NCBI RefSeq assembly: GCF_003852535.1
Contig: NZ_QAJP01000005.1
Location: 268,403 to 332,402 of the forward strand
Origin: Herminiimonas sp. KBW02
Lineage (GTDB): Bacteria > Pseudomonadota > Gammaproteobacteria > Burkholderiales > Burkholderiaceae_D
Direction of reading: 5' to 3'
Length of the DNA stretch: 64,000 nucleotides
The stretch's first letter is position 1. Each line of letters starts with the position of its first letter. This document shows positions 1 through 64,000 of the stretch, in pieces. Below the pieces are notes generated by a model. It did no database searches, was not told the DNA's origin, and saw only the letters and a program-made list of their open reading frames with translations. A program made the position numbers and the translations under genes.

Positions 1-2598
1 GCTGGTCTTGAGCATCTGGATGAACGCTATCTGCGCGCAGTCGGTTATGCGACCAAATCCAAACGCGGCATCTTGCCGAAGATGGCTTTGTTTGGCGACA
101 TCGTCGGCGACGATGAAAACGCCGTGGCGCAAGCTGCATCCGAAGTCGTACGCCTGGCGAATACTCGCGTCGGCGAAGGCTTTGTTGCGGTCAGCCCGGA
201 AGCACGTAAGAAATTCTGGCTCGATCGTGCGCGTACCGCTGCGATTTCCAAACATACCAACGCCTTCAAAATCAATGAAGACGTCGTGATCCCGCTGGAT
301 CGCATGGGTGAATATTCGGACGGTATAGAACGCATTAACGTTGAGCTATCGATAGGCAACAAGCTGCAATTGCTGGAAGAGCTGCACACCTTCTTCACCA
401 AAGGCAATCTGCCACTGGGCAAGAGCGATGATGCAGAAGGCGATGACATTCCTGCTGCCGAATTGCTGGAAGATCGCGTGCATCAGGCGGAGGCGCTGAT
501 CGCTGCTGCCACCGCACGCTGGACTTATATGCTGGATAACCTTGACCAGCCTTTGCGTAATGCGAAGGATGAGTTGAGTGCGCTGGGTCTGGAAAAACTC
601 TTGCCTGTATTTGAAGATCGTTTGCAGGTGCAACCGGACGCGACCGTATTCGATGTGATCCAGGATCGCACCATCCGTGTGTCGTGGAAGACGGAAATCC
701 GTGCGCAGCTGCGCCAGATTTTCAGCGGCGCATCGTTTCGCCTGATTCTGGATGAAGCAACGGCTATCCACAAACGTGTATTGCGTGGTCGCGTCTTCGT
801 GGCGCTGCATATGCACGCCGGTGACGGTAACGTCCACACCAACATCCCGGTCAATTCCGATCACTACCAGATGCTGCAGGATGCGCACGCAGCCGTGGCG
901 CGCATCATGGCGCTGGCACGTTCGCTGAATGGCGTGATTTCCGGTGAGCATGGTATCGGCATTACCAAACTCGAATTCCTGACTGAAGCAGAGCTGGCCG
1001 ATTTCCGTTCGTACAAACGACGCATAGATCCGGAAGGTCACTTCAACAAAGGCAAGCTGATGGACATGTCTGAGCTGAGCGCAGATTTGCGCAATGCTTA
1101 CACACCATCTTTCGGCCTGATGGGTCATGAATCGCTGATCATGCAACAAAGCGATATCGGTGCGATTGCCAATAGCGTCAAGGATTGCCTGCGCTGCGGT
1201 AAATGCAAACCGGTATGTGCGACGCATGTGCCGCGTGCCAATTTGCTGTATTCGCCGCGTAATAAGATTCTTGCGACTTCATTGCTGGTGGAAGCCTTCC
1301 TGTATGAAGAGCAGACCCGTCGCGGCATCTCGATCAAGCATTGGGAAGAGTTCGAAGACGTCGCCGATCACTGCACGGTTTGCCATAAATGTCTGACGCC
1401 TTGCCCGGTCGATATCGACTTCGGCGATGTATCGATGAATATGCGCAACCTGCTGCGCAAGATGAACAAGAAGTCCTTTAATCCGGGCACTGCGGCATCC
1501 ATGTTCTTCCTGAATGCTACTGATCCGGCGACCATCAATGCGACGCGTCAGGTCATGATAGCTTGGGGCTACAAGGCGCAGCGTTTTGGTCATGATGTTC
1601 TGAAAAAGCTGGCGAAGAAACAGACTTCCGCACCGCGTGCGACGGTCGGCAAGCCACCTATCAAGGAACAGGTCATCCACTTTATCAATAAGAAGATGCC
1701 TGGCAATCTGCCGAAGAAAACCGCGCGCGCCTTGCTGGATATCGAAGACGATAAAGTCGTGCCTATCATTCGTGATCCGAAGACCACGACGATGGATACT
1801 GAAGCCGTGTTTTATTTCCCGGGTTGCGGTTCCGAGCGTTTGTTCTCGCAGGTAGGTCTGGCGACACAGGCGATGTTGTGGAACGTAGGCGTGCAAACTG
1901 TCTTGCCACCGGGTTACCTGTGCTGCGGTTATCCGCAACGCGGCTCCGGCAATTACGACAAGGCGGAAAAAATCATCACTGATAATCGCGTGCTGTTCCA
2001 TCGCATGGCGAATACGCTGAATTATCTGGATATCAAAACCGTCATCGTTTCTTGCGGTACCTGCTACGATCAGTTGCAAGGCTATGAATTCGAGAAGATT
2101 TTCCCGGGTTGCCGCATCGTCGATATCCATGAATATCTGATGGAAAAAGGCGTGAAGCTGGAAGGCGTGAATGGCGTGCGCTACATGTACCACGACCCTT
2201 GCCACAGCCCGATGAAATTGCAGGATCCGCTGAAAACGGTAAATGCCTTGATCACGACTGTTGACGATCAGAAGATAGAAAAAAATGAACGTTGCTGTGG
2301 CGAGTCCGGCACTTTGGCGGTGACGCGTCCTGATATCTCGACCCAGGTGCGCTTCCGCAAGGAAGAGGAAATGACCAAAGGCGCGGATAAATTGCGCGGC
2401 GATGGTTTCACCGGTGACATCAAGATCCTGACTTCGTGCCCGTCCTGCCTGCAAGGTTTGTCGCGTTACAACGAAGACTCGGACACCACTGCCGATTACA
2501 TCGTGGTCGAAATGGCCAAGCACTTGCTCGGACCTAACTGGTTGCCTGAGTACGTCGATCGCGCCAATAACGGCGGTATCGAACGCGTGCTGGTGTAA
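1..2598 (+). CDS. FAD-linked oxidase with two 4Fe-4S and CCG domains, 3' part (DUF3683 type)
   Basis: The reading frame is open from the first base, so the gene starts upstream and 865 residues are visible. The N-terminal visible part is the end of a GlcD-like FAD oxidase, with the HAGDGNVHTN motif near nt 810-845. Two ferredoxin motifs follow: CLRCGKCKPVC (about nt 1185-1220) and CTVCHKCLTPCP (about nt 1375-1410). Two CCG-type cysteine-rich modules then appear (CCGYP at about 1921, CCGESG at about 2290), as in GlpC and heterodisulfide-reductase-like subunits. Such fusions oxidise 2-hydroxy acids such as glycolate or D-lactate and pass electrons through Fe-S clusters to quinone. The substrate cannot be told from sequence. 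The HIT gene follows after 2 nt, so the two are probably co-transcribed. Confidence 0.85.
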   Translation, partial: AGLEHLDERYLRAVGYATKSKRGILPKMALFGDIVGDDENAVAQAASEVVRLANTRVGEGFVAVSPEARKKFWLDRARTAAISKHTNAFKINEDVVIPLDRMGEYSDGIERINVELSIGNKLQLLEELHTFFTKGNLPLGKSDDAEGDDIPAAELLEDRVHQAEALIAAATARWTYMLDNLDQPLRNAKDELSALGLEKLLPVFEDRLQVQPDATVFDVIQDRTIRVSWKTEIRAQLRQIFSGASFRLILDEATAIHKRVLRGRVFVALHMHAGDGNVHTNIPVNSDHYQMLQDAHAAVARIMALARSLNGVISGEHGIGITKLEFLTEAELADFRSYKRRIDPEGHFNKGKLMDMSELSADLRNAYTPSFGLMGHESLIMQQSDIGAIANSVKDCLRCGKCKPVCATHVPRANLLYSPRNKILATSLLVEAFLYEEQTRRGISIKHWEEFEDVADHCTVCHKCLTPCPVDIDFGDVSMNMRNLLRKMNKKSFNPGTAASMFFLNATDPATINATRQVMIAWGYKAQRFGHDVLKKLAKKQTSAPRATVGKPPIKEQVIHFINKKMPGNLPKKTARALLDIEDDKVVPIIRDPKTTTMDTEAVFYFPGCGSERLFSQVGLATQAMLWNVGVQTVLPPGYLCCGYPQRGSGNYDKAEKIITDNRVLFHRMANTLNYLDIKTVIVSCGTCYDQLQGYEFEKIFPGCRIVDIHEYLMEKGVKLEGVNGVRYMYHDPCHSPMKLQDPLKTVNALITTVDDQKIEKNERCCGESGTLAVTRPDISTQVRFRKEEEMTKGADKLRGDGFTGDIKILTSCPSCLQGLSRYNEDSDTTADYIVVEMAKHLLGPNWLPEYVDRANNGGIERVLV

Positions 2599-2600
2599 CG

Positions 2601-3029
2601 ATGGCGGCTTGTGAGTTATGTGAAGAAGGTGGCGGGGAAGTATTGTTCCGCAATGAACAATTGCGCATCGTGCTGGTTGACGATGCGCAGTACCCCGGCT
2701 TTTGTCGCGTGATCTGGAACGCACATGTGGCAGAAATGACGGATCTGCAGCCGGAACAACGTTCGGTGTTGATGCGGACCGTCTGCCAGGTTGAAACTGC
2801 CTTGCGTGAAGTCATGCAGCCGGAAAAAATCAATCTGGCCAGCCTTGGCAACATGGTGCCGCATCTGCACTGGCACCTGATTCCACGCTTTAGCGATGAT
2901 GCGCATTTCCCGAGTCCCGTCTGGGCCGCAGTACAACGCCAGACTGCGGACGATATACTGGCGCAGCGTCGCGCCTTGCTGCCTGCATTGCGTACGGCTA
3001 TCGTGCGCAACGCAAACTGCAGCGCCTGA
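2601..3029 (+). CDS. HIT family protein
   Basis: A 142-residue protein of the histidine-triad superfamily, small nucleotide hydrolases or transferases acting on AMP-linked compounds. The signature HLHWHLIPR (about residues 93-101) carries the H-x-H-x-H catalytic triad. The N-terminus has a CELC pair that could bind a metal, as in some HIT proteins. The start lies 2 nt after the stop of the oxidase, which implies translational coupling. The natural substrate is unknown; adenosine phosphoramidates are typical of the family. Confidence 0.88.
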   Translation: MAACELCEEGGGEVLFRNEQLRIVLVDDAQYPGFCRVIWNAHVAEMTDLQPEQRSVLMRTVCQVETALREVMQPEKINLASLGNMVPHLHWHLIPRFSDDAHFPSPVWAAVQRQTADDILAQRRALLPALRTAIVRNANCSA

Positions 3030-3100
3030 GTAACTACAGCACAGAACAATCAATCGGCGGTATGCTTGCCGCCTGCACTCACCCTGAACGAGAGACGATC

Positions 3101-3538
3101 ATGGCTGGTTCCAAACAAACACCTCCTGCGCCGCAACCCACCGGATTGACGGTGCGCAAACAATCGCGCGTACTGGAAATCGAATTCGATGATGGCGCGA
3201 CTTTTTCGCTGCCATTTGAACTGATGCGCGTCTGGTCGCCGTCGGCCGAAGTACGTGGCCATGGCCCGGGGCAGGAAACCCTGCAGACCGGCCAGCGCAA
3301 TGTAGAAATCACCGGCGTCGAACCGGTTGGCAACTACGCGATCAAACCATCATTCTCCGACGGTCACGATACCGGCATCTTTTCGTGGGAGTATTTGTAC
3401 CATCTAGGTACCGATAAAGATGCCTTGTGGGAAGATTATCTGCGTCGCCTCGAAGCGGCCGGGTTTACGCGTGAAAGCGGACGTGATGCGGCCATGAGCA
3501 AAGCTGTGGTCGGCGGTTCCGGTTGCGGAAGTCATTGA
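3101..3538 (+). CDS. DUF971 domain protein (gamma-butyrobetaine hydroxylase N-terminal-like)
   Basis: 145 residues. I chose the ATG at 3101 over an in-frame ATG at 3062 because a GAGAG ribosome site sits 7 nt upstream and the extra 13 residues (MLAACTHPERETI) look like untranslated leader. The body matches the DUF971 fold, which also forms the N-terminal domain of gamma-butyrobetaine and trimethyllysine hydroxylases (LEIEFDDGATFSLPFELMR, then YAIKPSFSDGHDTGIFSW). The tail GGSGCGSH keeps a conserved cysteine. Stand-alone copies commonly sit before ubiE in Burkholderiales. The function is unknown; links to Fe-S metabolism have been suggested for the family. Confidence 0.85.
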   Translation: MAGSKQTPPAPQPTGLTVRKQSRVLEIEFDDGATFSLPFELMRVWSPSAEVRGHGPGQETLQTGQRNVEITGVEPVGNYAIKPSFSDGHDTGIFSWEYLYHLGTDKDALWEDYLRRLEAAGFTRESGRDAAMSKAVVGGSGCGSH

Positions 3539-3637
3539 TTTGACAGGGTTTGCGAATAAATTCCGGTCTGAATTTATTGTGCGATCAGCAAGTAAAAAAT
3601 AATTTTTAACGTTTTCTTCACATCTCAATAACGCTTG

Positions 3638-3643
3638 TATAAT
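3638..3643 (+). promoter_or_regulatory. Candidate -10 box for ubiE
   Basis: A perfect TATAAT lies 15 nt upstream of the ubiE ATG, in an A/T-rich 119-bp gap. At 17-bp spacing the -35 (TCTTCA, 3615-3620) is poor. The start site would be close to the ATG, so the leader is very short, in keeping with the lack of a clear ribosome site before ubiE. Confidence 0.4.
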
Positions 3644-3657
3644 GTAATTGGCTAGCT

Positions 3658-4392
3658 ATGACAAATTCCACACATTTCGGTTATCAGACCGTCGCTGAAG
3701 AAGAGAAAGTCCACAAGGTTGCGGAAGTGTTTCACTCCGTTGCCGCCAAGTACGACGTGATGAACGATTTCATGTCGGCGGGTCTGCATCGTATATGGAA
3801 GACATTTACGATTGCGCAGGCTGGTGTGCGCCCCGGTTTCAAAGTGCTTGATATTGCCGGTGGCACGGGTGACCTGGCCAAGGCGTTTGCGCGCCAGGCA
3901 GGCAGTACCGGTGAAGTCTGGCTTACAGATATTAATGAGTCGATGTTGCGTGTCGGGCGCGATCGACTGTTGAATAAAGGCTTGATTACCCCAACATCCT
4001 TGTGTGATGCGGAGAAATTGCCTTTCCCCGATAACTATTTTGATCGCGTCAGTGTCGCTTTTGGTTTGCGCAATATGACGCACAAGGATGTGGCGCTGGC
4101 AGAAATGCGGCGTGTATTGAAGCCCGGCGGCAAGTTGCTGGTGCTGGAGTTCTCGAAAGTATGGGAGCCATTACAAAAACCGTATGACGTTTATTCGTTT
4201 TCAGTGTTGCCGTGGTTGGGCAAGCGTATTGCAAATGATGCCGAGAGTTACCGGTATCTGGCTGAATCGATCCGCATGCATCCGGATCAGGAAACGCTGA
4301 AAAAAATGATGCAGGATGCTGGACTCGAAAGAGTCGAGTATTTTAATTTGACAGCCGGCGTGGCGGCATTGCACACCGGGATTAAACTCTAG
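3658..4392 (+). CDS. ubiE: Ubiquinone/menaquinone C-methyltransferase UbiE
   Basis: A 244-residue class I SAM methyltransferase that methylates the ring carbon of the quinone precursor (2-polyprenyl-6-methoxy-benzoquinol or demethylmenaquinol). The family signature [17 protein letters not shown] appears near residues 35-51, the SAM motif [10 protein letters not shown] near 65-74, and the C-terminal motif [13 protein letters not shown] near the end. Length matches the family. Together with ubiJ and ubiB downstream it forms a ubiquinone biosynthesis neighbourhood. The SD of the next gene overlaps its TAG stop. Confidence 0.97.
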
Positions 4393-4404
4393 GAGACGAG
4401 CATT

Positions 4405-5328
4405 ATGAAGAAATTACTTTTGGCAATCGCAGTGATGGTCAGTTCGATGACCTTCATCGCTGTAGAAGCGGAAGCCAAGCGTATGGGCGGCGGCGGTTCT
4501 TTCGGTAAGCAATCGCAAAGCTTCCAGCGTCCGGCTCCGGCTCAATCTTCGTCGGCAAGCAATGCTTCCAAACCTGCAGCAGCACCAGCTGCGGCTGGCG
4601 CGGGCGCAGCTGCAGCAGCTAAACCTAGCATGATGAAAAGCATCCTCGGCGGCGCATTGCTCGGCCTGGGTCTGGGTGCATTGTTGTCGCACCTGGGTAT
4701 CGGCGGCGCATTCGCAAGCATGATCAGCACCATCCTGATGGTCGCCCTGTTCGCCTTCGCAGCGATGTTCATCTACCGCATGATCAAAGGCAAAAACGCT
4801 GGCAACGGTGCACAACCTTCGTTCGCGAACGGTTACTCGGCAAAAAACAGCACACCTGATATCGGTTCGGGCCTGAATCAAAACCAGCCTTCGGCACTGC
4901 AATCGGCAGCGCCTATGGCGTCCGGTGCTGCTTATGGCGCGGCTAATGATCTGCCAGCTGATTTCGATGTGGAATCGTTTATCCGCAATGCAAAAACCTA
5001 CTTCATCCGTCTGCAAGCTGCATGGGATAAAGCTGATATCAACGATATCCGTGAATTCACCACGCCTGAAATGTTTGCAGAACTGAAATTGCAATTGCAG
5101 GAACGTGGTGCGACCGCGAACGTGACTGACGTTGTGACCCTGGATGCAGAGTTCTACGGTGTAGAGACAGTTGGCAACGATTACGTCGCCAGCATCAAGT
5201 TCAGCGGTCTGATCCGTGAAGCTGATTACGCTCCGACCGAGCCATTCACCGAAGCATGGAACCTGTCCAAGCCAGTTACTGGCAATGGCGGTTGGGTACT
5301 GGCTGGTATTCAGCAATTGCCGCAATAA
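4405..5328 (+). CDS. Tim44-like domain membrane protein
   Basis: A 307-residue protein with an N-terminal signal peptide (cleavage near VEAEA, residue 24), a Gln/Ser/Ala-rich low-complexity stretch (about 35-75), a glycine-rich hydrophobic segment and a transmembrane helix (about 78-122). A C-terminal Tim44-like domain (about 185-305) contains FIRNAKTYFIRLQAAWDKAD and EFTTPEMFAELK. In mitochondria Tim44 tethers import chaperones. The bacterial role is not settled; membrane quality control is a guess. AGGAG (4391-4395) overlaps the ubiE stop, so translation is coupled. It is followed by a strong intrinsic terminator. Confidence 0.85.
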   Translation: MKKLLLAIAVMVSSMTFIAVEAEAKRMGGGGSFGKQSQSFQRPAPAQSSSASNASKPAAAPAAAGAGAAAAAKPSMMKSILGGALLGLGLGALLSHLGIGGAFASMISTILMVALFAFAAMFIYRMIKGKNAGNGAQPSFANGYSAKNSTPDIGSGLNQNQPSALQSAAPMASGAAYGAANDLPADFDVESFIRNAKTYFIRLQAAWDKADINDIREFTTPEMFAELKLQLQERGATANVTDVVTLDAEFYGVETVGNDYVASIKFSGLIREADYAPTEPFTEAWNLSKPVTGNGGWVLAGIQQLPQ

Positions 5329-5441
5329 GTACAGTAATAAATACCGCAGCAAAAGCGGGGAATTGCGCTATCCGGCAGTCAGTCAGTTTCGACTTGCCAT
5401 GTAGATAGTTAGCGACGCCACGCAGCAAACTGCTAAACTTG

Positions 5442-5481
5442 AAGCCGCCCGTGAATGGTTCACTGGCGGCTTTGTTTTTTT
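5442..5481 (+). terminator. Strong intrinsic terminator hairpin abutting the ubiJ start
   Basis: AAGCCGCC (5442-5449) pairs with GGCGGCTT (5465-5472) and GTGAA with TTCAC inside, with one mismatch between. A G and seven T follow (5475-5481). It would end the ubiE-Tim44 transcript. The ubiJ ATG lies only 5 nt beyond the T run. Confidence 0.8.
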
Positions 5482-5485
5482 GACG

Positions 5486-6076
5486 ATGACATCTCTTTCC
5501 CCTGCCCACATTTTCCCTGCCGCGATTAACCACCTGCTTGCGCAGGAAGCGTGGGCCCGTGCCAAACTAATGCCGCATGCCGGCAAGGTGGCGGTGCTGG
5601 ACGGTGGTGTGCTGGCAGTGCGCCTGAAGGTCAGTGCTGATGGCATGGTAGAGACGGCAGGTGCGGATGACCTGCCGACCGTGACGATACGCATGCAACC
5701 ATCTGACTTGCCGCTGATCATGCAGAATCGCGAACGTGCGTTTTCCTATGTGAAGATAGAAGGCGATGCCGATTTCGCCAACACCATTTCGCAACTGAGC
5801 CAGTCCCTGCGCTGGGAAGCGGAAGATGATTTGAGCAAGGTGGTGGGTGATATTGCCGCCACGCGTATCGTCGCTGGTGCCCATAAAGCCGTAAACACGG
5901 CCAAATCGCTTCATCAGTCCGTCACCGAAAACATCGCCGAATACTTTCTGGAAGAAAATCCCCTATTAATCCGTCCGCAGGCAGTCACAGGCTTTACAGC
6001 AGAAGTGACCAAATTGCGTGACGATGTGGCACGACTCGCGAAGCGGATCGAAAAGCTGAAGGGCAGTAAGCAATGA
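5486..6076 (+). CDS. ubiJ: Ubiquinone biosynthesis accessory factor UbiJ (SCP2 domain)
   Basis: 196 residues from the ATG at 5486; a TTG two codons earlier at 5480 is possible. The N-terminal two thirds resemble the SCP2 sterol-carrier lipid-binding fold of UbiJ, which holds the hydrophobic quinone intermediates in the Ubi complex. The C-terminus is a predicted coiled coil ([18 protein letters not shown]), as in UbiJ. No Shine-Dalgarno is visible: the terminator T-tract occupies that space. The stop overlaps the ubiB start (ATGA). Identification rests on fold features and on position between ubiE and ubiB. Confidence 0.85.
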
Positions 6077-7635
6077 TATTGAAATTTCTTCGCGTCTTGA
6101 AAATCATCCGTGTCGCCTTGCGTTACGGACTCGATGAAATAGCCATCTCCGGCCTGGCGATTCCACGTACCGCCAAATTCATCAATCAAGTCATGTTCTG
6201 GCGCGACCTGTCGGCGCCGCGTGCGATCCGTTTGCGTCGTGCACTGGAAGATCTCGGCCCTATCTTCGTTAAATTCGGTCAGGTGCTATCGACCCGCCGC
6301 GACCTGATGCCTATCGATATCGCCGATGAGCTGGCGCGCCTGCAGGATCGCGTGCCGCCGTTCTCATCCGAGCTGGCGATTGCGCAGATCATTAAATCAC
6401 TGGGCGCGCATCCGGATGTCCTGTTTGCCGATTTCGATCCGGTACCGGTCGCGTCTGCGTCGATCGCGCAAGTGCATTTCGGACGACTGAAAAGCGGCAA
6501 GGATGTTGCCATCAAAGTCCTGCGTCCCGGCATCAAGAAGTCCATCGATGAAGACGTCGCGCTGATGCATATACTGGCTGGCCTGGTAGAGCGTATGTGG
6601 GCAGACGGCAAACGTCTAAAGCCGAAAGAAGTCGTGGCCGAATTCGATAAATACCTGCACGACGAACTCGACCTCATGCGCGAAGCAGCCAATGGCAGTC
6701 AGTTGCGTCGTAACTTCGCTGACTCCAAGTTGCTGGTCGTGCCGGAAATGTTTTGGGATTACTGCTCGACTTCGGTGATCGTGATGGAGCGCATGGTCGG
6801 TATCCCGATCTCGCAAACCGACAGACTGATAGCCGCCGGTGTCGACCTGAAAAAACTTTCACGTGATGGCGTTGAAATCTTCTTCACTCAAGTTTTCCGC
6901 GATGGTTTCTTTCACGCCGATATGCATCCGGGGAATATTCAGGTCTCGGTAGAGCCTGCAACTTTCGGTAGCTATATCGCACTGGACTTTGGCATTGTCG
7001 GTACGCTGAATGACTTCGACAAGGATTACCTGTCGCAGAACTTCCTTGCCTTCTTCCGTCGTGATTACAAGCGTGTGGCGGAAGCGCATATTGAATCGGG
7101 CTGGGCACCGAAAGATACACGTGTAGACGAACTGGAATCGGCAGTGCGCGCATGTTGCGAACCTATTTTTGACCGCCCGCTGAGCGAAATTTCATTTGGT
7201 CAGGTTTTGTTGCGTCTGTTCCAGACTTCACGTCGTTTCAATGTCGAAGTGCAGCCGCAACTGGTGCTGCTGCAAAAAACCTTGCTCAACGTTGAAGGAC
7301 TGGGCCGTCAGCTCGATCCGGAACTGGATTTGTGGAAAACCGCCAAGCCGTATCTGGAAAACTGGATGAACGAGCAGGTCGGCTGGCGTGGTTTGTGGGA
7401 AAACCTGAAAGCCGAAGCCCCGCGTTACAGCAAGCTGCTGCCGCAATTGCCGCGGCTGGCACACCAGGCTTTGACCCAGGCTTCGCAGCCGCAGCATGAC
7501 AATACAGAACTGATCAGACGCTTGCTGGAAGAACAGAAACGAACCAATCTTTTATTGGGCGTTGCGGTTTACTTCGGTGGCGGCCTGGTTGCCGGCGGGA
7601 TTCTGACCCTGGTGTTCTTTACTTTTGTGGGGTGA
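6073..7635 (+). CDS. ubiB: Ubiquinone biosynthesis ATPase/kinase-like UbiB
   Basis: A 520-residue member of the ABC1/ADCK/UbiB protein-kinase-like family needed for aerobic ubiquinone synthesis. The family KxGQ motif appears as [14 protein letters not shown] (about residues 72-85). The Ala-rich nucleotide loop is near [11 protein letters not shown] and the invariant Lys in VAIKVLRPG. The catalytic loop is HADMHPGNI (about 281-289), followed by the metal-binding DFG of ALDFGIVG. Two C-terminal hydrophobic segments (about 495-518) anchor it in the inner membrane. It overlaps ubiJ by 4 nt. Length equals the family norm. Confidence 0.97.
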
Positions 7636-7737
7636 TCGACATTTCAGACCTCTCTTGCGCATAGTCGATCAATAGCAATTGCTTGGAGTTGTATAGTAAT
7701 TCCACACATTGTTTAGACCTATGACAGGAGAGGAAAA

Positions 7738-8526
7738 ATGTCGGAAGTGCAGAATGCGTTGGAGATCGCTTTTATGCAAGCGGTCAGGGAGCCTGCCAGC
7801 AGGCCTGGGTTTTACAAGTTGCTGTTGGAATCTGATATTTACATCATCGGGAAAACCGACGCAGAAGGTCAGGGCGAGACCGTGCTTCAGCCTGACGTTC
7901 AATTATCTATTTTTAATTGGAAGCGGCAGGATGGAACGCCGGTTATTCCATTTTTTTCCAGTCTGCCCATGTTGCAAAAAACATTGCAGCAAGAGTCGGG
8001 ATACGTCGCATTGTCAGCTAAAGCCATGTTTGAAATGACGCGTGGTACGGCGCTGATATTCAATCCCGGTTCAGATTACCCGAAGGAATTTGAGCCAGGA
8101 GAAATTGATGCGTTGCTGGAGACTGGTGTGAACCATGTGGCACAGCAGAGGGTAGTGCAAAAGCCGACACAAGTGATGCTCGGTCAGCCTGCCAAGTATC
8201 CGTCGCAGATGATGGATGCCCTAAGTACCTTGTTGGCCAGGCATGCATCGGTTAAAGCGGCCTACCTCGGCTTGATGCATGATCGGGAACATGATGCAGC
8301 ACCGACATTAATCATCGGCTTTCTGGGTGACGGAGATGTGGAAATAGCCATGAAAGAAGCCGGTTCCGTTGCTGCAGATACCGCGCCTGAGGGGGTGCCG
8401 GTTGATTTTATGTGTATAGCTAAAGGTGAAGGTGGGGTAAGTGATTATTTCCTGCAGTCCGTTAAACCCTTTTATGAGCGCTCCCTGGGTGCTAAATTGA
8501 GGGGGTTGTTTGGCTCCAGGGCTTAA
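7738..8526 (+). CDS. SseB-like protein (enhanced serine sensitivity family)
   Basis: A 262-residue protein preceded by a strong AGGAGAGG site. The N-terminal domain (LEIAFMQAVREPASRPGFYKLL) and a C-terminal domain with LSTLLARHASVKAAYLGLMHD match the two-domain SseB arrangement: an SseB N-terminal domain and an SseB_C domain. Overexpression of E. coli SseB changes serine sensitivity; its molecular role is unknown. The gene stands alone, about 100 bp after ubiB. A TATAGT at about 7691 might serve as its -10, but no convincing -35 is seen. Confidence 0.75.
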   Translation: MSEVQNALEIAFMQAVREPASRPGFYKLLLESDIYIIGKTDAEGQGETVLQPDVQLSIFNWKRQDGTPVIPFFSSLPMLQKTLQQESGYVALSAKAMFEMTRGTALIFNPGSDYPKEFEPGEIDALLETGVNHVAQQRVVQKPTQVMLGQPAKYPSQMMDALSTLLARHASVKAAYLGLMHDREHDAAPTLIIGFLGDGDVEIAMKEAGSVAADTAPEGVPVDFMCIAKGEGGVSDYFLQSVKPFYERSLGAKLRGLFGSRA

Positions 8527-8563
8527 ATAAATCTATTCCCGCGTATGGGAAATCATTTCAACC

Positions 8564-8998
8564 ATGCTTTTAAATATAACGATGCCTACTGTCTATCGTT
8601 CCAAGGTTGATATCTGGCTGTTCGTCGTGCTCGCCTTCGCCGCGCTGGTTGCCTTATATTCAGCCGGGCAGACGATGGCGGCAGGGACGACCAGCGCGAT
8701 TCTGGTGGCGCTGCTGGTCGCCGTGGTCGGTGTCGGACTGCCGCTATGGCTGCTGCTTTCCACCCGCTACACATTACAGACTTCCCATTTGCTGGTGCAG
8801 AGCGGCCCATTCAAGTGGTTGGTGCCATTGGCTGATATCAAAAGCATCACGCCCAGCAATAACCCACTTTCCAGTCCGGCGCTGTCGCTGGATCGCCTGC
8901 GCATCGATTACGGCAAAGGGCGGATGTTGCTGATTTCGCCGCGCGATAAAGAGCAATTCCTGAGCGATATCGAGGCAGCCCGTCGCGCTGCAGGCTGA
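8564..8998 (+). CDS. Membrane-anchored bacterial PH-domain protein
   Basis: 144 residues. Two transmembrane helices (about 18-36 and 43-65) are followed by a small beta-rich domain (YTLQTSHLLVQSGPFKWLVPLADIKSI then LDRLRIDYGKGRMLLISPRDKEQFLSDI) typical of the bPH_6/DUF1200 family. The ligand is unknown. Start could be 8564 or the next in-frame ATG at 8582; neither has a good ribosome site. The short gap to sseB (37 nt) allows co-transcription. Confidence 0.75.
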   Translation: MLLNITMPTVYRSKVDIWLFVVLAFAALVALYSAGQTMAAGTTSAILVALLVAVVGVGLPLWLLLSTRYTLQTSHLLVQSGPFKWLVPLADIKSITPSNNPLSSPALSLDRLRIDYGKGRMLLISPRDKEQFLSDIEAARRAAG

Positions 8999-9022
8999 TT
9001 CTGCACTGGCAATCTCGCGCTG

Positions 9023-9037
9023 GCTGGCTTAGCCAGC
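9023..9037. promoter_or_regulatory. 15-bp perfect dyad upstream of the polyamine operon
   Basis: GCTGGCT and AGCCAGC flank a single T. With no loop it cannot form a stable hairpin, so a protein-binding site is more likely than a terminator. It lies about 70 bp upstream of the candidate -10 of the ABC operon. No regulator gene is adjacent. Confidence 0.35.
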
Positions 9038-9079
9038 ATGGCTGTCAGCCGCGACAGTCTTGATTCTGATACGCCATTT

Positions 9080-9110
9080 TTGAGAAATCGGGCCCGCTAT
9101 TTGCTACAAT
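9080..9110 (+). promoter_or_regulatory. Candidate sigma-70 promoter of the polyamine ABC operon
   Basis: TTGAGA (9080-9085) and TACAAT (9105-9110) are both good hexamers, but the 19-bp spacing is long. The -10 lies 46 nt before the ATPase start codon. Confidence 0.4.
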
Positions 9111-9156
9111 TGCCCCGGTTTTTGTATCTATCCCTTGCACCTCGGCCCAGGACAAG

Positions 9157-10257
9157 ATGGCGCTCCTCGAAATTCGCAATCTCATTCGTCGCTTCGGCGA
9201 CAACACCGTAGTCGACAACATCAGTCTCTCGATAGAGGCAGGTGAGTTCTTTACTTTGCTCGGACCTTCCGGCTGCGGTAAGACGACACTCTTGCGTATG
9301 ATCGCAGGCTTCGATATGCCTGACGCAGGGCAGATCTTGCTCGATGGTGTTGATCTGACCGGTGTGCCGCCTGAGCAGCGTCCGGTGCGTACCGTATTCC
9401 AGAACTACGCCTTGTTTCCGCACATGACGGTGGGTGGCAATATTGCCTTCCCGCTGGAAATGGCGAATACGCCGAAAGCCGAGATCCAGAAAAAAGTCGA
9501 AGAGGCGCTGGAAGATGTGCGCCTCACCGGTTTCGCTGCGCGTTATCCGCACGAATTGTCTGGCGGCCAGCGTCAACGGGTATCAATCGCACGCGCACTG
9601 GTGACGCGTCCCAAGTTGCTGTTGCTGGATGAACCCTTGTCGGCACTCGACGCGCAGCTGCGCGAACAGATGCAGATCGAGTTGATCAACCTGCAAAAAG
9701 AAGTCGGCATTACCTTTATCTACGTCACACATGACCAGGCTGAAGCGCTGGCTTTGTCGCACCGGATTGCGGTGATGAATAAAGGTCAGGTCGAGCAGCT
9801 CGACGAACCTACCCGTATATATAGCTACCCGCGCAGCCGTTTCGTGGCGGACTTTATCGGCACTTGTAATTTGTTTGATGGCGTCGTGACCAGGATCAAT
9901 GGCGACATGATGTGGCTGGATGTGCCGGGCATGGGTGAGGTCAAGGCCTTTACTTCGCCGGGTGTGACAGTCGGCAGCAAAGGCACGATCGCCTTGCGCC
10001 CCGAAAAAACCCAGGTCAGCGCCGAAATAGTGCGTGGCGTGGCGGACGAGAACCATTTTGATGGTTACGTCAAAGAGCTGCTGTATATGGGTGGCGTCAC
10101 TGTTTATATCGTTGAGACTGAAGGCGGCGTGCGTATAGAAACCATGCTGGCGAATTCGGCTATCGGTCGTCCGCGCTTCTTTGAAGTCGGCGATGCGGTC
10201 GATGTGGCGTGGCGTGTCGATGCCGGGCATTTCCTGCCGGAAGCGGCTCATGTCTGA
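9157..10257 (+). CDS. potA: Polyamine-type ABC transporter ATP-binding protein (PotA/PotG-like)
   Basis: A 366-residue ABC ATPase that powers import of putrescine/spermidine-type substrates. Walker A GPSGCGKTT (about 37-45), Q-loop FQNYALFP, signature LSGGQRQRVSIARAL (about 134-148), Walker B LLLDEPLSALD, and the switch histidine in VTHDQAEAL are all intact. The C-terminal TOBE_2 domain (about 280-360) is typical of PotA/PotG. It is first of four genes in the order ATPase-permease-permease-binding protein, as in potABCD. Its stop overlaps the next start by 8 nt. The exact polyamine is not known. Confidence 0.93.
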   Translation: MALLEIRNLIRRFGDNTVVDNISLSIEAGEFFTLLGPSGCGKTTLLRMIAGFDMPDAGQILLDGVDLTGVPPEQRPVRTVFQNYALFPHMTVGGNIAFPLEMANTPKAEIQKKVEEALEDVRLTGFAARYPHELSGGQRQRVSIARALVTRPKLLLLDEPLSALDAQLREQMQIELINLQKEVGITFIYVTHDQAEALALSHRIAVMNKGQVEQLDEPTRIYSYPRSRFVADFIGTCNLFDGVVTRINGDMMWLDVPGMGEVKAFTSPGVTVGSKGTIALRPEKTQVSAEIVRGVADENHFDGYVKELLYMGGVTVYIVETEGGVRIETMLANSAIGRPRFFEVGDAVDVAWRVDAGHFLPEAAHV

Positions 10258-11173
10258 CGCAGTGGCTACACCTGCAGCGAGCAAGCCGGTAAGCGGCAAG
10301 GGTGGTCTGGCGCGCTGGCTGATCAGCGGGCCGCCGCTGCTCTACCTGATCTTCTTCTTTGCGGTGCCGACACTGATCATGGTGTTTGCCTCGTTTCGCT
10401 TTCCGGGCGATTACGGTGGCCTGGCGCCCCTGTTTGATGCAGGCGGTGCACTCAATCTGACACTGGAAAACTTCGAACCGTTTTTCACCAGTTTTATCTA
10501 TACCTGGGTTTTCCTGAAGTCGTTTTTATATGCCATTGTGACGACGCTGGCGTGTCTGGTGATGGCGTATCCGGTGGCGCTGCTGATTGCGCGCAGCCCG
10601 AAAAAATGGCGCAACCTGCTGATCCTGTTGGTGATTCTGCCGTTCTGGAGTAACTTCCTGATCCGCATCTATGCGTGGATGATTTTGCTGGGTCCGCAAT
10701 CGCTGATTACGCGTGGCCTGAATGCCGTGCTGGACGTATTCGGTTTCGAACCTGTGACCTTGTTGTATAGCGGCTTCGCAGTGATCGTCGGGCTGGTGTA
10801 TGTGCATTTGCCGTTCATGGTCTTGCCTCTGTATGCGAATCTGGAGAAGCACGATCCGGCCTTGCTGGATGCGGCGCAAGACCTGGGCGCAGGCAAGTGG
10901 CAGATCTTTTGGCGCGTGACTTTCCCGCTTTCCTTGCCGGGTGTGTATGCCGGTGCGGCGCTGGTGTTTATCCCTGCGCTGGGTATCTTTGCGGTGTCCG
11001 ATATCCTCGGTGGTACCGGCGGCCTGATGATAGGTAATGTCATCAAGCAGCAATTCCTCGAGTCGCGGGACTGGCCGTTCGGCAGCGTGCTGTCCATCAT
11101 GCTGACACTGGCCGCATTGGCGGCGGCTGGTCTCGCTGCATTGCTGGCACGTCCGCGGAGGAAGCATGCATAA
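10250..11173 (+). CDS. potB: Polyamine-type ABC transporter permease 1 (PotB/PotH-like)
   Basis: 307 residues from the ATG at 10250, which overlaps the ATPase stop; the longer frame from 10181 would lie deep inside the ATPase gene. Six transmembrane helices fit the MetI-like fold. The coupling EAA loop is seen as LLDAAQDLGAGKWQIFWRVTFP (about 198-219). It pairs with the second permease, whose start overlaps this stop by 8 nt. Confidence 0.92.
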   Translation: MSDAVATPAASKPVSGKGGLARWLISGPPLLYLIFFFAVPTLIMVFASFRFPGDYGGLAPLFDAGGALNLTLENFEPFFTSFIYTWVFLKSFLYAIVTTLACLVMAYPVALLIARSPKKWRNLLILLVILPFWSNFLIRIYAWMILLGPQSLITRGLNAVLDVFGFEPVTLLYSGFAVIVGLVYVHLPFMVLPLYANLEKHDPALLDAAQDLGAGKWQIFWRVTFPLSLPGVYAGAALVFIPALGIFAVSDILGGTGGLMIGNVIKQQFLESRDWPFGSVLSIMLTLAALAAAGLAALLARPRRKHA

Positions 11174-11945
11174 GACGCGTCCTCATTCGATAGTCCTGAC
11201 GCTGATCGTCGTGCTGGTCTATGCCTTCCTGTATGTGCCGCTGGCAATCGTGGTGGTGTATTCGTTTAACGATTCCCGTCTGAATGCGGAGTGGGTCGGA
11301 TTTACGCTGGACTGGTATCGCACCTTGTTCGCCAACAAGGAAATGCTGCAGGCCGCGGGCAACTCACTGATCATTGCATTGGTTTCCAGTCTGGTCTCGA
11401 CTGTATTGGGCACGATGGCGGGTTTTGCGTTGCATCGTTACAAGAGTCGTGTATTGCAGGTGCTGGTGCTGACGCCGATAGCGATACCTGAGATTCTGGT
11501 TGGCGTGTCCTTGCTGATTTTCTTTGTGCTGCTAAACCTGACATTGGGTATGTTGTCGGTGACGCTGGCGCATATCGCTTTCAGCATGGGCTTTGTTGCC
11601 ATCGTCGTGCGTTCGCGCCTGAGCGGCATGGATGAGAGCCTGACCGAAGCGGCGCGCGATTGTGGTGCGACGCCGTTGCAGGCTTTTCGTCGTGTGACTT
11701 TGCCGCTGATCATGCCGGGGGTGCTGGCGGGGGCGTTGATGGCGTTCACTTTGTCTATCGACGATTTTGTGATTACCTTCTTTACCGCTGGTGCGAATAC
11801 CTCGACCTTGCCGCTGCAAATTTATTCGATGATCAAGATTGCGGTGACGCCGGAAGTGAATGCGGTTTCCACCCTGTTAATGGCTTTGACCTTGTTCCTG
11901 ATCGTGATTGCTTCCAAGTTGTCGCCGAGCGCCTTCCGCTCCTGA
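11166..11945 (+). CDS. potC: Polyamine-type ABC transporter permease 2 (PotC/PotI-like)
   Basis: A 259-residue MetI-fold permease with about six transmembrane helices and the EAA loop SLTEAARDCGATPLQAFRRVTLP (about 157-179). FSIDDF-type motif LSIDDFVITFF (about 197-207) is characteristic of PotC/PotI. It overlaps permease 1 by 8 nt and precedes the binding protein by 30 nt. Confidence 0.92.
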   Translation: MHKTRPHSIVLTLIVVLVYAFLYVPLAIVVVYSFNDSRLNAEWVGFTLDWYRTLFANKEMLQAAGNSLIIALVSSLVSTVLGTMAGFALHRYKSRVLQVLVLTPIAIPEILVGVSLLIFFVLLNLTLGMLSVTLAHIAFSMGFVAIVVRSRLSGMDESLTEAARDCGATPLQAFRRVTLPLIMPGVLAGALMAFTLSIDDFVITFFTAGANTSTLPLQIYSMIKIAVTPEVNAVSTLLMALTLFLIVIASKLSPSAFRS

Positions 11946-11975
11946 TTCTGCTCCTGATTTTTACCCGGGACCGCC

Positions 11976-13037
11976 ATGAAAAAACTATTCACGACCCTGC
12001 TGCTTGCTCTCGTTGCCGTATCAGCGCAGGCGCAAGGCAAGCTCCATCTGTATAACTGGAACAATTACATTTCGGATGAAACGGTGCGCCGTTTTGAAAC
12101 CGCCTGTAAATGCCAGCTGGTGCAAAGTTACTATGGCGACAATGAAGAGATGCTGGCGAAGCTGGCGGCCGGTGCCAAGGGTTATGACCTCATCGTGCCG
12201 ACCGGTAATGCGCTGCAGTCGCTGATCCGCCAGGGCGCGTTGCAACCGCTGGACAAGAGCAAGCTGCCGAATCTCAAGAACCTCAATCCGCAATACCTGA
12301 ATACCGAGTTCGATAAAGGTAACCAGTACTCGGTTCCTTATGCGTACACCATCACCATGCTCGGCTATAACGAGCAGAAGATGAAAGAGCTGGGTATCAA
12401 GGTCGATAGCTGGGCGGCGATTTTTGATCCTGCCATCCTCGCCAAGATCAAGGGCAAGGTCACCGTGCTTGATTCAGCCAATGAGTTGATGGCGGCAGCT
12501 TTGAAATACCTCGGCTATTCCATCAATGACACCGATGAAAAGCATTGGGACGAAGCCAAGAACATGATCCTGAAAGCCAAGCCATACTGGGCTGCTTTCA
12601 ATGGCACCAGCTACATCAAAGGTTTGACGGTGGGCGATATCTGGTTGGTACATGGTTACTCCAGCGATATCTTTCAGGCTGATCTGGATGCACAAAGTGC
12701 AGGACGTAAATTCCGTATCCGCCATGCTTTGCCGAAGGAAGGTGCGGCGATGTCGCTCGACAGCCTGGTGATCCCGAAAGATGCGCCACGGCCTGACCTC
12801 GCTCATCTATTCATCAACCTGGTACTGGATGGCAAAAATTCGGCGGAATTGACCAATATGCTGGGTACTGGCAACCCGAACAAGGCGGCGCTGCCGTTCA
12901 TCAATCCGGAAATTGCCGGGAATAAGGAAATATTCCCCGACAAGGCAGAAAGTGCCAAGCTGGAAATGCTGAAAGATTTGAATAGCAAGCAGCGTCGTGC
13001 ACTGAATCGGGTCTGGACCGAAATCCGTGTCCGCTAA
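11976..13037 (+). CDS. potD: Periplasmic polyamine-binding protein (PotD/PotF-like)
   Basis: A 353-residue type 2 periplasmic binding protein with a signal peptide (cleavage near AQAQ, residue 20). The start of the mature part, LHLYNWNNYISDETVRRFE, is the PotD/PotF hallmark. Residues such as SYYGDNEEMLAKL and DLIVPTGNALQSLIRQG fit the polyamine-binding core. It is last in the transporter operon and delivers the substrate to the two permeases. Confidence 0.92.
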   Translation: MKKLFTTLLLALVAVSAQAQGKLHLYNWNNYISDETVRRFETACKCQLVQSYYGDNEEMLAKLAAGAKGYDLIVPTGNALQSLIRQGALQPLDKSKLPNLKNLNPQYLNTEFDKGNQYSVPYAYTITMLGYNEQKMKELGIKVDSWAAIFDPAILAKIKGKVTVLDSANELMAAALKYLGYSINDTDEKHWDEAKNMILKAKPYWAAFNGTSYIKGLTVGDIWLVHGYSSDIFQADLDAQSAGRKFRIRHALPKEGAAMSLDSLVIPKDAPRPDLAHLFINLVLDGKNSAELTNMLGTGNPNKAALPFINPEIAGNKEIFPDKAESAKLEMLKDLNSKQRRALNRVWTEIRVR

Positions 13038-13049
13038 GTTACTGCCTAT

Positions 13050-13334
13050 ATGCTGAAAGTCATCGCGCAGGATTTCATCCGGCCGGAATACATAGTAACG
13101 GTGCGTCCCTGGTACGAAGAATTGGTCGCCAAAACGCGTCTTGAAAAAGACTGTATTTCCTACCATCTATACACCGATCAAAAGGATCCGGGCCATTTTG
13201 TCTTCATAGAAGAGTGGCCAGATCGACAAGCTTTGGACGCTCATTGCCAAACTGAACACTTCCGCCGCCTGGTTCCGCTGATCGATGCCTGCCAGCGTCA
13301 GCCCGGGACTTTCCTGCTGATGGACGCTTTTTAG
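13050..13334 (+). CDS. Antibiotic-biosynthesis-monooxygenase-fold protein (putative quinol monooxygenase)
   Basis: A 94-residue single ABM domain (dimeric ferredoxin-like fold, as in YgiN). Typical pieces are RPWYEELVAKTRLEKDCISYHLYTD and the end HFRRLVPLIDA. It begins 12 nt after potD and may be co-transcribed, although no functional link to polyamines is evident. The family includes quinol monooxygenases and haem-degrading enzymes; the substrate here is unknown. Confidence 0.8.
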   Translation: MLKVIAQDFIRPEYIVTVRPWYEELVAKTRLEKDCISYHLYTDQKDPGHFVFIEEWPDRQALDAHCQTEHFRRLVPLIDACQRQPGTFLLMDAF

Positions 13335-13440
13335 GCTGTAGTGAGGCCAGCGGCGGCATTTGAGTTGCAAGTCGCCGGTAAAACCGGGTGGAAAACCTTT
13401 ATAATTCAGGGTTTTGGATGATTTTTGCGGGAATTTTTTC

Positions 13441-13743
13441 ATGCCGATTTATGCGTATCGCTGCGAAGCGTGTGGTTTTGCCAAAGATGTATTGCAAAAG
13501 ATATCTGATCCGGTGCTGACCGATTGCCCGACTTGCGGCAAGGCGACCTTCAAAAAACAACTGACTGCGGCTGGTTTCCAGCTCAAGGGTACTGGCTGGT
13601 ATGTAACGGATTTCCGTGGCGGCCAGGGCGGTACGACTGCGCCTGCAGTATCCACCAGCGCGGCTGATACTGCGGCAGCACCAGCGGCTCCGGCACCTGC
13701 CGCGCCGGCAGCAAGTGCTGCAACAGGCAGCTCCGATTCCTGA
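13441..13743 (+). CDS. FmdB-type zinc ribbon protein
   Basis: A 100-residue protein from the ATG at 13441; the upstream frame from 13414 lacks conserved residues. MPIYAYRCEACG (C at 8 and 11) and DCPTCGKATFKK form a four-cysteine zinc ribbon of the FmdB regulatory family. The C-terminal third is Ala/Pro low-complexity. A TATAAT lies at 13400-13405. It is followed 53 nt later by the DUF502 gene. Cellular role unknown. Confidence 0.88.
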   Translation: MPIYAYRCEACGFAKDVLQKISDPVLTDCPTCGKATFKKQLTAAGFQLKGTGWYVTDFRGGQGGTTAPAVSTSAADTAAAPAAPAPAAPAASAATGSSDS

Positions 13744-13796
13744 TAATTATTTCGTCGGGCCGCATCATTGCGGCGCGATACTTACGGTAGAAAATC

Positions 13797-14444
13797 ATGC
13801 GTAAATATTTTGTTACCGGTTTATTGATCCTGGTTCCGCTCGCAATTACCTTGTGGGTATTAAACCTGATCGTCGGTACGATGGATCAGTCGCTGCTCTT
13901 GCTGCCGGCACGCTGGCGTCCGGAAGCATTGTTCGGTTTTGCGATCCCTGGCCTGGGCACGATACTGACCTTGCTGGTCATTTTCCTGACCGGTCTGGCG
14001 ACCCGTAACTTCATCGGTAATCGCGTCGTCGCCTTGTGGGAATCCATTCTGCATCGCATTCCTGTCTTCAACACGATCTACTCCAGCGTCAAGCAAGTCT
14101 CGGATACGCTGTTTTCTTCGTCCGGCAATGCATTCCGCAAAGCCTTGCTGATCGAGTATCCACGCAAGGGCGCCTGGACCATCGCTTTCCTGACCGGTGC
14201 GCCGGGCGGTGACGTGCGTAACCATCTGGTGGGCGACTATGTCAGCGTCTATGTACCGACCACACCTAACCCGACTTCGGGTTTCTTCCTGATGATCCCG
14301 CGCGAAGACACGGTAGAGCTCGATATGAGTGTCGATGAAGCGTTGAAATACATCGTCTCCATGGGTGTTGTGACGCCGGAACACCAGGAAAAGAAACTCA
14401 TTGTTGATCCGAATCAAACGCAAGCGAACGATACACCACAATAA
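13797..14444 (+). CDS. DUF502 family inner-membrane protein
   Basis: 215 residues with two transmembrane helices (about 5-27 and 46-70). A conserved soluble part includes IPVFNTIYSSVKQVSDTLF, SGFFLMIPREDTVELDMSVDEALKYIVSMGV. This is the standard DUF502 pattern, a family of unknown function that often sits between fmdB and aspS in betaproteobacteria, as here. It is 51 nt before aspS. Confidence 0.9.
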   Translation: MRKYFVTGLLILVPLAITLWVLNLIVGTMDQSLLLLPARWRPEALFGFAIPGLGTILTLLVIFLTGLATRNFIGNRVVALWESILHRIPVFNTIYSSVKQVSDTLFSSSGNAFRKALLIEYPRKGAWTIAFLTGAPGGDVRNHLVGDYVSVYVPTTPNPTSGFFLMIPREDTVELDMSVDEALKYIVSMGVVTPEHQEKKLIVDPNQTQANDTPQ

Positions 14445-14495
14445 TTAACGATCGCGTACTACAGCGATTGCATCACCTGAAACTGGAAATTCACT

Positions 14496-16301
14496 ATGTC
14501 TATGCGAACTCATTACTGCGGCCTTACCTCTGAAGCGCTGCTCGACCAAACTGTCAGCCTGTGCGGCTGGGTACATCGTCGTCGTGACCACGGCGGCGTG
14601 ATCTTCATCGACTTGCGCGATCGCGAAGGTCTGGTGCAGGTCGTATGTGATCCTGATCGCGTCGATGTATTCAAGGCAGCGGAAGCCGTCCGTAATGAAT
14701 TCTGCCTGCGCATCACCGGCGTAGTACGCAGCCGTCCAGAAGGCACCAGTAATGCCAACCTGACTTCGGGCAAGATCGAAGTACTGGCGCACGAACTGGA
14801 AGTATTGAACGCGTCGGTCACGCCACCGTTCCAGCTGGATGACGACAACCTGTCGGAAACCACACGCCTGACACATCGCGTACTGGATCTGCGTCGTCCG
14901 CAAATGCAAAACAACCTGCGCCTGCGTTACAAGGTCACGATGGAAGTGCGTAAATTCCTCGATGCACAAGGCTTCATCGACATCGAAACGCCGATGCTGA
15001 CCAAGTCGACCCCTGAAGGTGCGCGCGATTACCTGGTGCCATCGCGTGTTAACGCTGGTCACTTCTTCGCGTTGCCGCAATCGCCGCAGTTGTTCAAACA
15101 ATTGCTGATGGTTGCCAACTTCGACCGTTACTATCAAATCACCAAATGCTTCCGCGACGAAGATCTGCGCGCTGATCGTCAGCCTGAATTTACCCAGATC
15201 GATTGTGAAACATCGTTCATGAACGAACAGGAAATTCGTGACCTGTTTGAAAACATGATCCGTCTGGTCTTCAAAAACGCACTCAACGTCGACTTGCCTA
15301 ACCCATTCCCGGTAATGGATTACGCAACCGCGATGGGCTTGTATGGTTCCGATAAGCCGGACATGCGCGTCAAGCTCGCATTCACCGACCTGACCGACAT
15401 CATGAAAGATGTCGAATTCAAAGTGTTCTCCGGTGCGGCCAATATGGAAGGCGGCCGCGTAGTCGGTCTGCGCGTTCCCGGCGGCGGCGCGATGCCACGT
15501 TCCGAGATCGATGCTTACACCCAATTCGTTGCGATCTACGGTGCAAAGGGCCTGGCTTACATCAAGGTCAATGAAAAAGCCAAAGGCCGTGACGGCCTGC
15601 AATCGCCTATCGTCAAAAACATCCACGACGAAGCATTGGTAAAAATCATTGAAGCAACCGGCGCGCAAGACGGCGATCTGATTTTCTTCGGCGCCGACAA
15701 GGCAAAGGTCGTCAACGATGCAATCGGCGCACTGCGTGTCAAAGTCGGTCACAGCGATTTCGGCAAGAAGAGCGGTTTGTTCGACGATGAATGGCGTCCA
15801 TTGTGGGTGGTCGATTTCCCGATGTTTGAATTCGACGAAGAAAACCAGCGCTGGTCGGCGACCCATCATCCGTTCACCGCACCAAAAGACGGCCATGAAG
15901 ATTTGATGGAAACCGATCCGGGCAAATGTATCGCCAAGGCCTACGATATGGTCCTCAACGGTTGGGAACTGGGCGGCGGTTCGGTTCGTATCCACCGTGC
16001 TGACGTACAAAGCAAAGTGTTCCGTGCATTGAAGATCGGTGCAGAAGAAGCGCAACTGAAATTCGGCTTCCTGCTGGATGCCTTGCAATACGGCGCGCCA
16101 CCGCATGGTGGTCTGGCTTTCGGTCTGGATCGTATCGTCACCATGATGACCGGTGCAGAATCGATCCGCGACGTGATCGCTTTCCCGAAAACCCAGCGTG
16201 CGCAATGTCTGTTGACACAAGCGCCGTCGGAAGTGGACGAGAAGCAATTGCGCGAATTGCACATCCGCCTGCGCAATGTCGAACCTGCAGTCAAAGCGTA
16301 A
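14496..16301 (+). CDS. aspS: Aspartate-tRNA ligase
   Basis: A 601-residue class II synthetase that charges tRNA-Asp. It has an N-terminal OB anticodon-binding domain (about 1-110) and the catalytic core with class II motif 2 ([18 protein letters not shown], about 219-236). The bacterial GAD insertion lies at about 310-420, and motif 3 is [13 protein letters not shown] (about 533-545). Length is normal for the bacterial type. Many betaproteobacteria use a relaxed AspRS that also charges tRNA-Asn; whether this one does cannot be told here. A terminator follows. Confidence 0.98.
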
Positions 16302-16321
16302 ACACGTTTTTACGGCATAAT

Positions 16322-16350
16322 AAAAAGGCGCGGGATTCCGCGCCTTTTTT
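16322..16350 (+). terminator. Intrinsic terminator of aspS
   Basis: AAAAAGGCGCGG (16322-16333), a GATT loop and CCGCGCCTTTTTT form a perfect 12-bp stem with a T tract. Because the stem begins with an A run it may also work on the other strand. Confidence 0.9.
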
Positions 16351-16399
16351 GCATCTTTTTTATCTTTCTTCGTTTGCCGTCCGAAAGTAGTGATTTGTA

Positions 16400-16900
16400 A
16401 TGACTGCGCAATACAAAATCCCCGAGTCAGTACTGGTGGTCATCCATACCGCCGAGATGGAAGTCTTGCTGATAGAGCGCGCTGACCGTCCGGGTTTCTG
16501 GCAATCGGTGACCGGCTCCAAGGATGCGCCAGACGAACTCTTGCTGGAAACCGCTGTCAGAGAAGTGGCTGAGGAAACGGGTATTGTTGTGCAGAATCTA
16601 TCTGAGCCTGCGCTGATGACTGCCGCATCTGCCATCGTTCCCCTGGAAAATTTACAGGACTGGCAACTTTCCAACGTTTATGAAATCTATCCTGTGTGGC
16701 GCCATCGCTATGCACCAGGCGTGACGCGTAATACCGAGCATGTGTTTGGATTGCGGGTTCCGCGTGCGATACCGATAGTGCTGGCACCGCGCGAGCATCT
16801 GAATTTTATTTGGTTGCCGCATCGAGAGGCTGCTGACAGGTGTTTCTCTTCGTCGAATGCCGAAGCGATTTTGCAACTCCCCATGCACATGAATATTTAA
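16400..16900 (+). CDS. nudB: Dihydroneopterin triphosphate diphosphatase (Nudix, NudB)
   Basis: 166 residues. NudB removes pyrophosphate from dihydroneopterin triphosphate in folate synthesis. The Nudix box spans about residues 40-64 (GSKDAPDELLLETAVREVAE then ETG) with one residue more than the canonical G-x5-E-x7-REUxEExGU spacing. The flanks (PESVLVVIHT, LIERADRPGFWQSVTG, WRHRYAPGVTRNTEHVFGL) match NudB. Position after aspS is the same as in other beta- and gammaproteobacteria. Confidence 0.9.
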   Translation: MTAQYKIPESVLVVIHTAEMEVLLIERADRPGFWQSVTGSKDAPDELLLETAVREVAEETGIVVQNLSEPALMTAASAIVPLENLQDWQLSNVYEIYPVWRHRYAPGVTRNTEHVFGLRVPRAIPIVLAPREHLNFIWLPHREAADRCFSSSNAEAILQLPMHMNI

Positions 16901-16968
16901 GCGGATATATTTTCATCTGATGGGTTTTTGTTTTTAACTTACGTTTAAGACTTAGGCCATACAACAGC

Positions 16969-17763
16969 ATGCAATTACGTATCACGACGTACAACATACA
17001 CAAGGGCGTGTCTTCCTTCGGCAGTCGCCCGCGCATACACGCACTCAAGCAGGCGATTAATGCGATGAAGTCGGACGTGTTATTCCTGCAGGAAGTGCAG
17101 GGGCGGCATGATCTGCATGCACTCAAACATGCGACCGACTGGCCGGAGTTATCGCAGCAGGATTTCCTCGCAGGCGATTCGCATGAATGTGCGTACGGCA
17201 TGAATGCGGTCTACGACCACGGCCATCACGGCAATGCCTTGCTGAGCTGCTATCCGATCCTGTCGTCGCGCAATCAAAATATCTCCGATCATCGCTATGA
17301 ATCGCGCGGCATCCTGCACTGCGTAGTGCGCGCACCAGAGGCGGAAGTGCATTGCTTCGTGATCCACCTGGGTCTGTTCGCAGGTAGCCGCAAGCGCCAG
17401 ACCGAAGCGCTGATAGAGGCCGTGACCAATTCGGCCAAGCCGGGCGATCCTCTCATCATCGCGGGTGACTTCAATGACTGGAGCAACGATTTGAGCGAAG
17501 AGCTGCGCGCGCGCCTGGGTGTGAACGAGGTCTATGATGAAAACCTCGTCAAACGCGGTTTTGGTACGTATATCCGTCAACTGGCTGGTCGTGGTCCGAA
17601 GATACAGCCGGCACGTACTTTTCCTGCGGCTATGCCCTTTTTACAACTGGACCGGATTTATGTGCGCGGTTTCAAAGTAGAATCAGCGGAAGTCTTGCAT
17701 GGAGCGATATGGGCGAAGCTGTCTGATCACGCGCCTCTGGTTGCTACCCTGCGCCTGAAATGA
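16969..17763 (+). CDS. Endonuclease/exonuclease/phosphatase-fold protein
   Basis: A 264-residue EEP-superfamily enzyme. Metal and catalytic residues are seen in TYNIHKG (about 8-14), FLQEVQG (about 40-46), GDFNDWSND (about 166-174), and the C-terminal SDHAPLVA (about 252-259). Members cleave phosphodiester or phosphomonoester bonds in nucleic acids, sphingomyelin or inositol phosphates. Being next to clsB suggests, but does not prove, a link to phospholipids. No signal peptide is seen. Confidence 0.85.
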   Translation: MQLRITTYNIHKGVSSFGSRPRIHALKQAINAMKSDVLFLQEVQGRHDLHALKHATDWPELSQQDFLAGDSHECAYGMNAVYDHGHHGNALLSCYPILSSRNQNISDHRYESRGILHCVVRAPEAEVHCFVIHLGLFAGSRKRQTEALIEAVTNSAKPGDPLIIAGDFNDWSNDLSEELRARLGVNEVYDENLVKRGFGTYIRQLAGRGPKIQPARTFPAAMPFLQLDRIYVRGFKVESAEVLHGAIWAKLSDHAPLVATLRLK

Positions 17764-17770
17764 GTTCTAG
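17756..17770. repeat. 15-nt copy of the MITE-like element end
   Basis: TGAAATGAGTTCTAG spans the stop codon of the endonuclease gene. It is identical to the outer end of the palindromic element at 47485-47753, read outward toward the MocR gene. Nothing else of that element is visible here. A 15-nt match is unlikely by chance in 64 kb, so this may be a solo end or an insertion target. Confidence 0.4.
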
Positions 17771-17778
17771 TTAGACCG

Positions 17779-17798
17779 GCCGCCGACAGAGCGGCGGC
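17779..17798. terminator. Hairpin after the endonuclease gene
   Basis: GCCGCC (17779-17784) and GGCGGC (17793-17798) form a stem in the 144-bp gap before clsB. No T tract follows, so termination would need Rho or be weak. Confidence 0.3.
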
Positions 17799-17907
17799 GC
17801 ATACAGTCATGCGCTTATAAAACAGCTGGCAAGGGGCTGCCTGTGCATTCCTGCCTGTATTTCAGCCCGCATCCCGATTCACCATTCATTGCAAGGCATT
17901 CCTGCTT

Positions 17908-19074
17908 ATGCGTTCAGTCAGCTTCATCGGCAATAACGATATCCAGCTCCTGCATTGTGGCGGTGAATACTTTCCTGCATTGATCAAGGCTTTTGATAGT
18001 GCGACACAGGAAATCTATCTCGAAACTTACATCTTCGCCGATGATGCGACGGCGAATCTGATCAAGGATGCCTTGATACGTGCTGCGCAACGTGGCGTGA
18101 TCGTGAATGTACTGACCGACTGGCTGGGTACCGGCAACAAGGAGTCGGCCTTGCTGCACCGGGAATTCCAAAAGCATGGCGTCGGCCATCGCATCTTTAA
18201 TCCACTCTTTATACGCGGCATCGCCCGCATGCATCGCAAGGTATGTGTGGTTGATCGCGTGGAAGCCTTCCTCGGTGGTCTGAATATCGTCGACGACATG
18301 CATGACGACGGCGATGTGCATATTGCTTTGCCGGCACCTCGATGGGATTTTGCGGTGCGTGTAACGGGACCCCTGGTGGCGAATATACATTGGGAAGTCG
18401 CCGTACATTGGGCACGCCTCGGCAGCCTGAGCTGGCGTACACGCTGGGCGACGTTTAAAGAGCTGCGCCAGAATATGCCCAGCGATGCCCGTGAGCCCAT
18501 GATAGCGGGGCTGGTCATGCGCGATAACTTGCGGCATCGTCGTACGATACAGACGGCTTATCTGAAGGCGCTGGGGACGGCGCGTCATTCAGCCTTGCTG
18601 GCCAATCCTTACTTTGCCCCGGGACGTCGTTTGCGTAACGGCCTGGCGCAGGCGGCACGACGCGGGGTCGATGTCACGCTTTTGCTGGGCATCGGTCACT
18701 ACCGTTTCCAGGATGTGGTGGCGCGCTCTTTCTATCGCGGTTTGCTGAAGGCAGGCGTCAAGATAGTTGAATATCGCAAGACGCATTTGCACGGCAAGGT
18801 CGCGGTGATTGATGACACCTGGTCGACCGTCGGCTCCAGCAACTGCGATGGTTTCAGCCTGTTCCTGAACCAGGAGGCGAATGTGGTGGTGCTCGATACC
18901 GATTTTGCGCAAAAACTGCGGGTACAAATAGAGCAGGGCATCGCCGACGGCGTAGTGATGAACTGGGAAGAGTACGCCAACATCCCGCTGTACAAACGTG
19001 TCTTCTATCGCTTCTCTTACTTCATCTATAAAAACATGATGCGTGTCATGACCTGGGGCAAGTCGAACGAGTAG
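17908..19074 (+). CDS. clsB: Cardiolipin synthase B (phospholipase D family)
   Basis: A 388-residue enzyme with two HKD motifs: HRKVCVVD (about 110-117) with the downstream GGLN, and HGKVAVID (about 294-301) with GSSN. ClsB-type enzymes make cardiolipin or related phospholipids by transphosphatidylation at the inner membrane. They lack the N-terminal membrane helices of ClsA, as here. The preceding endonuclease-phosphatase gene is a frequent neighbour of clsB (ybhP-clsB in E. coli), which supports the assignment. Confidence 0.92.
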   Translation: MRSVSFIGNNDIQLLHCGGEYFPALIKAFDSATQEIYLETYIFADDATANLIKDALIRAAQRGVIVNVLTDWLGTGNKESALLHREFQKHGVGHRIFNPLFIRGIARMHRKVCVVDRVEAFLGGLNIVDDMHDDGDVHIALPAPRWDFAVRVTGPLVANIHWEVAVHWARLGSLSWRTRWATFKELRQNMPSDAREPMIAGLVMRDNLRHRRTIQTAYLKALGTARHSALLANPYFAPGRRLRNGLAQAARRGVDVTLLLGIGHYRFQDVVARSFYRGLLKAGVKIVEYRKTHLHGKVAVIDDTWSTVGSSNCDGFSLFLNQEANVVVLDTDFAQKLRVQIEQGIADGVVMNWEEYANIPLYKRVFYRFSYFIYKNMMRVMTWGKSNE

Positions 19075-19196
19075 TTATCGCTTGGTCACCATCATCACTT
19101 CCCAGCGCTGCCTTCTATAGACAGCAGATTTCAGGCCACCTCCGACGCATAAATCAAAATAGATTTAAACTACGTTCTGTAAGATGGCGCTGATAT

Positions 19197-19218
19197 ACAT
19201 TGAATATATGATCAATGT
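19197..19218. promoter_or_regulatory. Inverted repeat upstream of the MFS gene
   Basis: ACATTGA (19197-19203) and TCAATGT (19212-19218) flank an 8-bp A/T spacer, about 45 bp before the MFS start. Size and position suit a dimeric repressor operator. No regulator gene is adjacent. Confidence 0.4.
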
Positions 19219-19266
19219 GGTCGGCGCCACTATTCTTTAGACTGCCGATTAATGGGTTAGAGCGAT

Positions 19267-20661
19267 ATGTCCACGCAGAGTAGTGCAGCAGCGCAGCAGG
19301 AAGTGACGGAACAGGACGGCTTGCCGGAACACGAAAGGCGCTGGGCCATCGTTTCGGTCGCGATCGGGGTCGGCATGGCGTCGCTGGATACCGCGATTGC
19401 AAATACCGCTTTACCATCTATGGCCTTGCAACTGAATGCGACGCCGGCTGATTCGGTCTGGATCGTGAATATTTACCAGTTGGCGATGGTGGCGACTTTG
19501 CTGCCCTTCGCGGCGCTGGGCGAGATCCTCGGTTATCGTCGCATTGCGATTTTTGGTTTGCTGCTGTTTACCGCGGCTTCTCTGGCTTGTGCCTATGCCT
19601 GGTCCTTGCCGACCCTGGTGATTGCGCGTTTCTTCCAGGGTGTAGGCGCCAGCGCGATCATGGGCGTGAATACCGCCTTGTTGCGCTCCATCTATCCGGC
19701 GCGCATGCTGGGTCGCGGTCTGGGTACTAATGCATTGGTGGTGGCAGTGGCTTTTGCCGTCGGCCCGACTACGGCTTCGCTGATTCTGTCGGTCTGGTCA
19801 TGGCCGTGGCTGTTTGCAGTCAATGTACCGCTGGGTTTGTTTGCCTACTTCCTGGCGCGCAAGGTATTGCCGCATACGCGTCGTGCCACGCATAAATTCG
19901 ATGCACTGACTGCCGTCTATAACGTCGGTGCGTTTGGTTTGCTCATCCTCGCTATCGGCGAAGGTGCGCATCTCAGCGATGCCAAAACCGTGGCGCTGGA
20001 ATTATTCGGGGCGCTGGTTTTCTTCATTCTTCTGTTACGTCGACAAAAAGGGCATGCCGCACCCATGCTGCCGGTGGATTTGTTCCGTCGTCCGCTATTT
20101 ACTTTGTCGGCGTTGACGGCTGTCTGTACTTTCGCGACGCAAAGCCTGGCCTTCGTTTCGCTGCCGTTTTATTTTGAATCCGTGCTCGGCCGTTCGGCGA
20201 TAGAAACGGGATTCCTGATTACGCCGTGGGCCGTCCTGGTCGGCATCATGGCCCCGATAGCAGGGCGTCTGAGCGATCACTATCCGCCCGGCTTGTTGGG
20301 CGGTATCGGTTTGTCTGTGCTGTCGGCGGGTATGGTTTCGCTGATACTGATGTCGCCTGATGTATCTGTGTTCGGCATTTGCTGGCGCATGGCGATATGC
20401 GGCATAGGGTTCGGCTTCTTCCAGGCTCCTAATTTGCGTGCCATCATGAGTAGTGCGCCGCCTGAGCGTGGCGGTAGTGCCAGTGGTGTGGTGGCTACTT
20501 CGCGCTTGTTGGGTCAGGCATCCGGCGCAGCCCTGGTCGCATTTTGTTTCATCATCTCGACGCAGCACGGCGAAACGCTGGCCTTAGGGTTGGGGGCGGT
20601 TTTTGCAGCGATCGCCAGCATTGCGAGTTTCATGCGTTTGTTTGTGCAGCAAACCAAATAA
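19267..20661 (+). CDS. MFS multidrug-type exporter (DHA2-like, 14 helices)
   Basis: A 464-residue major facilitator with about 14 hydrophobic segments. The N-terminus has DTAIANTALPSMALQLNATP followed by WIVNIYQLAMVATLLP, as in EmrB/SmvA-like DHA2 exporters. The motif-A-like loop is GEILGYRRI, and motif C is near LGTNALVVAVAFAVGP. It probably exports drugs or quaternary ammonium compounds by proton antiport; the substrate is unknown. It has its own 190-bp upstream region with an inverted repeat and ends at a bidirectional terminator. Confidence 0.88.
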   Translation: MSTQSSAAAQQEVTEQDGLPEHERRWAIVSVAIGVGMASLDTAIANTALPSMALQLNATPADSVWIVNIYQLAMVATLLPFAALGEILGYRRIAIFGLLLFTAASLACAYAWSLPTLVIARFFQGVGASAIMGVNTALLRSIYPARMLGRGLGTNALVVAVAFAVGPTTASLILSVWSWPWLFAVNVPLGLFAYFLARKVLPHTRRATHKFDALTAVYNVGAFGLLILAIGEGAHLSDAKTVALELFGALVFFILLLRRQKGHAAPMLPVDLFRRPLFTLSALTAVCTFATQSLAFVSLPFYFESVLGRSAIETGFLITPWAVLVGIMAPIAGRLSDHYPPGLLGGIGLSVLSAGMVSLILMSPDVSVFGICWRMAICGIGFGFFQAPNLRAIMSSAPPERGGSASGVVATSRLLGQASGAALVAFCFIISTQHGETLALGLGAVFAAIASIASFMRLFVQQTK

Positions 20662-20695
20662 AAAAGCGGGCCGCATGACGAGGCCCGCTTTTTTT
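20661..20695. terminator. Bidirectional terminator between MFS and anti-sigma genes
   Basis: AAAAAGCGGGCC (20661-20672) and GGCCCGCTTTTTTT (20682-20695) form a perfect stem with A and T runs on either side. It serves the MFS gene on + and the sigma/anti-sigma operon on -. Confidence 0.92.
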
Positions 20696-20715
20696 ATATC
20701 ACTAAGTCGTCTGAC

Positions 20716-21450
20716 TTAGATGTTAAGCCATGCACCTTTGAAGACGACAGGCCCGGTCGGACCATTCGGGTTCGGCGAACCACCTTTTGGTTCCAGTGTG
20801 ACTGCCAGCAAAGGAATCGAGTCAGGTGAGGAGCCTGCCGGCATAGGCAATGTCACCGTGCCGTCGGCTGCGATCAGACCGAGTGAACGCGGTGCACCGT
20901 CTTTCGGCACGGCCCACAATTCCAGGCTTTTATCTTCAGCTACTGCCTGGCGTGTCACCACCTTGATGACCATTTTGTGATTATGCGCATCGCCGGTCAC
21001 CAGCGCGATAGGCTGTGCCTGCTCGTTGGTCAGTGTGGCGACAAACATCGGTGCCTGCGGTACCGCGACTTCTGGCTGACGGGTCAGCAAGACTGCGATC
21101 AGCACAGTGGCCAGCGCCGTCGAGGTCATGCCCAGGCCGCGCCAGAAGCTCAAGTCTTCGCGCAGGTTCAGCCAGAACGATTTACGGCTTTGCTGCTCCG
21201 CTTTTTTCAAGCCTATCTGTTTCGAGATGGCACGCCACACTTCCGGTGACGGTTGCTCAGGCGTTGCGAATTCGGACATGGGATTGAGCCTGTCCTGCCA
21301 TTCGCTGATGGCGAACCGGAGGGCCGCATCATCTGCCAGCCACGATTCCAGGCGTCTACGTGCACCGCCCTTGAGGGTGCCGAGTGCGTACTCGGCTGCC
21401 AGCATTTCCCTTAAGGTCGCATTTTGTCGGACGTTTTGCCGTATGGTCAT
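20716..21450 (-). CDS. RskA-like anti-sigma factor
   Basis: 244 residues. The cytoplasmic N-terminus (LREMLAAEYALGTLKGGARRRLESWL) is the anti-sigma domain that binds the ECF sigma factor. One transmembrane helix follows (about 100-118, GMTSTALATVLIAVLLT). The periplasmic RskA domain includes NEQAQPIALVTGD, KSLELWAVPKDGAPRSLGLI and LAVTLEPKGGSPNPNGPTG. Its start overlaps the sigma gene by 4 nt, the usual sigma/anti-sigma pairing. Release in the family is by regulated proteolysis; the signal is unknown. Confidence 0.9.
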   Translation of the reverse strand: MTIRQNVRQNATLREMLAAEYALGTLKGGARRRLESWLADDAALRFAISEWQDRLNPMSEFATPEQPSPEVWRAISKQIGLKKAEQQSRKSFWLNLREDLSFWRGLGMTSTALATVLIAVLLTRQPEVAVPQAPMFVATLTNEQAQPIALVTGDAHNHKMVIKVVTRQAVAEDKSLELWAVPKDGAPRSLGLIAADGTVTLPMPAGSSPDSIPLLAVTLEPKGGSPNPNGPTGPVVFKGAWLNI

Positions 21451-22022
21451 ACGCCCTCCAGTTTAGTCAGGCACAGGCGCAGCTTTTCCAGTCCGCGTCG
21501 TACCCAGGTTTTGACGGTGCCTATCGGCAGTGCCAATTGTTCGGCGACTTCGCTGTGCGAGAGGTCGTGGTAAAAAGCCAGTGCAATGGCTTGCCGGTGC
21601 AGGCTTTCCAGCTTGGCAAAGCAACGTGCCAGAGCTTTGGATTCGTCCGAGATCTGCAATGCTTCGATCGGGGTCGGATCTACACTTTCCAATGCGTCCA
21701 TGACTTCCTTGTCAAAGTTATCGGCATCGATTTCCACTGCGCCATCGAGCCGGCGCAAGGTATCGAATGCCTTGTTGCGCACTATGGTTGTCATCCAGGT
21801 CATCGGAGCAGCCAGACCAGCCTGATAGCTGGCTGCGTTGTTCCAGATGCTGACAAAACTTTCCTGTAAGACTTCTTCCGCCAGTTCGCGCTTAACTAAT
21901 ATACGCAGCGCGAAGCCAAACAGTTTCGAAGAAGTTGCATCGTAGAGCTGGCGGAAGGCTTCGCCGTCCTTGCGGGCGGTGGCGGCGAGCCAGGTTTTGA
22001 GTTGGCGGGTATCAGTTGTCAA
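21447..22022 (-). CDS. ECF RNA polymerase sigma factor (SigK/ECF19-like)
   Basis: 191 residues with sigma region 2 (YDATSSKLFGFALRILVKRE, then AEEVLQESFVSIWNNA) and region 4 (LESLHRQAIALAFYHDLSHS, then LPIGTVKTWVRRGLEKLR). The start is a TTG at 22022: two codons further upstream an in-frame TGA closes the frame, and no ATG occurs early. It heads the two-gene operon with the anti-sigma factor. The type resembles SigK, whose mycobacterial regulon includes fasciclin-domain proteins; a fasciclin gene is present at 48.4 kb. Confidence 0.9.
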   Translation of the reverse strand: MTTDTRQLKTWLAATARKDGEAFRQLYDATSSKLFGFALRILVKRELAEEVLQESFVSIWNNAASYQAGLAAPMTWMTTIVRNKAFDTLRRLDGAVEIDADNFDKEVMDALESVDPTPIEALQISDESKALARCFAKLESLHRQAIALAFYHDLSHSEVAEQLALPIGTVKTWVRRGLEKLRLCLTKLEGV

Positions 22023-22100
22023 TTTTCAGTCCGTTTCAAAGTAGGCTGGCGTAAGTGCTTGATTGATAACATTGCTGTGCCGTATTTTTATTCTTGCAAT

Positions 22101-22154
22101 GCGCAGATTACCTCATGCCAGGGACAAAAAATATGCTTTTTTAACAATCTGCGC
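22101..22154. promoter_or_regulatory. Long-spaced inverted repeat in the sigma/hslR divergent region
   Basis: GCGCAGATT (22101-22109) and AATCTGCGC (22146-22154) are perfect 9-bp complements separated by 36 bp, within the 212-bp divergent promoter region. They could be paired half-sites for one regulator or a large hairpin. A TACAAT (22196-22201) may be the -10 for the rightward gene. Confidence 0.35.
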
Positions 22155-22234
22155 CCTTACAGCGAGGCCTGTGCCACTTCCTTTTCATAGCTGGCTACAA
22201 TGAGGCTTTACTGACAGACAGGTACGGAAGCACG

Positions 22235-22615
22235 ATGGCGACAGAGAATGTGCGTTTGGATAAGTGGTTATGGGCGGCCCGTTTCTTCAAGACCCGGACG
22301 CTGGCGACCGACGCTGTTGACAAGGGTAAAGTGAAGCTGGAGCAGGAACGGATCAAGCCGGCGCGTATCGTCAAATGCGGCGACCTGCTGCAGATCGATA
22401 ACGGTTCGACCGATTGGGAAGTCGTCGTGCAGGCTTTATCCGATGTCCGCGGTTCGGCCGAAATGGCGCAGAGGCTCTATACGGAAACAGAGCAAAGCCT
22501 TGTACAGCGCCAGCAGGAAGCGGATCAGCGTAAATTCTTCAAGGAACCCGGTCTCGGTATCAAGGGGCGGCCGACCAAGCGTGACCGGCGTTTGCTGGAT
22601 AAAACAAATCAATAA
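22235..22615 (+). CDS. hslR: Hsp15-like S4-domain RNA-binding protein
   Basis: A 126-residue protein with an S4 RNA-binding domain at the N-terminus (VRLDKWLWAARFFKTRTLA then DKGKVKLEQERIKPARIVKCGD) and a basic C-terminal tail (GRPTKRDRRLLDK). This is the Hsp15 layout. In E. coli Hsp15 binds 50S subunits that carry a stalled nascent chain and helps recycle them. The gene stands alone, divergent from the sigma gene. Confidence 0.88.
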   Translation: MATENVRLDKWLWAARFFKTRTLATDAVDKGKVKLEQERIKPARIVKCGDLLQIDNGSTDWEVVVQALSDVRGSAEMAQRLYTETEQSLVQRQQEADQRKFFKEPGLGIKGRPTKRDRRLLDKTNQ

Positions 22616-22707
22616 GATGGCAGCGCGGCGCAGTCAAAGTCGCTGTCATGCGCTAGTATTCAACTAGCAATTTAATAAATCAGTAAATCAGCCGCGAGGA
22701 GACGTTT

Positions 22708-24498
22708 ATGGGTCAATACATTGCACCGTTGCGCGATATGCAATTTGTGCTGCACGAATTACTACATGTTGCAGATGAATTGAAGGTTTTACCCAAGCAT
22801 GCTGAGATCGACGCCGACATCATCAACCAGGTGCTGGAAGAAGGCGGCAAATTCACCTCTGAAGTTCTGTTCCCGCTGAATCATAGTGGCGACCGCGAAG
22901 GTTGCAAACTGGATAGCGCCACACACGAAGTTACTCCCCCCAAAGGTTTCAAGGCCGCCTATGAGCAATATGTTGCTGCGGGCTGGCCATCGCTGACCTG
23001 CGATCCGGAATACGGCGGCCAGGGTTTGCCTATGGTGTTACAGAATTCTTTTTATGAAATGCTGAATTCGTCGAACCAGGCCTGGACCATGTATCCGGGT
23101 TTGTCGCACGGTGCTTACGAGTGCCTGTATGCGCATGGTACCGAACAGCAAAAAGCCCTGTACCTGCCGAAACTGGTTTCCGGCGAGTGGACCGGCACCA
23201 TGTGTCTGACCGAAGCGCAGTGCGGCACCGATCTCGGCCTGCTGCGCTCGAAAGCCGAACCGCAGGCAGACGGCTCGTACAAAATCACAGGCAGCAAGAT
23301 CTTCATTTCCGCTGGCGAGCACGACATGGCGGCCAACATCCTGCACCTGGTGCTGGCACGTTTGCCGAATGCACCGGAAGGCACCAAAGGTATCTCATTG
23401 TTCATCGTGCCTAAATTTTTGCCGGATGCAGATGGCAAACTGGGTGCGCGCAATCCTATTTTCTGTGGCGCACTGGAAGAGAAGATGGGCATCCATGGCA
23501 ATGCGACCTGCCAGATGAATATCGACGGCGCGACCGGCTGGCTGATAGGCGAACCGAACAAGGGTTTGAACGCGATGTTCGTGATGATGAATGCGGCACG
23601 CCTCGGTGTTGGTATGCAATCGCTGGGCCTGACCGAAGTGGCTTACCAGAATGCCCTGGTCTACGCCAAAGACCGCCTGCAAATGCGTAGTCTGACCGGG
23701 CCGAAAGCAAGCGACAAACCAGCTGATCCCATCATCGTGCATCCCGATGTACGTCGCATGCTGCTGACGGCGAAAGCGTATGCCGAAGGTGGTCGCGCTT
23801 TCAGTTCCTACGTCGCGCTGCAGATAGACAAGGAATTGAATCATCCGGATGAGGCAGTGCGTGCCGAAGCGGTCGATGAAGTCGCGTTGCTCACACCTAT
23901 CATCAAGGCCTTCCTCACCGACAATGGCTGGATCTCGACCTCGGAAGCGATGCAGGTGTATGGCGGTCACGGCTTCATCTCTGAATGGGGCATGGAGCAA
24001 TACGTGCGCGACTCGCGCATCAATATGATTTACGAAGGTACCAACACCATCCAGTCGCTGGATTTGCTGGGCCGCAAAATCCTGCTGGATAACGGTGCCA
24101 AGCTGCGTAAATTCGGTGCCAAGATACAAGCCTTCATCGAAGAAAACGGCACTGACGAAGCGATGTCTGAATTCATCACGCCCCTGGCCGACCTCGCAGA
24201 CAAGGTCACCAAGCTGACGATGGAAATCGGCATGAAAGCCTTCCAGAATCCGGATGAAGTCGGCGCTGCTGCGGTACCTTATCTGCGCGTGGCCGGGCAT
24301 CTGGTGTATGCCTACTTCTTTGCGCAAATGGCGAAGATCGCGTTGGCCAAGCAGGATGACGGCGATCCATTCTATAAATCCAAGCTGGCGACAGCGCGCT
24401 TCTACTTCGCACGTCTGCTGCCGGAGACCGCGATGCTGATCCGCCAGGCACGCGCTGGTTCAGCCAGCCTGATGGCGCTGGATGCCGAATTGTTTTGA
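22708..24498 (+). CDS. Acyl-CoA dehydrogenase (DmdC/FadE-like, with C-terminal AcdC domain)
   Basis: A 596-residue FAD acyl-CoA dehydrogenase. It has the N-terminal extension MGQYIAPLRDMQFVLHELL typical of the PF12418 type, the CLTEAQCGTDLG motif (about 168-179), and the conserved QVYGGHGFISEWGMEQYVRD and INMIYEGTNTIQSLDLLGRK (about 415-456). A C-terminal PF12806-like domain of about 120 residues ends the protein. The catalytic Glu is that of YEGTN. It introduces the 2,3 double bond in acyl-CoA. It is first in a beta-oxidation operon and has a good GAGGAG site. Confidence 0.93.
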   Translation: MGQYIAPLRDMQFVLHELLHVADELKVLPKHAEIDADIINQVLEEGGKFTSEVLFPLNHSGDREGCKLDSATHEVTPPKGFKAAYEQYVAAGWPSLTCDPEYGGQGLPMVLQNSFYEMLNSSNQAWTMYPGLSHGAYECLYAHGTEQQKALYLPKLVSGEWTGTMCLTEAQCGTDLGLLRSKAEPQADGSYKITGSKIFISAGEHDMAANILHLVLARLPNAPEGTKGISLFIVPKFLPDADGKLGARNPIFCGALEEKMGIHGNATCQMNIDGATGWLIGEPNKGLNAMFVMMNAARLGVGMQSLGLTEVAYQNALVYAKDRLQMRSLTGPKASDKPADPIIVHPDVRRMLLTAKAYAEGGRAFSSYVALQIDKELNHPDEAVRAEAVDEVALLTPIIKAFLTDNGWISTSEAMQVYGGHGFISEWGMEQYVRDSRINMIYEGTNTIQSLDLLGRKILLDNGAKLRKFGAKIQAFIEENGTDEAMSEFITPLADLADKVTKLTMEIGMKAFQNPDEVGAAAVPYLRVAGHLVYAYFFAQMAKIALAKQDDGDPFYKSKLATARFYFARLLPETAMLIRQARAGSASLMALDAELF

Positions 24499-24556
24499 AC
24501 ATCAGGCCAGCTCGTTACGATAGAAAAATACGCATTACTCATTGAGAGGTTCAGGC

Positions 24557-26944
24557 ATGTCAAATTTCATCGTCAGGAAAGTCGCCGTATTGGGCGCGGG
24601 CGTGATGGGCGCGCAAATTGCCGCGCATTGCGTGAATGCCAAAGTGCCGGTCATATTGTTCGACCTGCCAGCCAAGGACGGCCCGAAAAACGGCATCGTC
24701 TTGCGCGCGATAGAGAACCTTAAAAAACTCAGTCCGGCGCCATTGGCGAATGTTGATCACGCGCCTTTGATCGAAGTGGCGAACTATGAAGATGACCTGG
24801 AAAAGCTGAAGGATTGCGACCTGATCATCGAAGCCATCGCCGAGCGCATGGACTGGAAGCACGACCTGTATAAAAAGGTTGCGCCGCATATAGCAGCCAA
24901 CACCATCTTTGCGTCGAATACTTCGGGCCTCTCCATCACCGCATTGTCCGAAGGCTTTGCTGCAGATCTGAAAGCACGCTTCTGTGGTGTGCACTTCTTC
25001 AATCCGCCGCGCTATATGCATCTGGTCGAATTAATCCCGACCGCTGCGACCAAGGCAGAAATCCTCGATCAGCTGGAAGGCTTCCTCACCTCGACCCTGG
25101 GCAAGGGTGTGGTGCGTGCTTACGATACACCTAACTTCATTGCCAATCGCGTCGGTATTTTCGGCATGCTGGCAACCATGCACGAAGCGGAGAAATTCGG
25201 TCTCACCGTGGATGTGGTGGATGACCTGACCGGCAGCAAGCTGGGACGCGCCAAATCCGGTACCTTCCGTACCGCTGACGTGGTCGGTCTCGACACCATG
25301 GCGCATGTGATCACCACCATGCAAAACACATTGCAGGACGATCCCTTCTTCCCGGTATATAAAACACCAGACATCCTTACCAAGCTAATCGGTGGTGGCG
25401 CACTCGGACAAAAAGCCGGTGCCGGTTTCTATAAAAAAGTAGGCAAGGACATCCTGCGCATCGATCCGGCCAAAGCGGATTACGTTGCAGGTGGCGGCAA
25501 GGCAGATGACCTGGTCGGCCGCATCCTGAAAGAAAAAGATCCTGCCAAGCGTATGAAAGCGCTGCATGACTCTACCAATCCGCAAGCACAATTCCTGTGG
25601 GCCATCTTCCGCGATGCCTTCCACTACATCGCCGTACATCTGGAAATCATCGCCGACAACGCGCGTGATGTCGACTTCGCTTTGCGCTGGGGCTTTGGCT
25701 GGAACAACGGTCCGTTCGAAACATGGCAGGCCGCAGGCTGGCAACAGATAGCGACATGGGTCAAGGAAGACATCGATGCAGGCAAGGCGCTCAGCAATGC
25801 GCCGTTGCCGGCCTGGGTATTCGATGGCCGTAATGGCGTGCATGCACCGGATGGTTCATGGTCGCCGAAGCAAAAGAAAAATATCCCGCGTTCCAGTCTC
25901 CCGGTCTATCAACGTCAGGCTTTCCGCGCTGCATTGGTCGGCGACAACGGCGCGAATGGCCATACTGCTGGCACTACGGTATTCGAAGACGAATCAGTAC
26001 GCATCTGGCATCAGGATGATGAAGTCCTCATCCTGTCCTTCAAAACAAAAATGCACGTCATCGGTGCCGGCGTCACCGCAGGCATCAAGCGCGCGATAGA
26101 AGAAGCAGAACAAAACTACAAAGGCCTGGTCATCTGGCACGCGGACGCGGCCGAAGGTGGCGCGTTCTCGGCGGGTGCTGACTTGCAATCGATGTTGCCG
26201 CTCTTCATGTCCGGTGGTGTGAAAGCGATAGAACCGGAAGTCGTCAAACTGCAGCAGGCGCACCAGGCATTGAAATATGCGAATGTGCCGGTAGTTGCCG
26301 CGGTCGCCGGACTGGCTTTGGGCGGCGGTTGCGAATTGCTCCTGCATGCAGCCAAACGTGTGGCGTCGATAGAGTCCTACATCGGCTTGGTTGAAGTCGG
26401 CGTCGGCCTGATCCCTGCCGGTGGTGGCTTGAAAGAAGCAGCGGCACGTGCGGCCAGCGATGCGCGCGGTAACGACATCCTGCAGTTCCTGAAAAACTAC
26501 TACATGAATGCGGCCACGGCTGCCGTCTCGCGTTCCGCACTGGAAGCGCAAAGCATGGGTTACCTGAAGAGCGATGACATCATCGTCTTCAATGCATATG
26601 AGTTGCTGCACATCGCGAAAACGCAGGCACGCGCCATGTTCGACGCAGGCTATCGTGCACCACGCAAAGCGCTGGTGCCATTGACTGGTAAATACGGTCT
26701 GGCAACGATAGGAGCGCAGCTTTTGAACATGCGTGACGGTGGTTTTATCTCGGCCCACGATTACAAGCTCGGCATGATGATCGCCGAAGTTGTCAGCGGC
26801 GGTGACATCGAACAGGGTAGCCTGGTTGATGAGCAATGGCTGCTCGATCATGAGCGCAAAGCCTTTATGGAATTACTGAACAACCCTAAAACGCAGGAAC
26901 GCATCATGGGCATGATGCAAACCGGTAAACCAGTGCGTAATTAA
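24557..26944 (+). CDS. 3-hydroxyacyl-CoA dehydrogenase / enoyl-CoA hydratase fusion
   Basis: 795 residues from the ATG at 24557, with GAGAGG just upstream; a TTG at 24542 is less likely. The NAD-binding dehydrogenase half comes first (VAVLGAGVMGAQIAAHCVNA; GVHFFNPPRYMHLVELIP; NFIANRVGIF). A crotonase-like hydratase domain lies at about 480-690 (GGAFSAGADLQSM and GLALGGGCELLLHAAKRVA, which holds the oxyanion hole). This FadN-type order is the reverse of FadB. It hydrates 2-enoyl-CoA and oxidises 3-hydroxyacyl-CoA. It lies between the dehydrogenase and thiolase genes, giving a complete cycle. Confidence 0.95.
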   Translation: MSNFIVRKVAVLGAGVMGAQIAAHCVNAKVPVILFDLPAKDGPKNGIVLRAIENLKKLSPAPLANVDHAPLIEVANYEDDLEKLKDCDLIIEAIAERMDWKHDLYKKVAPHIAANTIFASNTSGLSITALSEGFAADLKARFCGVHFFNPPRYMHLVELIPTAATKAEILDQLEGFLTSTLGKGVVRAYDTPNFIANRVGIFGMLATMHEAEKFGLTVDVVDDLTGSKLGRAKSGTFRTADVVGLDTMAHVITTMQNTLQDDPFFPVYKTPDILTKLIGGGALGQKAGAGFYKKVGKDILRIDPAKADYVAGGGKADDLVGRILKEKDPAKRMKALHDSTNPQAQFLWAIFRDAFHYIAVHLEIIADNARDVDFALRWGFGWNNGPFETWQAAGWQQIATWVKEDIDAGKALSNAPLPAWVFDGRNGVHAPDGSWSPKQKKNIPRSSLPVYQRQAFRAALVGDNGANGHTAGTTVFEDESVRIWHQDDEVLILSFKTKMHVIGAGVTAGIKRAIEEAEQNYKGLVIWHADAAEGGAFSAGADLQSMLPLFMSGGVKAIEPEVVKLQQAHQALKYANVPVVAAVAGLALGGGCELLLHAAKRVASIESYIGLVEVGVGLIPAGGGLKEAAARAASDARGNDILQFLKNYYMNAATAAVSRSALEAQSMGYLKSDDIIVFNAYELLHIAKTQARAMFDAGYRAPRKALVPLTGKYGLATIGAQLLNMRDGGFISAHDYKLGMMIAEVVSGGDIEQGSLVDEQWLLDHERKAFMELLNNPKTQERIMGMMQTGKPVRN

Positions 26945-26949
26945 AGGGG

Positions 26950-27058
26950 CGATTAAGCTACTGCGCAAACCAATCTCGACGCTGTGATGCTCGCTGTACC
27001 AACGTACAGCTGCGCTTCTCGCGCCGACCTTGATTCGCTCGCTACGCGTACTCACCCC
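26950..27058. repeat. Palindromic intergenic sequence of unknown nature
   Basis: The 155-bp gap inside the beta-oxidation operon holds a G/C-rich non-coding stretch. Its clearest element is the stem GCTGTAC-CAAC-GTACAGC (about 26992-27009), flanked by imperfect complements. It looks like an interspersed palindromic repeat, but no second copy is visible in this window. Confidence 0.35.
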
Positions 27059-27099
27059 TTCATATACTTAAAAAAGCGAAGTTCCCTTAGGAGCATAAG

Positions 27100-28296
27100 A
27101 TGAGCAAACAACTTCAAGATGCCTACATCGTTGCCGCGACGCGTACACCTATCGGCAAGGCACCACGCGGGATGTTCAAGAACACGCGGCCGGATGATTT
27201 GCTGGTGCATGCTTTGCAATCAGCTTTGGCGCAAGTGCCTTCACTGGATCCGAACCTGATTGAAGATGCCATCGTCGGCTGTTCTTTCCCGGAAGCAGAG
27301 CAGGGCTTGAACATGGCGCGCATGGGCGTGCTACTGGCAGGTTTGCCGAAGACCGTCGGCGGCGTCACCGTGAATCGTTACTGCGCGTCAGGCCTGACCG
27401 CGATTGCAATGGCGGCTGACCGCATCCGCGTGGGTGAGGCAGACGTCATGATCGCGGCCGGTGCCGAGTCCATGTCCATGGTGCCTATGATGGGCCATCA
27501 TCCTTCGATGAACATGGGCATCTTCAAGGAAGAGAACATCGGCATGGCCTACGGCATGGGCCTGACTGCGGAGAAAGTTGCGACGCAATGGAAAGTCAGC
27601 CGCGAAGCACAGGATCAGTTCGCACTGAATTCACACCTGAAAGCATTGGCGGCGCAGCAAAGCGGCGAATTCAATAATGAAATGACGGCGGTGGAAATCG
27701 TCGAGCGCTTCCCGAATCTGTCGACTGGCCAGATAGATATCAGCACCCGCATCGTGAACATGGATGAAGGTGCACGTGCCGACACCAACCTCGAAGCACT
27801 CGGCAAACTGCGCCCGGTATTTTCGCCGAAAGGTTCAGTCACCGCAGGCAACAGCTCGCAAACGTCGGATGGCGCAGGCGCGCTCATCCTGGTCAGCGAA
27901 AAAATCCTCAAGCAATTCAACCTGACCCCACTGGCGCGTTTCGTCTCCTTCGCCGTGCGCGGCGTACCGCCCGAGATCATGGGCATAGGGCCGAAGGAAG
28001 CGATACCTGCCGCCTTGCGTGCCGCGGGCCTGAAGCAGGATCAGATGGACTGGATAGAACTGAACGAAGCCTTTGCCGCACAAGCTCTGGCCGTCATCCA
28101 GGATCTGGGCCTCGATCCGGCCAAGGTCAATCCTATGGGCGGCGCGATTGCGCTGGGGCATCCATTGGGTGCGACCGGCGCGATCCGGGCAGCTACCGTG
28201 GTGCATGCACTGCGCCGCAAAAACCTGAAGTATGGGATGGTGACGATGTGCGTGGGTACGGGTATGGGCGCTGCGGGGATTTTTGAAAAGATGTAA
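27100..28296 (+). CDS. Acetyl-CoA C-acyltransferase (thiolase)
   Basis: A 398-residue degradative thiolase (FadA/FadI class). The nucleophilic cysteine sits in VNRYCASGLTAIAMAADRI (about residue 92). The second motif is NEAFAAQALAV with PMGGAIALGHPLGATGAIRA (about 344-380), and the acid/base cysteine is in MCVGTGMGAAGIFE at the end. It cleaves 3-ketoacyl-CoA to acetyl-CoA and a shortened acyl-CoA. A SD-like AGGAGC precedes it, and a terminator hairpin follows the gene. Confidence 0.95.
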   Translation: MSKQLQDAYIVAATRTPIGKAPRGMFKNTRPDDLLVHALQSALAQVPSLDPNLIEDAIVGCSFPEAEQGLNMARMGVLLAGLPKTVGGVTVNRYCASGLTAIAMAADRIRVGEADVMIAAGAESMSMVPMMGHHPSMNMGIFKEENIGMAYGMGLTAEKVATQWKVSREAQDQFALNSHLKALAAQQSGEFNNEMTAVEIVERFPNLSTGQIDISTRIVNMDEGARADTNLEALGKLRPVFSPKGSVTAGNSSQTSDGAGALILVSEKILKQFNLTPLARFVSFAVRGVPPEIMGIGPKEAIPAALRAAGLKQDQMDWIELNEAFAAQALAVIQDLGLDPAKVNPMGGAIALGHPLGATGAIRAATVVHALRRKNLKYGMVTMCVGTGMGAAGIFEKM

Positions 28297-28315
28297 GGCG
28301 ATACCGCCTGATAAA

Positions 28316-28343
28316 AAAGCACAGGATTTATACCCTGTGCTTT
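28316..28343 (+). terminator. Terminator of the beta-oxidation operon
   Basis: AAAGCACAGG (28316-28325) pairs perfectly with CCTGTGCTTT (28334-28343) across an 8-nt loop. The T run is short, so strength is moderate; the preceding A run lets it act leftward too. Confidence 0.65.
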
Positions 28344-28524
28344 CATTGCATTGCTGGCGTTGAATGTGCCGGCTTGGCTGAATGAACCGACAGCATTGGT
28401 CTGGTAGTCACAGAGCTGGCTGGGTATCTTTCTCATGATTTGCGGAATCGGCGTAGGACTCTCCGGAATTCGCGATGTATGCGCGAATCGGACCACTGCA
28501 ATTGACAACATTCGGGAGCTAACA

Positions 28525-29463
28525 ATGACAGCTATCCGTTTTTCCGATCAGCGACAGCACGTACTTATAACCGGTGCGACTGGTTTTGTTGGACAGTTAC
28601 TGGTGCGCGCATTGCTCGCTGATGGCCACGTAGTGACAGTGCTGACGCGTAATCCGAAGAAGGCGGCATGGATGTTCAATGGGGCAGTACGCTGTATCGA
28701 GCGTCTGAATGAGATAGCGCCGACAGAACATGTCGATGTGATTATTAATCTGGCTGGCGCGCGCATTCTTGGACCGCGCTGGACTGCAGCGCGTCAGCAA
28801 GTGCTACGCGACAGTCGGGTGGCATTTACTGAGAGATTGGTTGAGTGGATAGGGGGCATGCAGCATAAGCCGCGCTTGATGCTGTCGGCCTCTGCAATCG
28901 GTTATTACGGCGTGCAGGAGCAAGGTGATTTGAGCGTGTTGAGTGAGGATGCACCACCGCAAGCGATATTCATGTCGCAGCTATGTCAGGACTGGGAACA
29001 CGCGGCACAGGGGGCGCGACGCTATGGTGTCGAAGCGATTTGTATGCGCTTCGGTCTGGTACTTGGCAAGGGCGGTGCGTTTCCGATGATGGCTTTGCCA
29101 ATAAAACTAGGACTAGGTGGGCCGCTGGGAGGTGGCCGGCAAATCCTGTCGTGGATACATGTACACGATCTGTTGCGCGGTATTGCACATTTAATGAATC
29201 GTCCGGATGCAGTGAGCCGACCTGCAAGTTATAACTTCACCGCACCTGAACAGCCCACACAAGCACAGTTCTCTCAGGCAGCGGCTCGTAGGCTGGGGCG
29301 GCCATCATTTTTCCCGACACCGGCCATGCCGATGCGGTTTCTGCTGGGCGAGCAATCCGACTTGTTACTGAAAGGGCAGCGTGTGGCACCGCGGGCTTTA
29401 CTTAACGAGGGATTTGTTTTCGACTATCCGACGGTGGAGAGTGCAATGAAGGCCTTACTGTAA
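28525..29463 (+). CDS. TIGR01777 family NAD(P)-dependent epimerase-like protein
   Basis: 312 residues from the ATG at 28525 (GGGAG 6 nt upstream); the frame extends to 28435 without conserved residues. The extended-SDR nucleotide motif is ITGATGFVGQLLVRALL (about 13-29). The conserved INLAGARI and SASAIGYYG motifs follow, and a C-terminal DUF1731-like part ends with FVFDYPTVESAMKAL. Homologues include E. coli YfcH and the SulA homologue of cyanobacteria. The substrate is unknown. It is monocistronic, with about 230 bp upstream. Confidence 0.88.
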   Translation: MTAIRFSDQRQHVLITGATGFVGQLLVRALLADGHVVTVLTRNPKKAAWMFNGAVRCIERLNEIAPTEHVDVIINLAGARILGPRWTAARQQVLRDSRVAFTERLVEWIGGMQHKPRLMLSASAIGYYGVQEQGDLSVLSEDAPPQAIFMSQLCQDWEHAAQGARRYGVEAICMRFGLVLGKGGAFPMMALPIKLGLGGPLGGGRQILSWIHVHDLLRGIAHLMNRPDAVSRPASYNFTAPEQPTQAQFSQAAARRLGRPSFFPTPAMPMRFLLGEQSDLLLKGQRVAPRALLNEGFVFDYPTVESAMKALL

Positions 29464-29602
29464 GCCGGACGCAGATTTAATCGCGAGGATTTTGCGTCCA
29501 ACCAGTGTCCGCTTTGAATCGAAAGCGGACATTTAAATGTCTCACGAAGTTATTCTTTATCTCAGTTCTATTCTCTATTTGCGCTGACACTACCAGTGCC
29601 AC

Positions 29603-29617
29603 GCACCCAAGCAGTGC
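29603..29617 (+). promoter_or_regulatory. NtrC-like enhancer site
   Basis: GCACC-N5-AGTGC fits the NtrC consensus GCACY-N5-RGTGC without mismatch. It lies 104 bp upstream of the sigma-54 -24 box, a usual distance for an enhancer. More GTGC/GCAC half-sites surround it (29596-29630). Confidence 0.6.
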
Positions 29618-29720
29618 ACTAACGCACCACAGCGACCCCCTCCGCCTGCATCCGGCGCAATCCCCCGTCTCTCTCTGAACACAGTCAGCAATTTGTCGAC
29701 TATTTGTCGGGAAATCTTAG

Positions 29721-29736
29721 TGGCACAGACTTTGCT
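29721..29736 (+). promoter_or_regulatory. Sigma-54 promoter of the importer operon
   Basis: TGGCAC, five bases, then TTGCT match the -24/-12 consensus TGGCAC-N5-TTGCW at every defined position. The expected start is near 29747. Confidence 0.85.
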
Positions 29737-29750
29737 ATGACGTAGTTAAG

Positions 29751-29762
29751 CTTGTACACAAG
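29751..29762. promoter_or_regulatory. Candidate GntR operator, copy 1
   Basis: CTTGTACACAAG has arms CTTGT and ACAAG around two bases and fits the FCD-type GntR pattern TNGT-N2-ACNA. It covers about +4 to +15 of the sigma-54 start. A matching box lies at the same distance in the atzF promoter, next to a GntR gene. Confidence 0.6.
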
Positions 29763-29836
29763 AAGGTATTCTAATTACCGATCTGGTGTTGGCAGGCCGA
29801 ATGCGCGCTTACTCGTCAACTTAATAAGGATCAGCC

Positions 29837-30784
29837 ATGCACCCACGCAGAAAATTTATTGCCTCCCTGATTGCAGCATCGTTTGTCTGTGCCGCCGCAT
29901 CTACATCAGCACTGGCAGCGGATCAGGTGATCCGTGTCGGTACACTTAAACTGATGCATGGCATCACGCCTTACTTCTACGATAAGTTCACCCCGCCGGG
30001 CTACAAGATAGAAGTGATCCCGTTTGAAACACCGACCGACGGCAAGAATGCGGTCGTGACCAGGTCGGTTGATTTTGGTACTTACGGCCTGGCAGCAGCG
30101 ACGCTGGGTGCGGCAGCAGGTGAACCGGTCGTGATCGTCGCCGCACAGTGCAATCGCGGCATGGCAGTGGTTGCACGTGCTGACAGCAAGATCGCATCCA
30201 TCAAGGACTTGAAAGGCCAGCGCGTCGGCATCCTGCCAGGTTCGACACAGGAAGTGGTGATCCTCGATCGCCTGAAACAGGAAGGCATGACCGTCAAGGA
30301 TATCAAGCCTGTGCGCGTCTCTTTCAGTGAAATGGCTTCCGCTCTGGAGCGTAATGATATCGATGCCTTCGTCGGTGCAGAACCCGGCCCATCCATCAGC
30401 GTCAGCCGCGGCATAGGCAAGATAGTTGAGTACCCGTATTCGACTCCGACCGGCACCGTGAATATGGTCATGACCACGCATGCAGACAATCTGAAAAACA
30501 AGCAGGAACTGATCAAGGTTTTCCTGAAGGTCCATCGTCAGGCTACCGAGTACGCGATGGCGAATCGCGGCGCCTTCGTCGAGATGTCGGAGCAAAAGCT
30601 GGGCTTGCCTGCCAAGGTTGTGGAACTGGCTGCACCTAACGTCGAACTGACCTGGAAACTCGATGATGAATGGATCAAGCGCGCCAAGTACTACGGTTCG
30701 CAAATGCTGGATAAAAAGCAAATCCGCCAGTTGCCCGATTACGGCAAGTTCATTGATGCCAGCTTCAATCAACAAGTGAAGTAA
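29837..30784 (+). CDS. ABC transporter substrate-binding protein (SsuA/TauA/ThiY-like)
   Basis: A 315-residue protein with an Arg-rich signal peptide (MHPRRKFIASLIAASF, cleavage near ALAA, residue 30). The fold is that of COG0715 (nitrate/sulfonate/taurine/pyrimidine) binding proteins, with NAVVTRSVDFGTYGLAAATL and LKGQRVGILPGSTQEVVILDRL typical. It binds a small, probably nitrogen-containing solute in the periplasm. The sigma-54/NtrC control region suggests a nitrogen source; nothing in the sequence names it. It is first of the importer operon. Confidence 0.88.
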   Translation: MHPRRKFIASLIAASFVCAAASTSALAADQVIRVGTLKLMHGITPYFYDKFTPPGYKIEVIPFETPTDGKNAVVTRSVDFGTYGLAAATLGAAAGEPVVIVAAQCNRGMAVVARADSKIASIKDLKGQRVGILPGSTQEVVILDRLKQEGMTVKDIKPVRVSFSEMASALERNDIDAFVGAEPGPSISVSRGIGKIVEYPYSTPTGTVNMVMTTHADNLKNKQELIKVFLKVHRQATEYAMANRGAFVEMSEQKLGLPAKVVELAAPNVELTWKLDDEWIKRAKYYGSQMLDKKQIRQLPDYGKFIDASFNQQVK

Positions 30785-30840
30785 GCATTACGTATAGCGG
30801 CAGCAAGTATCTAGCTTAGTTTTATCTGGAAGGATTTATC

Positions 30841-31671
30841 GTGGAACAAACCGTCGAGTTACCGATGAAAGTTGTCAGGCCCGAGTTGTGGCCGCGTATC
30901 AAGCGTAGCCTGACACCGTTGATAGTGCCCTTGTTGTTGCTGTTGGGCTGGCATGTGGGTGTCAAGGCGTCAGGTACGCAGTTGATTCCGCTGCCCAAGG
31001 ACGTCGGCCTGATGTTGTATGACTTCGCGTTCGGCGGTATCTACGATGATGCCTTCAGCGAAACCTTGCCGCTGCATTTGTGGAAATCGGTCACGCGCGT
31101 CTACGGTGGTTTCTTCGCCGCCGCGCTGGTCGGTATTCCACTTGGCTTGCTGATCGGCCGTATCAAGGTAATCCGTGAGTTGCTGGATCCGACCTTGCAG
31201 TTGCTGCGTCCGGTACCGGTGACTGCATGGTTGCCGCTGTCGATGATTTTCTTTGGCATCGGCCCCAACGCAGCGATCTTTCTGGTGTTCCTCGGTGCGT
31301 TTTACCCGATTGTTTTTAATACGACTTTTGGCGTGAAGGCAGTTGATAACCGTTTGTTTGAAGCTGCGCTGATGCTGGGCTGTAACGGCTCATCGCTGTT
31401 CCGCCAGGTAGTGCTGCCTGCTGCGATGCCGTCCATCCTGAATGGTTTGCGTCTGGGTCATGGTTTTGCGTGGATCCTGATCGTGGTCGGTGAGATGACA
31501 GGTGTGCCTGAAGGTCTGGGCGCGGTGATTATGGATGGTCGCATGTTGTCGCGTACCGATCTGGTGATTGCCGGCATGGTCGTGATCGGCATTGTTGGTT
31601 ACAGCACGGATCGCATCCTGGTCGCGATCAACAATTATTTACTCAAATGGAGCCCGCAACATCATGTCTGA
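30841..31671 (+). CDS. ABC transporter permease (SsuC-like)
   Basis: 276 residues from a GTG at 30841, 8 nt after a GGAAGGA site. About six transmembrane helices are visible. The EAA coupling loop is FEAALMLGCNGSSLFRQVVLPAAMPSILNG (about 177-206). It is the BPD_transp_1 domain of the nitrate/sulfonate/taurine family. The stop overlaps the ATPase start by 8 nt. Confidence 0.9.
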   Translation: MEQTVELPMKVVRPELWPRIKRSLTPLIVPLLLLLGWHVGVKASGTQLIPLPKDVGLMLYDFAFGGIYDDAFSETLPLHLWKSVTRVYGGFFAAALVGIPLGLLIGRIKVIRELLDPTLQLLRPVPVTAWLPLSMIFFGIGPNAAIFLVFLGAFYPIVFNTTFGVKAVDNRLFEAALMLGCNGSSLFRQVVLPAAMPSILNGLRLGHGFAWILIVVGEMTGVPEGLGAVIMDGRMLSRTDLVIAGMVVIGIVGYSTDRILVAINNYLLKWSPQHHV

Positions 31672-32461
31672 TACTTACTCCGAACGCCGTCCTTTACCGG
31701 CGATAGATATCAAAGGCGTCAGCAAGGTTTTTTCGATAGGCGGACAAACCGTGCAGGCTTTGCGTGAAGTCAACCTGACCATTAACAAGGGTGAGTTCGT
31801 GTGCCTGATCGGTGCTTCCGGTTGCGGTAAATCGACGCTGTTGCGCATCATGGCAGGATTTGAAACGACTTCTTCCGGTAGCGCGAATATGTATGGCATG
31901 CCCATCGACGGACCGAGTCCGGAGCGCGGCATGGTGTTCCAGGATTACGGCTTGTTCCCGTGGCTGACCGTGAAGGAAAACATAGGCTTCGGTCAGCGCC
32001 AGCGCAACCTGCCCAAGGCCAAACTGGAAGAGTTATCGGCCTACTACACCGATATGGTGGGCCTGACCAAGTTTGCCAATTACTATCCGGGGCAGTTGTC
32101 CGGCGGTATGAAGCAGCGTGTGGCGATTGCTCGTGTGTTGGCGAACGATTGTGAAGTCTTGCTGATGGATGAACCGTTTGGCGCACTGGATGCGTTGACA
32201 CGTGAAAAGCTGCAACAGGATTTGCTGGAAATCTGGGAACGTACCAAGGTGACGGTCGTGTTTGTCACGCATGCGGTGGAGGAGGCTGTGATGCTGTCGG
32301 ATCGCGTGGTGGTGATGACTGCAGGTCCGGGCCGTATCGAAGAAGACATCAAGCTGGAGCTGGCGCGTCCACGTGATATTACTGCGGTTGAGTTTAATGA
32401 AATCCGGCGCGATATTACCCAGTATTTGACCAGTCACGTGTCGACCAAAATCGCAGCCTGA
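31664..32461 (+). CDS. ABC transporter ATP-binding protein (SsuB/TauB-like)
   Basis: 265 residues from the ATG at 31664, which overlaps the permease stop; the frame upstream to 31592 lies inside the permease gene. Walker A GASGCGKST (about 44-52), FQDYGLFPW Q-loop, signature LSGGMKQRVAIARVL (about 142-156), Walker B VLLMDEPFGALDAL and THAVEEAVMLSDRVVVM are all intact. It energises the importer formed with the two preceding genes. Confidence 0.93.
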   Translation: MSDTYSERRPLPAIDIKGVSKVFSIGGQTVQALREVNLTINKGEFVCLIGASGCGKSTLLRIMAGFETTSSGSANMYGMPIDGPSPERGMVFQDYGLFPWLTVKENIGFGQRQRNLPKAKLEELSAYYTDMVGLTKFANYYPGQLSGGMKQRVAIARVLANDCEVLLMDEPFGALDALTREKLQQDLLEIWERTKVTVVFVTHAVEEAVMLSDRVVVMTAGPGRIEEDIKLELARPRDITAVEFNEIRRDITQYLTSHVSTKIAA

Positions 32462-32485
32462 TATTGGCAGCAAAATAGTCGTAAA

Positions 32486-32533
32486 GGCGGAAATTCGCGC
32501 TACCATGGCACAGGATTTCCGCCTATGCGGAAA
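32486..32533 (+). promoter_or_regulatory. Mutually exclusive hairpins between the importer and the hydrolase
   Basis: Segment 1, GGCGGAAAT (32486-32494), is fully complementary to segment 2, ATTTCCGCC (32515-32523). Segment 2 can instead pair with segment 3, GCGGAAA (32527-32533), over a CTAT loop. The two folds exclude each other, as in attenuators. No T tract follows segment 3. Confidence 0.45.
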
Positions 32534-32566
32534 AGTAGCCAAATACAATAAAAACGTGACTCCGCT

Positions 32567-33388
32567 ATGCATTCGATATATCACGGCATGGATCAGGCCG
32601 CCCTGGACGCCGGTTACAACAACTCGCTGGCAGTCAAGGACAGTCCGGCCATATTGAAAGATTTTGATCAGCGCAGTGCGGCCCTGCGTGCCGAGTACGG
32701 GCAGCGACTGGACTTGCGCTATGGGCCGGCCGAGCGCAATCGTATCGATTACTTTGCAGGCAGCAAGCCGGGGCCGTTGCTGGTGTTTATCCATGGCGGT
32801 TACTGGCAAATGCGGGCCAAGGAAACGTTCAGCTTCCTTGCTGCGGGACCATTGGCGCATGGCATGCATGTCGCGCTGGTCGGTTATACGCTGGCACCGG
32901 ATGCGACGCTGACGCAAATTGTGACGGAGGTAAGGGCTGGTATCGCCTGGTTGCGGCAGCATGCCGGAGAGTTTGGCGGCGACGTTGAACGCATCGTCGT
33001 ATCCGGCTGGTCTGCAGGCGGACACCTGACTGCCTTATGCGTTGACGAACCCGGCGTGATCGGTGGTGTAGCCATCAGCGGCATTTATGATCTGGAGCCG
33101 ATACGTCTGTGCTACCTGAATAATAAATTGCAACTGAGTGCGGCGGAAGAGAAGGAACTTAGTCCTTTGTTGCTGCCGCTCAGTCCGCGCCCGTTGACGC
33201 TGATGTATGGCTCGGACGAGTTAGCCGAGTTGCAGCGTCAGTCCGAGCAGTTCGGTGCGGCGCGCAATGCCTTGCCGGGTGCGCTGGTGCCGCTGGCGCA
33301 GCGCAATCACTTTACTATCCTCAATGAACTGGCTGCGAAAGATGGGGCGATTACGCGTGAAGTATGCGCCATCGCCGGAGTCGCTTAA
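32567..33388 (+). CDS. Alpha/beta hydrolase (kynurenine-formamidase-like esterase/amidase)
   Basis: A 273-residue alpha/beta hydrolase. The oxyanion motif HGGYW (about 66-70) and nucleophile elbow GWSAGGH (about 147-153, Ser 149) are those of the formamidase/arylesterase branch. The catalytic Asp is probably in YGSDELAEL, and the His in QRNHFTI (about 247). It lies 105 bp after the importer ATPase and likely belongs to its operon. If so, it may hydrolyse an ester or amide of the imported compound. The true substrate is not known. Confidence 0.82.
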   Translation: MHSIYHGMDQAALDAGYNNSLAVKDSPAILKDFDQRSAALRAEYGQRLDLRYGPAERNRIDYFAGSKPGPLLVFIHGGYWQMRAKETFSFLAAGPLAHGMHVALVGYTLAPDATLTQIVTEVRAGIAWLRQHAGEFGGDVERIVVSGWSAGGHLTALCVDEPGVIGGVAISGIYDLEPIRLCYLNNKLQLSAAEEKELSPLLLPLSPRPLTLMYGSDELAELQRQSEQFGAARNALPGALVPLAQRNHFTILNELAAKDGAITREVCAIAGVA

Positions 33389-34374
33389 TTCGCTGTGCCT
33401 GCCATCGTTGCGTCGGAGTGGAAGTGCTGGCGGTAGTCGCTCGGTCCTATGCCCAGTCGTTTCGAGAAGATGCGGCGCAGCGTAGCTGCATTCGTCAGTC
33501 CGCAGCGACGGGCGATTTCACTCAGGCCGAGATCGGTTGATTCCAGATAACGACGTGCCGCATCGATGCGCGCATCGTTGACGAAGTTCATCAGTGTTAA
33601 GCCGGTTTCCTGTTTGAACACGCGCGAAAGATTACGCGCACTCATTTGCATTTCATCAGCGATGCTGAGCAAGGTGTGTTCAACGTTGAGATTGTTGAGT
33701 ACATAGTTCTGTACTGCGGCAACCGGTGAGTCGTTCTTTACCTGGACTTCCAGCAGCGGGCTGAATTGTGATTGCCCGCCAGCGCGGCGCAGGTAAACGA
33801 TCAGGTACTTGGCGACATCCAGTGCCATTTGTTTGCCGAAATCTTCTTCTATTAACGCCAGCGACAAATCGATGCCCGCTGTTACGCCAGCCGTGGTGTA
33901 GAGGCTGTCATCTTTCACATAAATCCGGTCGGGTTCTACCGTCGCCTTGCGGAACATGGCCGCCAGGCGTGCCGCATCCATCCAGTGCGTGGTGACGGTT
34001 TTGCCATTGATCATGCCTGCCGCACCGAGTGCGAATACCCCGTTGCAGATCGCGCCTATACGACGGCAGCTTTCGCCTTGCGCTGCCAGCCAGTCGGTCA
34101 GGGTGGTGTCTTCCAGGATATCGAATACTCCGAGTCCGCCCGGCACGATCAGCGTATCGAAGTGTGGACAGGGGTCGAAGATGGTGCGATCCGGCATGAC
34201 GGTCAGGCCGCTGGAAGACTGGATAGGCCCGCGCGTAGTGGCGATGGTCAGGATTTCATATTCGCATTCACCATTGCTGAGTACTTTGACCTCGGCGAAG
34301 GCGTCGCCGGGCGCAGCGATGTCCAGCATCTGGAAGCGGGGGAAGACGACGAGGCCTATGGTGATTTTGCGCAT
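33385..34374 (-). CDS. GlxA-type transcriptional regulator (DJ-1/PfpI + AraC domains)
   Basis: 329 residues. The N-terminal glutamine-amidotransferase-like domain (about 1-190) contains DTLIVPGGLGVFDIL and AICNGVFALGAAGMINGKTVTTHW. The C-terminal AraC/XylS DNA-binding domain (about 215-320) has two helix-turn-helix motifs. These fit regulators of amino-acid and quaternary-amine catabolism (GbdR, ArgR, CdhR). It converges on the hydrolase with a 4-nt overlap. The usual sensor-like cysteine is conserved in the CNG motif. Its target is unknown. Confidence 0.9.
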   Translation of the reverse strand: MRKITIGLVVFPRFQMLDIAAPGDAFAEVKVLSNGECEYEILTIATTRGPIQSSSGLTVMPDRTIFDPCPHFDTLIVPGGLGVFDILEDTTLTDWLAAQGESCRRIGAICNGVFALGAAGMINGKTVTTHWMDAARLAAMFRKATVEPDRIYVKDDSLYTTAGVTAGIDLSLALIEEDFGKQMALDVAKYLIVYLRRAGGQSQFSPLLEVQVKNDSPVAAVQNYVLNNLNVEHTLLSIADEMQMSARNLSRVFKQETGLTLMNFVNDARIDAARRYLESTDLGLSEIARRCGLTNAATLRRIFSKRLGIGPSDYRQHFHSDATMAGTAN

Positions 34375-34492
34375 GAAAAGTGTCGGGCAGGAAAATTCGG
34401 GATGAGTAAAAATCTGTGCAAATCATACCTGATGCCGGCCGCCAGTTGCATATAGACAGATCCGGTGCCCAGGCGCTGCTTTGGCAGGATAG

Positions 34493-34508
34493 CCGCCATG
34501 TTTGGCGG
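34493..34508. promoter_or_regulatory. Short inverted repeat in the glxA-like/M24 divergent gap
   Basis: CCGCCA (34493-34498) and TGGCGG (34503-34508) flank TGTT, about 112 bp before the M24 start. It may be an operator. The rest of the 246-bp gap shows nothing clear. Confidence 0.25.
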
Positions 34509-34620
34509 ATTAAGACCGCAGACGATGGTTTTGCTTTTTGCTCTTGCTTTGCATACTGGATACGGGTTCAGCGCACCTCATTTCGGGGTGTGCGACTTCT
34601 TATTCAATCAGGAGAGCAAG

Positions 34621-35307
34621 ATGGAAGCAGCAATGTCCAGTGCCGAGCGCGTAGGCCCGGCTTTTTCAGTCGACGGCATGTTGCAGGCGCGTGCCAAAAC
34701 ACGGGAGGCGATACGCACCATCGCCGCGCTGGTGCGACCGGGTATGGTGGAAGAAGATGCGGTCGATATGGCCAAGCGCACGCTGATCGCTTCCGGCCTG
34801 GATCTGACCTGGCATCCGACGCGCATACGCTTTGGCCGGAATACCATGAAGGCGATGAAACAGGCTTCCGAGCCGGGCATCGTGCTACAGGAAAACGATA
34901 TTTTCTTTATCGATATGGCGCCGCGTTTTGCCGCATGGGAAGGCGACGGCGGTGCATCCTTCGTAGTTGGTCAGAACGCAGAGTACGCACGTTGTGCAGC
35001 TGATGCCGAAGAAATTTTTCATGCCGTGCGCAAGGTCTGGCTGACGGAACAAGCGAGCGGGCAAGAACTGTATCGCTACGCTGAACAGCAAGCGCGGCAG
35101 CGTGGCTGGGAATTGAACTTCGACCTGCCTGGTCACCGTGTATCAGATTTTCCGCATGCAGCCATACACACGGGTTCACTGGCTGATTTTGACGCGACCC
35201 CATCCGCCATGCGCTGGATACTGGAAATCCATATTCGTCATCCCGAAAAGCAGTTTGGCGCCTTTTTTGAAGACATGCTGCTGGATGACAGCAGTTATCA
35301 AACCTAA
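34621..35307 (+). CDS. Minimal M24 (pita-bread) metallopeptidase-fold protein
   Basis: 228 residues from the ATG at 34621, chosen because AGGAG lies 7 nt upstream; the frame continues to 34465 but the extra 52 residues look random. All five metal ligands of the creatinase/prolidase fold are present: D98 (FIDMAP), D109 (EGDGG), H162 (PGHRVSD), E192 (LEIHI) and E207 (FFEDML). The N-terminal creatinase domain is absent, as in methionine aminopeptidase. The substrate could be a proline peptide or a creatine-like N-compound. It converges on the gntR gene. Confidence 0.78.
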   Translation: MEAAMSSAERVGPAFSVDGMLQARAKTREAIRTIAALVRPGMVEEDAVDMAKRTLIASGLDLTWHPTRIRFGRNTMKAMKQASEPGIVLQENDIFFIDMAPRFAAWEGDGGASFVVGQNAEYARCAADAEEIFHAVRKVWLTEQASGQELYRYAEQQARQRGWELNFDLPGHRVSDFPHAAIHTGSLADFDATPSAMRWILEIHIRHPEKQFGAFFEDMLLDDSSYQT

Positions 35308-35332
35308 GCCGACCGCTGCTTCATCTTCAACT

Positions 35333-36040
35333 TCACGCCGAGAGTTGCGCTGCCAGTCGCGCCTGATGCAACATCTGTATCGTGATTTTCTTCACTTCGG
35401 ATTGACTCAGGGCGATGTGGGCGCGCAGCAGGTCTTTGGCCTGACAGGTGCGCTTTTCGATGATGGCACGCAGGATGTGCGCATGCTCGGTATAGGTGAC
35501 TTCTATGCGCATTTCCTTGGTGAACTCGAGACGACGGATGACGCGTATGCGTTCGGTGATTTCATGATGTATGCGTGCCATCTCGATGTTGCCACTGGCT
35601 TCCACCAATTGTTCGTGGAAGCGTTCATCATGTACCGAGAGGGTAGGTACATCAGTAATGCGTTCATGTTCCGGTACGAACCAGAGCGCCGCCAGTTCCT
35701 GCAATAGGGGCGGTGTTTCCGGCATTGCGCACAATTGTTCGACAGCAGCACATTCGAGCACGCTGCGCACGTCGTACAGTTGCTCAAACATCTGGAAGTC
35801 GAAGGGCCGGATTTGCCAGCCTGCCTTGTGCAGCACTTCCACATAGCCTTCACGCTGCAAACGAAATAATGCTTCGCGTACCGGCGTACGGCTCATTTGC
35901 AGGCGCTCACTCATTTCGTTTTCGCTGAAGCGGTCACCGGGCAGGAAGTGGAAATCAAAGATATCCGCTTTCAGCCGGGTGTAGGCTTGCGAGGCGAGGC
36001 TGTCCGGCAGGACTTTGGCAAATTTAAGCTTGGGGATCAT
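35333..36040 (-). CDS. GntR family regulator (FCD/FadR subfamily)
   Basis: 235 residues starting at the ATG at 36040, which has GGA 7 nt upstream; an ATG four codons earlier (36052) touches the GGA. The winged helix is at about 10-75 (ADIFDFHFLPGDRFSENEMS, then QMSRTPVREALFRLQREGY). An all-helical FCD effector domain (about 85-220) has the usual Asp/His ligands (DVRSVLE, HDERFHEQL, EHAHILRAI). FCD regulators sense small carboxylates. It is 20 nt downstream of atzF in the same operon and probably binds the CTTGTAYACAW boxes at atzF and at the importer. Confidence 0.9.
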   Translation of the reverse strand: MIPKLKFAKVLPDSLASQAYTRLKADIFDFHFLPGDRFSENEMSERLQMSRTPVREALFRLQREGYVEVLHKAGWQIRPFDFQMFEQLYDVRSVLECAAVEQLCAMPETPPLLQELAALWFVPEHERITDVPTLSVHDERFHEQLVEASGNIEMARIHHEITERIRVIRRLEFTKEMRIEVTYTEHAHILRAIIEKRTCQAKDLLRAHIALSQSEVKKITIQMLHQARLAAQLSA

Positions 36041-36060
36041 GGTGCATTCCAAAAGTCAGT

Positions 36061-37860
36061 TCAGGCTGCCTTGTTGCAATATGCGCGCCAGCCACCGTAT
36101 GCGGTAATGTCTTGCGCACTCTCCAGTGCATAGGGTTCACAGATGAAACCTTTCACCAGTCTGCCATCTGCCAGTTCCAGCGTACCTATACCCAGCGGTG
36201 ACGGTACGCCCGCGACAAAGGAGCCGAAAGCGGTGAGCGGGATATCCCATAGCTCCACCGTAATTGCCGCGCCATCCTTGCTGCGCGCCAGGCCGGGTTT
36301 GGGTGGCACGGTTTGCGCCAGTGCATACAGGCGATAGTTGCTGGCGGTTAGGGTGCTTTCCACCAGCATGGCTTTGCGTTCAGTCAGCTCACGATTCAGC
36401 GGCATGCCGGTCAGGTGAGCGCCGACGACGGCGATGCGCAGATGGCCTGCGGGTACTTCGTCCTTGGTCGGTGTCGCAGCTTCTGCGCTGTGGTAAGGCA
36501 GGCCGGTAGCACCGCGTGGCAAGCCGGTTTGCGCCTGCCAGCGTTTGCCGTATGCAGCCAATGCGTGATCTGACCAGGCCGGGCCTATCAGCGTCAGTCC
36601 GAACGGCAGGCCGTCGCTGCGCAGATTGGCCGGTACTGCCAGCGCGCACCAGTTCAGCAGATTGACGTAGTTGGTGTACTTGCCCATGTGGCTGTTGAGG
36701 CGCACCGGATCGGCTGCGACATCGGCGATTTTGTAATGCGTCGGCGCGGTCGGTACCAGCAAGGCATCGACCGAGGCCATGATTTTGTCGGCAGCGCGCT
36801 TGAGGTCGGCCAGCTTGTATTGCGCATTGAAGGTATCGGTCGCCGAGAATTCCCGGGCGCGGAAGATGATGTTGCGTACGACCGGGTGGATGGCATCCGC
36901 ATGTTCTTCGGCAAAGGCTGCGATGGCCGCATAGCGTTCGGCTACCCATGGCCCATCATAGAGCAGGGCGGTAACCTGATCGAATAGCGAGAAGTCGAGC
37001 GGGATACATTCCGCGCCGCTGGCGCGTACCGCATCCAGTGCTTTCGCATAAGCGGCTTCGGCGACGGCATCGCCATAAAACTCAGGTACAGCCGGGATGC
37101 CGAAACGCGGTTTGGTCGGCAGCGTTGTTGCCACTTGTTCCGGACGCGCACGTGAATAAGCATCTGCGTCATCGTAGCCCGCGGCCTGCGAGTAGACCAG
37201 TTCCGCATCGGCGACGGTGGTCGCGAAGATGGAAACGCAATCCAGTGTGCGGCATGCAGGTACCACGCCGCGGCCGCTGAGTGAGCCTACCGTCGGCTTT
37301 AGTCCCACGATATTGTTGAGACCTGCCGGTACACGACCCGAACCTGCGGTGTCGGTGCCGAGTGAAAACGGTACCAGGCCGCGCGCGACTACTGATGCTG
37401 AACCGGAGCTGGAGCCGCCGGAAACATATTCTGCATCGAAGGTATTCGGCACTACGCCGTAAGGGGAGCGGATACCGACCAGGCCGGTAGCAAACTGATC
37501 GAGATTGGTTTTGCCGATGACGATCGCACCTGCATCCAGCAGGCGCTGCACCACGGTCGCATGTTGTTCTGCGATGTAGGCAAATTCGGGGCAGGCTGCA
37601 GTGGTGCGTATGCCTGCCACATCGATATTGTCCTTGGCTGCAAACGGCACGCCGTACAGAGGCAGCTTGCTCAACTCCGGATCGGCTGCACGCCTGGCTT
37701 CCAGCGCCTGTAATTGTGTTGCCAGATAGGGCTGATCTATCAGCGTGATCCAGGCGACATCATCCTGCGCCATGCTAGCCAGCAAGCCCGGCAGTAGAGA
37801 TGCCGGTGTTGCGCCGTCGCGGTAAGCGTTTTGCCAATCAACTATAGTCCATCCCAACAT
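36061..37860 (-). CDS. atzF: Allophanate hydrolase (AtzF type, stand-alone)
   Basis: 599 residues from the ATG at 37860, with GAGGG 7 nt upstream. The frame remains open to 38124, but that part has no family similarity. The amidase domain carries the Ser-cisSer-Lys triad K76 (AAKDNID), S150 (GGSSSGS) and S174 (DTAGSGRVP), matching K91/S165/S189 of Pseudomonas AtzF. The C-terminal allophanate-hydrolase domain (about 475-599) has VGAHLTGMPLN, LGIGTLEL and ITAYGGWRAY. The enzyme turns allophanate into ammonia and CO2. No urea carboxylase, biuret or cyanurate hydrolase gene is in the window. Confidence 0.93.
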   Translation of the reverse strand: MLGWTIVDWQNAYRDGATPASLLPGLLASMAQDDVAWITLIDQPYLATQLQALEARRAADPELSKLPLYGVPFAAKDNIDVAGIRTTAACPEFAYIAEQHATVVQRLLDAGAIVIGKTNLDQFATGLVGIRSPYGVVPNTFDAEYVSGGSSSGSASVVARGLVPFSLGTDTAGSGRVPAGLNNIVGLKPTVGSLSGRGVVPACRTLDCVSIFATTVADAELVYSQAAGYDDADAYSRARPEQVATTLPTKPRFGIPAVPEFYGDAVAEAAYAKALDAVRASGAECIPLDFSLFDQVTALLYDGPWVAERYAAIAAFAEEHADAIHPVVRNIIFRAREFSATDTFNAQYKLADLKRAADKIMASVDALLVPTAPTHYKIADVAADPVRLNSHMGKYTNYVNLLNWCALAVPANLRSDGLPFGLTLIGPAWSDHALAAYGKRWQAQTGLPRGATGLPYHSAEAATPTKDEVPAGHLRIAVVGAHLTGMPLNRELTERKAMLVESTLTASNYRLYALAQTVPPKPGLARSKDGAAITVELWDIPLTAFGSFVAGVPSPLGIGTLELADGRLVKGFICEPYALESAQDITAYGGWRAYCNKAA

Positions 37861-37873
37861 TTTGAATACCCTC

Positions 37874-37891
37874 ATGTATACAAGTTTGTAT
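37874..37891. promoter_or_regulatory. Candidate GntR operator, copy 2 (atzF promoter)
   Basis: On the - strand CTTGTATACAT (37884 to 37874) matches copy 1 (CTTGTACACAAG) in nine of the first eleven positions. It overlaps a second dyad, ATACAA-GT-TTGTAT (37878-37891). It begins 15 nt past the -12 element, the same offset as copy 1, and abuts the atzF ribosome site. Confidence 0.6.
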
Positions 37892-37898
37892 TTGTTAT

Positions 37899-37914
37899 AG
37901 CATGAGTCATGCCA
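37899..37914 (-). promoter_or_regulatory. Sigma-54-like promoter of atzF-gntR
   Basis: Read on the - strand, TGGCAT-N5-ATGCT keeps the GG and GC doublets at the exact sigma-54 spacing with two mismatches to the consensus. A TATAAC just beyond (37900-37895 on -) could also act as a sigma-70 -10. Confidence 0.6.
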
Positions 37915-38293
37915 GACAAAATTGGCAAGCTTTTGCTCATGGCAGGGCAGATGTATGTACTCTTCCATGTGGCCTGATTCGCCTTGGTGCGGGCGCGCAC
38001 TTTTCGAGTGCGTTTGTGTGTTGCGTACGATAAGCGTGCGCCTTTTCTTCGCAATTTTCCTCCCGATATTCACGGCAAATTTCTTTGTTGTTTTTGCTGA
38101 TCGTCGCGTCACGAAACACATCACTTCTCATAGCAAATTTCATTTTGCTTCACATCGGATTGCATCCTTTTCACGCCTTCGCCGGAATCAGCTATGACAG
38201 AATTTGCGTCGCTGTTCAGCTATAAAAATCAATTAAAAAAATGACGTCGGCTTCATGCCTGCTAACGATTACCCCCATTTCCTGGGAGACTAA
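37915..38293. promoter_or_regulatory. A/T-rich divergent region between atzF and the lactate-type permease
   Basis: No gene is convincing here. It holds an NtrC-like site at 37997-38011 and two direct copies of GCAAATTTC (38073-38081 and 38133-38141), the second within a GCAAA/TTTGC inverted repeat. A TATAAA (38221-38226) may be the permease -10; GGGAG at about 38284 is its ribosome site. Confidence 0.5.
37997..38011. promoter_or_regulatory. NtrC-like enhancer site upstream of atzF
   Basis: GCACT-N5-AGTGC is a perfect dyad that fits GCACY-N5-RGTGC, 83 bp upstream of the atzF sigma-54 -24 box. An outward-facing GGTGC and GCAC pair lies next to it (37986-38000). Confidence 0.55.
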
Positions 38294-39946
38294 ATGATGT
38301 GGTCACACGTGTACGATCCTTTCAACAACGCGCTACTTTCAACGCTGGCGGCAGCAGTCCCTGTCGTCGTGATGTTGTCAGCGTTGGCTTTCTTTCATAT
38401 CAGGGCACATATTGCCGCGCTGCTCGGTCTGGGCTCGGCTATCGTGGTCGCGATATTCTGTTTCACCATGCCGGCGTCGAGTGCGCTGTCATCAGCCGCT
38501 TACGGAGCCGCCAACGGTCTGATGCCTATCGGCTGGATCATCCTGAACGTGATTTTTCTGTATCAACTCACTGAACGTAAAGGCTACTTCAAGGTGCTGC
38601 AGGAAAGCATCACCGGCATTACGACGGACCGACGGCTGCAACTGTTGCTGGTGGCGTTTTCCTTCGGCGCATTCTTTGAAGGTGCGGGTGGCTTCGGTAC
38701 ACCGGTAGCGGTGACCGGTGCCATGCTGATCGGACTCGGCTTTGCGCCTTTGGCGGCTTCCGGTTTGTCGCTGATTGCGAACACTGCGCCAGTAGCGTTC
38801 GGCGCATTGGGTACACCTATCATCGCGCTGGCTGGTGTGACCGGACTCGATATGTTGCAACTGTCGGGCATGGTCGGTCGTCAGTTACCGGTGTTCTCTA
38901 TGCTGGTGCCGTTCTGGCTGATCTGGGCCTTCTGTGGTTTCCGCGGCATGCTGGCCGTGTGGCCCGCAATTCTGGTGGCGGCTGCTGCGTTCGCGGTACC
39001 GCAATACCTGATTTCAAATTTCCACGGACCGTGGTTGGTGGACGTCGGCGCAGCGATCTCGTCGATGGTCTTGCTGACCCTGTTTCTGCGTGTATGGAAG
39101 CCTGCAACTATCTGGACTTCGGCCGCAGGCAAGTTCAAGGCTGCGCCGCAACAGCAGCAGGCATCGGTCATCCATACGCATACACGTGAAGCAGTGATAC
39201 GTGCCTGGTTGCCGTGGTTCATTTTGTCGGTGCTGGTGTTTCTGTGGGGCATACCGGGCTGGAAGAAGATGCTGGATGGCATCTCGGTACTGCGTTTCGA
39301 GTGGCCGTGGTTGCATATGTTGACGCAGAAGATGCCGCCGGTCGCTTTGCATCCTCATGTGGAAGCCGCCATCTTTAACCTGAACTGGCTGTCTGCAACT
39401 GGTACAGGGATCTTCATTGCATCGATGATTTCTGGCCTGGTGATGGGCTATCGCTTCAAGCAATTGTTTGTCGTGTATTGGGACACGCTGAAGATACTGC
39501 GTCATTCGCTGATTGCGATTGCTGCCATGCTCGCGCTCGGTTACATCACACGTTACTCCGGCATGGATTCGACCCTGGGCCTGGCGTTTGCGCACACCGG
39601 CGCGTTCTATCCTTTCTTCGGCACCCTGCTGGGCTGGATGGGCGTCGCGCTGACTGGCTCCGATACCGCAGCGAATGTCCTGTTCGGCGGCTTGCAAAAA
39701 ACCACGGCAGAGCAACTCGGCCTGAACCCTGTGTTGATGGCGTCAGCCAATTCATCGGGTGGCGTGATGGGCAAGATGATCGATGCGCAATCCATCGTAG
39801 TGGCTGCAACAGCAACCAAGTGGTATGGCCATGAAGGCGAGATCTTGCGCTATGTCTTCTTCCATTCAATCGCGCTGGCTTGCCTGGTTGGTTTGTTCGT
39901 CACGCTGCAGGCTTACGTCTTCCCGTTCACCCTGATGGTCTGGTAA
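38294..39946 (+). CDS. lldP: L-lactate permease family transporter (LldP/GlcA type)
   Basis: A 550-residue protein with about 13-14 transmembrane helices. Conserved LldP pieces include NVIFLYQLTERKGYFKVLQ, FSFGAFFEGAGGFGTPVAVT (about 119-138), LIANTAPVAFGALGTPI and LGYITRYSGMDSTLG, plus LTGSDTAANVLFGGLQ and ASANSSGGVMGKMI near the end. Family members import lactate, glycolate and other 2-hydroxy acids with protons. The following nitrilase and mandelate racemase suggest an aromatic or aliphatic 2-hydroxy acid. ATG at 38294 or 38297. Confidence 0.93.
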   Translation: MMWSHVYDPFNNALLSTLAAAVPVVVMLSALAFFHIRAHIAALLGLGSAIVVAIFCFTMPASSALSSAAYGAANGLMPIGWIILNVIFLYQLTERKGYFKVLQESITGITTDRRLQLLLVAFSFGAFFEGAGGFGTPVAVTGAMLIGLGFAPLAASGLSLIANTAPVAFGALGTPIIALAGVTGLDMLQLSGMVGRQLPVFSMLVPFWLIWAFCGFRGMLAVWPAILVAAAAFAVPQYLISNFHGPWLVDVGAAISSMVLLTLFLRVWKPATIWTSAAGKFKAAPQQQQASVIHTHTREAVIRAWLPWFILSVLVFLWGIPGWKKMLDGISVLRFEWPWLHMLTQKMPPVALHPHVEAAIFNLNWLSATGTGIFIASMISGLVMGYRFKQLFVVYWDTLKILRHSLIAIAAMLALGYITRYSGMDSTLGLAFAHTGAFYPFFGTLLGWMGVALTGSDTAANVLFGGLQKTTAEQLGLNPVLMASANSSGGVMGKMIDAQSIVVAATATKWYGHEGEILRYVFFHSIALACLVGLFVTLQAYVFPFTLMVW

Positions 39947-39960
39947 CGGCTCTGGCATGA

Positions 39961-39983
39961 GGGATGCAGTTTTCCTGCATCCC
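39961..39983 (+). terminator. Hairpin after the permease gene
   Basis: GGGATGCAG (39961-39969) and CTGCATCCC (39975-39983) form a perfect 9-bp stem with a 5-nt loop, 14 nt after the permease stop. No T tract follows, so it may protect the 3' end or terminate only weakly. Confidence 0.5.
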
Positions 39984-40040
39984 GGATGCAAATCATTTCA
40001 ATCTGTAAAGCGCTCTTTTTTCGCTATACCCCGCCTATAG

Positions 40041-40056
40041 TGGCACGTGACTTCCG
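40041..40056 (+). promoter_or_regulatory. Degenerate sigma-54-like element upstream of the nitrilase
   Basis: TGGCACG is a perfect -24 box, but at the -12 position TTCC replaces TTGC, breaking the GC doublet. It lies 58 nt before the nitrilase ATG. TATAGT (40036-40041) overlaps it and could be a sigma-70 -10 instead. No NtrC-like site is seen upstream. Confidence 0.25.
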
Positions 40057-40098
40057 GACGCAGTATCCGGACTCAAAACATATTTTAGGAGAGTAGTA

Positions 40099-41166
40099 AT
40101 GAAGGAATATCCAAAATTCAAGGCAGCAGCATGTCATGCAGCGCCTATCTATTTCGACACCCCTGCCACCATCGATAAAGCTTGCGACCTGATTGCGGAA
40201 GCTGCGCGCAATGGCGCTTCGCTGATTGCATTCCCTGAAGCGTTTGTCTCTGCATTCCCGATCTGGTGTGGTGTATGGGCACCGGTAGAAACGCATGAAT
40301 TCTTTTTCAAACTGGCGTCGTCGGCGATAACAATCAATGGCCCGGAAGTAGCGCAGTTGCGCGAAGCAGCACGTCGTCATGGCGTGTTTGTTTCGATGGG
40401 TATCAATGAAGGCACACCTGTCAGCATGGGTTGCGTCTGGGATACCAACATACTGATCGGCGACGACGGCAGCATCCTGAATCGTCATCGAAAACTGATC
40501 GCCACCCATTGGGAAAAGCTGGCATGGGCCAGCGGCGATGGCAGTGGCTTGCGCGTAGTCGATACACGCATCGGCCGCATCGGCGCACTGGTGTGCGGTG
40601 AAAACACAAACGCACTGGCGCGCTTCTCGCTGATGGCGCAAGGCGAAAACGTGCACATTTCCGCCTACTCACCACGCTGGCCTACCCATCCGTCCGGTGA
40701 AGTCGCGTATGACCTGGAAGCATCGATCCGCCTGCGTGCCGGAGCCGCTGCGTTTGAAGGCAAGATGTTCAACATCGTTGCCTCCGGCTTCCTGCCGCCA
40801 GAAGCGATCGATATGATTAGCCGCAACGATCCGCGTGTACGTCGCCTGATGGAAGAAGCATCGAAGAGCGTCTCCATGATCATGGGGCCGGACGGCATGC
40901 CGATCAGCGATACCCTGCAGGATGAAGAAGGCATTGTGTATGCCGATATCGATCTCGCCAAATGTGTCGTACCTAAACAGTTCCAGGACGTGGTCGGTTA
41001 CTACAATCGCTTCGATGTATTCGAATTGAAGGTCAATCGTCGAGCGCTGACGCCGGTCGAGTTCAATGATGCGGCAGCGGAAGCGGAGCGCGCGCAGTTT
41101 GCTGCCGAGCTCGGGCCTTTACCTGCACTGTCACGCGCACCTGACGGTAGCGACCGTTTGCAATAA
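40099..41166 (+). CDS. Nitrilase (carbon-nitrogen hydrolase)
   Basis: A 355-residue member of the true nitrilase branch, preceded by AGGAG (40088-40092). The catalytic triad is E47 (AFPEAF), K132 (RHRKLIATHWE) and C166 (LVCGENTN); the motif is CGEN rather than the CWE of many nitrilases. It converts a nitrile to the carboxylic acid and ammonia. Close coupling to mandelate racemase (18 nt) and a hydroxy-acid-type permease points to 2-hydroxynitriles such as mandelonitrile or lactonitrile. This substrate is inferred from context only. Confidence 0.88.
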   Translation: MKEYPKFKAAACHAAPIYFDTPATIDKACDLIAEAARNGASLIAFPEAFVSAFPIWCGVWAPVETHEFFFKLASSAITINGPEVAQLREAARRHGVFVSMGINEGTPVSMGCVWDTNILIGDDGSILNRHRKLIATHWEKLAWASGDGSGLRVVDTRIGRIGALVCGENTNALARFSLMAQGENVHISAYSPRWPTHPSGEVAYDLEASIRLRAGAAAFEGKMFNIVASGFLPPEAIDMISRNDPRVRRLMEEASKSVSMIMGPDGMPISDTLQDEEGIVYADIDLAKCVVPKQFQDVVGYYNRFDVFELKVNRRALTPVEFNDAAAEAERAQFAAELGPLPALSRAPDGSDRLQ

Positions 41167-41184
41167 GCAGGAGCAAGACGAATT

Positions 41185-42282
41185 ATGTCTTTACCCCTAA
41201 TCACAGAAATGCGTGTACGCGCATTGATCGTACCGCTGTCGCAACCGTTGAAGACGGCAAGCGGGACGGTACATGCAGCACCCATGCTGTTGCTGGATGT
41301 GCAGACCGATGCCGGTGTCTGCGGTCATGCGTATATCTTCACTTACACGCCGCTGGTACTGGGCGCAGTCAAACAACTGGCGACTGACCTGACCTTGTTG
41401 CTCGAAGGTCAGCCGCTGGACCCGCTGGGTTTGACACAGAACCTGCGCAGTCGCTTCATGTTGATCGGTACCTATGGTTTGCTGGATATGGTGCTGGCCG
41501 GTATCGATATGGCGGTGTGGGATGCGCATGCGAAGTTTCTTCAGCTGCCGCTGGTACGTGCGCTGGGTGGCAGTGTCGGCAGTGGTACTGCAGCTGACGG
41601 TATCCCCGCGTATGCCAGTTTCGGTATGGATGGGCTGGCCGATGCAGTCAAGCATGTGGCCGCTGCAGTGGAGCGTGGTTTCAAGGCGATCAAGATCAAG
41701 ATCGGTTATCCGACCCTGCAGGAAGATATCGCGGTGGTGCGTGCAGCGATCAAGGCAACGGAAGGTGCGGCGCGCCTGATGGTCGATTACAACCAGAGCC
41801 TGGATGTAGCCGAAGCGATGGTGCGTTGTTCGGCGCTGGATGATCAAGGCTTGCTGTGGATAGAGGAACCGACCCGTTACGACGATAACTGTGGTCATGC
41901 GCAAATTGCCGCTGCCATCAAAACACCATTGCAATTAGGCGAGAACCTGTGGGGGCCGCGTCAGGTGGCAGAGAGCTTGCGCATGAAGGCGTCGGATTAC
42001 ATGATGCCGGATCTGATGAAGATAGGTGGTGTGTCGGGCTGGATGCAGACGGTCGGTTTGTGCGCGGCGAATAATATGCGCGTCTCGAATCACTTCTTCC
42101 AGGAAATCAGTGTGCACTTGCTGCGCGTGACACCGACTGCGCATTACATAGAGTATTTCCAGATGGCAGATCCGATACTGGTCGATCCATTGCAGGTGCG
42201 CAATGGCAACGCGATCGTACGGGATAGTCCTGGCAACGGTATCCAGTGGAAAGAGGAGGCCGTTGAACGTTACACCCTCTGA
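41185..42282 (+). CDS. mdlA: Mandelate racemase (enolase superfamily)
   Basis: A 365-residue enzyme. Aligned from memory to Pseudomonas putida MdlA, all catalytic and metal residues are kept with a constant +6 offset: K170 and K172 (KIKIGYP; K164/K166), D201, E227 and E253 (magnesium ligands), D276, H303 (SNHFFQEISVHLL; the D270-H297 dyad) and E323 (E317). This set distinguishes mandelate racemase from other enolase-superfamily enzymes. It interconverts the enantiomers of a 2-hydroxy acid. AGGAG is at 41169. No mandelate dehydrogenase or benzoylformate decarboxylase is nearby. Confidence 0.85.
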   Translation: MSLPLITEMRVRALIVPLSQPLKTASGTVHAAPMLLLDVQTDAGVCGHAYIFTYTPLVLGAVKQLATDLTLLLEGQPLDPLGLTQNLRSRFMLIGTYGLLDMVLAGIDMAVWDAHAKFLQLPLVRALGGSVGSGTAADGIPAYASFGMDGLADAVKHVAAAVERGFKAIKIKIGYPTLQEDIAVVRAAIKATEGAARLMVDYNQSLDVAEAMVRCSALDDQGLLWIEEPTRYDDNCGHAQIAAAIKTPLQLGENLWGPRQVAESLRMKASDYMMPDLMKIGGVSGWMQTVGLCAANNMRVSNHFFQEISVHLLRVTPTAHYIEYFQMADPILVDPLQVRNGNAIVRDSPGNGIQWKEEAVERYTL

Positions 42283-42299
42283 TGATGGTGTGTCTCTTC

Positions 42300-42339
42300 A
42301 GGCAGTGCCGCGCGCGTGCGAGGTGCTGCCTATTTTTTT
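42300..42339 (+). terminator. Terminator of the nitrilase-racemase operon
   Basis: AGGCAG (42300-42305) and CTGCCT (42326-42331) with G/C-rich inner pairing are followed by A and seven T. It overlaps the 3' end of the convergent LysR gene. Confidence 0.7.
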
Positions 42340-43280
42340 CTTTTGCCTGATGGTTTGGCGGCTAGCGCCAATGCCTGCATTGCATCTTCACGCTCAAGGT
42401 CGCTGCGCAGCCAGTTGATTACTTCCAGCGACTCCGTATGTTGCAAGGCTTCCGGCAAACAGGTTGCGAAGTAAGAGTATGCAGGTTTCGCACTCAAATC
42501 AAATACCGGTACCAGCCGACCGCTGTCTGTCAGTGAGGCTGCCATCTTCGGGCGTGCCAGCGCGACGCCATGCCCCCATGCTGCCGCCTGCATGCAGGAA
42601 CCGATATCAACGAATTGCAGCGTACCGACCGGCTCGCGCCAGTCCAGTCCGGCCGCCTGGAACCAAGGGTGCCACGGTTCTATCGTGCAGCGTAGCAAGG
42701 TCGCGCGCTGCAGGTCTTCATAAGTCTCAAACGGGCCGTGTTGCGCCAGGTATTCCGGGCTGCACATGGGTAGCACATCTTCATCGAGTATGCGCGTGAC
42801 GTGATAGCCGGGATAGTGGCCTATGCCAAAGCGTATCTCTATATCCGAATCGTCCGCTTTCAAGCCGACCAGTGGTACCGATAGCTGCAATTCAAAGCGC
42901 AGTGCCGGGAAGTTTTCCTGCAATAAGCTCAGGCGCGGAATGATGATCTGGTAGGCAAAGGTTGGCGGTGCGGCGATGCGCAATTGCTTTTTGACTTTGC
43001 TGCTGGCAGCCGGATTGCGGCCGAAGTGACTCAGTGTATTGAGGGCATTGCGTACAGCTTCCAGGTAAGCCTGACCGTCGGCGGTGAGCACTGCTTCGCC
43101 ACTGGTCTTGCGGAATAGTTGCAGATTGGTCGCTTCTTCCAGCTGCTTGATGCGATGACTGACTGCACTCGGTGAGATACACAATTCGCGTGCAACCAGT
43201 ACGCCGCTGCCCAGACGTGCACGCGCTTCAAATGCAATCAGACAGGGAATCGGTGGCAGGCGGAAATCGATAGTAGACAT
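42330..43280 (-). CDS. LysR family transcriptional regulator (GcvA-like)
   Basis: 316 residues. The N-terminal helix-turn-helix lies at about 18-66 (ARLGSGVLVARELCISPSAV then SHRIKQLEEATNLQLFRKTSG). The effector domain contains VPLVGLKADDSDIEIRFGIG and DEDVLPMCSPEYLAQHGP, as in GcvA-type regulators. It converges on the racemase gene and could control the nitrilase-racemase or permease operons. No divergent target is adjacent. Confidence 0.9.
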   Translation of the reverse strand: MSTIDFRLPPIPCLIAFEARARLGSGVLVARELCISPSAVSHRIKQLEEATNLQLFRKTSGEAVLTADGQAYLEAVRNALNTLSHFGRNPAASSKVKKQLRIAAPPTFAYQIIIPRLSLLQENFPALRFELQLSVPLVGLKADDSDIEIRFGIGHYPGYHVTRILDEDVLPMCSPEYLAQHGPFETYEDLQRATLLRCTIEPWHPWFQAAGLDWREPVGTLQFVDIGSCMQAAAWGHGVALARPKMAASLTDSGRLVPVFDLSAKPAYSYFATCLPEALQHTESLEVINWLRSDLEREDAMQALALAAKPSGKRKK

Positions 43281-43342
43281 GGACGTGCTAGCTCGATGGT
43301 GATGTGCAATGAACGATTATAGAGCGCTATGCGGAGATACGA

Positions 43343-43837
43343 TTAACCGTAAGCACCACCAGTGAGAAATAAATCTGTCATGCGCGCCATGCTGATGACG
43401 ATGGTGGTGAATGTGCAGGCGAAAGTGAGCACGATCAGAATGACGACAGACCAGCGTGAGTCTGATTGTTGCGCCGAAAGTTCATTATGTTTCGCATCCC
43501 ATTTTTCATCCGGTGTGAGTCCGATCACGAGCGCTTCTATCCACGCCGCGAAGACAGGAATAGGGAACAGGCTGAGCAAATTCAGCGCCAGTGAATTCGA
43601 TGTCTGCGCGACGAGCAAGGTCAGCACGAAGAGAACGAAAGCGCAGAAGTAAATCCACGCCCAAAAGTCCTTGCGACCATATAAATAAAAACGATGTGCA
43701 CCGGTACCGCCGAGCAAGACCGCCAGCAAAGTGGTGCTGGTTTTGCTTTTGTGTCTGCTGCTCAGTAGTGGCGTGTGACGGCTGGAAGAATGATGTGATG
43801 CAGGCATGGACTTAACGTGAGCGATAGCGATTGACAT
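43343..43837 (-). CDS. TM2 domain membrane protein
   Basis: 164 residues from 43837; a second ATG at 43807 is possible. KTSTTLLAVLLGGTGAHRFYLYGRKDFWAWIYF (about 32-64) is a TM2 domain: a Gly-rich helix, the GAHRFYLG-like turn, then a second helix. Two further hydrophobic segments follow (about 70-90 and 131-152). Role unknown. The start overlaps the end of the upstream cytochrome gene by 26 nt, so it belongs to that operon. Confidence 0.8.
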   Translation of the reverse strand: MSIAIAHVKSMPASHHSSSRHTPLLSSRHKSKTSTTLLAVLLGGTGAHRFYLYGRKDFWAWIYFCAFVLFVLTLLVAQTSNSLALNLLSLFPIPVFAAWIEALVIGLTPDEKWDAKHNELSAQQSDSRWSVVILIVLTFACTFTTIVISMARMTDLFLTGGAYG

Positions 43838-45098
43838 CGTTGGGTGATACCGCGCTGGCCTGGTTGCCCCAGGCGTTGCGGATGTAGGTCACGACAGAAG
43901 CGACTTCTTCATCCGTCATGGAGTGGCCGTATGGCGGCATGCCATAAGGACGTGGATTGCCTGCAGTGCTTGGCGCATAGCCACCATGCAAGACCATGCG
44001 GATGGCATTGGTCGCAATCGGTGTGGTGATGGCGCGACTGCCTGCCAGTGCCGGATAGATGGACGGCACACCTTTGCCGGATTCCTGATGGCAACTGGCG
44101 CACTGGTTTTCATACAGCTTGGCGCCGGCCTTGACCATGTTCTTTTTCGTTTCATCCGGCATGCTGTCAGCTGTCACTACTGGCGCCGCGATTTGCTGTG
44201 GCAGTGATTTCAGATAGACCGCCATCGCCTTGATGTCTTCATCCTTCGCATATTGCAGGCTGCCGAATACGACTTCCGCCATCGGTCCGCTGACGGAACG
44301 ACTTGGTGCGACGCCGGTTTTCAGCAGTGCTGCCAGATGTTCGGTTTCCCATTTTCCGAGACTGGTCTGGGCGTCGCTATTCAACGGTGGGGCGTACCAG
44401 TTCAGCACCGGAATCATGCCGCCGCCGAGTTCTGCTTTCAGGTCGGTACCACCGAGTCCATCGCGCGGTGTATGACAGGCACTGCAATGGCCCAGGCCTT
44501 GCGTCAGGTAAGCACCACGATTCCATTCCACCGATTGCCTGTCGTCATTCGTATACTGACCGGGACGGAAGTAGAGCGCACGCCATACATAGAGTGCAAG
44601 GCGATTGTCGTAAGGGGAGCGTAGCTCAGGTGCGCGATTCGGCTGGCTGACGGCGGGCAGGGTTTGCAGGTAAGCGAAGATGGCATCCGAATCCGCACGT
44701 GTGACCCTGGTGTAGTTGGTGTACGGGAAGGCCGGATAGAGCAGGCTGCCATCTTTCGATTTGCCGTTGTGCATCGCTTGCCAGAAATCGTCGCTGTTCC
44801 ATTTACCCAGACCGGTTTCAGCATCCGGCGTCAGGTTGGATGTATAGATATTGCCAAACGGTGTCGGTACCGCACGGCCACCGGCATACGACTCGCCGCC
44901 GCGTGCAGTGTGGCAGCTCATGCAATTGCCGACGCGCGCCAGGTAGGCGCCTTGTACCAGTTGCAGGGCCGGATCAGCCGGCGGTACTGACGGCTGGTCG
45001 AGGTCAGGGTTGCGATTAGCGAGGAACAGCCAGACGACGAAGACCGTGAAGATGCCGAGCAGCAGAGCGAAAAAGCGCAATAGATAGGATCGTTTCAT
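43812..45098 (-). CDS. Triheme c-type cytochrome (alcohol/gluconate dehydrogenase cytochrome subunit-like)
   Basis: 428 residues with an N-terminal membrane anchor or signal (about 8-27) and three haem motifs: CMSCHTA (about 58-64), CSACHTP (about 207-213) and CASCHQE (about 335-341). This matches the cytochrome subunit of PQQ alcohol dehydrogenases, FAD gluconate dehydrogenases and related aldehyde oxidoreductases. That subunit passes electrons from a periplasmic dehydrogenase to ubiquinone or terminal oxidase. No catalytic subunit is adjacent. It lies 12 nt after the diheme cytochrome gene. Confidence 0.9.
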   Translation of the reverse strand: MKRSYLLRFFALLLGIFTVFVVWLFLANRNPDLDQPSVPPADPALQLVQGAYLARVGNCMSCHTARGGESYAGGRAVPTPFGNIYTSNLTPDAETGLGKWNSDDFWQAMHNGKSKDGSLLYPAFPYTNYTRVTRADSDAIFAYLQTLPAVSQPNRAPELRSPYDNRLALYVWRALYFRPGQYTNDDRQSVEWNRGAYLTQGLGHCSACHTPRDGLGGTDLKAELGGGMIPVLNWYAPPLNSDAQTSLGKWETEHLAALLKTGVAPSRSVSGPMAEVVFGSLQYAKDEDIKAMAVYLKSLPQQIAAPVVTADSMPDETKKNMVKAGAKLYENQCASCHQESGKGVPSIYPALAGSRAITTPIATNAIRMVLHGGYAPSTAGNPRPYGMPPYGHSMTDEEVASVVTYIRNAWGNQASAVSPNDVNRYRSR

Positions 45099-45110
45099 GA
45101 GTCTGCTTCC

Positions 45111-45860
45111 CTACGGTGCGAGTTTGCCGCATTCCAGCGGGAGCCTAGCCGTAATGGCGGGAGCTGGTGAGGCATCGGCCGGGACGCGCTGTTCGGACAA
45201 CCATGCAGCGGCGGCGCTGATGTCTTCGGCGCTCATTTTTTTGACGATGTCGGCCATGCAGTCCGGCTTGGCGGCGTGGCGCGTGCCGATTTTCCATGCG
45301 CCTATCTGGCCCAGCAGGTAATCGCGTGGCAAACCGATCAGGCCGGGGATGGCGGGTGCAGTGCCTGTCATCTTCGCGCTGTGGCAGGCGACGCAGGCCG
45401 GTATGCCTTTGGCCTTGTCACCGTCATGCACCAGGCGGCGACCGCGTTCCAGTTCGGCCGGATTCGATTGCGAGGCTTGCGGTTCAGGGTAGGGCGGGTG
45501 CTGATTGGAGAAATATTGTGCGATTTCACGCAGATAGGCATCCGACATGTTTTCCAGCATGGCGGTCATGACCGGGTAAGTACGTTTGCCGTCGCGGAAA
45601 TTGATGAGCTGGTTATATAGATAGCCCGCCGGTTTGCCCGCGATGCGCGGATAGTAGCCATCGCTGCCGGCGCGGCCTTCCTTGCCGTGGCACACCACAC
45701 AGGCCGCCACGCGTTGCGCGATGGTGTCGGGGATTTTACCAGTGTCGGGAGCCACGTCAGCTGCAGCAATTGCAGTACCGGCGGCAAGTACGAGGCTGGC
45801 GCTTGCGAGCAGGCGTATCAAGGCTGAGCATTTACTACGCATGGTGTGCGATGCACTCAT
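45111..45860 (-). CDS. Diheme c-type cytochrome (c4-like)
   Basis: 249 residues with a signal peptide (cleavage near AIAAAD, about residue 34) and two haem motifs, CVVCHGK (about 56-62) and CVACHSA (about 158-164). Each sits in a c4-like domain with distal methionines (PVMTAMLENMSDAYL in the first half, PDCMADIVKKMSAEDI in the second). It is probably a periplasmic electron carrier paired with the triheme cytochrome downstream. It is first in the leftward cytochrome-cytochrome-TM2 operon. Confidence 0.9.
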   Translation of the reverse strand: MSASHTMRSKCSALIRLLASASLVLAAGTAIAAADVAPDTGKIPDTIAQRVAACVVCHGKEGRAGSDGYYPRIAGKPAGYLYNQLINFRDGKRTYPVMTAMLENMSDAYLREIAQYFSNQHPPYPEPQASQSNPAELERGRRLVHDGDKAKGIPACVACHSAKMTGTAPAIPGLIGLPRDYLLGQIGAWKIGTRHAAKPDCMADIVKKMSAEDISAAAAWLSEQRVPADASPAPAITARLPLECGKLAP

Positions 45861-46067
45861 TGTTATAGGTCTCTAGTCTTAGGCCGAGGGACTGATGATG
45901 CGTGCTTAACCCTCTGCAGCTTGTCGGATTTTCTACATGATACTGCAAGGGTAAGGGTGCAAGCCTGCTTTGCCTAGCATCAGTAGCTGCGCAAAAAACC
46001 ATAGCAGTTTGCGTACAAGTGCCTGATAACCATTTTGTGATGATTAAAAAGGCATCGTTGCGCAGGC

Positions 46068-47483
46068 TCAGACCATCTTTTGTACCAATGCGCCGAGCGT
46101 CGCGAGCGCAGTCTCGCTGCGCTGATTCCATGCATGTCCATAGTTCAGGCGTATGCAATTGCTGAAGCCGTGATGGGCAGAAAAGATAGGCCCCGGCGCA
46201 ATGCTGATGCCCTGTGCCAGTGCCAGGCGGTGCAGTTCCAGCGCGTTCACCGTCGCTGGCAATTCCAGCCACAGGAAATAACCACCTTTCGGCCGGGTCG
46301 CCTGCGTACCCGGCGGGAAGTAGCGGGCGATTGCTTCCATGAATAGCGTTTGCTGGACTGACAAGGTGTGGCGTAGCTGGCGCAGGTGTTTGTCGTAGCC
46401 GCCTTTTTCCAGATAGGCGGCGAGTGCAGCCTGTGCCGGGGCGGATGCTGCGAGTGTCGTGGTCAGCTTGTGGCGTGCCACGGCGCGGGTAAAACGACCG
46501 GGTGCCGCCCAGCCGACGCGATAGCCCGGGGCCAGGCATTTGGAAAAAGACGAGCAATGCATGACCAGACCTTTGCTGTCGTAGGCCTTGGCTGGCATTG
46601 GTCGTTTATCATCGAAATACAGTTCGCCATAGACATCATCTTCGATCAGTGGAATGTCGTGTTGCGCCAGCAGCGCGACCAGATCGCGTTTTTTTTCATC
46701 CGGCATCAGGCTGCCGAGCGGATTCTGGAAGGTAGTCATCAGCCAGCATGCTTTGGGCTGGTGCCGCTCGATGGCGCGTGCCAGTGCTGCCAGGTCCATA
46801 CCTTCACGCGGATGGGTAGGTACTTCTATTGCGTGCAGGCCGTTACGTTCCAGCGCCTGCAATGCGGCGTAAAAGGTTGGTGACTCGACCAGCACCGCGT
46901 CGCCGGGGCGCGTCACGGCACTCAGACACAGGTTAAGCGCATCCAGCGCGCCGTTGGTGATGACGATTTCATCGGTGTGGATATGTAAGCCGTCGGCCAG
47001 GTAGCGTAGCGCGATCTGGCGGCGCAATTGCGGATTGCCGGGAGTCAGGTCATCGACCGCGCTCCACGGATCGAGTTGCTGCACGCTGGAGGCCATTGCC
47101 CGCGCCAGCCTGGCCATAGGGAATAGCAAAGGACTGGGGAAAGCCGAGCCGAACGGCACCAGCTCGCGCATCCTGGCGGATTCCAGCACTTCAAACACGC
47201 GTTCACTGATGTCGACAGGTGATGATGCTTCATCCGGTTGCGAGGCCTGTTCCGGTTCCGGTGGTAGTTTTTGCGCGGCACCGGCGACGTAGTAGCCGGA
47301 ACGTTCACGTGCCCGTATCAGGCCGCGTGCTTCCAGCAGGTAGTAAGCCTGGAATACAGTGGACGGGCTGACTGCGCGGCTGGTGCTGGCCTGGCGTACC
47401 GATGGCAGACGATCACCTATACGCAAGACGCCATCCTGTATGGATTGCGCGAGTTCGGCGGCGAGCGTTTCATACAATTTCAT
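46068..47483 (-). CDS. MocR-type regulator (GntR helix-turn-helix fused to aminotransferase-like domain)
   Basis: 471 residues. The winged helix is at about 1-70 (LAQSIQDGVLRIGDRLPSVR then SPSTVFQAYYLLEARGLI). A fold type I PLP-dependent aminotransferase domain (about 100-470) has FQNPLGSLM, DDVYGELYFD and the PLP-lysine region SFSKCLAPGYRVGW (about 302-315). MocR proteins use PLP or an amino-acid adduct as effector. Its target is unknown; no pdx or gab gene is adjacent. Only one base separates the start codon from a MITE-like element, so its control region has probably been replaced. Confidence 0.92.
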   Translation of the reverse strand: MKLYETLAAELAQSIQDGVLRIGDRLPSVRQASTSRAVSPSTVFQAYYLLEARGLIRARERSGYYVAGAAQKLPPEPEQASQPDEASSPVDISERVFEVLESARMRELVPFGSAFPSPLLFPMARLARAMASSVQQLDPWSAVDDLTPGNPQLRRQIALRYLADGLHIHTDEIVITNGALDALNLCLSAVTRPGDAVLVESPTFYAALQALERNGLHAIEVPTHPREGMDLAALARAIERHQPKACWLMTTFQNPLGSLMPDEKKRDLVALLAQHDIPLIEDDVYGELYFDDKRPMPAKAYDSKGLVMHCSSFSKCLAPGYRVGWAAPGRFTRAVARHKLTTTLAASAPAQAALAAYLEKGGYDKHLRQLRHTLSVQQTLFMEAIARYFPPGTQATRPKGGYFLWLELPATVNALELHRLALAQGISIAPGPIFSAHHGFSNCIRLNYGHAWNQRSETALATLGALVQKMV

Positions 47484-47484
47484 C

Positions 47485-47753
47485 TAGAACTCATTTCACA
47501 AATATCCGCGAGTGCGAACGCGGCTATTTGGGAGGTAGTGCAAGGCGTGTCGCGCCGCCAAGGGTGGTCCCCTTGGCAAGCGGCGCAACGCAGCAATACG
47601 CCCAAATAGCCCGTTCCCTTCGGGTTCTTAGCAAAAGCGGCGCTGGCCGCGTTGCGCTCCTTGCGCATAGGCCACTATGCGACGCGTCGCACGCCTTGCC
47701 AGCACCGCTTTTGGTAAGAACGCATCTCACGGATATTTATGAAATGAGTTCTA
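47485..47753. mobile_element. 269-bp MITE-like palindromic element
   Basis: The ends TAGAACTCATTTCA (from 47485) and TGAAATGAGTTCTA (to 47753) are perfect inverted repeats. They extend imperfectly to about 28 bp each (through AAATATCCG/CGGATATTT). Inside are two arms. GAACG..GGCTATTTGGG (47515-47531) pairs with CCCAAATAGCCCGTTC (47601-47616). GTTCTTAGCAAAAGCGGC.. (47624-47647) pairs with the region 47698-47721, with an inner GCATAG/CTATGC hairpin. It has no coding capacity. No clear target duplication is seen. It sits between the MocR start codon and rnpB. Confidence 0.7.
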
Positions 47754-47849
47754 ATGCTCTGCGTGCGGGGAAAGTGGGTGAAATCGGGGAAATTTCTATC
47801 GCGCAAGCCATGATAAAACATAATTCACGCTTGCCGACGCCTGCTGGAC

Positions 47850-47855
47850 TACAAT
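47850..47855 (+). promoter_or_regulatory. -10 box of rnpB
   Basis: TACAAT lies 7 bp before the predicted 5' end of RNase P RNA, an ideal distance. No good -35 is seen at 16-18 bp. Confidence 0.5.
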
Positions 47856-47862
47856 GTCGCCT

Positions 47863-48213
47863 GAAGTAAGCCAAGACAACCGCTGGCTGTCATTTCGGTG
47901 ATGGCGGGAGGAAGGTCCGGACTCCATAGAGCAGGGTGACGGTTAACGGCCGTCCGCCGTGAGGCGAGGAATAGGGCCACAGAGACGAGTCTTTGGGACC
48001 GGGAGGCGCTAGCGCTCCCCGCGTCACAAAGGGTGAAACGCGGTAACCTCCACTCGGAGCAATTCCAAATAGGCACGCGTTGACGTTGCTCGCGGAGCGT
48101 GCGGGTAGGAAGCTTGAGCCGTGGAGTAATTCACGGCCTAGAGGAATGGTTGTCATAACGCATGGGCTTGCTCATGCGTCGTAACAGAATCCGGCCTATC
48201 GGCTTGCTTCAAC
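47863..48213 (+). ncRNA. rnpB: RNase P RNA (bacterial type A)
   Basis: This is the catalytic RNA that matures tRNA 5' ends. The conserved core GGAAGGTCCGGACTCCATAG (about 47911-47930), GAGCAGGGTG, the ACTCGGAGCAA and AAATAGG region near 48053-48073, and the 3' element ACAGAATCCGGCCTATCGGC (48184-48203) are all present. Helix P1 closes the molecule: GAAGTAAGCC at 47863-47872 pairs with GGCTTGCTTC at 48201-48210 with a single G-U. Length of about 350 nt is normal for type A. Ends are estimated from P1. Confidence 0.96.
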
Positions 48214-48221
48214 TTCTATGC

Positions 48222-48255
48222 AAAACGGTGCGATGAAAATCGCACCGTTTTTTTT
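48222..48255 (+). terminator. Intrinsic terminator of rnpB
   Basis: AAAACGGTGCGAT (48222-48234), a GAAA tetraloop and ATCGCACCGTTTT form a perfect 13-bp stem followed by more T, 8 nt after the RNA end. Confidence 0.93.
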
Positions 48256-48395
48256 GCGCCATCGGTATTGCCATGCAGCCAGATAAGTTGCTGCAGGCAT
48301 ATATGCAGAAAATACACATGCAAGTAGTTGAATCTATCCGTGTCGGGACACCGTATATCACTACGCAATCCTGCACACTCCGGAAGGAAACGATC

Positions 48396-48950
48396 ATGCG
48401 CAAACTTTCTTATGCCTTGCTGCTATCTGCTTCACTCGCTTCAGTTACCTTCGCTTATGCTGCCGATGCCGTGATGGTCGGTGGACAAAGCATGCTGCCC
48501 AGTAAGGACATCGTTGATAACGCAGTTAATTCGGCCGATCACACCACCCTGGTCGCTGCTGTGAAAGCAGCAGGCCTGGTGGATACCCTGAAAGGGAAAG
48601 GTCCGTTCACTGTATTCGCCCCAACCAATGCTGCATTCGGCAAATTGCCGGCCGGTACGGTAGAGAATCTGGTTAAGCCCGAAAGCAAGGCAACGCTGAC
48701 AAAAATTCTGACTTACCACGTAGTACCCGGCAAATATGACTTTGCCGCACTCGAAAAAGCTATCAAGAAAAACAAAGGCAGCGCACAACTGGCAACCGCC
48801 AATGGTGCAAAACTGACCTTTGTCATGAATGGCAAACACAATATCAATGTGAAGGATGACAGCGGTAATACGGCCAGCATCAGTACCTATGATGTGTATC
48901 AGTCTAACGGTGTCATCAATGTGATCGATACGGTCCTGCTGCCGAAATAA
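48396..48950 (+). CDS. Secreted fasciclin-domain protein
   Basis: 184 residues from the ATG at 48396, chosen because GGAAGGAAA lies just upstream and a signal peptide follows directly (MRKLSYALLLSASLASVTFA, cleavage near AYAAD). One FAS1 domain (about 45-182) shows the H1 and H2 boxes: TVFAPTNAAFGKLP and LTYHVVPGKYD, ending in VYQSNGVINVIDTVLLP. FAS1 proteins act in adhesion or at the cell surface. A near-palindrome GTGTC-GG-GACAC (48340-48351) sits upstream. SigK-type sigma factors control such genes elsewhere. Confidence 0.9.
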   Translation: MRKLSYALLLSASLASVTFAYAADAVMVGGQSMLPSKDIVDNAVNSADHTTLVAAVKAAGLVDTLKGKGPFTVFAPTNAAFGKLPAGTVENLVKPESKATLTKILTYHVVPGKYDFAALEKAIKKNKGSAQLATANGAKLTFVMNGKHNINVKDDSGNTASISTYDVYQSNGVINVIDTVLLPK

Positions 48951-48985
48951 ATAAATCCTGATGCGATGCCTGAGGGTGTTGCTTG

Positions 48986-49017
48986 GCGCGCGATCGTTAC
49001 CGATTGCGCGCTTTTTT
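48986..49017 (+). terminator. Terminator of the fasciclin gene
   Basis: GCGCGCGATCG and CGATTGCGCGC form an 11-bp stem with one G-U pair and a TTAC loop, followed by six T ending at 49017. Confidence 0.88.
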
Positions 49018-49117
49018 ATTTGCAGCATGGCGTGCTGTGCAAGTGAACGAGCGATGCGTATAGAGTAAGCTTCTGCCGCAAGAATTTGCCTTGACGGTTT
49101 ACATATAGGAGTTTGTC

Positions 49118-49270
49118 TTGAATCTGCACATTACCCTCGCCCCGCTGCTCGCCCTGATCGCCGGTATCCTGATTTTGCTGATGCCGCGTTTGCTGAATTT
49201 CATCGTTGCCTTGTATCTGATCGTGATCGGTCTCATCGGCTTGTTCGGCACAGGCCACTTCTTCCGCTGA
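49118..49270 (+). CDS. DUF3096 small membrane protein
   Basis: A 50-residue protein from a TTG at 49118, with AGGAG 6 nt upstream (49107-49111). Its sequence is almost wholly hydrophobic: LHITLAPLLALIAGILILL, a MPR turn, then FIVALYLIVIGLIGLFGTG and HFF. This is the two-helix pattern of the DUF3096 family, proteins of about 50 residues with unknown function. The gene is easy to miss because it is short and lacks an ATG at its start. It stands alone between two unrelated genes. Confidence 0.8.
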   Translation: MNLHITLAPLLALIAGILILLMPRLLNFIVALYLIVIGLIGLFGTGHFFR

Positions 49271-49453
49271 AACGACGCGCGCATGCGCGTTTGAGGTGTG
49301 CTGTAACACTACCGTCTCTTTGCGTATAAGCGTTGCATAACGCATCTATAAGATAGATCTACTAAAAAGGCAGAAAAAAGAGTGTTAAAAGGCGGGATTA
49401 GGTACGAAGAAAAATTTAACTGAACTTGTTGGATTTTAATGATGAGGCAGATC

Positions 49454-49903
49454 ATGGAATACTTTGAGTTTTTGGGGCTTTATTACGGTGAAGAAAAGCT
49501 CAAGCTCTTGCTTGATGAACTTGCGATCGATAAAGCTCCTGTATTGTCTCGCGGAGATTTTGACACCTATTTGCTGAAAAAGGCTGCTGGGATAGAGCTG
49601 ACTTTTTCGGATTCTGTTTCACTAAAATTTTCAGAGCGAGCGTATCCGGATAAATCGTTAGTTTTGGTGAACGTTCGGTACTACGGGGAAAAAATACAAG
49701 GATTTTCTATTTTTCAAGGCGACCTGCCATATGGCATAGCGTTCGGGCGAAAAAAGGCCGATCTTCTTTTATTATTGGGTGAACCAGAATGGAAGAACCC
49801 TGAACAAAGTCGTCTGCGCTGGATACGCGGCAACCATCGCGTTCACCTTACTTTTGATGACAATGACAAAGTCATCATCGTATCGGTTGGATTGCCATTT
49901 TAG
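49454..49903 (+). CDS. Hypothetical protein, A/T-rich
   Basis: 149 residues from the ATG at 49454, which has GAGG 6 nt upstream; an ATG at 49439 lacks a ribosome site. I do not recognise the family. It has an N-terminal helix-rich part (MEYFEFLGLYYGEEKLKLLL) and a later beta-rich part (LVLVNVRYYGEKIQGFSIFQ; IAFGRKKADLLLLLGEPEW; HRVHLTFDDNDKVIIVSVGL). No signal peptide or membrane helix is visible. Codons and base composition are clearly richer in A and T than in the neighbours, which suggests transfer. The size and layout recall immunity proteins, but no toxin is adjacent. Confidence 0.65.
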   Translation: MEYFEFLGLYYGEEKLKLLLDELAIDKAPVLSRGDFDTYLLKKAAGIELTFSDSVSLKFSERAYPDKSLVLVNVRYYGEKIQGFSIFQGDLPYGIAFGRKKADLLLLLGEPEWKNPEQSRLRWIRGNHRVHLTFDDNDKVIIVSVGLPF

Positions 49904-50169
49904 TTATTTGAAATTAAATCGACATCTGCTCATCCCAGCTGAGTTTGGCGGAACTAACCTTCCATTTTTCAGCGTCGATATTGATAAGTTCACGTAATAA
50001 CGCACAGCGCTTCCATGCCCATGCTCGCTCAGAGTGATGCGACAAGGAGTACTCATCACGACCAGCACTCCCGTTCGACACCGTATACTTCCTGCGTTGA
50101 GGTTGCATGGGCATGCGCGTGTCAGACATGCTATAAAGCTATTACCTGTCCGCGTATACAAGGCGACTC

Positions 50170-50676
50170 ATGGCACACACTTTCCTAACTTTTATCGCTT
50201 GCTGCTGCATGGCGTCGGCCGTGCATGCAGATGAAATCTATCGCTGGGTAGATGAAAAAGGGCGTATCCAGTTTTCGGATCAGGTACCTGAGCGCTACCG
50301 GAATGCGGCGACCCGGGTCGATACCAATCCGTCTGAATTGACTGATGCGCAGCGCCAGGAAGCGGCTGCGCGTGTCGCGCGGGAAAAGGCGATGGTCGAA
50401 CGTGCGAGTGAGGAAAGGGCCGTGCCGTTACAACCTGCGGCCGGTGCGGTCATGGGTGCCGGTAGCAGCCTGACGCAGAAAAAGCTCGATTGCGAACGCA
50501 TGCAGCGTGAGTATCGTGAAAGCCAGGAATGTTTTGCTCCCTTCATCATACGGGGGCGTGATGGTCGTCCGCGTCGGCGCGGCGCTGCAGTACGGGAGGA
50601 GGCTTTCCTCTACTGCAAACCGGTCCCTGATCCGTCGCAGCAATGTGGGGCACCGCCACAGTACATCGGGCAGTAA
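50170..50676 (+). CDS. Secreted DUF4124 domain protein
   Basis: 168 residues with a signal peptide (MAHTFLTFIACCCMASAVHA) and an N-terminal DUF4124 domain, EIYRWVDEKGRIQFSDQVPE (about 22-41). The middle is an Ala/Glu/Arg-rich helix (about 60-95), and the C-terminal half contains several cysteines (CERMQREYRESQECFAPFII, YCKPVPDPSQQCG) that may form disulfides in the periplasm. The function of the family is unknown. A terminator follows at 50839. Confidence 0.82.
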   Translation: MAHTFLTFIACCCMASAVHADEIYRWVDEKGRIQFSDQVPERYRNAATRVDTNPSELTDAQRQEAAARVAREKAMVERASEERAVPLQPAAGAVMGAGSSLTQKKLDCERMQREYRESQECFAPFIIRGRDGRPRRRGAAVREEAFLYCKPVPDPSQQCGAPPQYIGQ

Positions 50677-50838
50677 ACCCGGGTACTCAATTCCGCTCTT
50701 CAGAGCGGCGGCGAATTGTTAAATTGCCGGCAAATACGGTGCCAAATAAGCAATGGAATTGGCTTGTTTTTGCGCCGCATCATATTTTTTTGATATCAAA
50801 TGCTGCTGCTCGCAGCGAAATTTCCGATATCTGCCAAG

Positions 50839-50861
50839 AAATCGGCATTAAGCCGATTTTT
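50839..50861 (+). terminator. Intrinsic terminator after the DUF4124 gene
   Basis: AAATCGGC (50839-50846), ATTAA loop and GCCGATTTTT form an 8-bp stem with a T run, insulating the cell wall cluster from upstream transcription. Confidence 0.8.
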
Positions 50862-50930
50862 CCGCGATCTTGACGACAAGACGCATCAAAATCCTACAGA
50901 AATTTCCCCATCTTGCACTGCATTTTCCTG

Positions 50931-50950
50931 GATAAACACATGTGTTTATC
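50931..50950. promoter_or_regulatory. Perfect 20-bp palindrome upstream of mraZ
   Basis: GATAAACACA followed directly by TGTGTTTATC has complete two-fold symmetry. It lies about 130 bp upstream of the predicted dcw promoter. With no loop it is more likely a protein site than an RNA hairpin. Confidence 0.5.
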
Positions 50951-51082
50951 TGAAGTGCCACTTTCACTATCAATCATAAGTACTTAATTCTTAGAGGTAT
51001 TTCATTTACATGTTGCGTCAACGTAATGCGCTAAGTCCTTGACTTCATTGAAAAAATTCTTGTTTTTACCCCTGAATATCGC

Positions 51083-51111
51083 TTGACCGGTAATGGTGCA
51101 TCCTCTAAAGT
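51083..51111 (+). promoter_or_regulatory. Sigma-70 promoter of the dcw cluster
   Basis: TTGACC (51083-51088), a 17-bp spacer and TAAAGT (51106-51111). The start would fall near 51118, inside the phased GTG boxes, which suits autorepression by MraZ. Confidence 0.65.
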
Positions 51112-51149
51112 GGGCGACAGTGTGAAAAAGTGTTTATTTGTGGGTATTT
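51110..51149 (+). promoter_or_regulatory. MraZ operator: four 10-bp-phased boxes
   Basis: GTGGGCGACA, GTGTGAAAAA, GTGTTTATTT and GTGGGTATTT follow one another with an exact 10-bp period. In E. coli MraZ binds TGGGN repeats separated by 5 nt, the same period. The first box overlaps the -10. Confidence 0.75.
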
Positions 51150-51218
51150 GAAACGTAAAAAATAAACGCGGAATCCACCCGATTCAGCATGTAAAACGTA
51201 CAAAAAAAGGATTTCAGG

Positions 51219-51647
51219 GTGTTTCAAGGCGCGTCCTCTCTCAATCTCGATGCCAAAGGCCGGATGACTATTCCGTCGCGGCATCGTGACGCACTGCTTT
51301 TGCAGTGCGAGGGTCGCGTCACCCTGACCAAACATCCGCACGGCTGCCTGCTGTTCTTCCCGCGCCCGGTATGGGAAACCCATCGCGAGCAAATCGCTGC
51401 ATGGCCTATGTCTGCGCGCGCGTGGCAACGTATTTTCCTCGGTAATGCTTCCGACGTAGAGATGGATGGCGCTGGTCGCATCCTGATCGCGCCTGAATTG
51501 CGTTCGGCTGTAGGCATGACGCGTGACGTGATGTTGCTCGGTATGGGTAGCCATTTCGAGATTTGGGATGCAGCGAAACTGGCGGAAAGCGAAGCGGCGG
51601 CCGTAGCCAACGGCATGCCGGATGTACTCAACGATTTTTCTTTCTGA
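51219..51647 (+). CDS. mraZ: Transcriptional regulator MraZ
   Basis: 142 residues from a GTG at 51219 with AAGGA 8 nt upstream. Two tandem AbrB/SpoVT-like swapped-hairpin domains carry the conserved [14 protein letters not shown] (about 11-24) and [12 protein letters not shown] (about 84-95) motifs. MraZ oligomerises and represses its own dcw promoter. The phased boxes just upstream are its likely operator. The rsmH start is 7 nt after its stop. Confidence 0.95.
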
Positions 51648-51654
51648 CGCCGTG

Positions 51655-52623
51655 ATGAATGCAGATGCGGTGCAGCAATACCAGCACCGTACGGTGTTGT
51701 TGGATGAGGCGGTCGATGCGCTGGCGCTGAGTGGTGATCGCGTCAACGGCGTATACGTCGATGGTACCTTCGGACGCGGCGGGCATAGCCGCAAGATTTT
51801 GCAGCAACTTGGTAGTGGTGGTCGTTTGCTGGCCTTTGATAAGGATACGCAGGCGATAGCCAATGCAGCGACGATTAATGACCAGCGTTTTGAGATTGCG
51901 CACGACAGTTTTGCAACCTTGAGTGAAGCTTTGGCTGTACGCGGTATCAAGCAGGTGGATGGGGTATTGCTGGACCTGGGGATTTCGTCACCGCAAGTTG
52001 ACGATGCGACGCGAGGTTTCAGTTTTCGCGCAGACGGGCCGCTCGATATGCGCATGGATACAACGCGCGGCATGTCGGCAGCGGAATGGCTGGCGACGGA
52101 AACTGAACAAAAAATCGAGAAAGTGATACGAGATTATGGGGAAGAACGGTTTGCTTTTCAGATTGCAAAGGCGATTGTTGCTCGCAGGGCAGTCGAGCCA
52201 ATTTCAAGCACACGACAGCTTGCCGAGATCGTGGCACGCACCGTCAAAACCCGCGAGAAAGGCAAAGACCCGGCCACTCGCACCTTTCAGGCTATCCGGA
52301 TTTTCATCAATCAGGAGCTTGAAGAACTCGAAGTAGTCTTGGACGAGGCATATCGGTATCTGGCCCCGCATGGGAGATTGGTTGTGATCAGCTTTCATTC
52401 TTTGGAAGATCGCATCGTCAAGCAGTTCATGGCCGGCAAAGCGAATGTGCCGCAGCCAGACCGTCGCCTCCCGATTCGTGCTGTCGATTTGCCGCAACCT
52501 GAAATGAAGCTGTTGTCCCGCGTAAAACCATCCGCTGCAGAAATCAGTGAAAACCCGCGCGCGCGTTCCGCCGTGATGCGGGTGGCTGAACGTCTGTCAT
52601 CCGGTACTGGGGGGGCGGCATGA
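51655..52623 (+). CDS. rsmH: 16S rRNA (cytosine-1402-N4)-methyltransferase RsmH
   Basis: 322 residues from the ATG at 51655; the frame begins at 51622 but would overlap mraZ. SAM-binding [13 protein letters not shown] (about 37-49), [18 protein letters not shown], and the C-terminal [15 protein letters not shown] with [10 protein letters not shown] are family signatures. It methylates C1402 of 16S rRNA. It overlaps ftsL by 4 nt. Confidence 0.96.
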
Positions 52624-52892
52624 GCGGCCGTATCTGCTTTGTCCTGACCCTGATCCTGGTCGCCTGCGCGTTGTCGGTCGTTAACGCGCATTACCAATTC
52701 CGTCGTCTCTTCATCGAACTCGAGCGTGCCCAGGCACAAGCGCGCCAGCTTGATATCGAATGGGCGCAGCTGCAACTCGATCAATCCACACTCGGCAAAC
52801 ACGCGCGTATTGAAGGCAATGCACGCCGTGATTTGCGCATGGTGCCGGTAACGCCGGCCAGCACGCAGTACCTGACGATGGGGGCTAAATGA
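52620..52892 (+). CDS. ftsL: Cell division protein FtsL
   Basis: A 90-residue bitopic membrane protein: one transmembrane helix (about 5-24, [20 protein letters not shown]) followed by a leucine-zipper-like coiled coil ([19 protein letters not shown]) in the periplasm. It joins FtsB and FtsQ in the divisome core. Sequence is poorly conserved, but the position between rsmH and ftsI is diagnostic. It overlaps both neighbours by 4 nt. Confidence 0.92.
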
Positions 52893-54649
52893 CGCGTAGT
52901 ACGTCGCGCACTGCCGCTTCCAAGGGCGTGCCATTCTCGTCGAACCCGGTACTGGCAACCAAGTTGCCAGCCTGGCGTTCGCGGGTCGTGCTATTCCTGA
53001 TTTTTGCTGCTTTCCTGACGCTGGCTGGCCGTGCCTTGTGGTTGCAGGGCATGTCGACCGAGTTCCTGCAAAAGCAGGGTGCTTCGCGTTACGCGCGTAC
53101 GCTGGAATTGCCAGCCACACGCGGCAAGATTACTGATCGCAACGGCCAGGTACTGGCTTCGTCGATCCCGGTGCGTGCAGTGTGGGCGATTCCGGAAGAT
53201 GTATTGGAATCGCCGCCAGAAAAGCTGCAAGCGCTGGCCAAGTTGCTGGATATGCCTGAGCGTGAACTGCGCCGCAAGCTGGATTCGGATCGTACCTTCG
53301 TCTATCTGAAGCGTCAGGTTGAACTCGATACCGTCGACAAAATCCTCAAGCTCGGTATCGCCGGTATCGATACCCGTAAAGAATACAAGCGCTACTACCC
53401 TGAAGGCGAAGTGATGGCGCACATCGTCGGCTTCACCAATGTGGAAGACAAAGGCCAGGAAGGTATGGAGCTGGCGTATCAAAAGACCTTGGTTGGTGTC
53501 ACTGGCAGTCGTCGCGTCATCAAAGACCGCCTGGGTCGTATCGTCGAAGATATCGAGTCGGTGCGTGAACCGCATGACGGCAAGGACCTCGCCTTGTCGA
53601 TAGACAGCAAGATTCAGTACATCGCATTTACCGCCCTGAAAGAGGCAGTCGAAGCGAATAAGGCCAAAGCGGGTGGCATCGTTGTGCTCGACGCAAAAAC
53701 CGGTGAAGTGCTGGCGCTGGCCAATTTGCCGACCTACAACCCGAACAACCGTTCGGTGCTGACTGGCGCGCAACTGCGCAATCGCGTGATTACCGATACC
53801 TTCGAGCCTGGTTCTACCATGAAGCCGTTTTCGGTCGGACTCGGACTGGAAACCAAGCGTGTCACACCTAACACCATGATCCAGACCGCGCCGGGCAAGA
53901 TGACTATCGGTACGGCAACCATCGGCGATGCCCATGCCTCCGGTCTGTTGACAGTGTCGCAGGTGATACAGAAATCCTCGAATATCGGCACTGCAAAAAT
54001 TGCACTGCAAATGGAACCACATGAAATGTGGGACATGTTCACCAGCATAGGTCTCGGTCAGCAACCGAAGATCAATTTCCCTGGTGCGGTAGCCGGACGG
54101 GTCAGGCCATATAAATCCTGGCGTCCGATTGAACAGGCAACCATGAGTTATGGACACGGTATATCCGTGTCTTTGTTGCAATTGGTGCATGCATATACAG
54201 TCTTCGCACGTGACGGTGATTTGATCCCGATTACCTTCCAGCGCACGACCGACCAGCCTATCGGCGAACGTATTTTTAGCCCGACAACGGCGCGTCAGAT
54301 GCGCGGCATGCTGGAGATGGCGGCGGGTCCTGCTGGTTCGGCACCACGTGCACAAGTGCCGGGTTATCGCGTCGCTGGTAAAACCGGCACCGCTTACAAA
54401 ATTGAAAAAGGCCAATACGTGAGGAAATATGTTTCTTCCTTCGTCGGCTTTGCACCGGTATCTGATCCGCGCATCATTATTGCCGTGATGATAGATGAGC
54501 CGGGCGCAGGTAAACACTACGGTGGTCAGGTTGCGGCACCGGTCTTCGCGACCGTGACGGCAAATGCCTTGCGTTCGATGAACGTCGCGCCGGATTCCAG
54601 CGTGACCAACATCATCATCCCGGCCGGGTCGGAACAGGAGAATATGTAA
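52889..54649 (+). CDS. ftsI: Septal peptidoglycan transpeptidase FtsI (PBP3)
   Basis: 586 residues with a short cytoplasmic tail, one transmembrane helix (about 31-50), the pedestal domain (RGKITDRNGQVLASSIPV) and the class B transpeptidase domain. The active-site serine is in GSTMKPFSV (about 308), the SxN motif is KSSNIG (about 362-367), and KTGT is at about 495-498. It cross-links septal peptidoglycan as partner of FtsW. The TAA stop shares one base with the murE ATG. Confidence 0.96.
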   Translation: MTRSTSRTAASKGVPFSSNPVLATKLPAWRSRVVLFLIFAAFLTLAGRALWLQGMSTEFLQKQGASRYARTLELPATRGKITDRNGQVLASSIPVRAVWAIPEDVLESPPEKLQALAKLLDMPERELRRKLDSDRTFVYLKRQVELDTVDKILKLGIAGIDTRKEYKRYYPEGEVMAHIVGFTNVEDKGQEGMELAYQKTLVGVTGSRRVIKDRLGRIVEDIESVREPHDGKDLALSIDSKIQYIAFTALKEAVEANKAKAGGIVVLDAKTGEVLALANLPTYNPNNRSVLTGAQLRNRVITDTFEPGSTMKPFSVGLGLETKRVTPNTMIQTAPGKMTIGTATIGDAHASGLLTVSQVIQKSSNIGTAKIALQMEPHEMWDMFTSIGLGQQPKINFPGAVAGRVRPYKSWRPIEQATMSYGHGISVSLLQLVHAYTVFARDGDLIPITFQRTTDQPIGERIFSPTTARQMRGMLEMAAGPAGSAPRAQVPGYRVAGKTGTAYKIEKGQYVRKYVSSFVGFAPVSDPRIIIAVMIDEPGAGKHYGGQVAAPVFATVTANALRSMNVAPDSSVTNIIIPAGSEQENM

Positions 54650-56175
54650 TGTCTATCCTGACCACGACCGCACTCGCAAACATCCTCGACTGGCTGGCTG
54701 CCAACGCGCCTAAGGCCGAGCTCGCGTCGGATTCGCGTCGCATTGCTCAAGGTGATGCATTCTTTGCCTACCCTGGTGACGAAGCCGATGGTCGCAACTA
54801 CATCGCCAACGCGATAGAGCGCGGCGCACAGGCAGTAATCTATGAAGCAGCCGGTTGCACCTGGGATGCGGAGTGGGACGTGCCGCACCTGGCTGTGGAG
54901 AATCTGAAAGCGCATGCAGGCGAAATCGCCGCGGCGTATTACGCATACCCTGATCGCTCGATGTTTACGGTCGCAATCACTGGTACCAACGGCAAGACCT
55001 CGTGTGCGCAATGGCTGGGCAGTGCCCTGTCGCGTCTGGGGCAGCCGACCGCAGTAATCGGTACGCTGGGCGTCGGTATTTTCACCAATGGCGGATCCGG
55101 TGAGTTCGACGTCACTGGTTACACCACGCCGGATGCAGTCTTGCTGCAACGTTCTTTGGTGAATGTACGTAATCTCGGCGCAAGCGCACTGGCGATAGAA
55201 GCATCGTCTATCGGTTTGCATCAGGGGCGCTTGTCCGGCATGCATTTCGATATGGCGCTGTTCACCAACTTCACGCGCGATCACCTGGATTACCACGGTG
55301 ATATGGCGGCGTATGAAGAAGCCAAGGCGATGCTGTTTGACTGGCCGGGACTGCAACATGCTGTCATCAATCTGGATGATGCGATGGGTCTGCGCCTGGT
55401 GCAGCGCTTGCAAGGCAAGCAGGCAGATACCGCGATTACCGGTTACACCCTGTCCGATCAAAAGATCGATGGTATTGCAATGCTGCGTGCGACGGATATT
55501 CGCAGCAGCCAAAGCGGTACTGCCTTCCATCTCGAATCAGCGGCGGGCAGCACACAAGTCAAAACGCAACTGGTGGGCCAGTTCAATGTCAGCAATGTGC
55601 TGGGCATTATCGGCATCCTGTTGGCGAAAGGTATCAGCTTGCATGATGCGGTCAGCGCAATCGAAGCGTTGACTGCCGTACCTGGTCGCATGCAGCAACT
55701 CGGTGGCGCTGAAGCCCCGCTGGTCGTGATTGATTACGCACATACACCGGACGCGCTGGAAAAAACACTGGCTACCTTGCGCAACGTTGCGAATGACCGT
55801 GGCGGTGAATTGTGGTGTGTATTTGGTTGTGGCGGTGATCGTGATCCGGGCAAACGTCCGCAAATGGGCAAGGTCGCGATGGCGGCTGACCATATCGTGG
55901 TGACGACAGACAATCCGCGCAATGAAGAGCCGACCGCCATTATTAACGATATCGTGGCCGGCATTACTGCGGCAAAAAATGCGCCACAAATCATAGAAGA
56001 TCGCGCCAGCGCGATTCTGTGGGCCGGACGTCATGCAGCACGGCAAGACGTCATCTTGCTGGCTGGCAAAGGGCATGAAGCGTATCAGGAAGTGAAGGGC
56101 CGCAAATTGCCTTTCCTCGACGCTGACCATGCAGCACTGGCTTTGTCGACACGTGTCATGCAGGGAGCGAGCTGA
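54649..56175 (+). CDS. murE: UDP-MurNAc-L-Ala-D-Glu:meso-diaminopimelate ligase MurE
   Basis: 508 residues. ATP loop GTNGKTSCAQW (about 111-121), the TTPDA motif and the DNPR motif in TTDNPRNEEPT (about 419-429). DNPR marks meso-diaminopimelate specificity, as expected in Gram-negative bacteria. It adds the third residue of the stem peptide. It overlaps ftsI (TAATG) and murF (TGATG) by one base each. Confidence 0.97.
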   Translation: MSILTTTALANILDWLAANAPKAELASDSRRIAQGDAFFAYPGDEADGRNYIANAIERGAQAVIYEAAGCTWDAEWDVPHLAVENLKAHAGEIAAAYYAYPDRSMFTVAITGTNGKTSCAQWLGSALSRLGQPTAVIGTLGVGIFTNGGSGEFDVTGYTTPDAVLLQRSLVNVRNLGASALAIEASSIGLHQGRLSGMHFDMALFTNFTRDHLDYHGDMAAYEEAKAMLFDWPGLQHAVINLDDAMGLRLVQRLQGKQADTAITGYTLSDQKIDGIAMLRATDIRSSQSGTAFHLESAAGSTQVKTQLVGQFNVSNVLGIIGILLAKGISLHDAVSAIEALTAVPGRMQQLGGAEAPLVVIDYAHTPDALEKTLATLRNVANDRGGELWCVFGCGGDRDPGKRPQMGKVAMAADHIVVTTDNPRNEEPTAIINDIVAGITAAKNAPQIIEDRASAILWAGRHAARQDVILLAGKGHEAYQEVKGRKLPFLDADHAALALSTRVMQGAS

Positions 56176-57542
56176 TGAACTCTACATTAGCCATCCTTCA
56201 GGCCGCACTGCCGGGCGCACGCATAACGGCTGACGCAGCCTTTGACGGCGTCTCGACCGACAGCCGCACCGTAGGTGCAGGCAATCTGTTCGTCGCCTTG
56301 CGTGGTGAGCGCTTTGACGCGCACGACTTCCTGCCGCAAGTAGCGGCGCACAAGGTCGCCGCTGTCGTCGCAGAAACAGTGCCGGCAGGCATGACAGTAC
56401 CTGCGTTGATCGTGCCGGACACCCGTGTTGCCCTGGGGCAGATTGCGCATTACTGGCGTCAGCAATACGCTATACCTGTGATCGGTGTGACCGGCAGCAA
56501 TGGCAAAACCACGGTCAAGGAAATGATCGCTGCGATCCTGGAAGCAGCATGCGGCGTCGATAACTATCTGGCGACACGCGGCAACTTCAATAACGATATC
56601 GGCGTGCCTTTGACGCTGATGCGTTTGCACAAGGCTTGCAAGGCTGCAGTCATTGAGTTGGGTATGAATCATCCGGGTGAAATCGCCGTGCTGTCTGCAA
56701 TTGCGGCCCCGACTGTGGGTCTGGTGAATAACGCGCAGCGCGAACATCAGGAATTCATGGCAAGCGTGGAAGCAGTCGCCAAGGAAAACGGCGCAGTGCT
56801 GGCCAGTTTGCCTGCTGACGGTGTCGCAGTGTTTCCGGCCGATGATGAATTCACGCCCTTGTGGCGCACGCTGGCAGCACAGCGCAAGGTGCTGACTTTT
56901 GGTTTTTCGGATGATGCAGATGTACGTTGCAGCTATAGCGCGAATGTATTCGGTAGCGATATGGAAGTGACGGCAGGCCGTCAGCAATTTTCATTGGCGC
57001 TGGCTGCTGCTGGTGTACATAACGTACGTAATGCGCTGGCGGCGATAGCGTGCACGCTGGCGATCGGCATTTCGACCGATGCCATCGTGCGTGGTTTGCA
57101 GGCGTTTGCGCCTGTCAGTGGTCGCTTGCAGCGCAAACATGCAGCGAATGGCGCATTGGTGATAGACGACACCTATAACGCCAATCCGGATTCGGTACGG
57201 GCGGCAATCGATGTGCTGGCGCAGATGTCGGCGCCGCGCATCCTGGTGCTGGGCGATATGGGCGAAGTCGGCAATGACGGTCAGCAGTATCACGAAGAAA
57301 TTGGTGCGTATGCGCGTACCAAAGGTATAGAGCATGTGCTCGCACTGGGCGATATGACGCGTTACATCGTCAGCGCCTTCGGTGACGGCGCACATCACTA
57401 CGATAGCGTAGAAGAATTAAACAATGCATTGGCCGGAATCTTTACGGCGGATGCAACGGTGCTGGTTAAAGGATCGCGTTTCATGAAGATGGAACGTGTG
57501 GTCCAGCACTTACTCGGTCAACAAACTCAGGAAGCCCATTAA
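56175..57542 (+). CDS. murF: UDP-MurNAc-tripeptide:D-Ala-D-Ala ligase MurF
   Basis: 455 residues. ATP loop [14 protein letters not shown] (about 104-117), [17 protein letters not shown] and [10 protein letters not shown] are MurF signatures; [17 protein letters not shown] (about 331-347) is the C-terminal motif. It adds D-Ala-D-Ala to complete the cytoplasmic pentapeptide. It is separated from mraY by 1 nt. Confidence 0.97.
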
Positions 57543-57543
57543 T

Positions 57544-58713
57544 ATGCTGCTCTGGCTGGCACAATATTTTCAAGACGAACTAGGGCCACTGCGGGTCTTT
57601 AATTTCATTACTTTCCGCGCCGTGTTCGCGACTCTGACTGCGCTCGTAATCGGCCTGGTGACCGGGCCGGCCGTGATACGCATGCTGACCCGCCTGAAGG
57701 TTGGACAAGCAGTGCGCACCGACGGTCCACAAACACATCTGGTGAAAAGCGGCACGCCGACCATGGGCGGCGTGTTGATTTTGGTTTCCATCGGCATTTC
57801 GACTCTGCTGTGGACTGATCTCAGTAATCGCTTTATCTGGGTGGTGCTGATCGTGACGCTGGGTTTTGGTGCTGTCGGCTGGGTCGATGATTACCGCAAG
57901 GTAGTCTACAAAGATCCGAAGGGCATGGCCTCGCGTGAGAAGTACATGTGGCAATCCATCATCGGTTTGTTTGCTGCTATCTACCTGGCGTTCTCGGTCT
58001 CCGCACCAAGCAATTCGCAATTCCTCGATTTGTTTGTAGCCTGGGTACAGTCCGGCTTCAGCATGGACTTGCCGCCTAAAGCCGATCTGATCGTTCCTTT
58101 CTTTAAAACCATCAGCTATCCGCTGGGCGTCTGGGGCTTCATCGCGTTGACTTACTTCGTCATCGTCGGTACCAGCAATGCAGTCAACCTGACCGACGGC
58201 CTGGACGGCCTGGCGATCATGCCGACCGTGATGGTGGGTACTGCGCTGGGTCTGTTTGCTTACCTGACCGGTAGTGCCAACTATTCGAAATACCTGTTTA
58301 TCCCGCATATTCCGGGTGCCGGCGAATTGATCATTTTCTGCGGTGCGATGGCAGGTGCAGGCCTGGCCTTCCTCTGGTTTAACGCGCATCCGGCACAGGT
58401 CTTCATGGGCGACGTCGGAGCACTGGCACTGGGCGGCGCACTCGGCACCATCGCCGTCATCGTACGTCAGGAAGTCGTGCTCTTCATCATGGGCGGCATC
58501 TTCGTGGTGGAAACACTGTCCGTCATGTTGCAGGTTGCCTACTTTAAATACACCAAGATGCGCACCGGTATCGGCAAGCGGGTGTTGCTGATGGCGCCTT
58601 TGCACCATCACTTTGAACAAAAAGGCTGGAAAGAAACACAAGTCGTGGTGCGCTTCTGGATCATCACGATGATGCTGGTGTTGTTTGGTTTGTCCACTTT
58701 GAAATTACGTTAA
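57544..58713 (+). CDS. mraY: Phospho-MurNAc-pentapeptide translocase MraY
   Basis: 389 residues from the ATG at 57544; the frame before it overlaps murF. About ten transmembrane helices are seen. The DD motif [17 protein letters not shown] (about 115-131), [10 protein letters not shown] (about 216-225) and the C-terminal [16 protein letters not shown] (about 347-362) carry the catalytic Asp and His residues. It makes lipid I on undecaprenyl phosphate. Confidence 0.97.
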
Positions 58714-58723
58714 TCAAGATTTT

Positions 58724-60220
58724 ATGAACTACGCAGGTAAACACGTTCTGGTTTTAGGGCTCGGTGAATCCGGGCTGGCGATGGCGCAATGGCTGGTCCG
58801 TTGCGGCGCGTCTTTGCGTGTTGCCGATACACGTGAGCAACCGGAGCGCTTGCCGCAGTTGCGCGAGATCGCACCGCAAGCGGAGTTTGTCCCGGGCGCA
58901 TTTGACGCTGCCTTGCTGGATGGAATTGACTTTGTTGCTGTCAGCCCTGGCTTGATGCCAGCGCGCGAACTGGCCGCGATTATTCCGGCTGCCGCAGAAA
59001 AAGAAATCCCGGTCTGGGGCGAAATCGAATTGTTCGCGCAGGCTCTGGCTGCACTGAAAGAAGAAAAAGAGTACGCGCCGAAAGTGATCGCCATCACCGG
59101 CACCAATGGCAAAACCACGGTCACCAGCCTGGTCGGTTTGCTATGCCAGCGTGCTGGTTTGACAGTGCAGGTAGCGGGCAATATCAGCCCGGCCGCACTG
59201 GATAAATTGCATCAGGTGCTGGCCGACGATCAATTGCCGCAGGTCTGGGTGCTCGAGTTGTCCAGCTTCCAGTTGCATACGACTTACAGCCTGCAAGCTG
59301 ATGTCGCAACCGTGCTGAACCTGACGCAGGATCACCTCGACTGGCATGGCGACATGGCTGCTTACGCGGATGACAAGGCACGTATCTTCGGTAGCAATAC
59401 GGTACGTGTGCTGAATCGCGACGACGCGCTGGTCATGCAAATGGCTAGTCCGCTGGCGAAAGTCATCACCTTTGGTGCGGATGAAGCGGAGCAGGCAGAT
59501 TGCCTGGGCCTGGTCGATGAAAATGGCATGCGCTGGTTGTCGGTTGCGGTAGAGGAAGAAGAGCCGCAAAAGAAACGCCGCAAGAAAGACAATGTCGAGC
59601 TGGCCGTATCGACCAATAAGCTGATGCCGGTAGATGCACTCAAAATTCGTGGTCAGCATAACGCGATCAATGCCTTGTCGGCGCTGGCACTGTGCCGCTC
59701 TATCGGCCTGCCATTTGCGCAGTTGTTGCACGGCTTGCGCGAGTACCACGGCGAGCCGCATCGCGTTGAACATGTGATGACGATAGGTGGCGTCGATTAT
59801 TTCGACGACAGCAAAGGTACCAACGTCGGCGCGACGGTGGCGGCATTGAATGGTTTGGGTGCGAGCCAGGACGGCGCTTCCAATCACCTGGTGCTGATTG
59901 CTGGTGGCGATGGCAAGGGGCAGGACTTTTCGCCACTGGCGGATCCGGTCGCCAAGTATGCGCGTGCTGTGCTGCTGATCGGCAAGGACGCCGACAACAT
60001 ACGCGCGGCCTTGCAGGCGACCAGCGTTGAGTTGATCAACTGCGCGACTTTGCAGGAAGCAACCAAAAAAGCGGCAGAACTGGCGCAGGCAGGCGATGCA
60101 GTATTGCTGTCGCCGGCGTGTGCCAGCCTGGATATGTTTAAAAACTATGCGCACCGGGCGCAGGTTTTTGTCGATGAAGTACGTGAAATCGGTTTGTCGC
60201 GCGGCGAGGTCTCTGCATGA
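58724..60220 (+). CDS. murD: UDP-MurNAc-L-alanine:D-glutamate ligase MurD
   Basis: 498 residues, against about 440 in E. coli. ATP loop [15 protein letters not shown] (about 123-137), [10 protein letters not shown] (about 184-193), [13 protein letters not shown], and [11 protein letters not shown] (about 361-371) are intact. The added length lies partly in a charged loop (about residues 277-291, [13 protein letters not shown]) in the central domain. It adds D-Glu to UDP-MurNAc-Ala. Gap to mraY is 10 nt; it overlaps ftsW by 4 nt. Confidence 0.96.
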
Positions 60221-61425
60221 AATTCGCCTTCCCATCATTCTCCGGCGCTGCGGCTAAAAAAGCCGTGACCAGTCTCGACCAGCGTTCGAAGATGATGGCT
60301 TACGACCAGCCTTTGGTTTGGGTGGTCGTGTTGCTGATGCTGTTTGGCATGGTGATGGTGTACTCGGCCTCGATTTCGTTGCCGGATTCGCCGAAGTATG
60401 CGCGTTACGACAATGCGCACTTCCTGACCCGCCAGGCGATGTTTATCAGTGTGTCGCTGGTGGCTGGTTTGCTGGCATTCCGCGTGCGCATCGAAACCTG
60501 GCAAAAGCTGGCGCCTTACCTCTTCGTGGCGACGCTGATTTTGCTGGTGCTGGTATTGGTGCCGGGCGTAGGTAAAGGTGTGAATGGTGCGCGTCGCTGG
60601 TTGTCGTTCAAAGTCTTCAACCTGCAACCATCGGAGCTGATGAAATTGTTTGTTGTTTTGTACGCAGCGGATTACACCGTGCGCAAGCAACAGTACATGC
60701 ACAAGCTGACCAAAGGCTTTATGCCGATGACGCTGGCGATCGGTTTTGTTGGTTTGCTCTTGCTGCTGGAGCCGGATCTGGGCGCTTTCGGTGTGATCGT
60801 TTGTATCGCGATGGGTATCTTGTTCCTCGGCGGTATCAACGGTATCTGGTTCGGTGGCATAGGCGCGACGCTGGTTGGCATTTTCAGCATGGTGATCATC
60901 TTGTCACCGTGGCGACGCGAACGAATATTTGCTTATCTGAATCCGTGGGATGAAGAGAATGCATTGGGCAAGGCGTATCAGTTGTCGCATTCACTGATTG
61001 CCTTTGGTCGTGGTGAATTGTTTGGTGTCGGCCTCGGCGGTAGCGTGGAAAAACTGCATTACCTGCCGGAAGCGCATACCGACTTCCTGCTGGCGGTGAT
61101 CGGTGAAGAACTGGGCTTCGTCGGCGTGCTGGTCGTGGTGGCGCTGTTCTACTGGCTGATTAAGCGTGCATTTGAAATTGGCCGTCAGGCGATTGCGATT
61201 GATTTGACCTTTGCCGGTTTGACGGCGAAGGGCATCGGTATCTGGATAGGCGTGCAGGCTTTCATCAATATGGGCGTGAACCTCGGCTTGCTGCCGACCA
61301 AGGGTTTGACGCTGCCATTGATGAGCTATGGCGGTTCGGGTGTGCTGATTAACTGTATAGGCCTGGCGATTCTGTTGCGCATCGATTACGAAAATCGCGT
61401 CCTGATGCGCGGAGGTCGTATATGA
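60217..61425 (+). CDS. ftsW: Septal peptidoglycan glycosyltransferase FtsW (SEDS)
   Basis: 402 residues with about ten transmembrane helices. SEDS motifs include [21 protein letters not shown] (about 121-141), [18 protein letters not shown] (about 285-302) and the end [18 protein letters not shown] (about 356-373). It polymerises lipid II at the septum with FtsI. It overlaps murD and murG by 4 nt each. Confidence 0.96.
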
Positions 61426-62498
61426 AACGACTCGTGATCATGGCGGCTGGTACCGGCGGACATATTTTCCCGGGACTCGCGATAGCGGAAACGATGAAGG
61501 CGCGCGGCTGGCAAGTGAGCTGGCTCGGAACTTCGCACGGGATGGAACGTGATCTGGTGCCTAAAGCGGGCGTCGAGATGGACACCATCGAGTTCAGCGG
61601 CCTGCGCGGTAAGGGTTTGCGTCACACGATTACCGGAGCGTTCAAGCTGGTGGCGAGTTTTGCGACTTGCTTCTCCATCCTGAAGCGGCGCAATCCCGGC
61701 ATCGTGCTCGGCATGGGTGGTTATGTGACGGTGCCTGGCGGCTTCATGGCGAAGCTGCGCGGTGTACCGGTGGTACTGATTAATGCGGATGCTGCGTTGC
61801 AGTTGTCGAACAAGACTTTGACCCCGGTGGCGGAACGCGTGTTGTTCGGTTTCCCGGCAGATTTTGGCCCGGCTGCGAGCAAGGCTTTGGTGACCGGTAA
61901 TCCGGTGCGTCAGGAAATCATTTCGCTCCCGGCACCATCAGAGCGCTATGCACAGCACAGTGGCCCTTTGAAGGTGCTGGTAGTCGGTGGCAGCCTGGGT
62001 GCAAAAGCACTGAATGATGCGATGCCTTTGGCGTTGGCGATGTTGCCAGCGGAGCAGCGACCAGTGGTCACGCATCAGTCGGGCAAGAAGAATATCGATG
62101 CTTTGCGCGCCAACTATACGCAAGCAGGCGTGGAAGCAGAAGTCCTCGATTTTATCGATGACATGCCACGTCGTTATGCAGAAGCAGATCTGGTGATTTG
62201 CCGCGCTGGTGCGATCACGGTATCGGAATTGACTGCTGCAGGTGTGGCCAGTGTGCTGGTGCCGTTGCTGGTATCGACCACGACGCATCAACGCGATAAC
62301 GCGCAGTGGATGGAAAAACAAAATGCGGCTATCCATCTGCCGCAAACCGAATTAAGCGCGCAGGGTTTGGCAGAACTGCTGCAAAACATGACGCGCGAGA
62401 AATGCAAGCAAATGGCCGAGGCAGCGTATGCCCAGGGTCGCCGCGATGCGAATGCCGCTATCGCCGATGTACTTGAAAAGTTAGTGAAGATCACATGA
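61422..62498 (+). CDS. murG: UDP-GlcNAc:lipid I transferase MurG
   Basis: 358 residues of the GT28 glycosyltransferase family. The N-terminal G-loop is [16 protein letters not shown] (about 7-22) and the second is [13 protein letters not shown]. The donor-binding region is [23 protein letters not shown] (about 259-281). It forms lipid II on the inner face of the membrane. It overlaps both neighbours by 4 nt. Confidence 0.97.
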
Positions 62499-63895
62499 AG
62501 CACAAAGTCAAAAATATTCATTTCGTCGGTATCGGCGGCAGCGGCATGAGTGGTATCGCTGAAGTGCTGTTGAATCTCGGCTACACGGTGTCAGGCTCCG
62601 ACCTCGGCAGTAATGCCGCGACCCGTCGCCTGAGCGAACTGGGTGCCAAAGTGATGCTGGGCCATGCGGCTGAGAATGTAGAAAAAGCGGATGCCATCGT
62701 CACTTCGACCGCGGTCAAGGAAGACAATCCGGAAGTCATCGCCGCACGCGAGAAACACATCCCTATCGTGCCGCGCGCTGTGATGCTGGCCGAACTGATG
62801 CGTCTGCGCCGCGGTATCGCGATCGCCGGTACCCACGGCAAGACCACCACCACAAGCCTGGTTGCCAGTGTGCTGGCCGAAGGCGGCCTGGACCCTACCT
62901 TTGTGATCGGTGGTTTGTTGAATAGCGCGGGTGCCAATGCCAAGCTCGGTACCGGTGAATTCATCGTGGCCGAAGCAGATGAGTCGGATGCGTCCTTCCT
63001 GAATCTGTCGCCAGTGATCGAAGTCATCACGAACATCGATGCCGATCATATGGAAACCTATGGCCACGACTTTGAAAAACTGAAACAGGCTTTCATCGAA
63101 TTCACGCAACGTCTGCCGTTCTATGGCGTCGCAGTGCTGTGCCTGGACGATGCGACGATACGCGAAATCATGCCGCGCATCTCCAAGCTGATCACAACTT
63201 ATGGCTTCCACGAAGACGCGCAGGTACGCGCCATTGATGCGCAAGCGATAGCTGGCCACATGCATTTCACCGTGCTGCAGCAAGGTTATGCACCGATGAA
63301 AGTCAGCCTGAATCAGCCTGGCATGCATAACGTACAGAACGCCTGTGCCGCGATTGCGATTGCACGCGAACTGGGTGTCGCTGATCAGGCAACACAAAAA
63401 GCACTGACCGAATTCAATGGTGTGGGTCGTCGCTTCACACGCTATGGAGAAATAAGCATACCGGCTGTCAACGGCAAGTCTGCTGGCTCGTTTGCTCTGG
63501 TGGACGATTACGGGCATCACCCGGTGGAAACTGCAGCAACGATAGCCGCGGCACGTGGTGCTTATCCGGGCCGTCGCCTGGTACTGGCATTCCAGCCGCA
63601 TCGTTATACGCGTACCCGTGATTTGTTCGAGGACTTCGTCAAGGTTTTGTCGACCACCGACATGCTGGTACTGGCTGAAGTGTATGCCGCAGGTGAGCAG
63701 CCTATCGTTGCCGCCGACGGCCGCACGCTGGCGCATGCGCTGCGGGTGGCCGGCAAGGTAGACCCGGTGTTCGTGGAAAAAATTGCCGATATGCCGGCGA
63801 CCATCATGAACATCATCAAGGATGGTGATGTGGTGATCACGATGGGTGCAGGATCGATTAGTGGCGTGCCAGCCAAATTGGCAAAGCCTGAGTGA
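62495..63895 (+). CDS. murC: UDP-MurNAc:L-alanine ligase MurC
   Basis: 466 residues. N-terminal nucleotide-sugar motif [15 protein letters not shown] (about 11-25), ATP loop [14 protein letters not shown] (about 112-125), [10 protein letters not shown] and the DDYGHHPVE motif near 337. It starts the stem peptide by adding L-Ala. It overlaps murG by 4 nt; ddl begins 2 nt after its stop. No murB lies between murC and ddl. Confidence 0.97.
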
Positions 63896-63897
63896 AG

Positions 63898-64000
63898 ATG
63901 ACCATGACTACAGAGCAAATGAAAAAGGAATTTGGCAAAGTCGGCGTACTGTTCGGCGGTCGCTCTGCCGAGCGTGAAGTTTCGCTGATGTCGGGCAAAG
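63898..64000 (+). CDS. ddl: D-alanine-D-alanine ligase, 5' fragment
   Basis: The first 34 codons are visible before the window ends. GKVGVLFGGRSAEREVSLMSG is the N-terminal signature of Ddl, the ATP-grasp ligase that makes D-Ala-D-Ala for MurF. The start at 63898 is 2 nt after the murC stop; ATGs at 63904 and 63922 are alternatives. Confidence 0.9.
   Translation, partial: MTMTTEQMKKEFGKVGVLFGGRSAEREVSLMSGK

Follow-up and report, generated by a model that had tools for sequence, protein, structure and literature searches.

A candidate nitrogen-scavenging regulon in Herminiimonas: two opposed promoters share NtrC-type sites, sigma-54 elements and a GntR-type box

Introduction

How might a bacterium coordinate the import of a nitrogen compound with its breakdown when the genes concerned lie in two operons on opposite strands? 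The question is raised by a 64,000-nucleotide stretch of the Herminiimonas sp. KBW02 genome (hereafter the window), in which a sequence-only reading had noticed the same NtrC/sigma-54/GntR-box arrangement ahead of an ABC importer operon and of an operon beginning with atzF. As judged from sequence comparison, the two promoters probably form a single two-operon regulon, activated by NtrC and sigma-54 under nitrogen limitation and repressed by an FCD-type GntR protein.

Results

Genes of the two operons

The importer operon, on the forward strand, encodes an NMT1/SsuA-like substrate-binding protein (29837–30784), a permease (30841–31671), an ATPase (31664–32461) and, as its last product, an alpha/beta hydrolase (32567–33388), which is also found downstream of the importer genes in the eight closest loci that are long enough (L038–L041, L144–L147). 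On the reverse strand, atzF (36061–37860), identified as an allophanate hydrolase gene by a TIGR02713 match above cut-off, is followed by a gene for a GntR/FCD transcription factor (35333–36052), the proposed repressor of both promoters. The GntR helix-turn-helix and FCD domains of this protein both score above cut-off, which places it in the FadR/FCD subfamily. Its residues D141, H145, H189 and H211 are invariant in an alignment of 10 sequences, and they may be the metal-binding Asp/His set of the FCD domain. The window's genome gave no urea carboxylase match above the family cut-off, and AtzD was absent from the ten window proteins scanned. The two operons probably let the bacterium scavenge nitrogen.

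Layout of the two promoters

All six motifs that the sequence-only reading had placed at these promoters were located where it put them, on both strands. At the importer promoter (forward strand), the NtrC-type enhancer site 1, GCACC-N5-AGTGC (GCACCCAAGCAGTGC, 29603–29617), precedes a sigma-54 −24/−12 element, TGGCAC-N5-TTGCT (TGGCACAGACTTTGCT, 29721–29736), and a predicted GntR-type operator box (CTTGTACACAAG, 29751–29762). The atzF promoter (reverse strand) has site 1, GCACT-N5-AGTGC (GCACTCGAAAAGTGC, 38011–37997), the element TGGCAT-N5-ATGCT (TGGCATGACTCATGCT, 37914–37899) and the predicted box (CTTGTATACATG, 37884–37873). In both sigma-54 elements the GG and GC are 10 bp apart. The offset of 15 nt from the −12 element to the box (14 nt between them) is exact at both promoters. 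Each box would cover about +5 to +16 when the GC of the −12 element is counted as −13/−12; the earlier figure of +4 to +15 differs only by this choice of numbering.

Two further features had been overlooked. A second NtrC half-site lies 21 bp (about two turns) 3′ of site 1 at the importer promoter (GCACC, 29624–29638) and 21 bp downstream of site 1 at the atzF promoter (GCACCA, 37976–37990, reverse strand). Just past the box, both promoters carry GGTATTC at the same offset (29765–29771, forward; 37864–37870, reverse), a candidate accessory half-site. In the accessible text of PMC4494728, operators of the FadR subfamily consist of TKGT/ACMA half-sites with GT and AC 2–3 nt apart, and an accessory half-site may lie 7–12 nt from the centre. 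Both window boxes fit TKGT/ACMA with 2-nt spacing (the atzF box ends in ACAT), and GGTATTC fits the accessory half-site so described.

Rarity of the combined pattern

Taken singly and with mismatches allowed, the motifs are not rare in the window: sigma-54 elements were found 95 times against 83 expected, GntR-type boxes 7 times against 4.2, and NtrC-type sites 14 times against 11.3. The combination of sigma-54 element and box is found twice in the 3.64 Mb genome and 21 times, in 12 genomes, among the 294 family genomes scanned, with no occurrence of the reversed pattern in either search. The shared architecture is correct as first described and exceeds chance. When traced, 11 of the 21 sites lay ahead of the importer and 10 ahead of atzF (the stretches from G194 and G114 hold only the first importer genes), so that among the genomes scanned the pattern is confined to these operons.

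In the window together with 53 fetched loci, three strict thresholds gave 41, 31 and 24 real matches against none reversed, and a lax threshold gave 66 against 18. Of 40 loci fetched around homologs of the GntR, no more than 20 showed the pattern at a lax threshold, with 8 reversed matches; of the 58 genomes in which a GntR was matched, the window's own among them, 40 had contributed one locus apiece. In one further genome, G037, the first stretch did not reach the promoter, which turned up in L150. Among importers from other families, at strict thresholds, L151 has the box without the sigma-54 element, and L152 and L153 the sigma-54 element without the box.

Conservation across relatives

Eleven importer promoters, including that of the window, could be aligned. 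All 11 have GCAC-N7-GTGC at NtrC site 1, the second half-site GCACC 20–22 bp from it, TGGCAC and TTGC of the sigma-54 element, and a box identical in all 12 bases; GGTRTT stands at the accessory position in 10. The spacers differ in both length and sequence, while the NtrC site, the second GCACC, the −24/−12 element and the box stay constant. The atzF promoters of the five closest genomes (again including the window) all retain GCAC and GTGC of site 1, the second half-site GCACCA, all 16 bases of the sigma-54 element and the box CTTGTATACAT.

Alignment of orthologous upstream regions, the check that had been suggested, thus bore out the elements at the importers and the closest atzF promoters, but neither the 15-nt offset nor the NtrC sites of remote atzF promoters. 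Both promoters of the five closest genomes show the offset, as do some other promoters; elsewhere the gap from −12 to box at related importer and atzF promoters ranges from 2 to 15 nt, which rules out a fixed 15-nt offset as an architectural rule. The box in related promoters lies at or just past the predicted start. The lax scan of the loci around GntR homologs also lists gaps of −2, 18, 20 and 21 nt, in part as second readings of a single site.

NtrC sites

Genome-wide, the NtrC pattern barely exceeds its reversed control (27 against 21), and NtrC sites were therefore judged only beside promoters. The window's genome encodes one NtrC above the curated family cut-off (of 8 matches listed). 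Site 1 agrees with the consensus at 11 of 12 positions at the importer promoter (0 of 500 shuffles as good) and at 10 of 12 at the atzF promoter (18 of 500), and the sites lie about 118 and 97 bp, respectively, from the sigma-54 element. For comparison, glnA of this genome carries 10/12 sites 144 and 115 bp above its −24; the distances are 130 and 100 bp for the operon that leads to one amtB copy and 110 bp for a second copy, and the third copy has no such arrangement. These controls were taken from wider stretches, the L141–L143 stretches having given no usable control. The claim of a nitrogen-limitation promoter is supported, since NtrC is encoded and the sites resemble those of glnA and two of the three amtB copies in score and distance. 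A score of 10/12 is weak when taken alone, because control stretches reach it outside promoters too and the third amtB copy lacks the arrangement.

An NtrC site near the 100–150 bp expected upstream was found in the window, at 10 other importers and at the four next-closest atzF promoters. Scoring covered 14 importer and 23 other promoters, leaving out the L073 matches and the second L054 match; for the atzF promoter of L041 the score given is that of the second site, which equals that of the first. Beyond the five closest atzF promoters, at three of the next six and at all 12 remoter ones scored, the best match was equalled by at least 87 of 500 shuffles. The predicted NtrC sites are convincing at importers and fair at those five atzF promoters, and the NtrC part of the original proposal is mostly not demonstrable at more distant ones.

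Unlinked operons and association with the GntR clade

In five genus-mates (G022, G080, G099, G114 and G183) the importer and atzF lie on separate contigs and both carry the pattern, which points to one trans-acting regulon; the joint regulon of importer, hydrolase and allophanate hydrolase first put forward is supported by this pairing. Three genus-mates without the pattern (G057, G127, G161) yielded no importer, atzF or GntR at the cut-offs used. A further, fragmented assembly (G194, 90% complete in 350 contigs) has the importer promoter, with no atzF or GntR found.

The gene for the GntR clade accompanies this promoter in several arrangements. In G022 (L065), atzF, the urea carboxylase gene, gntR, urtA and urtB follow one another, with the sigma-54 element and box ahead of atzF; L058, L062, L066 and L068 have the same promoter and atzF–gntR spacing. 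A Pantoea plasmid carries atzF-uca-gntR-urtABCDE behind such a promoter, and a Klebsiella plasmid has gntR oriented divergently to importer-atzF, the importer being preceded by TGGCATATTAATTGCT-N15-CTTGTGCACAAG-ATGGTATCC. Homologs on Enterobacterales plasmids indicate that the module can travel. The plasmid records examined were one of the 27 with the importer, three of the 88 with the GntR (one being the same Klebsiella record) and two of the 56 with the hydrolase; in the latter two regions (Indioceanicola, Paracoccus) no atzF or GntR lay alongside the hydrolase homolog. The identification of the box as FadR-type is upheld by its fit to the consensus and by the link to the GntR clade, which recurs in other genera and on Gammaproteobacteria plasmids.

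Discussion

Proposed mechanism and alternatives

The regulon would couple import of a nitrogen compound to its breakdown through allophanate. Under nitrogen limitation, phosphorylated NtrC on the paired upstream sites would drive sigma-54 polymerase. The FCD-type GntR from the atzF operon would bind the CTTGTAYACAWG box that both promoters carry at the start and, without substrate, hold both off by blocking melting or clearance, until released by a compound of the pathway, which is probably a carboxylate, for example allophanate. Because gntR comes after atzF within one operon, it would also limit its own synthesis. The binding of NtrC and GntR, the sign of regulation, the inducer and the imported substrate are what we infer from these sequences. 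Roadblock repression just past the start, as originally suggested, may apply in the window, but the box of relatives shifts across the start point itself, so that occlusion or blocked melting fits as well.

The box might be read by one or more other FCD-type GntR proteins, for instance the one encoded next to the malonate decarboxylase genes, the atzF-operon GntR having its targets elsewhere. The 30%-identical paralog beside mdcA has a similar helix and a perfect box (CTTGTATACAAG) roughly 80 bp upstream of its start, paired boxes also stand ahead of an unrelated solute-binding gene, and a 2-nt-spaced GT/AC core is common to several FadR-type regulators, as far as the accessible text of PMC4494728 goes. 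Against this, in the 294 genomes the sigma-54 element with the box turned up nowhere but at importer and atzF operons, and the gene of the atzF-operon clade is placed within or next to them in more than one gene order; we consider another reader unlikely. Slightly less probable again is that the GntR acts at both promoters as an activator or dual regulator. Sequence does not fix the sign, and the box slides by several nucleotides between relatives, but a site at about −8 to +17 would be unusual for activation of an NtrC-served sigma-54 promoter, and the analogue HutC is a repressor at hutU, with a footprint overlapping the sigma-54 site (PMC12977541, in the part available).

It is very improbable that the palindrome functions not as a DNA operator but within the RNA leader, as a hairpin or by controlling translation at the atzF start. 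The atzF box does abut the likely ribosome-binding site in a predicted leader of only about 28 nt, yet 74 nt separate the importer box from the start codon, and the box of a Cupriavidus relative begins 2 nt past −12, about two thirds of it upstream of the start; an RNA element in the importer leader was rejected for want of any Rfam match in 29400–30000. We give equally little credence to the elements being relics of a single ancestral promoter that was copied between the operons and no longer serves a common control: the two window promoters do also have the flanking sequences TGCTATRAC and GGTATTC in common, but constant islands amid changing spacers in the 11 importer promoters suggest ongoing selection.

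Beyond the two-operon regulon, we tentatively raise a broader possibility, that this FCD-GntR clade is specialised in substrate-specific repression of NtrC/sigma-54 promoters for allophanate-yielding nitrogen sources. By sensing allophanate, the intermediate common to the urea and importer routes, one regulator might be used for uptake systems of different kinds in Beta- and Gammaproteobacteria, conjugative plasmids included.

Comparison with known systems

The cyanuric acid pathway atzDEF ends in AtzF, and its AtzR is a LysR-type activator; AtzF is in common with the present system, whose regulator is of the GntR/FCD type. One relative's importer-hydrolase cluster contains AtzD and AtzE. In the open-access literature searched, nothing was found on AtzR with NtrC, and among the matches listed for allophanate hydrolase or urea amidolyase with GntR, sigma-54 or NtrC no description of the present regulon was seen; the letters of the box, among the matches listed, recurred mostly in unrelated primers and vectors. 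The view that the regulon had not been described stands to that extent, but its components have precedents in HutC/hutU and in NtrC regulons. In the accessible portions of the sources, atzF is predicted in NtrC regulons of Rhizobiales (Leyn 2016; PMC5343134), and urea carboxylase and related transporter genes are down in an ntrC mutant of B. cenocepacia H111 (PMC5491218); these portions concern a different importer and mention no GntR box or repressor.

The urea amidolyase operon atzF-uca-gntR-urtABCDE has a homologous GntR beside atzF and, in relatives, the same sigma-54 element and box. In the window, however, gntR sits with atzF alone, the box is also found on a second operon, and no urea carboxylase is recognisable in the genome alongside atzF, which suggests that a urea amidolyase regulator has been kept or re-used.

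The closest parallel in logic is hutU of Pseudomonas, where, in the available part of PMC12977541, the GntR-family repressor HutC binds a TGTA/TACA-type palindrome, its footprint overlapping the sigma-54 site, and NtrBC activates the hut catabolic operon for nitrogen. By sequence, a GntR-type box at a sigma-54 start and predicted NtrC control are shared. The present regulator differs in having an FCD effector domain and no HutC-type UTRA domain; TGTA and YACA abut, unlike the HutC half-sites, which are 2 nt apart; the window box lies just past the predicted start; and the proposed targets are importer, hydrolase and atzF. The proposal places an importer and a hydrolase, both uncharacterised, in a regulon that is precise and testable, and an inducer common to both operons would be a strong lead to their substrate. 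If true, the logic of HutC/hutU would reach a further GntR subfamily as well as allophanate metabolism.

Operon content and likely function

The importer operon (29837-33388, + strand) encodes a substrate-binding protein, a permease, an ATPase and an alpha/beta hydrolase. The atzF operon (37860-35333, - strand) encodes allophanate hydrolase, whose substrate is allophanate, and a GntR/FCD protein with a 98% match in Herminiimonas contaminans. The nearest families of the importer are of the SsuA/nitrate type, with scores below those families' curated cut-offs. For the hydrolase the nearest match is 'Lipase 1', and a kynurenine formamidase is one of the solved structures ranked next. In L153, a locus from outside the family, importer and hydrolase adjoin a cyanuric acid amidohydrolase (AtzD) and an AtzE-type amidase (3958-10090), which hints at the class of substrate. 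The imported compound is probably ureide, biuret-like or carbamate-like. A Klebsiella plasmid (pHS08204) and locus L151 gave no hydrolase homolog within the fetched stretches. The interval between the two operons holds a gene for a GlxA-type AraC/DJ-1 regulator and one that is M24 peptidase-like (33385-34374 and 34465-35307); some genus-mates (L146, L147) likewise have GlxA and M24 homologs close to the importer.

A rare promoter pattern ahead of both operons

The sequence-only reading described an NtrC site, a sigma-54 doublet and a GntR-type box at each of the two promoters, and all of its motif positions were confirmed. Individual motifs are common when mismatches are allowed; their combination is rare. 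TGGCAY-N5-WTGCT followed 10-20 nt on by CTTGTAYACA occurs twice in the 3.64 Mb genome containing the window, and the reversed control pattern does not occur. Across the family, TGGC-N8-TGC-N8..20-YTTGTAYACAWG was found at 21 sites in 12 of 294 genomes (reversed pattern, 0). Traced via the fetched loci, the importer is downstream of 11 sites and atzF of 10; for genomes G194 and G114, the fetched stretch reaches only the first one or two importer genes. The atzF promoter of G140 has the same architecture and is missed by the strict pattern because its box ends in ATA.

The two operons are adjacent in G140, G150, G172 and G100, as in the window. In G022, G080, G099, G114 and G183, a few kb separate atzF from the GntR gene, a different contig carries the importer ortholog (substrate-binding protein 85-87%), and the promoter precedes both unlinked operons in all five. 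The genes between and beyond atzF and GntR in G022 (L065) are urea carboxylase, urtA and urtB, and the annotation of a Pantoea plasmid gives the complete order atzF-uca-gntR-urtABCDE. G194 has the promoter at the importer only, and neither GntR nor atzF was found in this fragmented assembly. At the cut-offs used, searches of G057, G127 and G161 detected neither the importer, atzF or GntR nor the pattern.

An order-level search of 399 genomes returned three importers outside the family. At the strict thresholds applied, L151 shows a box and no sigma-54 element, and L152 and L153 show a sigma-54 element and no box. The stretches fetched for these three loci yielded no GntR homolog. Of 40 loci retrieved around GntR homologs, 20 carried a sigma-54 element plus box at a lax threshold and 20 did not; over all sequences there were 41 matches versus 8 for the reversed pattern. 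The positives include a dipeptide-transport/gamma-glutamyltranspeptidase locus (L074) and loci that encode AtzF together with an AtzE-type amidase (L044, L047 and L069; AtzE identity confirmed in L047). In the latter, the AtzF/amidase/ABC importer locus is preceded, on the - strand, by a sigma-54 element and then by GntR-type boxes that lie close together or overlap (L044 ~16823, L047 ~16947, L069 ~17133); the boxes of L044 read TTGTACTCAAACTAGTATACAAG. These arrangements hint that the GntR clade may consist of repressors of sigma-54 promoters.

Conserved islands and NtrC sites

Among 11 aligned importer promoters, the window's included, the islands that stand out as fixed ahead of the gene are GCAC-N7-GTGC, a further GCACC 20-22 bp past this first NtrC site, TGGCAC...TTGC and CTTGTACACAAG, the last followed by GGTRTT in 10 of 11; the spacers differ in length and letters. 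In the five closest atzF promoters, the NtrC site, a second GCACCA, the entire -24/-12 element and CTTGTATACAT are fixed, and the interval from the NtrC sites to -24 varies. The next six retain TGGCA...TGCT and CTTGTACACAAGAAGG, and their upstream alignment shows no aligned NtrC site.

The window's own genome encodes one NtrC over the cut-off. In its control promoters, 10/12 sites lie 144 and 115 bp above the -24 of glnA. One amtB copy belongs to an operon with sites at 130 and 100 bp, a second copy has one at 110 bp, and the third shows no comparable arrangement. NtrC matches of 10/12 are present elsewhere too in the control stretches. The window's importer site is an 11/12 match at 118 bp and its atzF site a 10/12 match at 97 bp. 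The importer score was reached by 0-35 of 500 shuffles in the 11 close orthologs (at most 7 in eight of them), and by 7-14 in the remoter importers L169, L152 and L153. Corresponding counts were 8-31 for the five close atzF promoters, 0, 7, 29, 99, 117 and 144 for the next six, and at least 87 for 12 remoter promoters. Predicted NtrC control thus has good support at the importers and fair support at the close atzF promoters, and is unproven at the remoter ones.

Position of the box and its proposed cognate protein

The box matches the FadR-subfamily consensus TKGT/ACMA with 2-nt GT-AC spacing, and the adjacent GGTATTC agrees with a weaker half-site that has been reported at 7-12 nt from the centre (PMC4494728, in excerpt). 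A gap of 14 nt separates the box from the -12 element at both promoters in the five closest genomes; elsewhere the gap is 8-9 or 13-14 nt at the importer and atzF promoters of genus-mates and G037, 13 nt in Pantoea, 15 nt on the Klebsiella plasmid and 2 nt in Cupriavidus. On these gaps the box shifts between about -8 and +17 among relatives yet remains at or just past the start, a placement that suits a repressor interfering with initiation better than the strictly downstream roadblock proposed earlier. Action of the box as an RNA element is highly improbable, since about two thirds of the Cupriavidus box would lie outside the predicted transcript.

The proposed repressor is encoded in the atzF operon in the window and in urea amidolyase operons elsewhere. 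On pHS08204 (L169, 5766-11477), which is typed as conjugative, the GntR gene is divergent from importer-atzF, and a sigma-54 element and box precede the importer. The importer protein is found in 27 plasmid records, from Klebsiella, Enterobacter, Raoultella, Leclercia, Citrobacter and one Acinetobacter. In an alignment of ten GntR members, SRTPxR in the region of the recognition helix never varies, and neither do D141, H145, H189 and H211, which are putative FCD metal ligands.

A paralog in the same genome, 30% identical and presumably MdcY-type, could also read the box. Its gene adjoins mdcA, which encodes malonate decarboxylase alpha, and has a perfect CTTGTATACAAG ~80 bp upstream of the start (L099 1850-2200, contig C15), likely an MdcY-type autoregulated site with the same core operator. 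Cross-recognition is possible because this paralog has a similar helix and such a site ahead of its own start. The name MdcY is used in PMC4494728. Elsewhere in the genome, contig C14 carries two boxes, ATTGTATACATG and CTTGTATGCAAG, 22 bp apart (L100 1993-2026), before a gene that by eye resembles one for a tripartite-transporter (Bug-type) solute-binding protein and has no NCBIfam match at the cut-off used. On contig C11, an NtrC-type palindrome is followed 34 bp on by TGGCATCGATATTGCT (L102 1946-1980), upstream of an ORF that by eye resembles one for a PAS-type signalling protein.

Relation to known systems

The open-access literature searched yielded no description of a joint importer/hydrolase/atzF regulon controlled by an FCD-GntR protein. 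Parts of it have precedents in the excerpted texts: NtrC control of atzF has been predicted in Rhizobiales (PMC5343134), a B. cenocepacia ntrC mutant shows lower expression of urea carboxylase genes (PMC5491218), and in a genome paper a GntR gene is noted next to atzF-uca and urt genes (PMC13296017). The closest described logic to the proposed regulon is that of HutC at hutU, where, according to an excerpt, a GntR-family repressor overlaps the sigma-54 site of an NtrBC-activated operon (PMC12977541).
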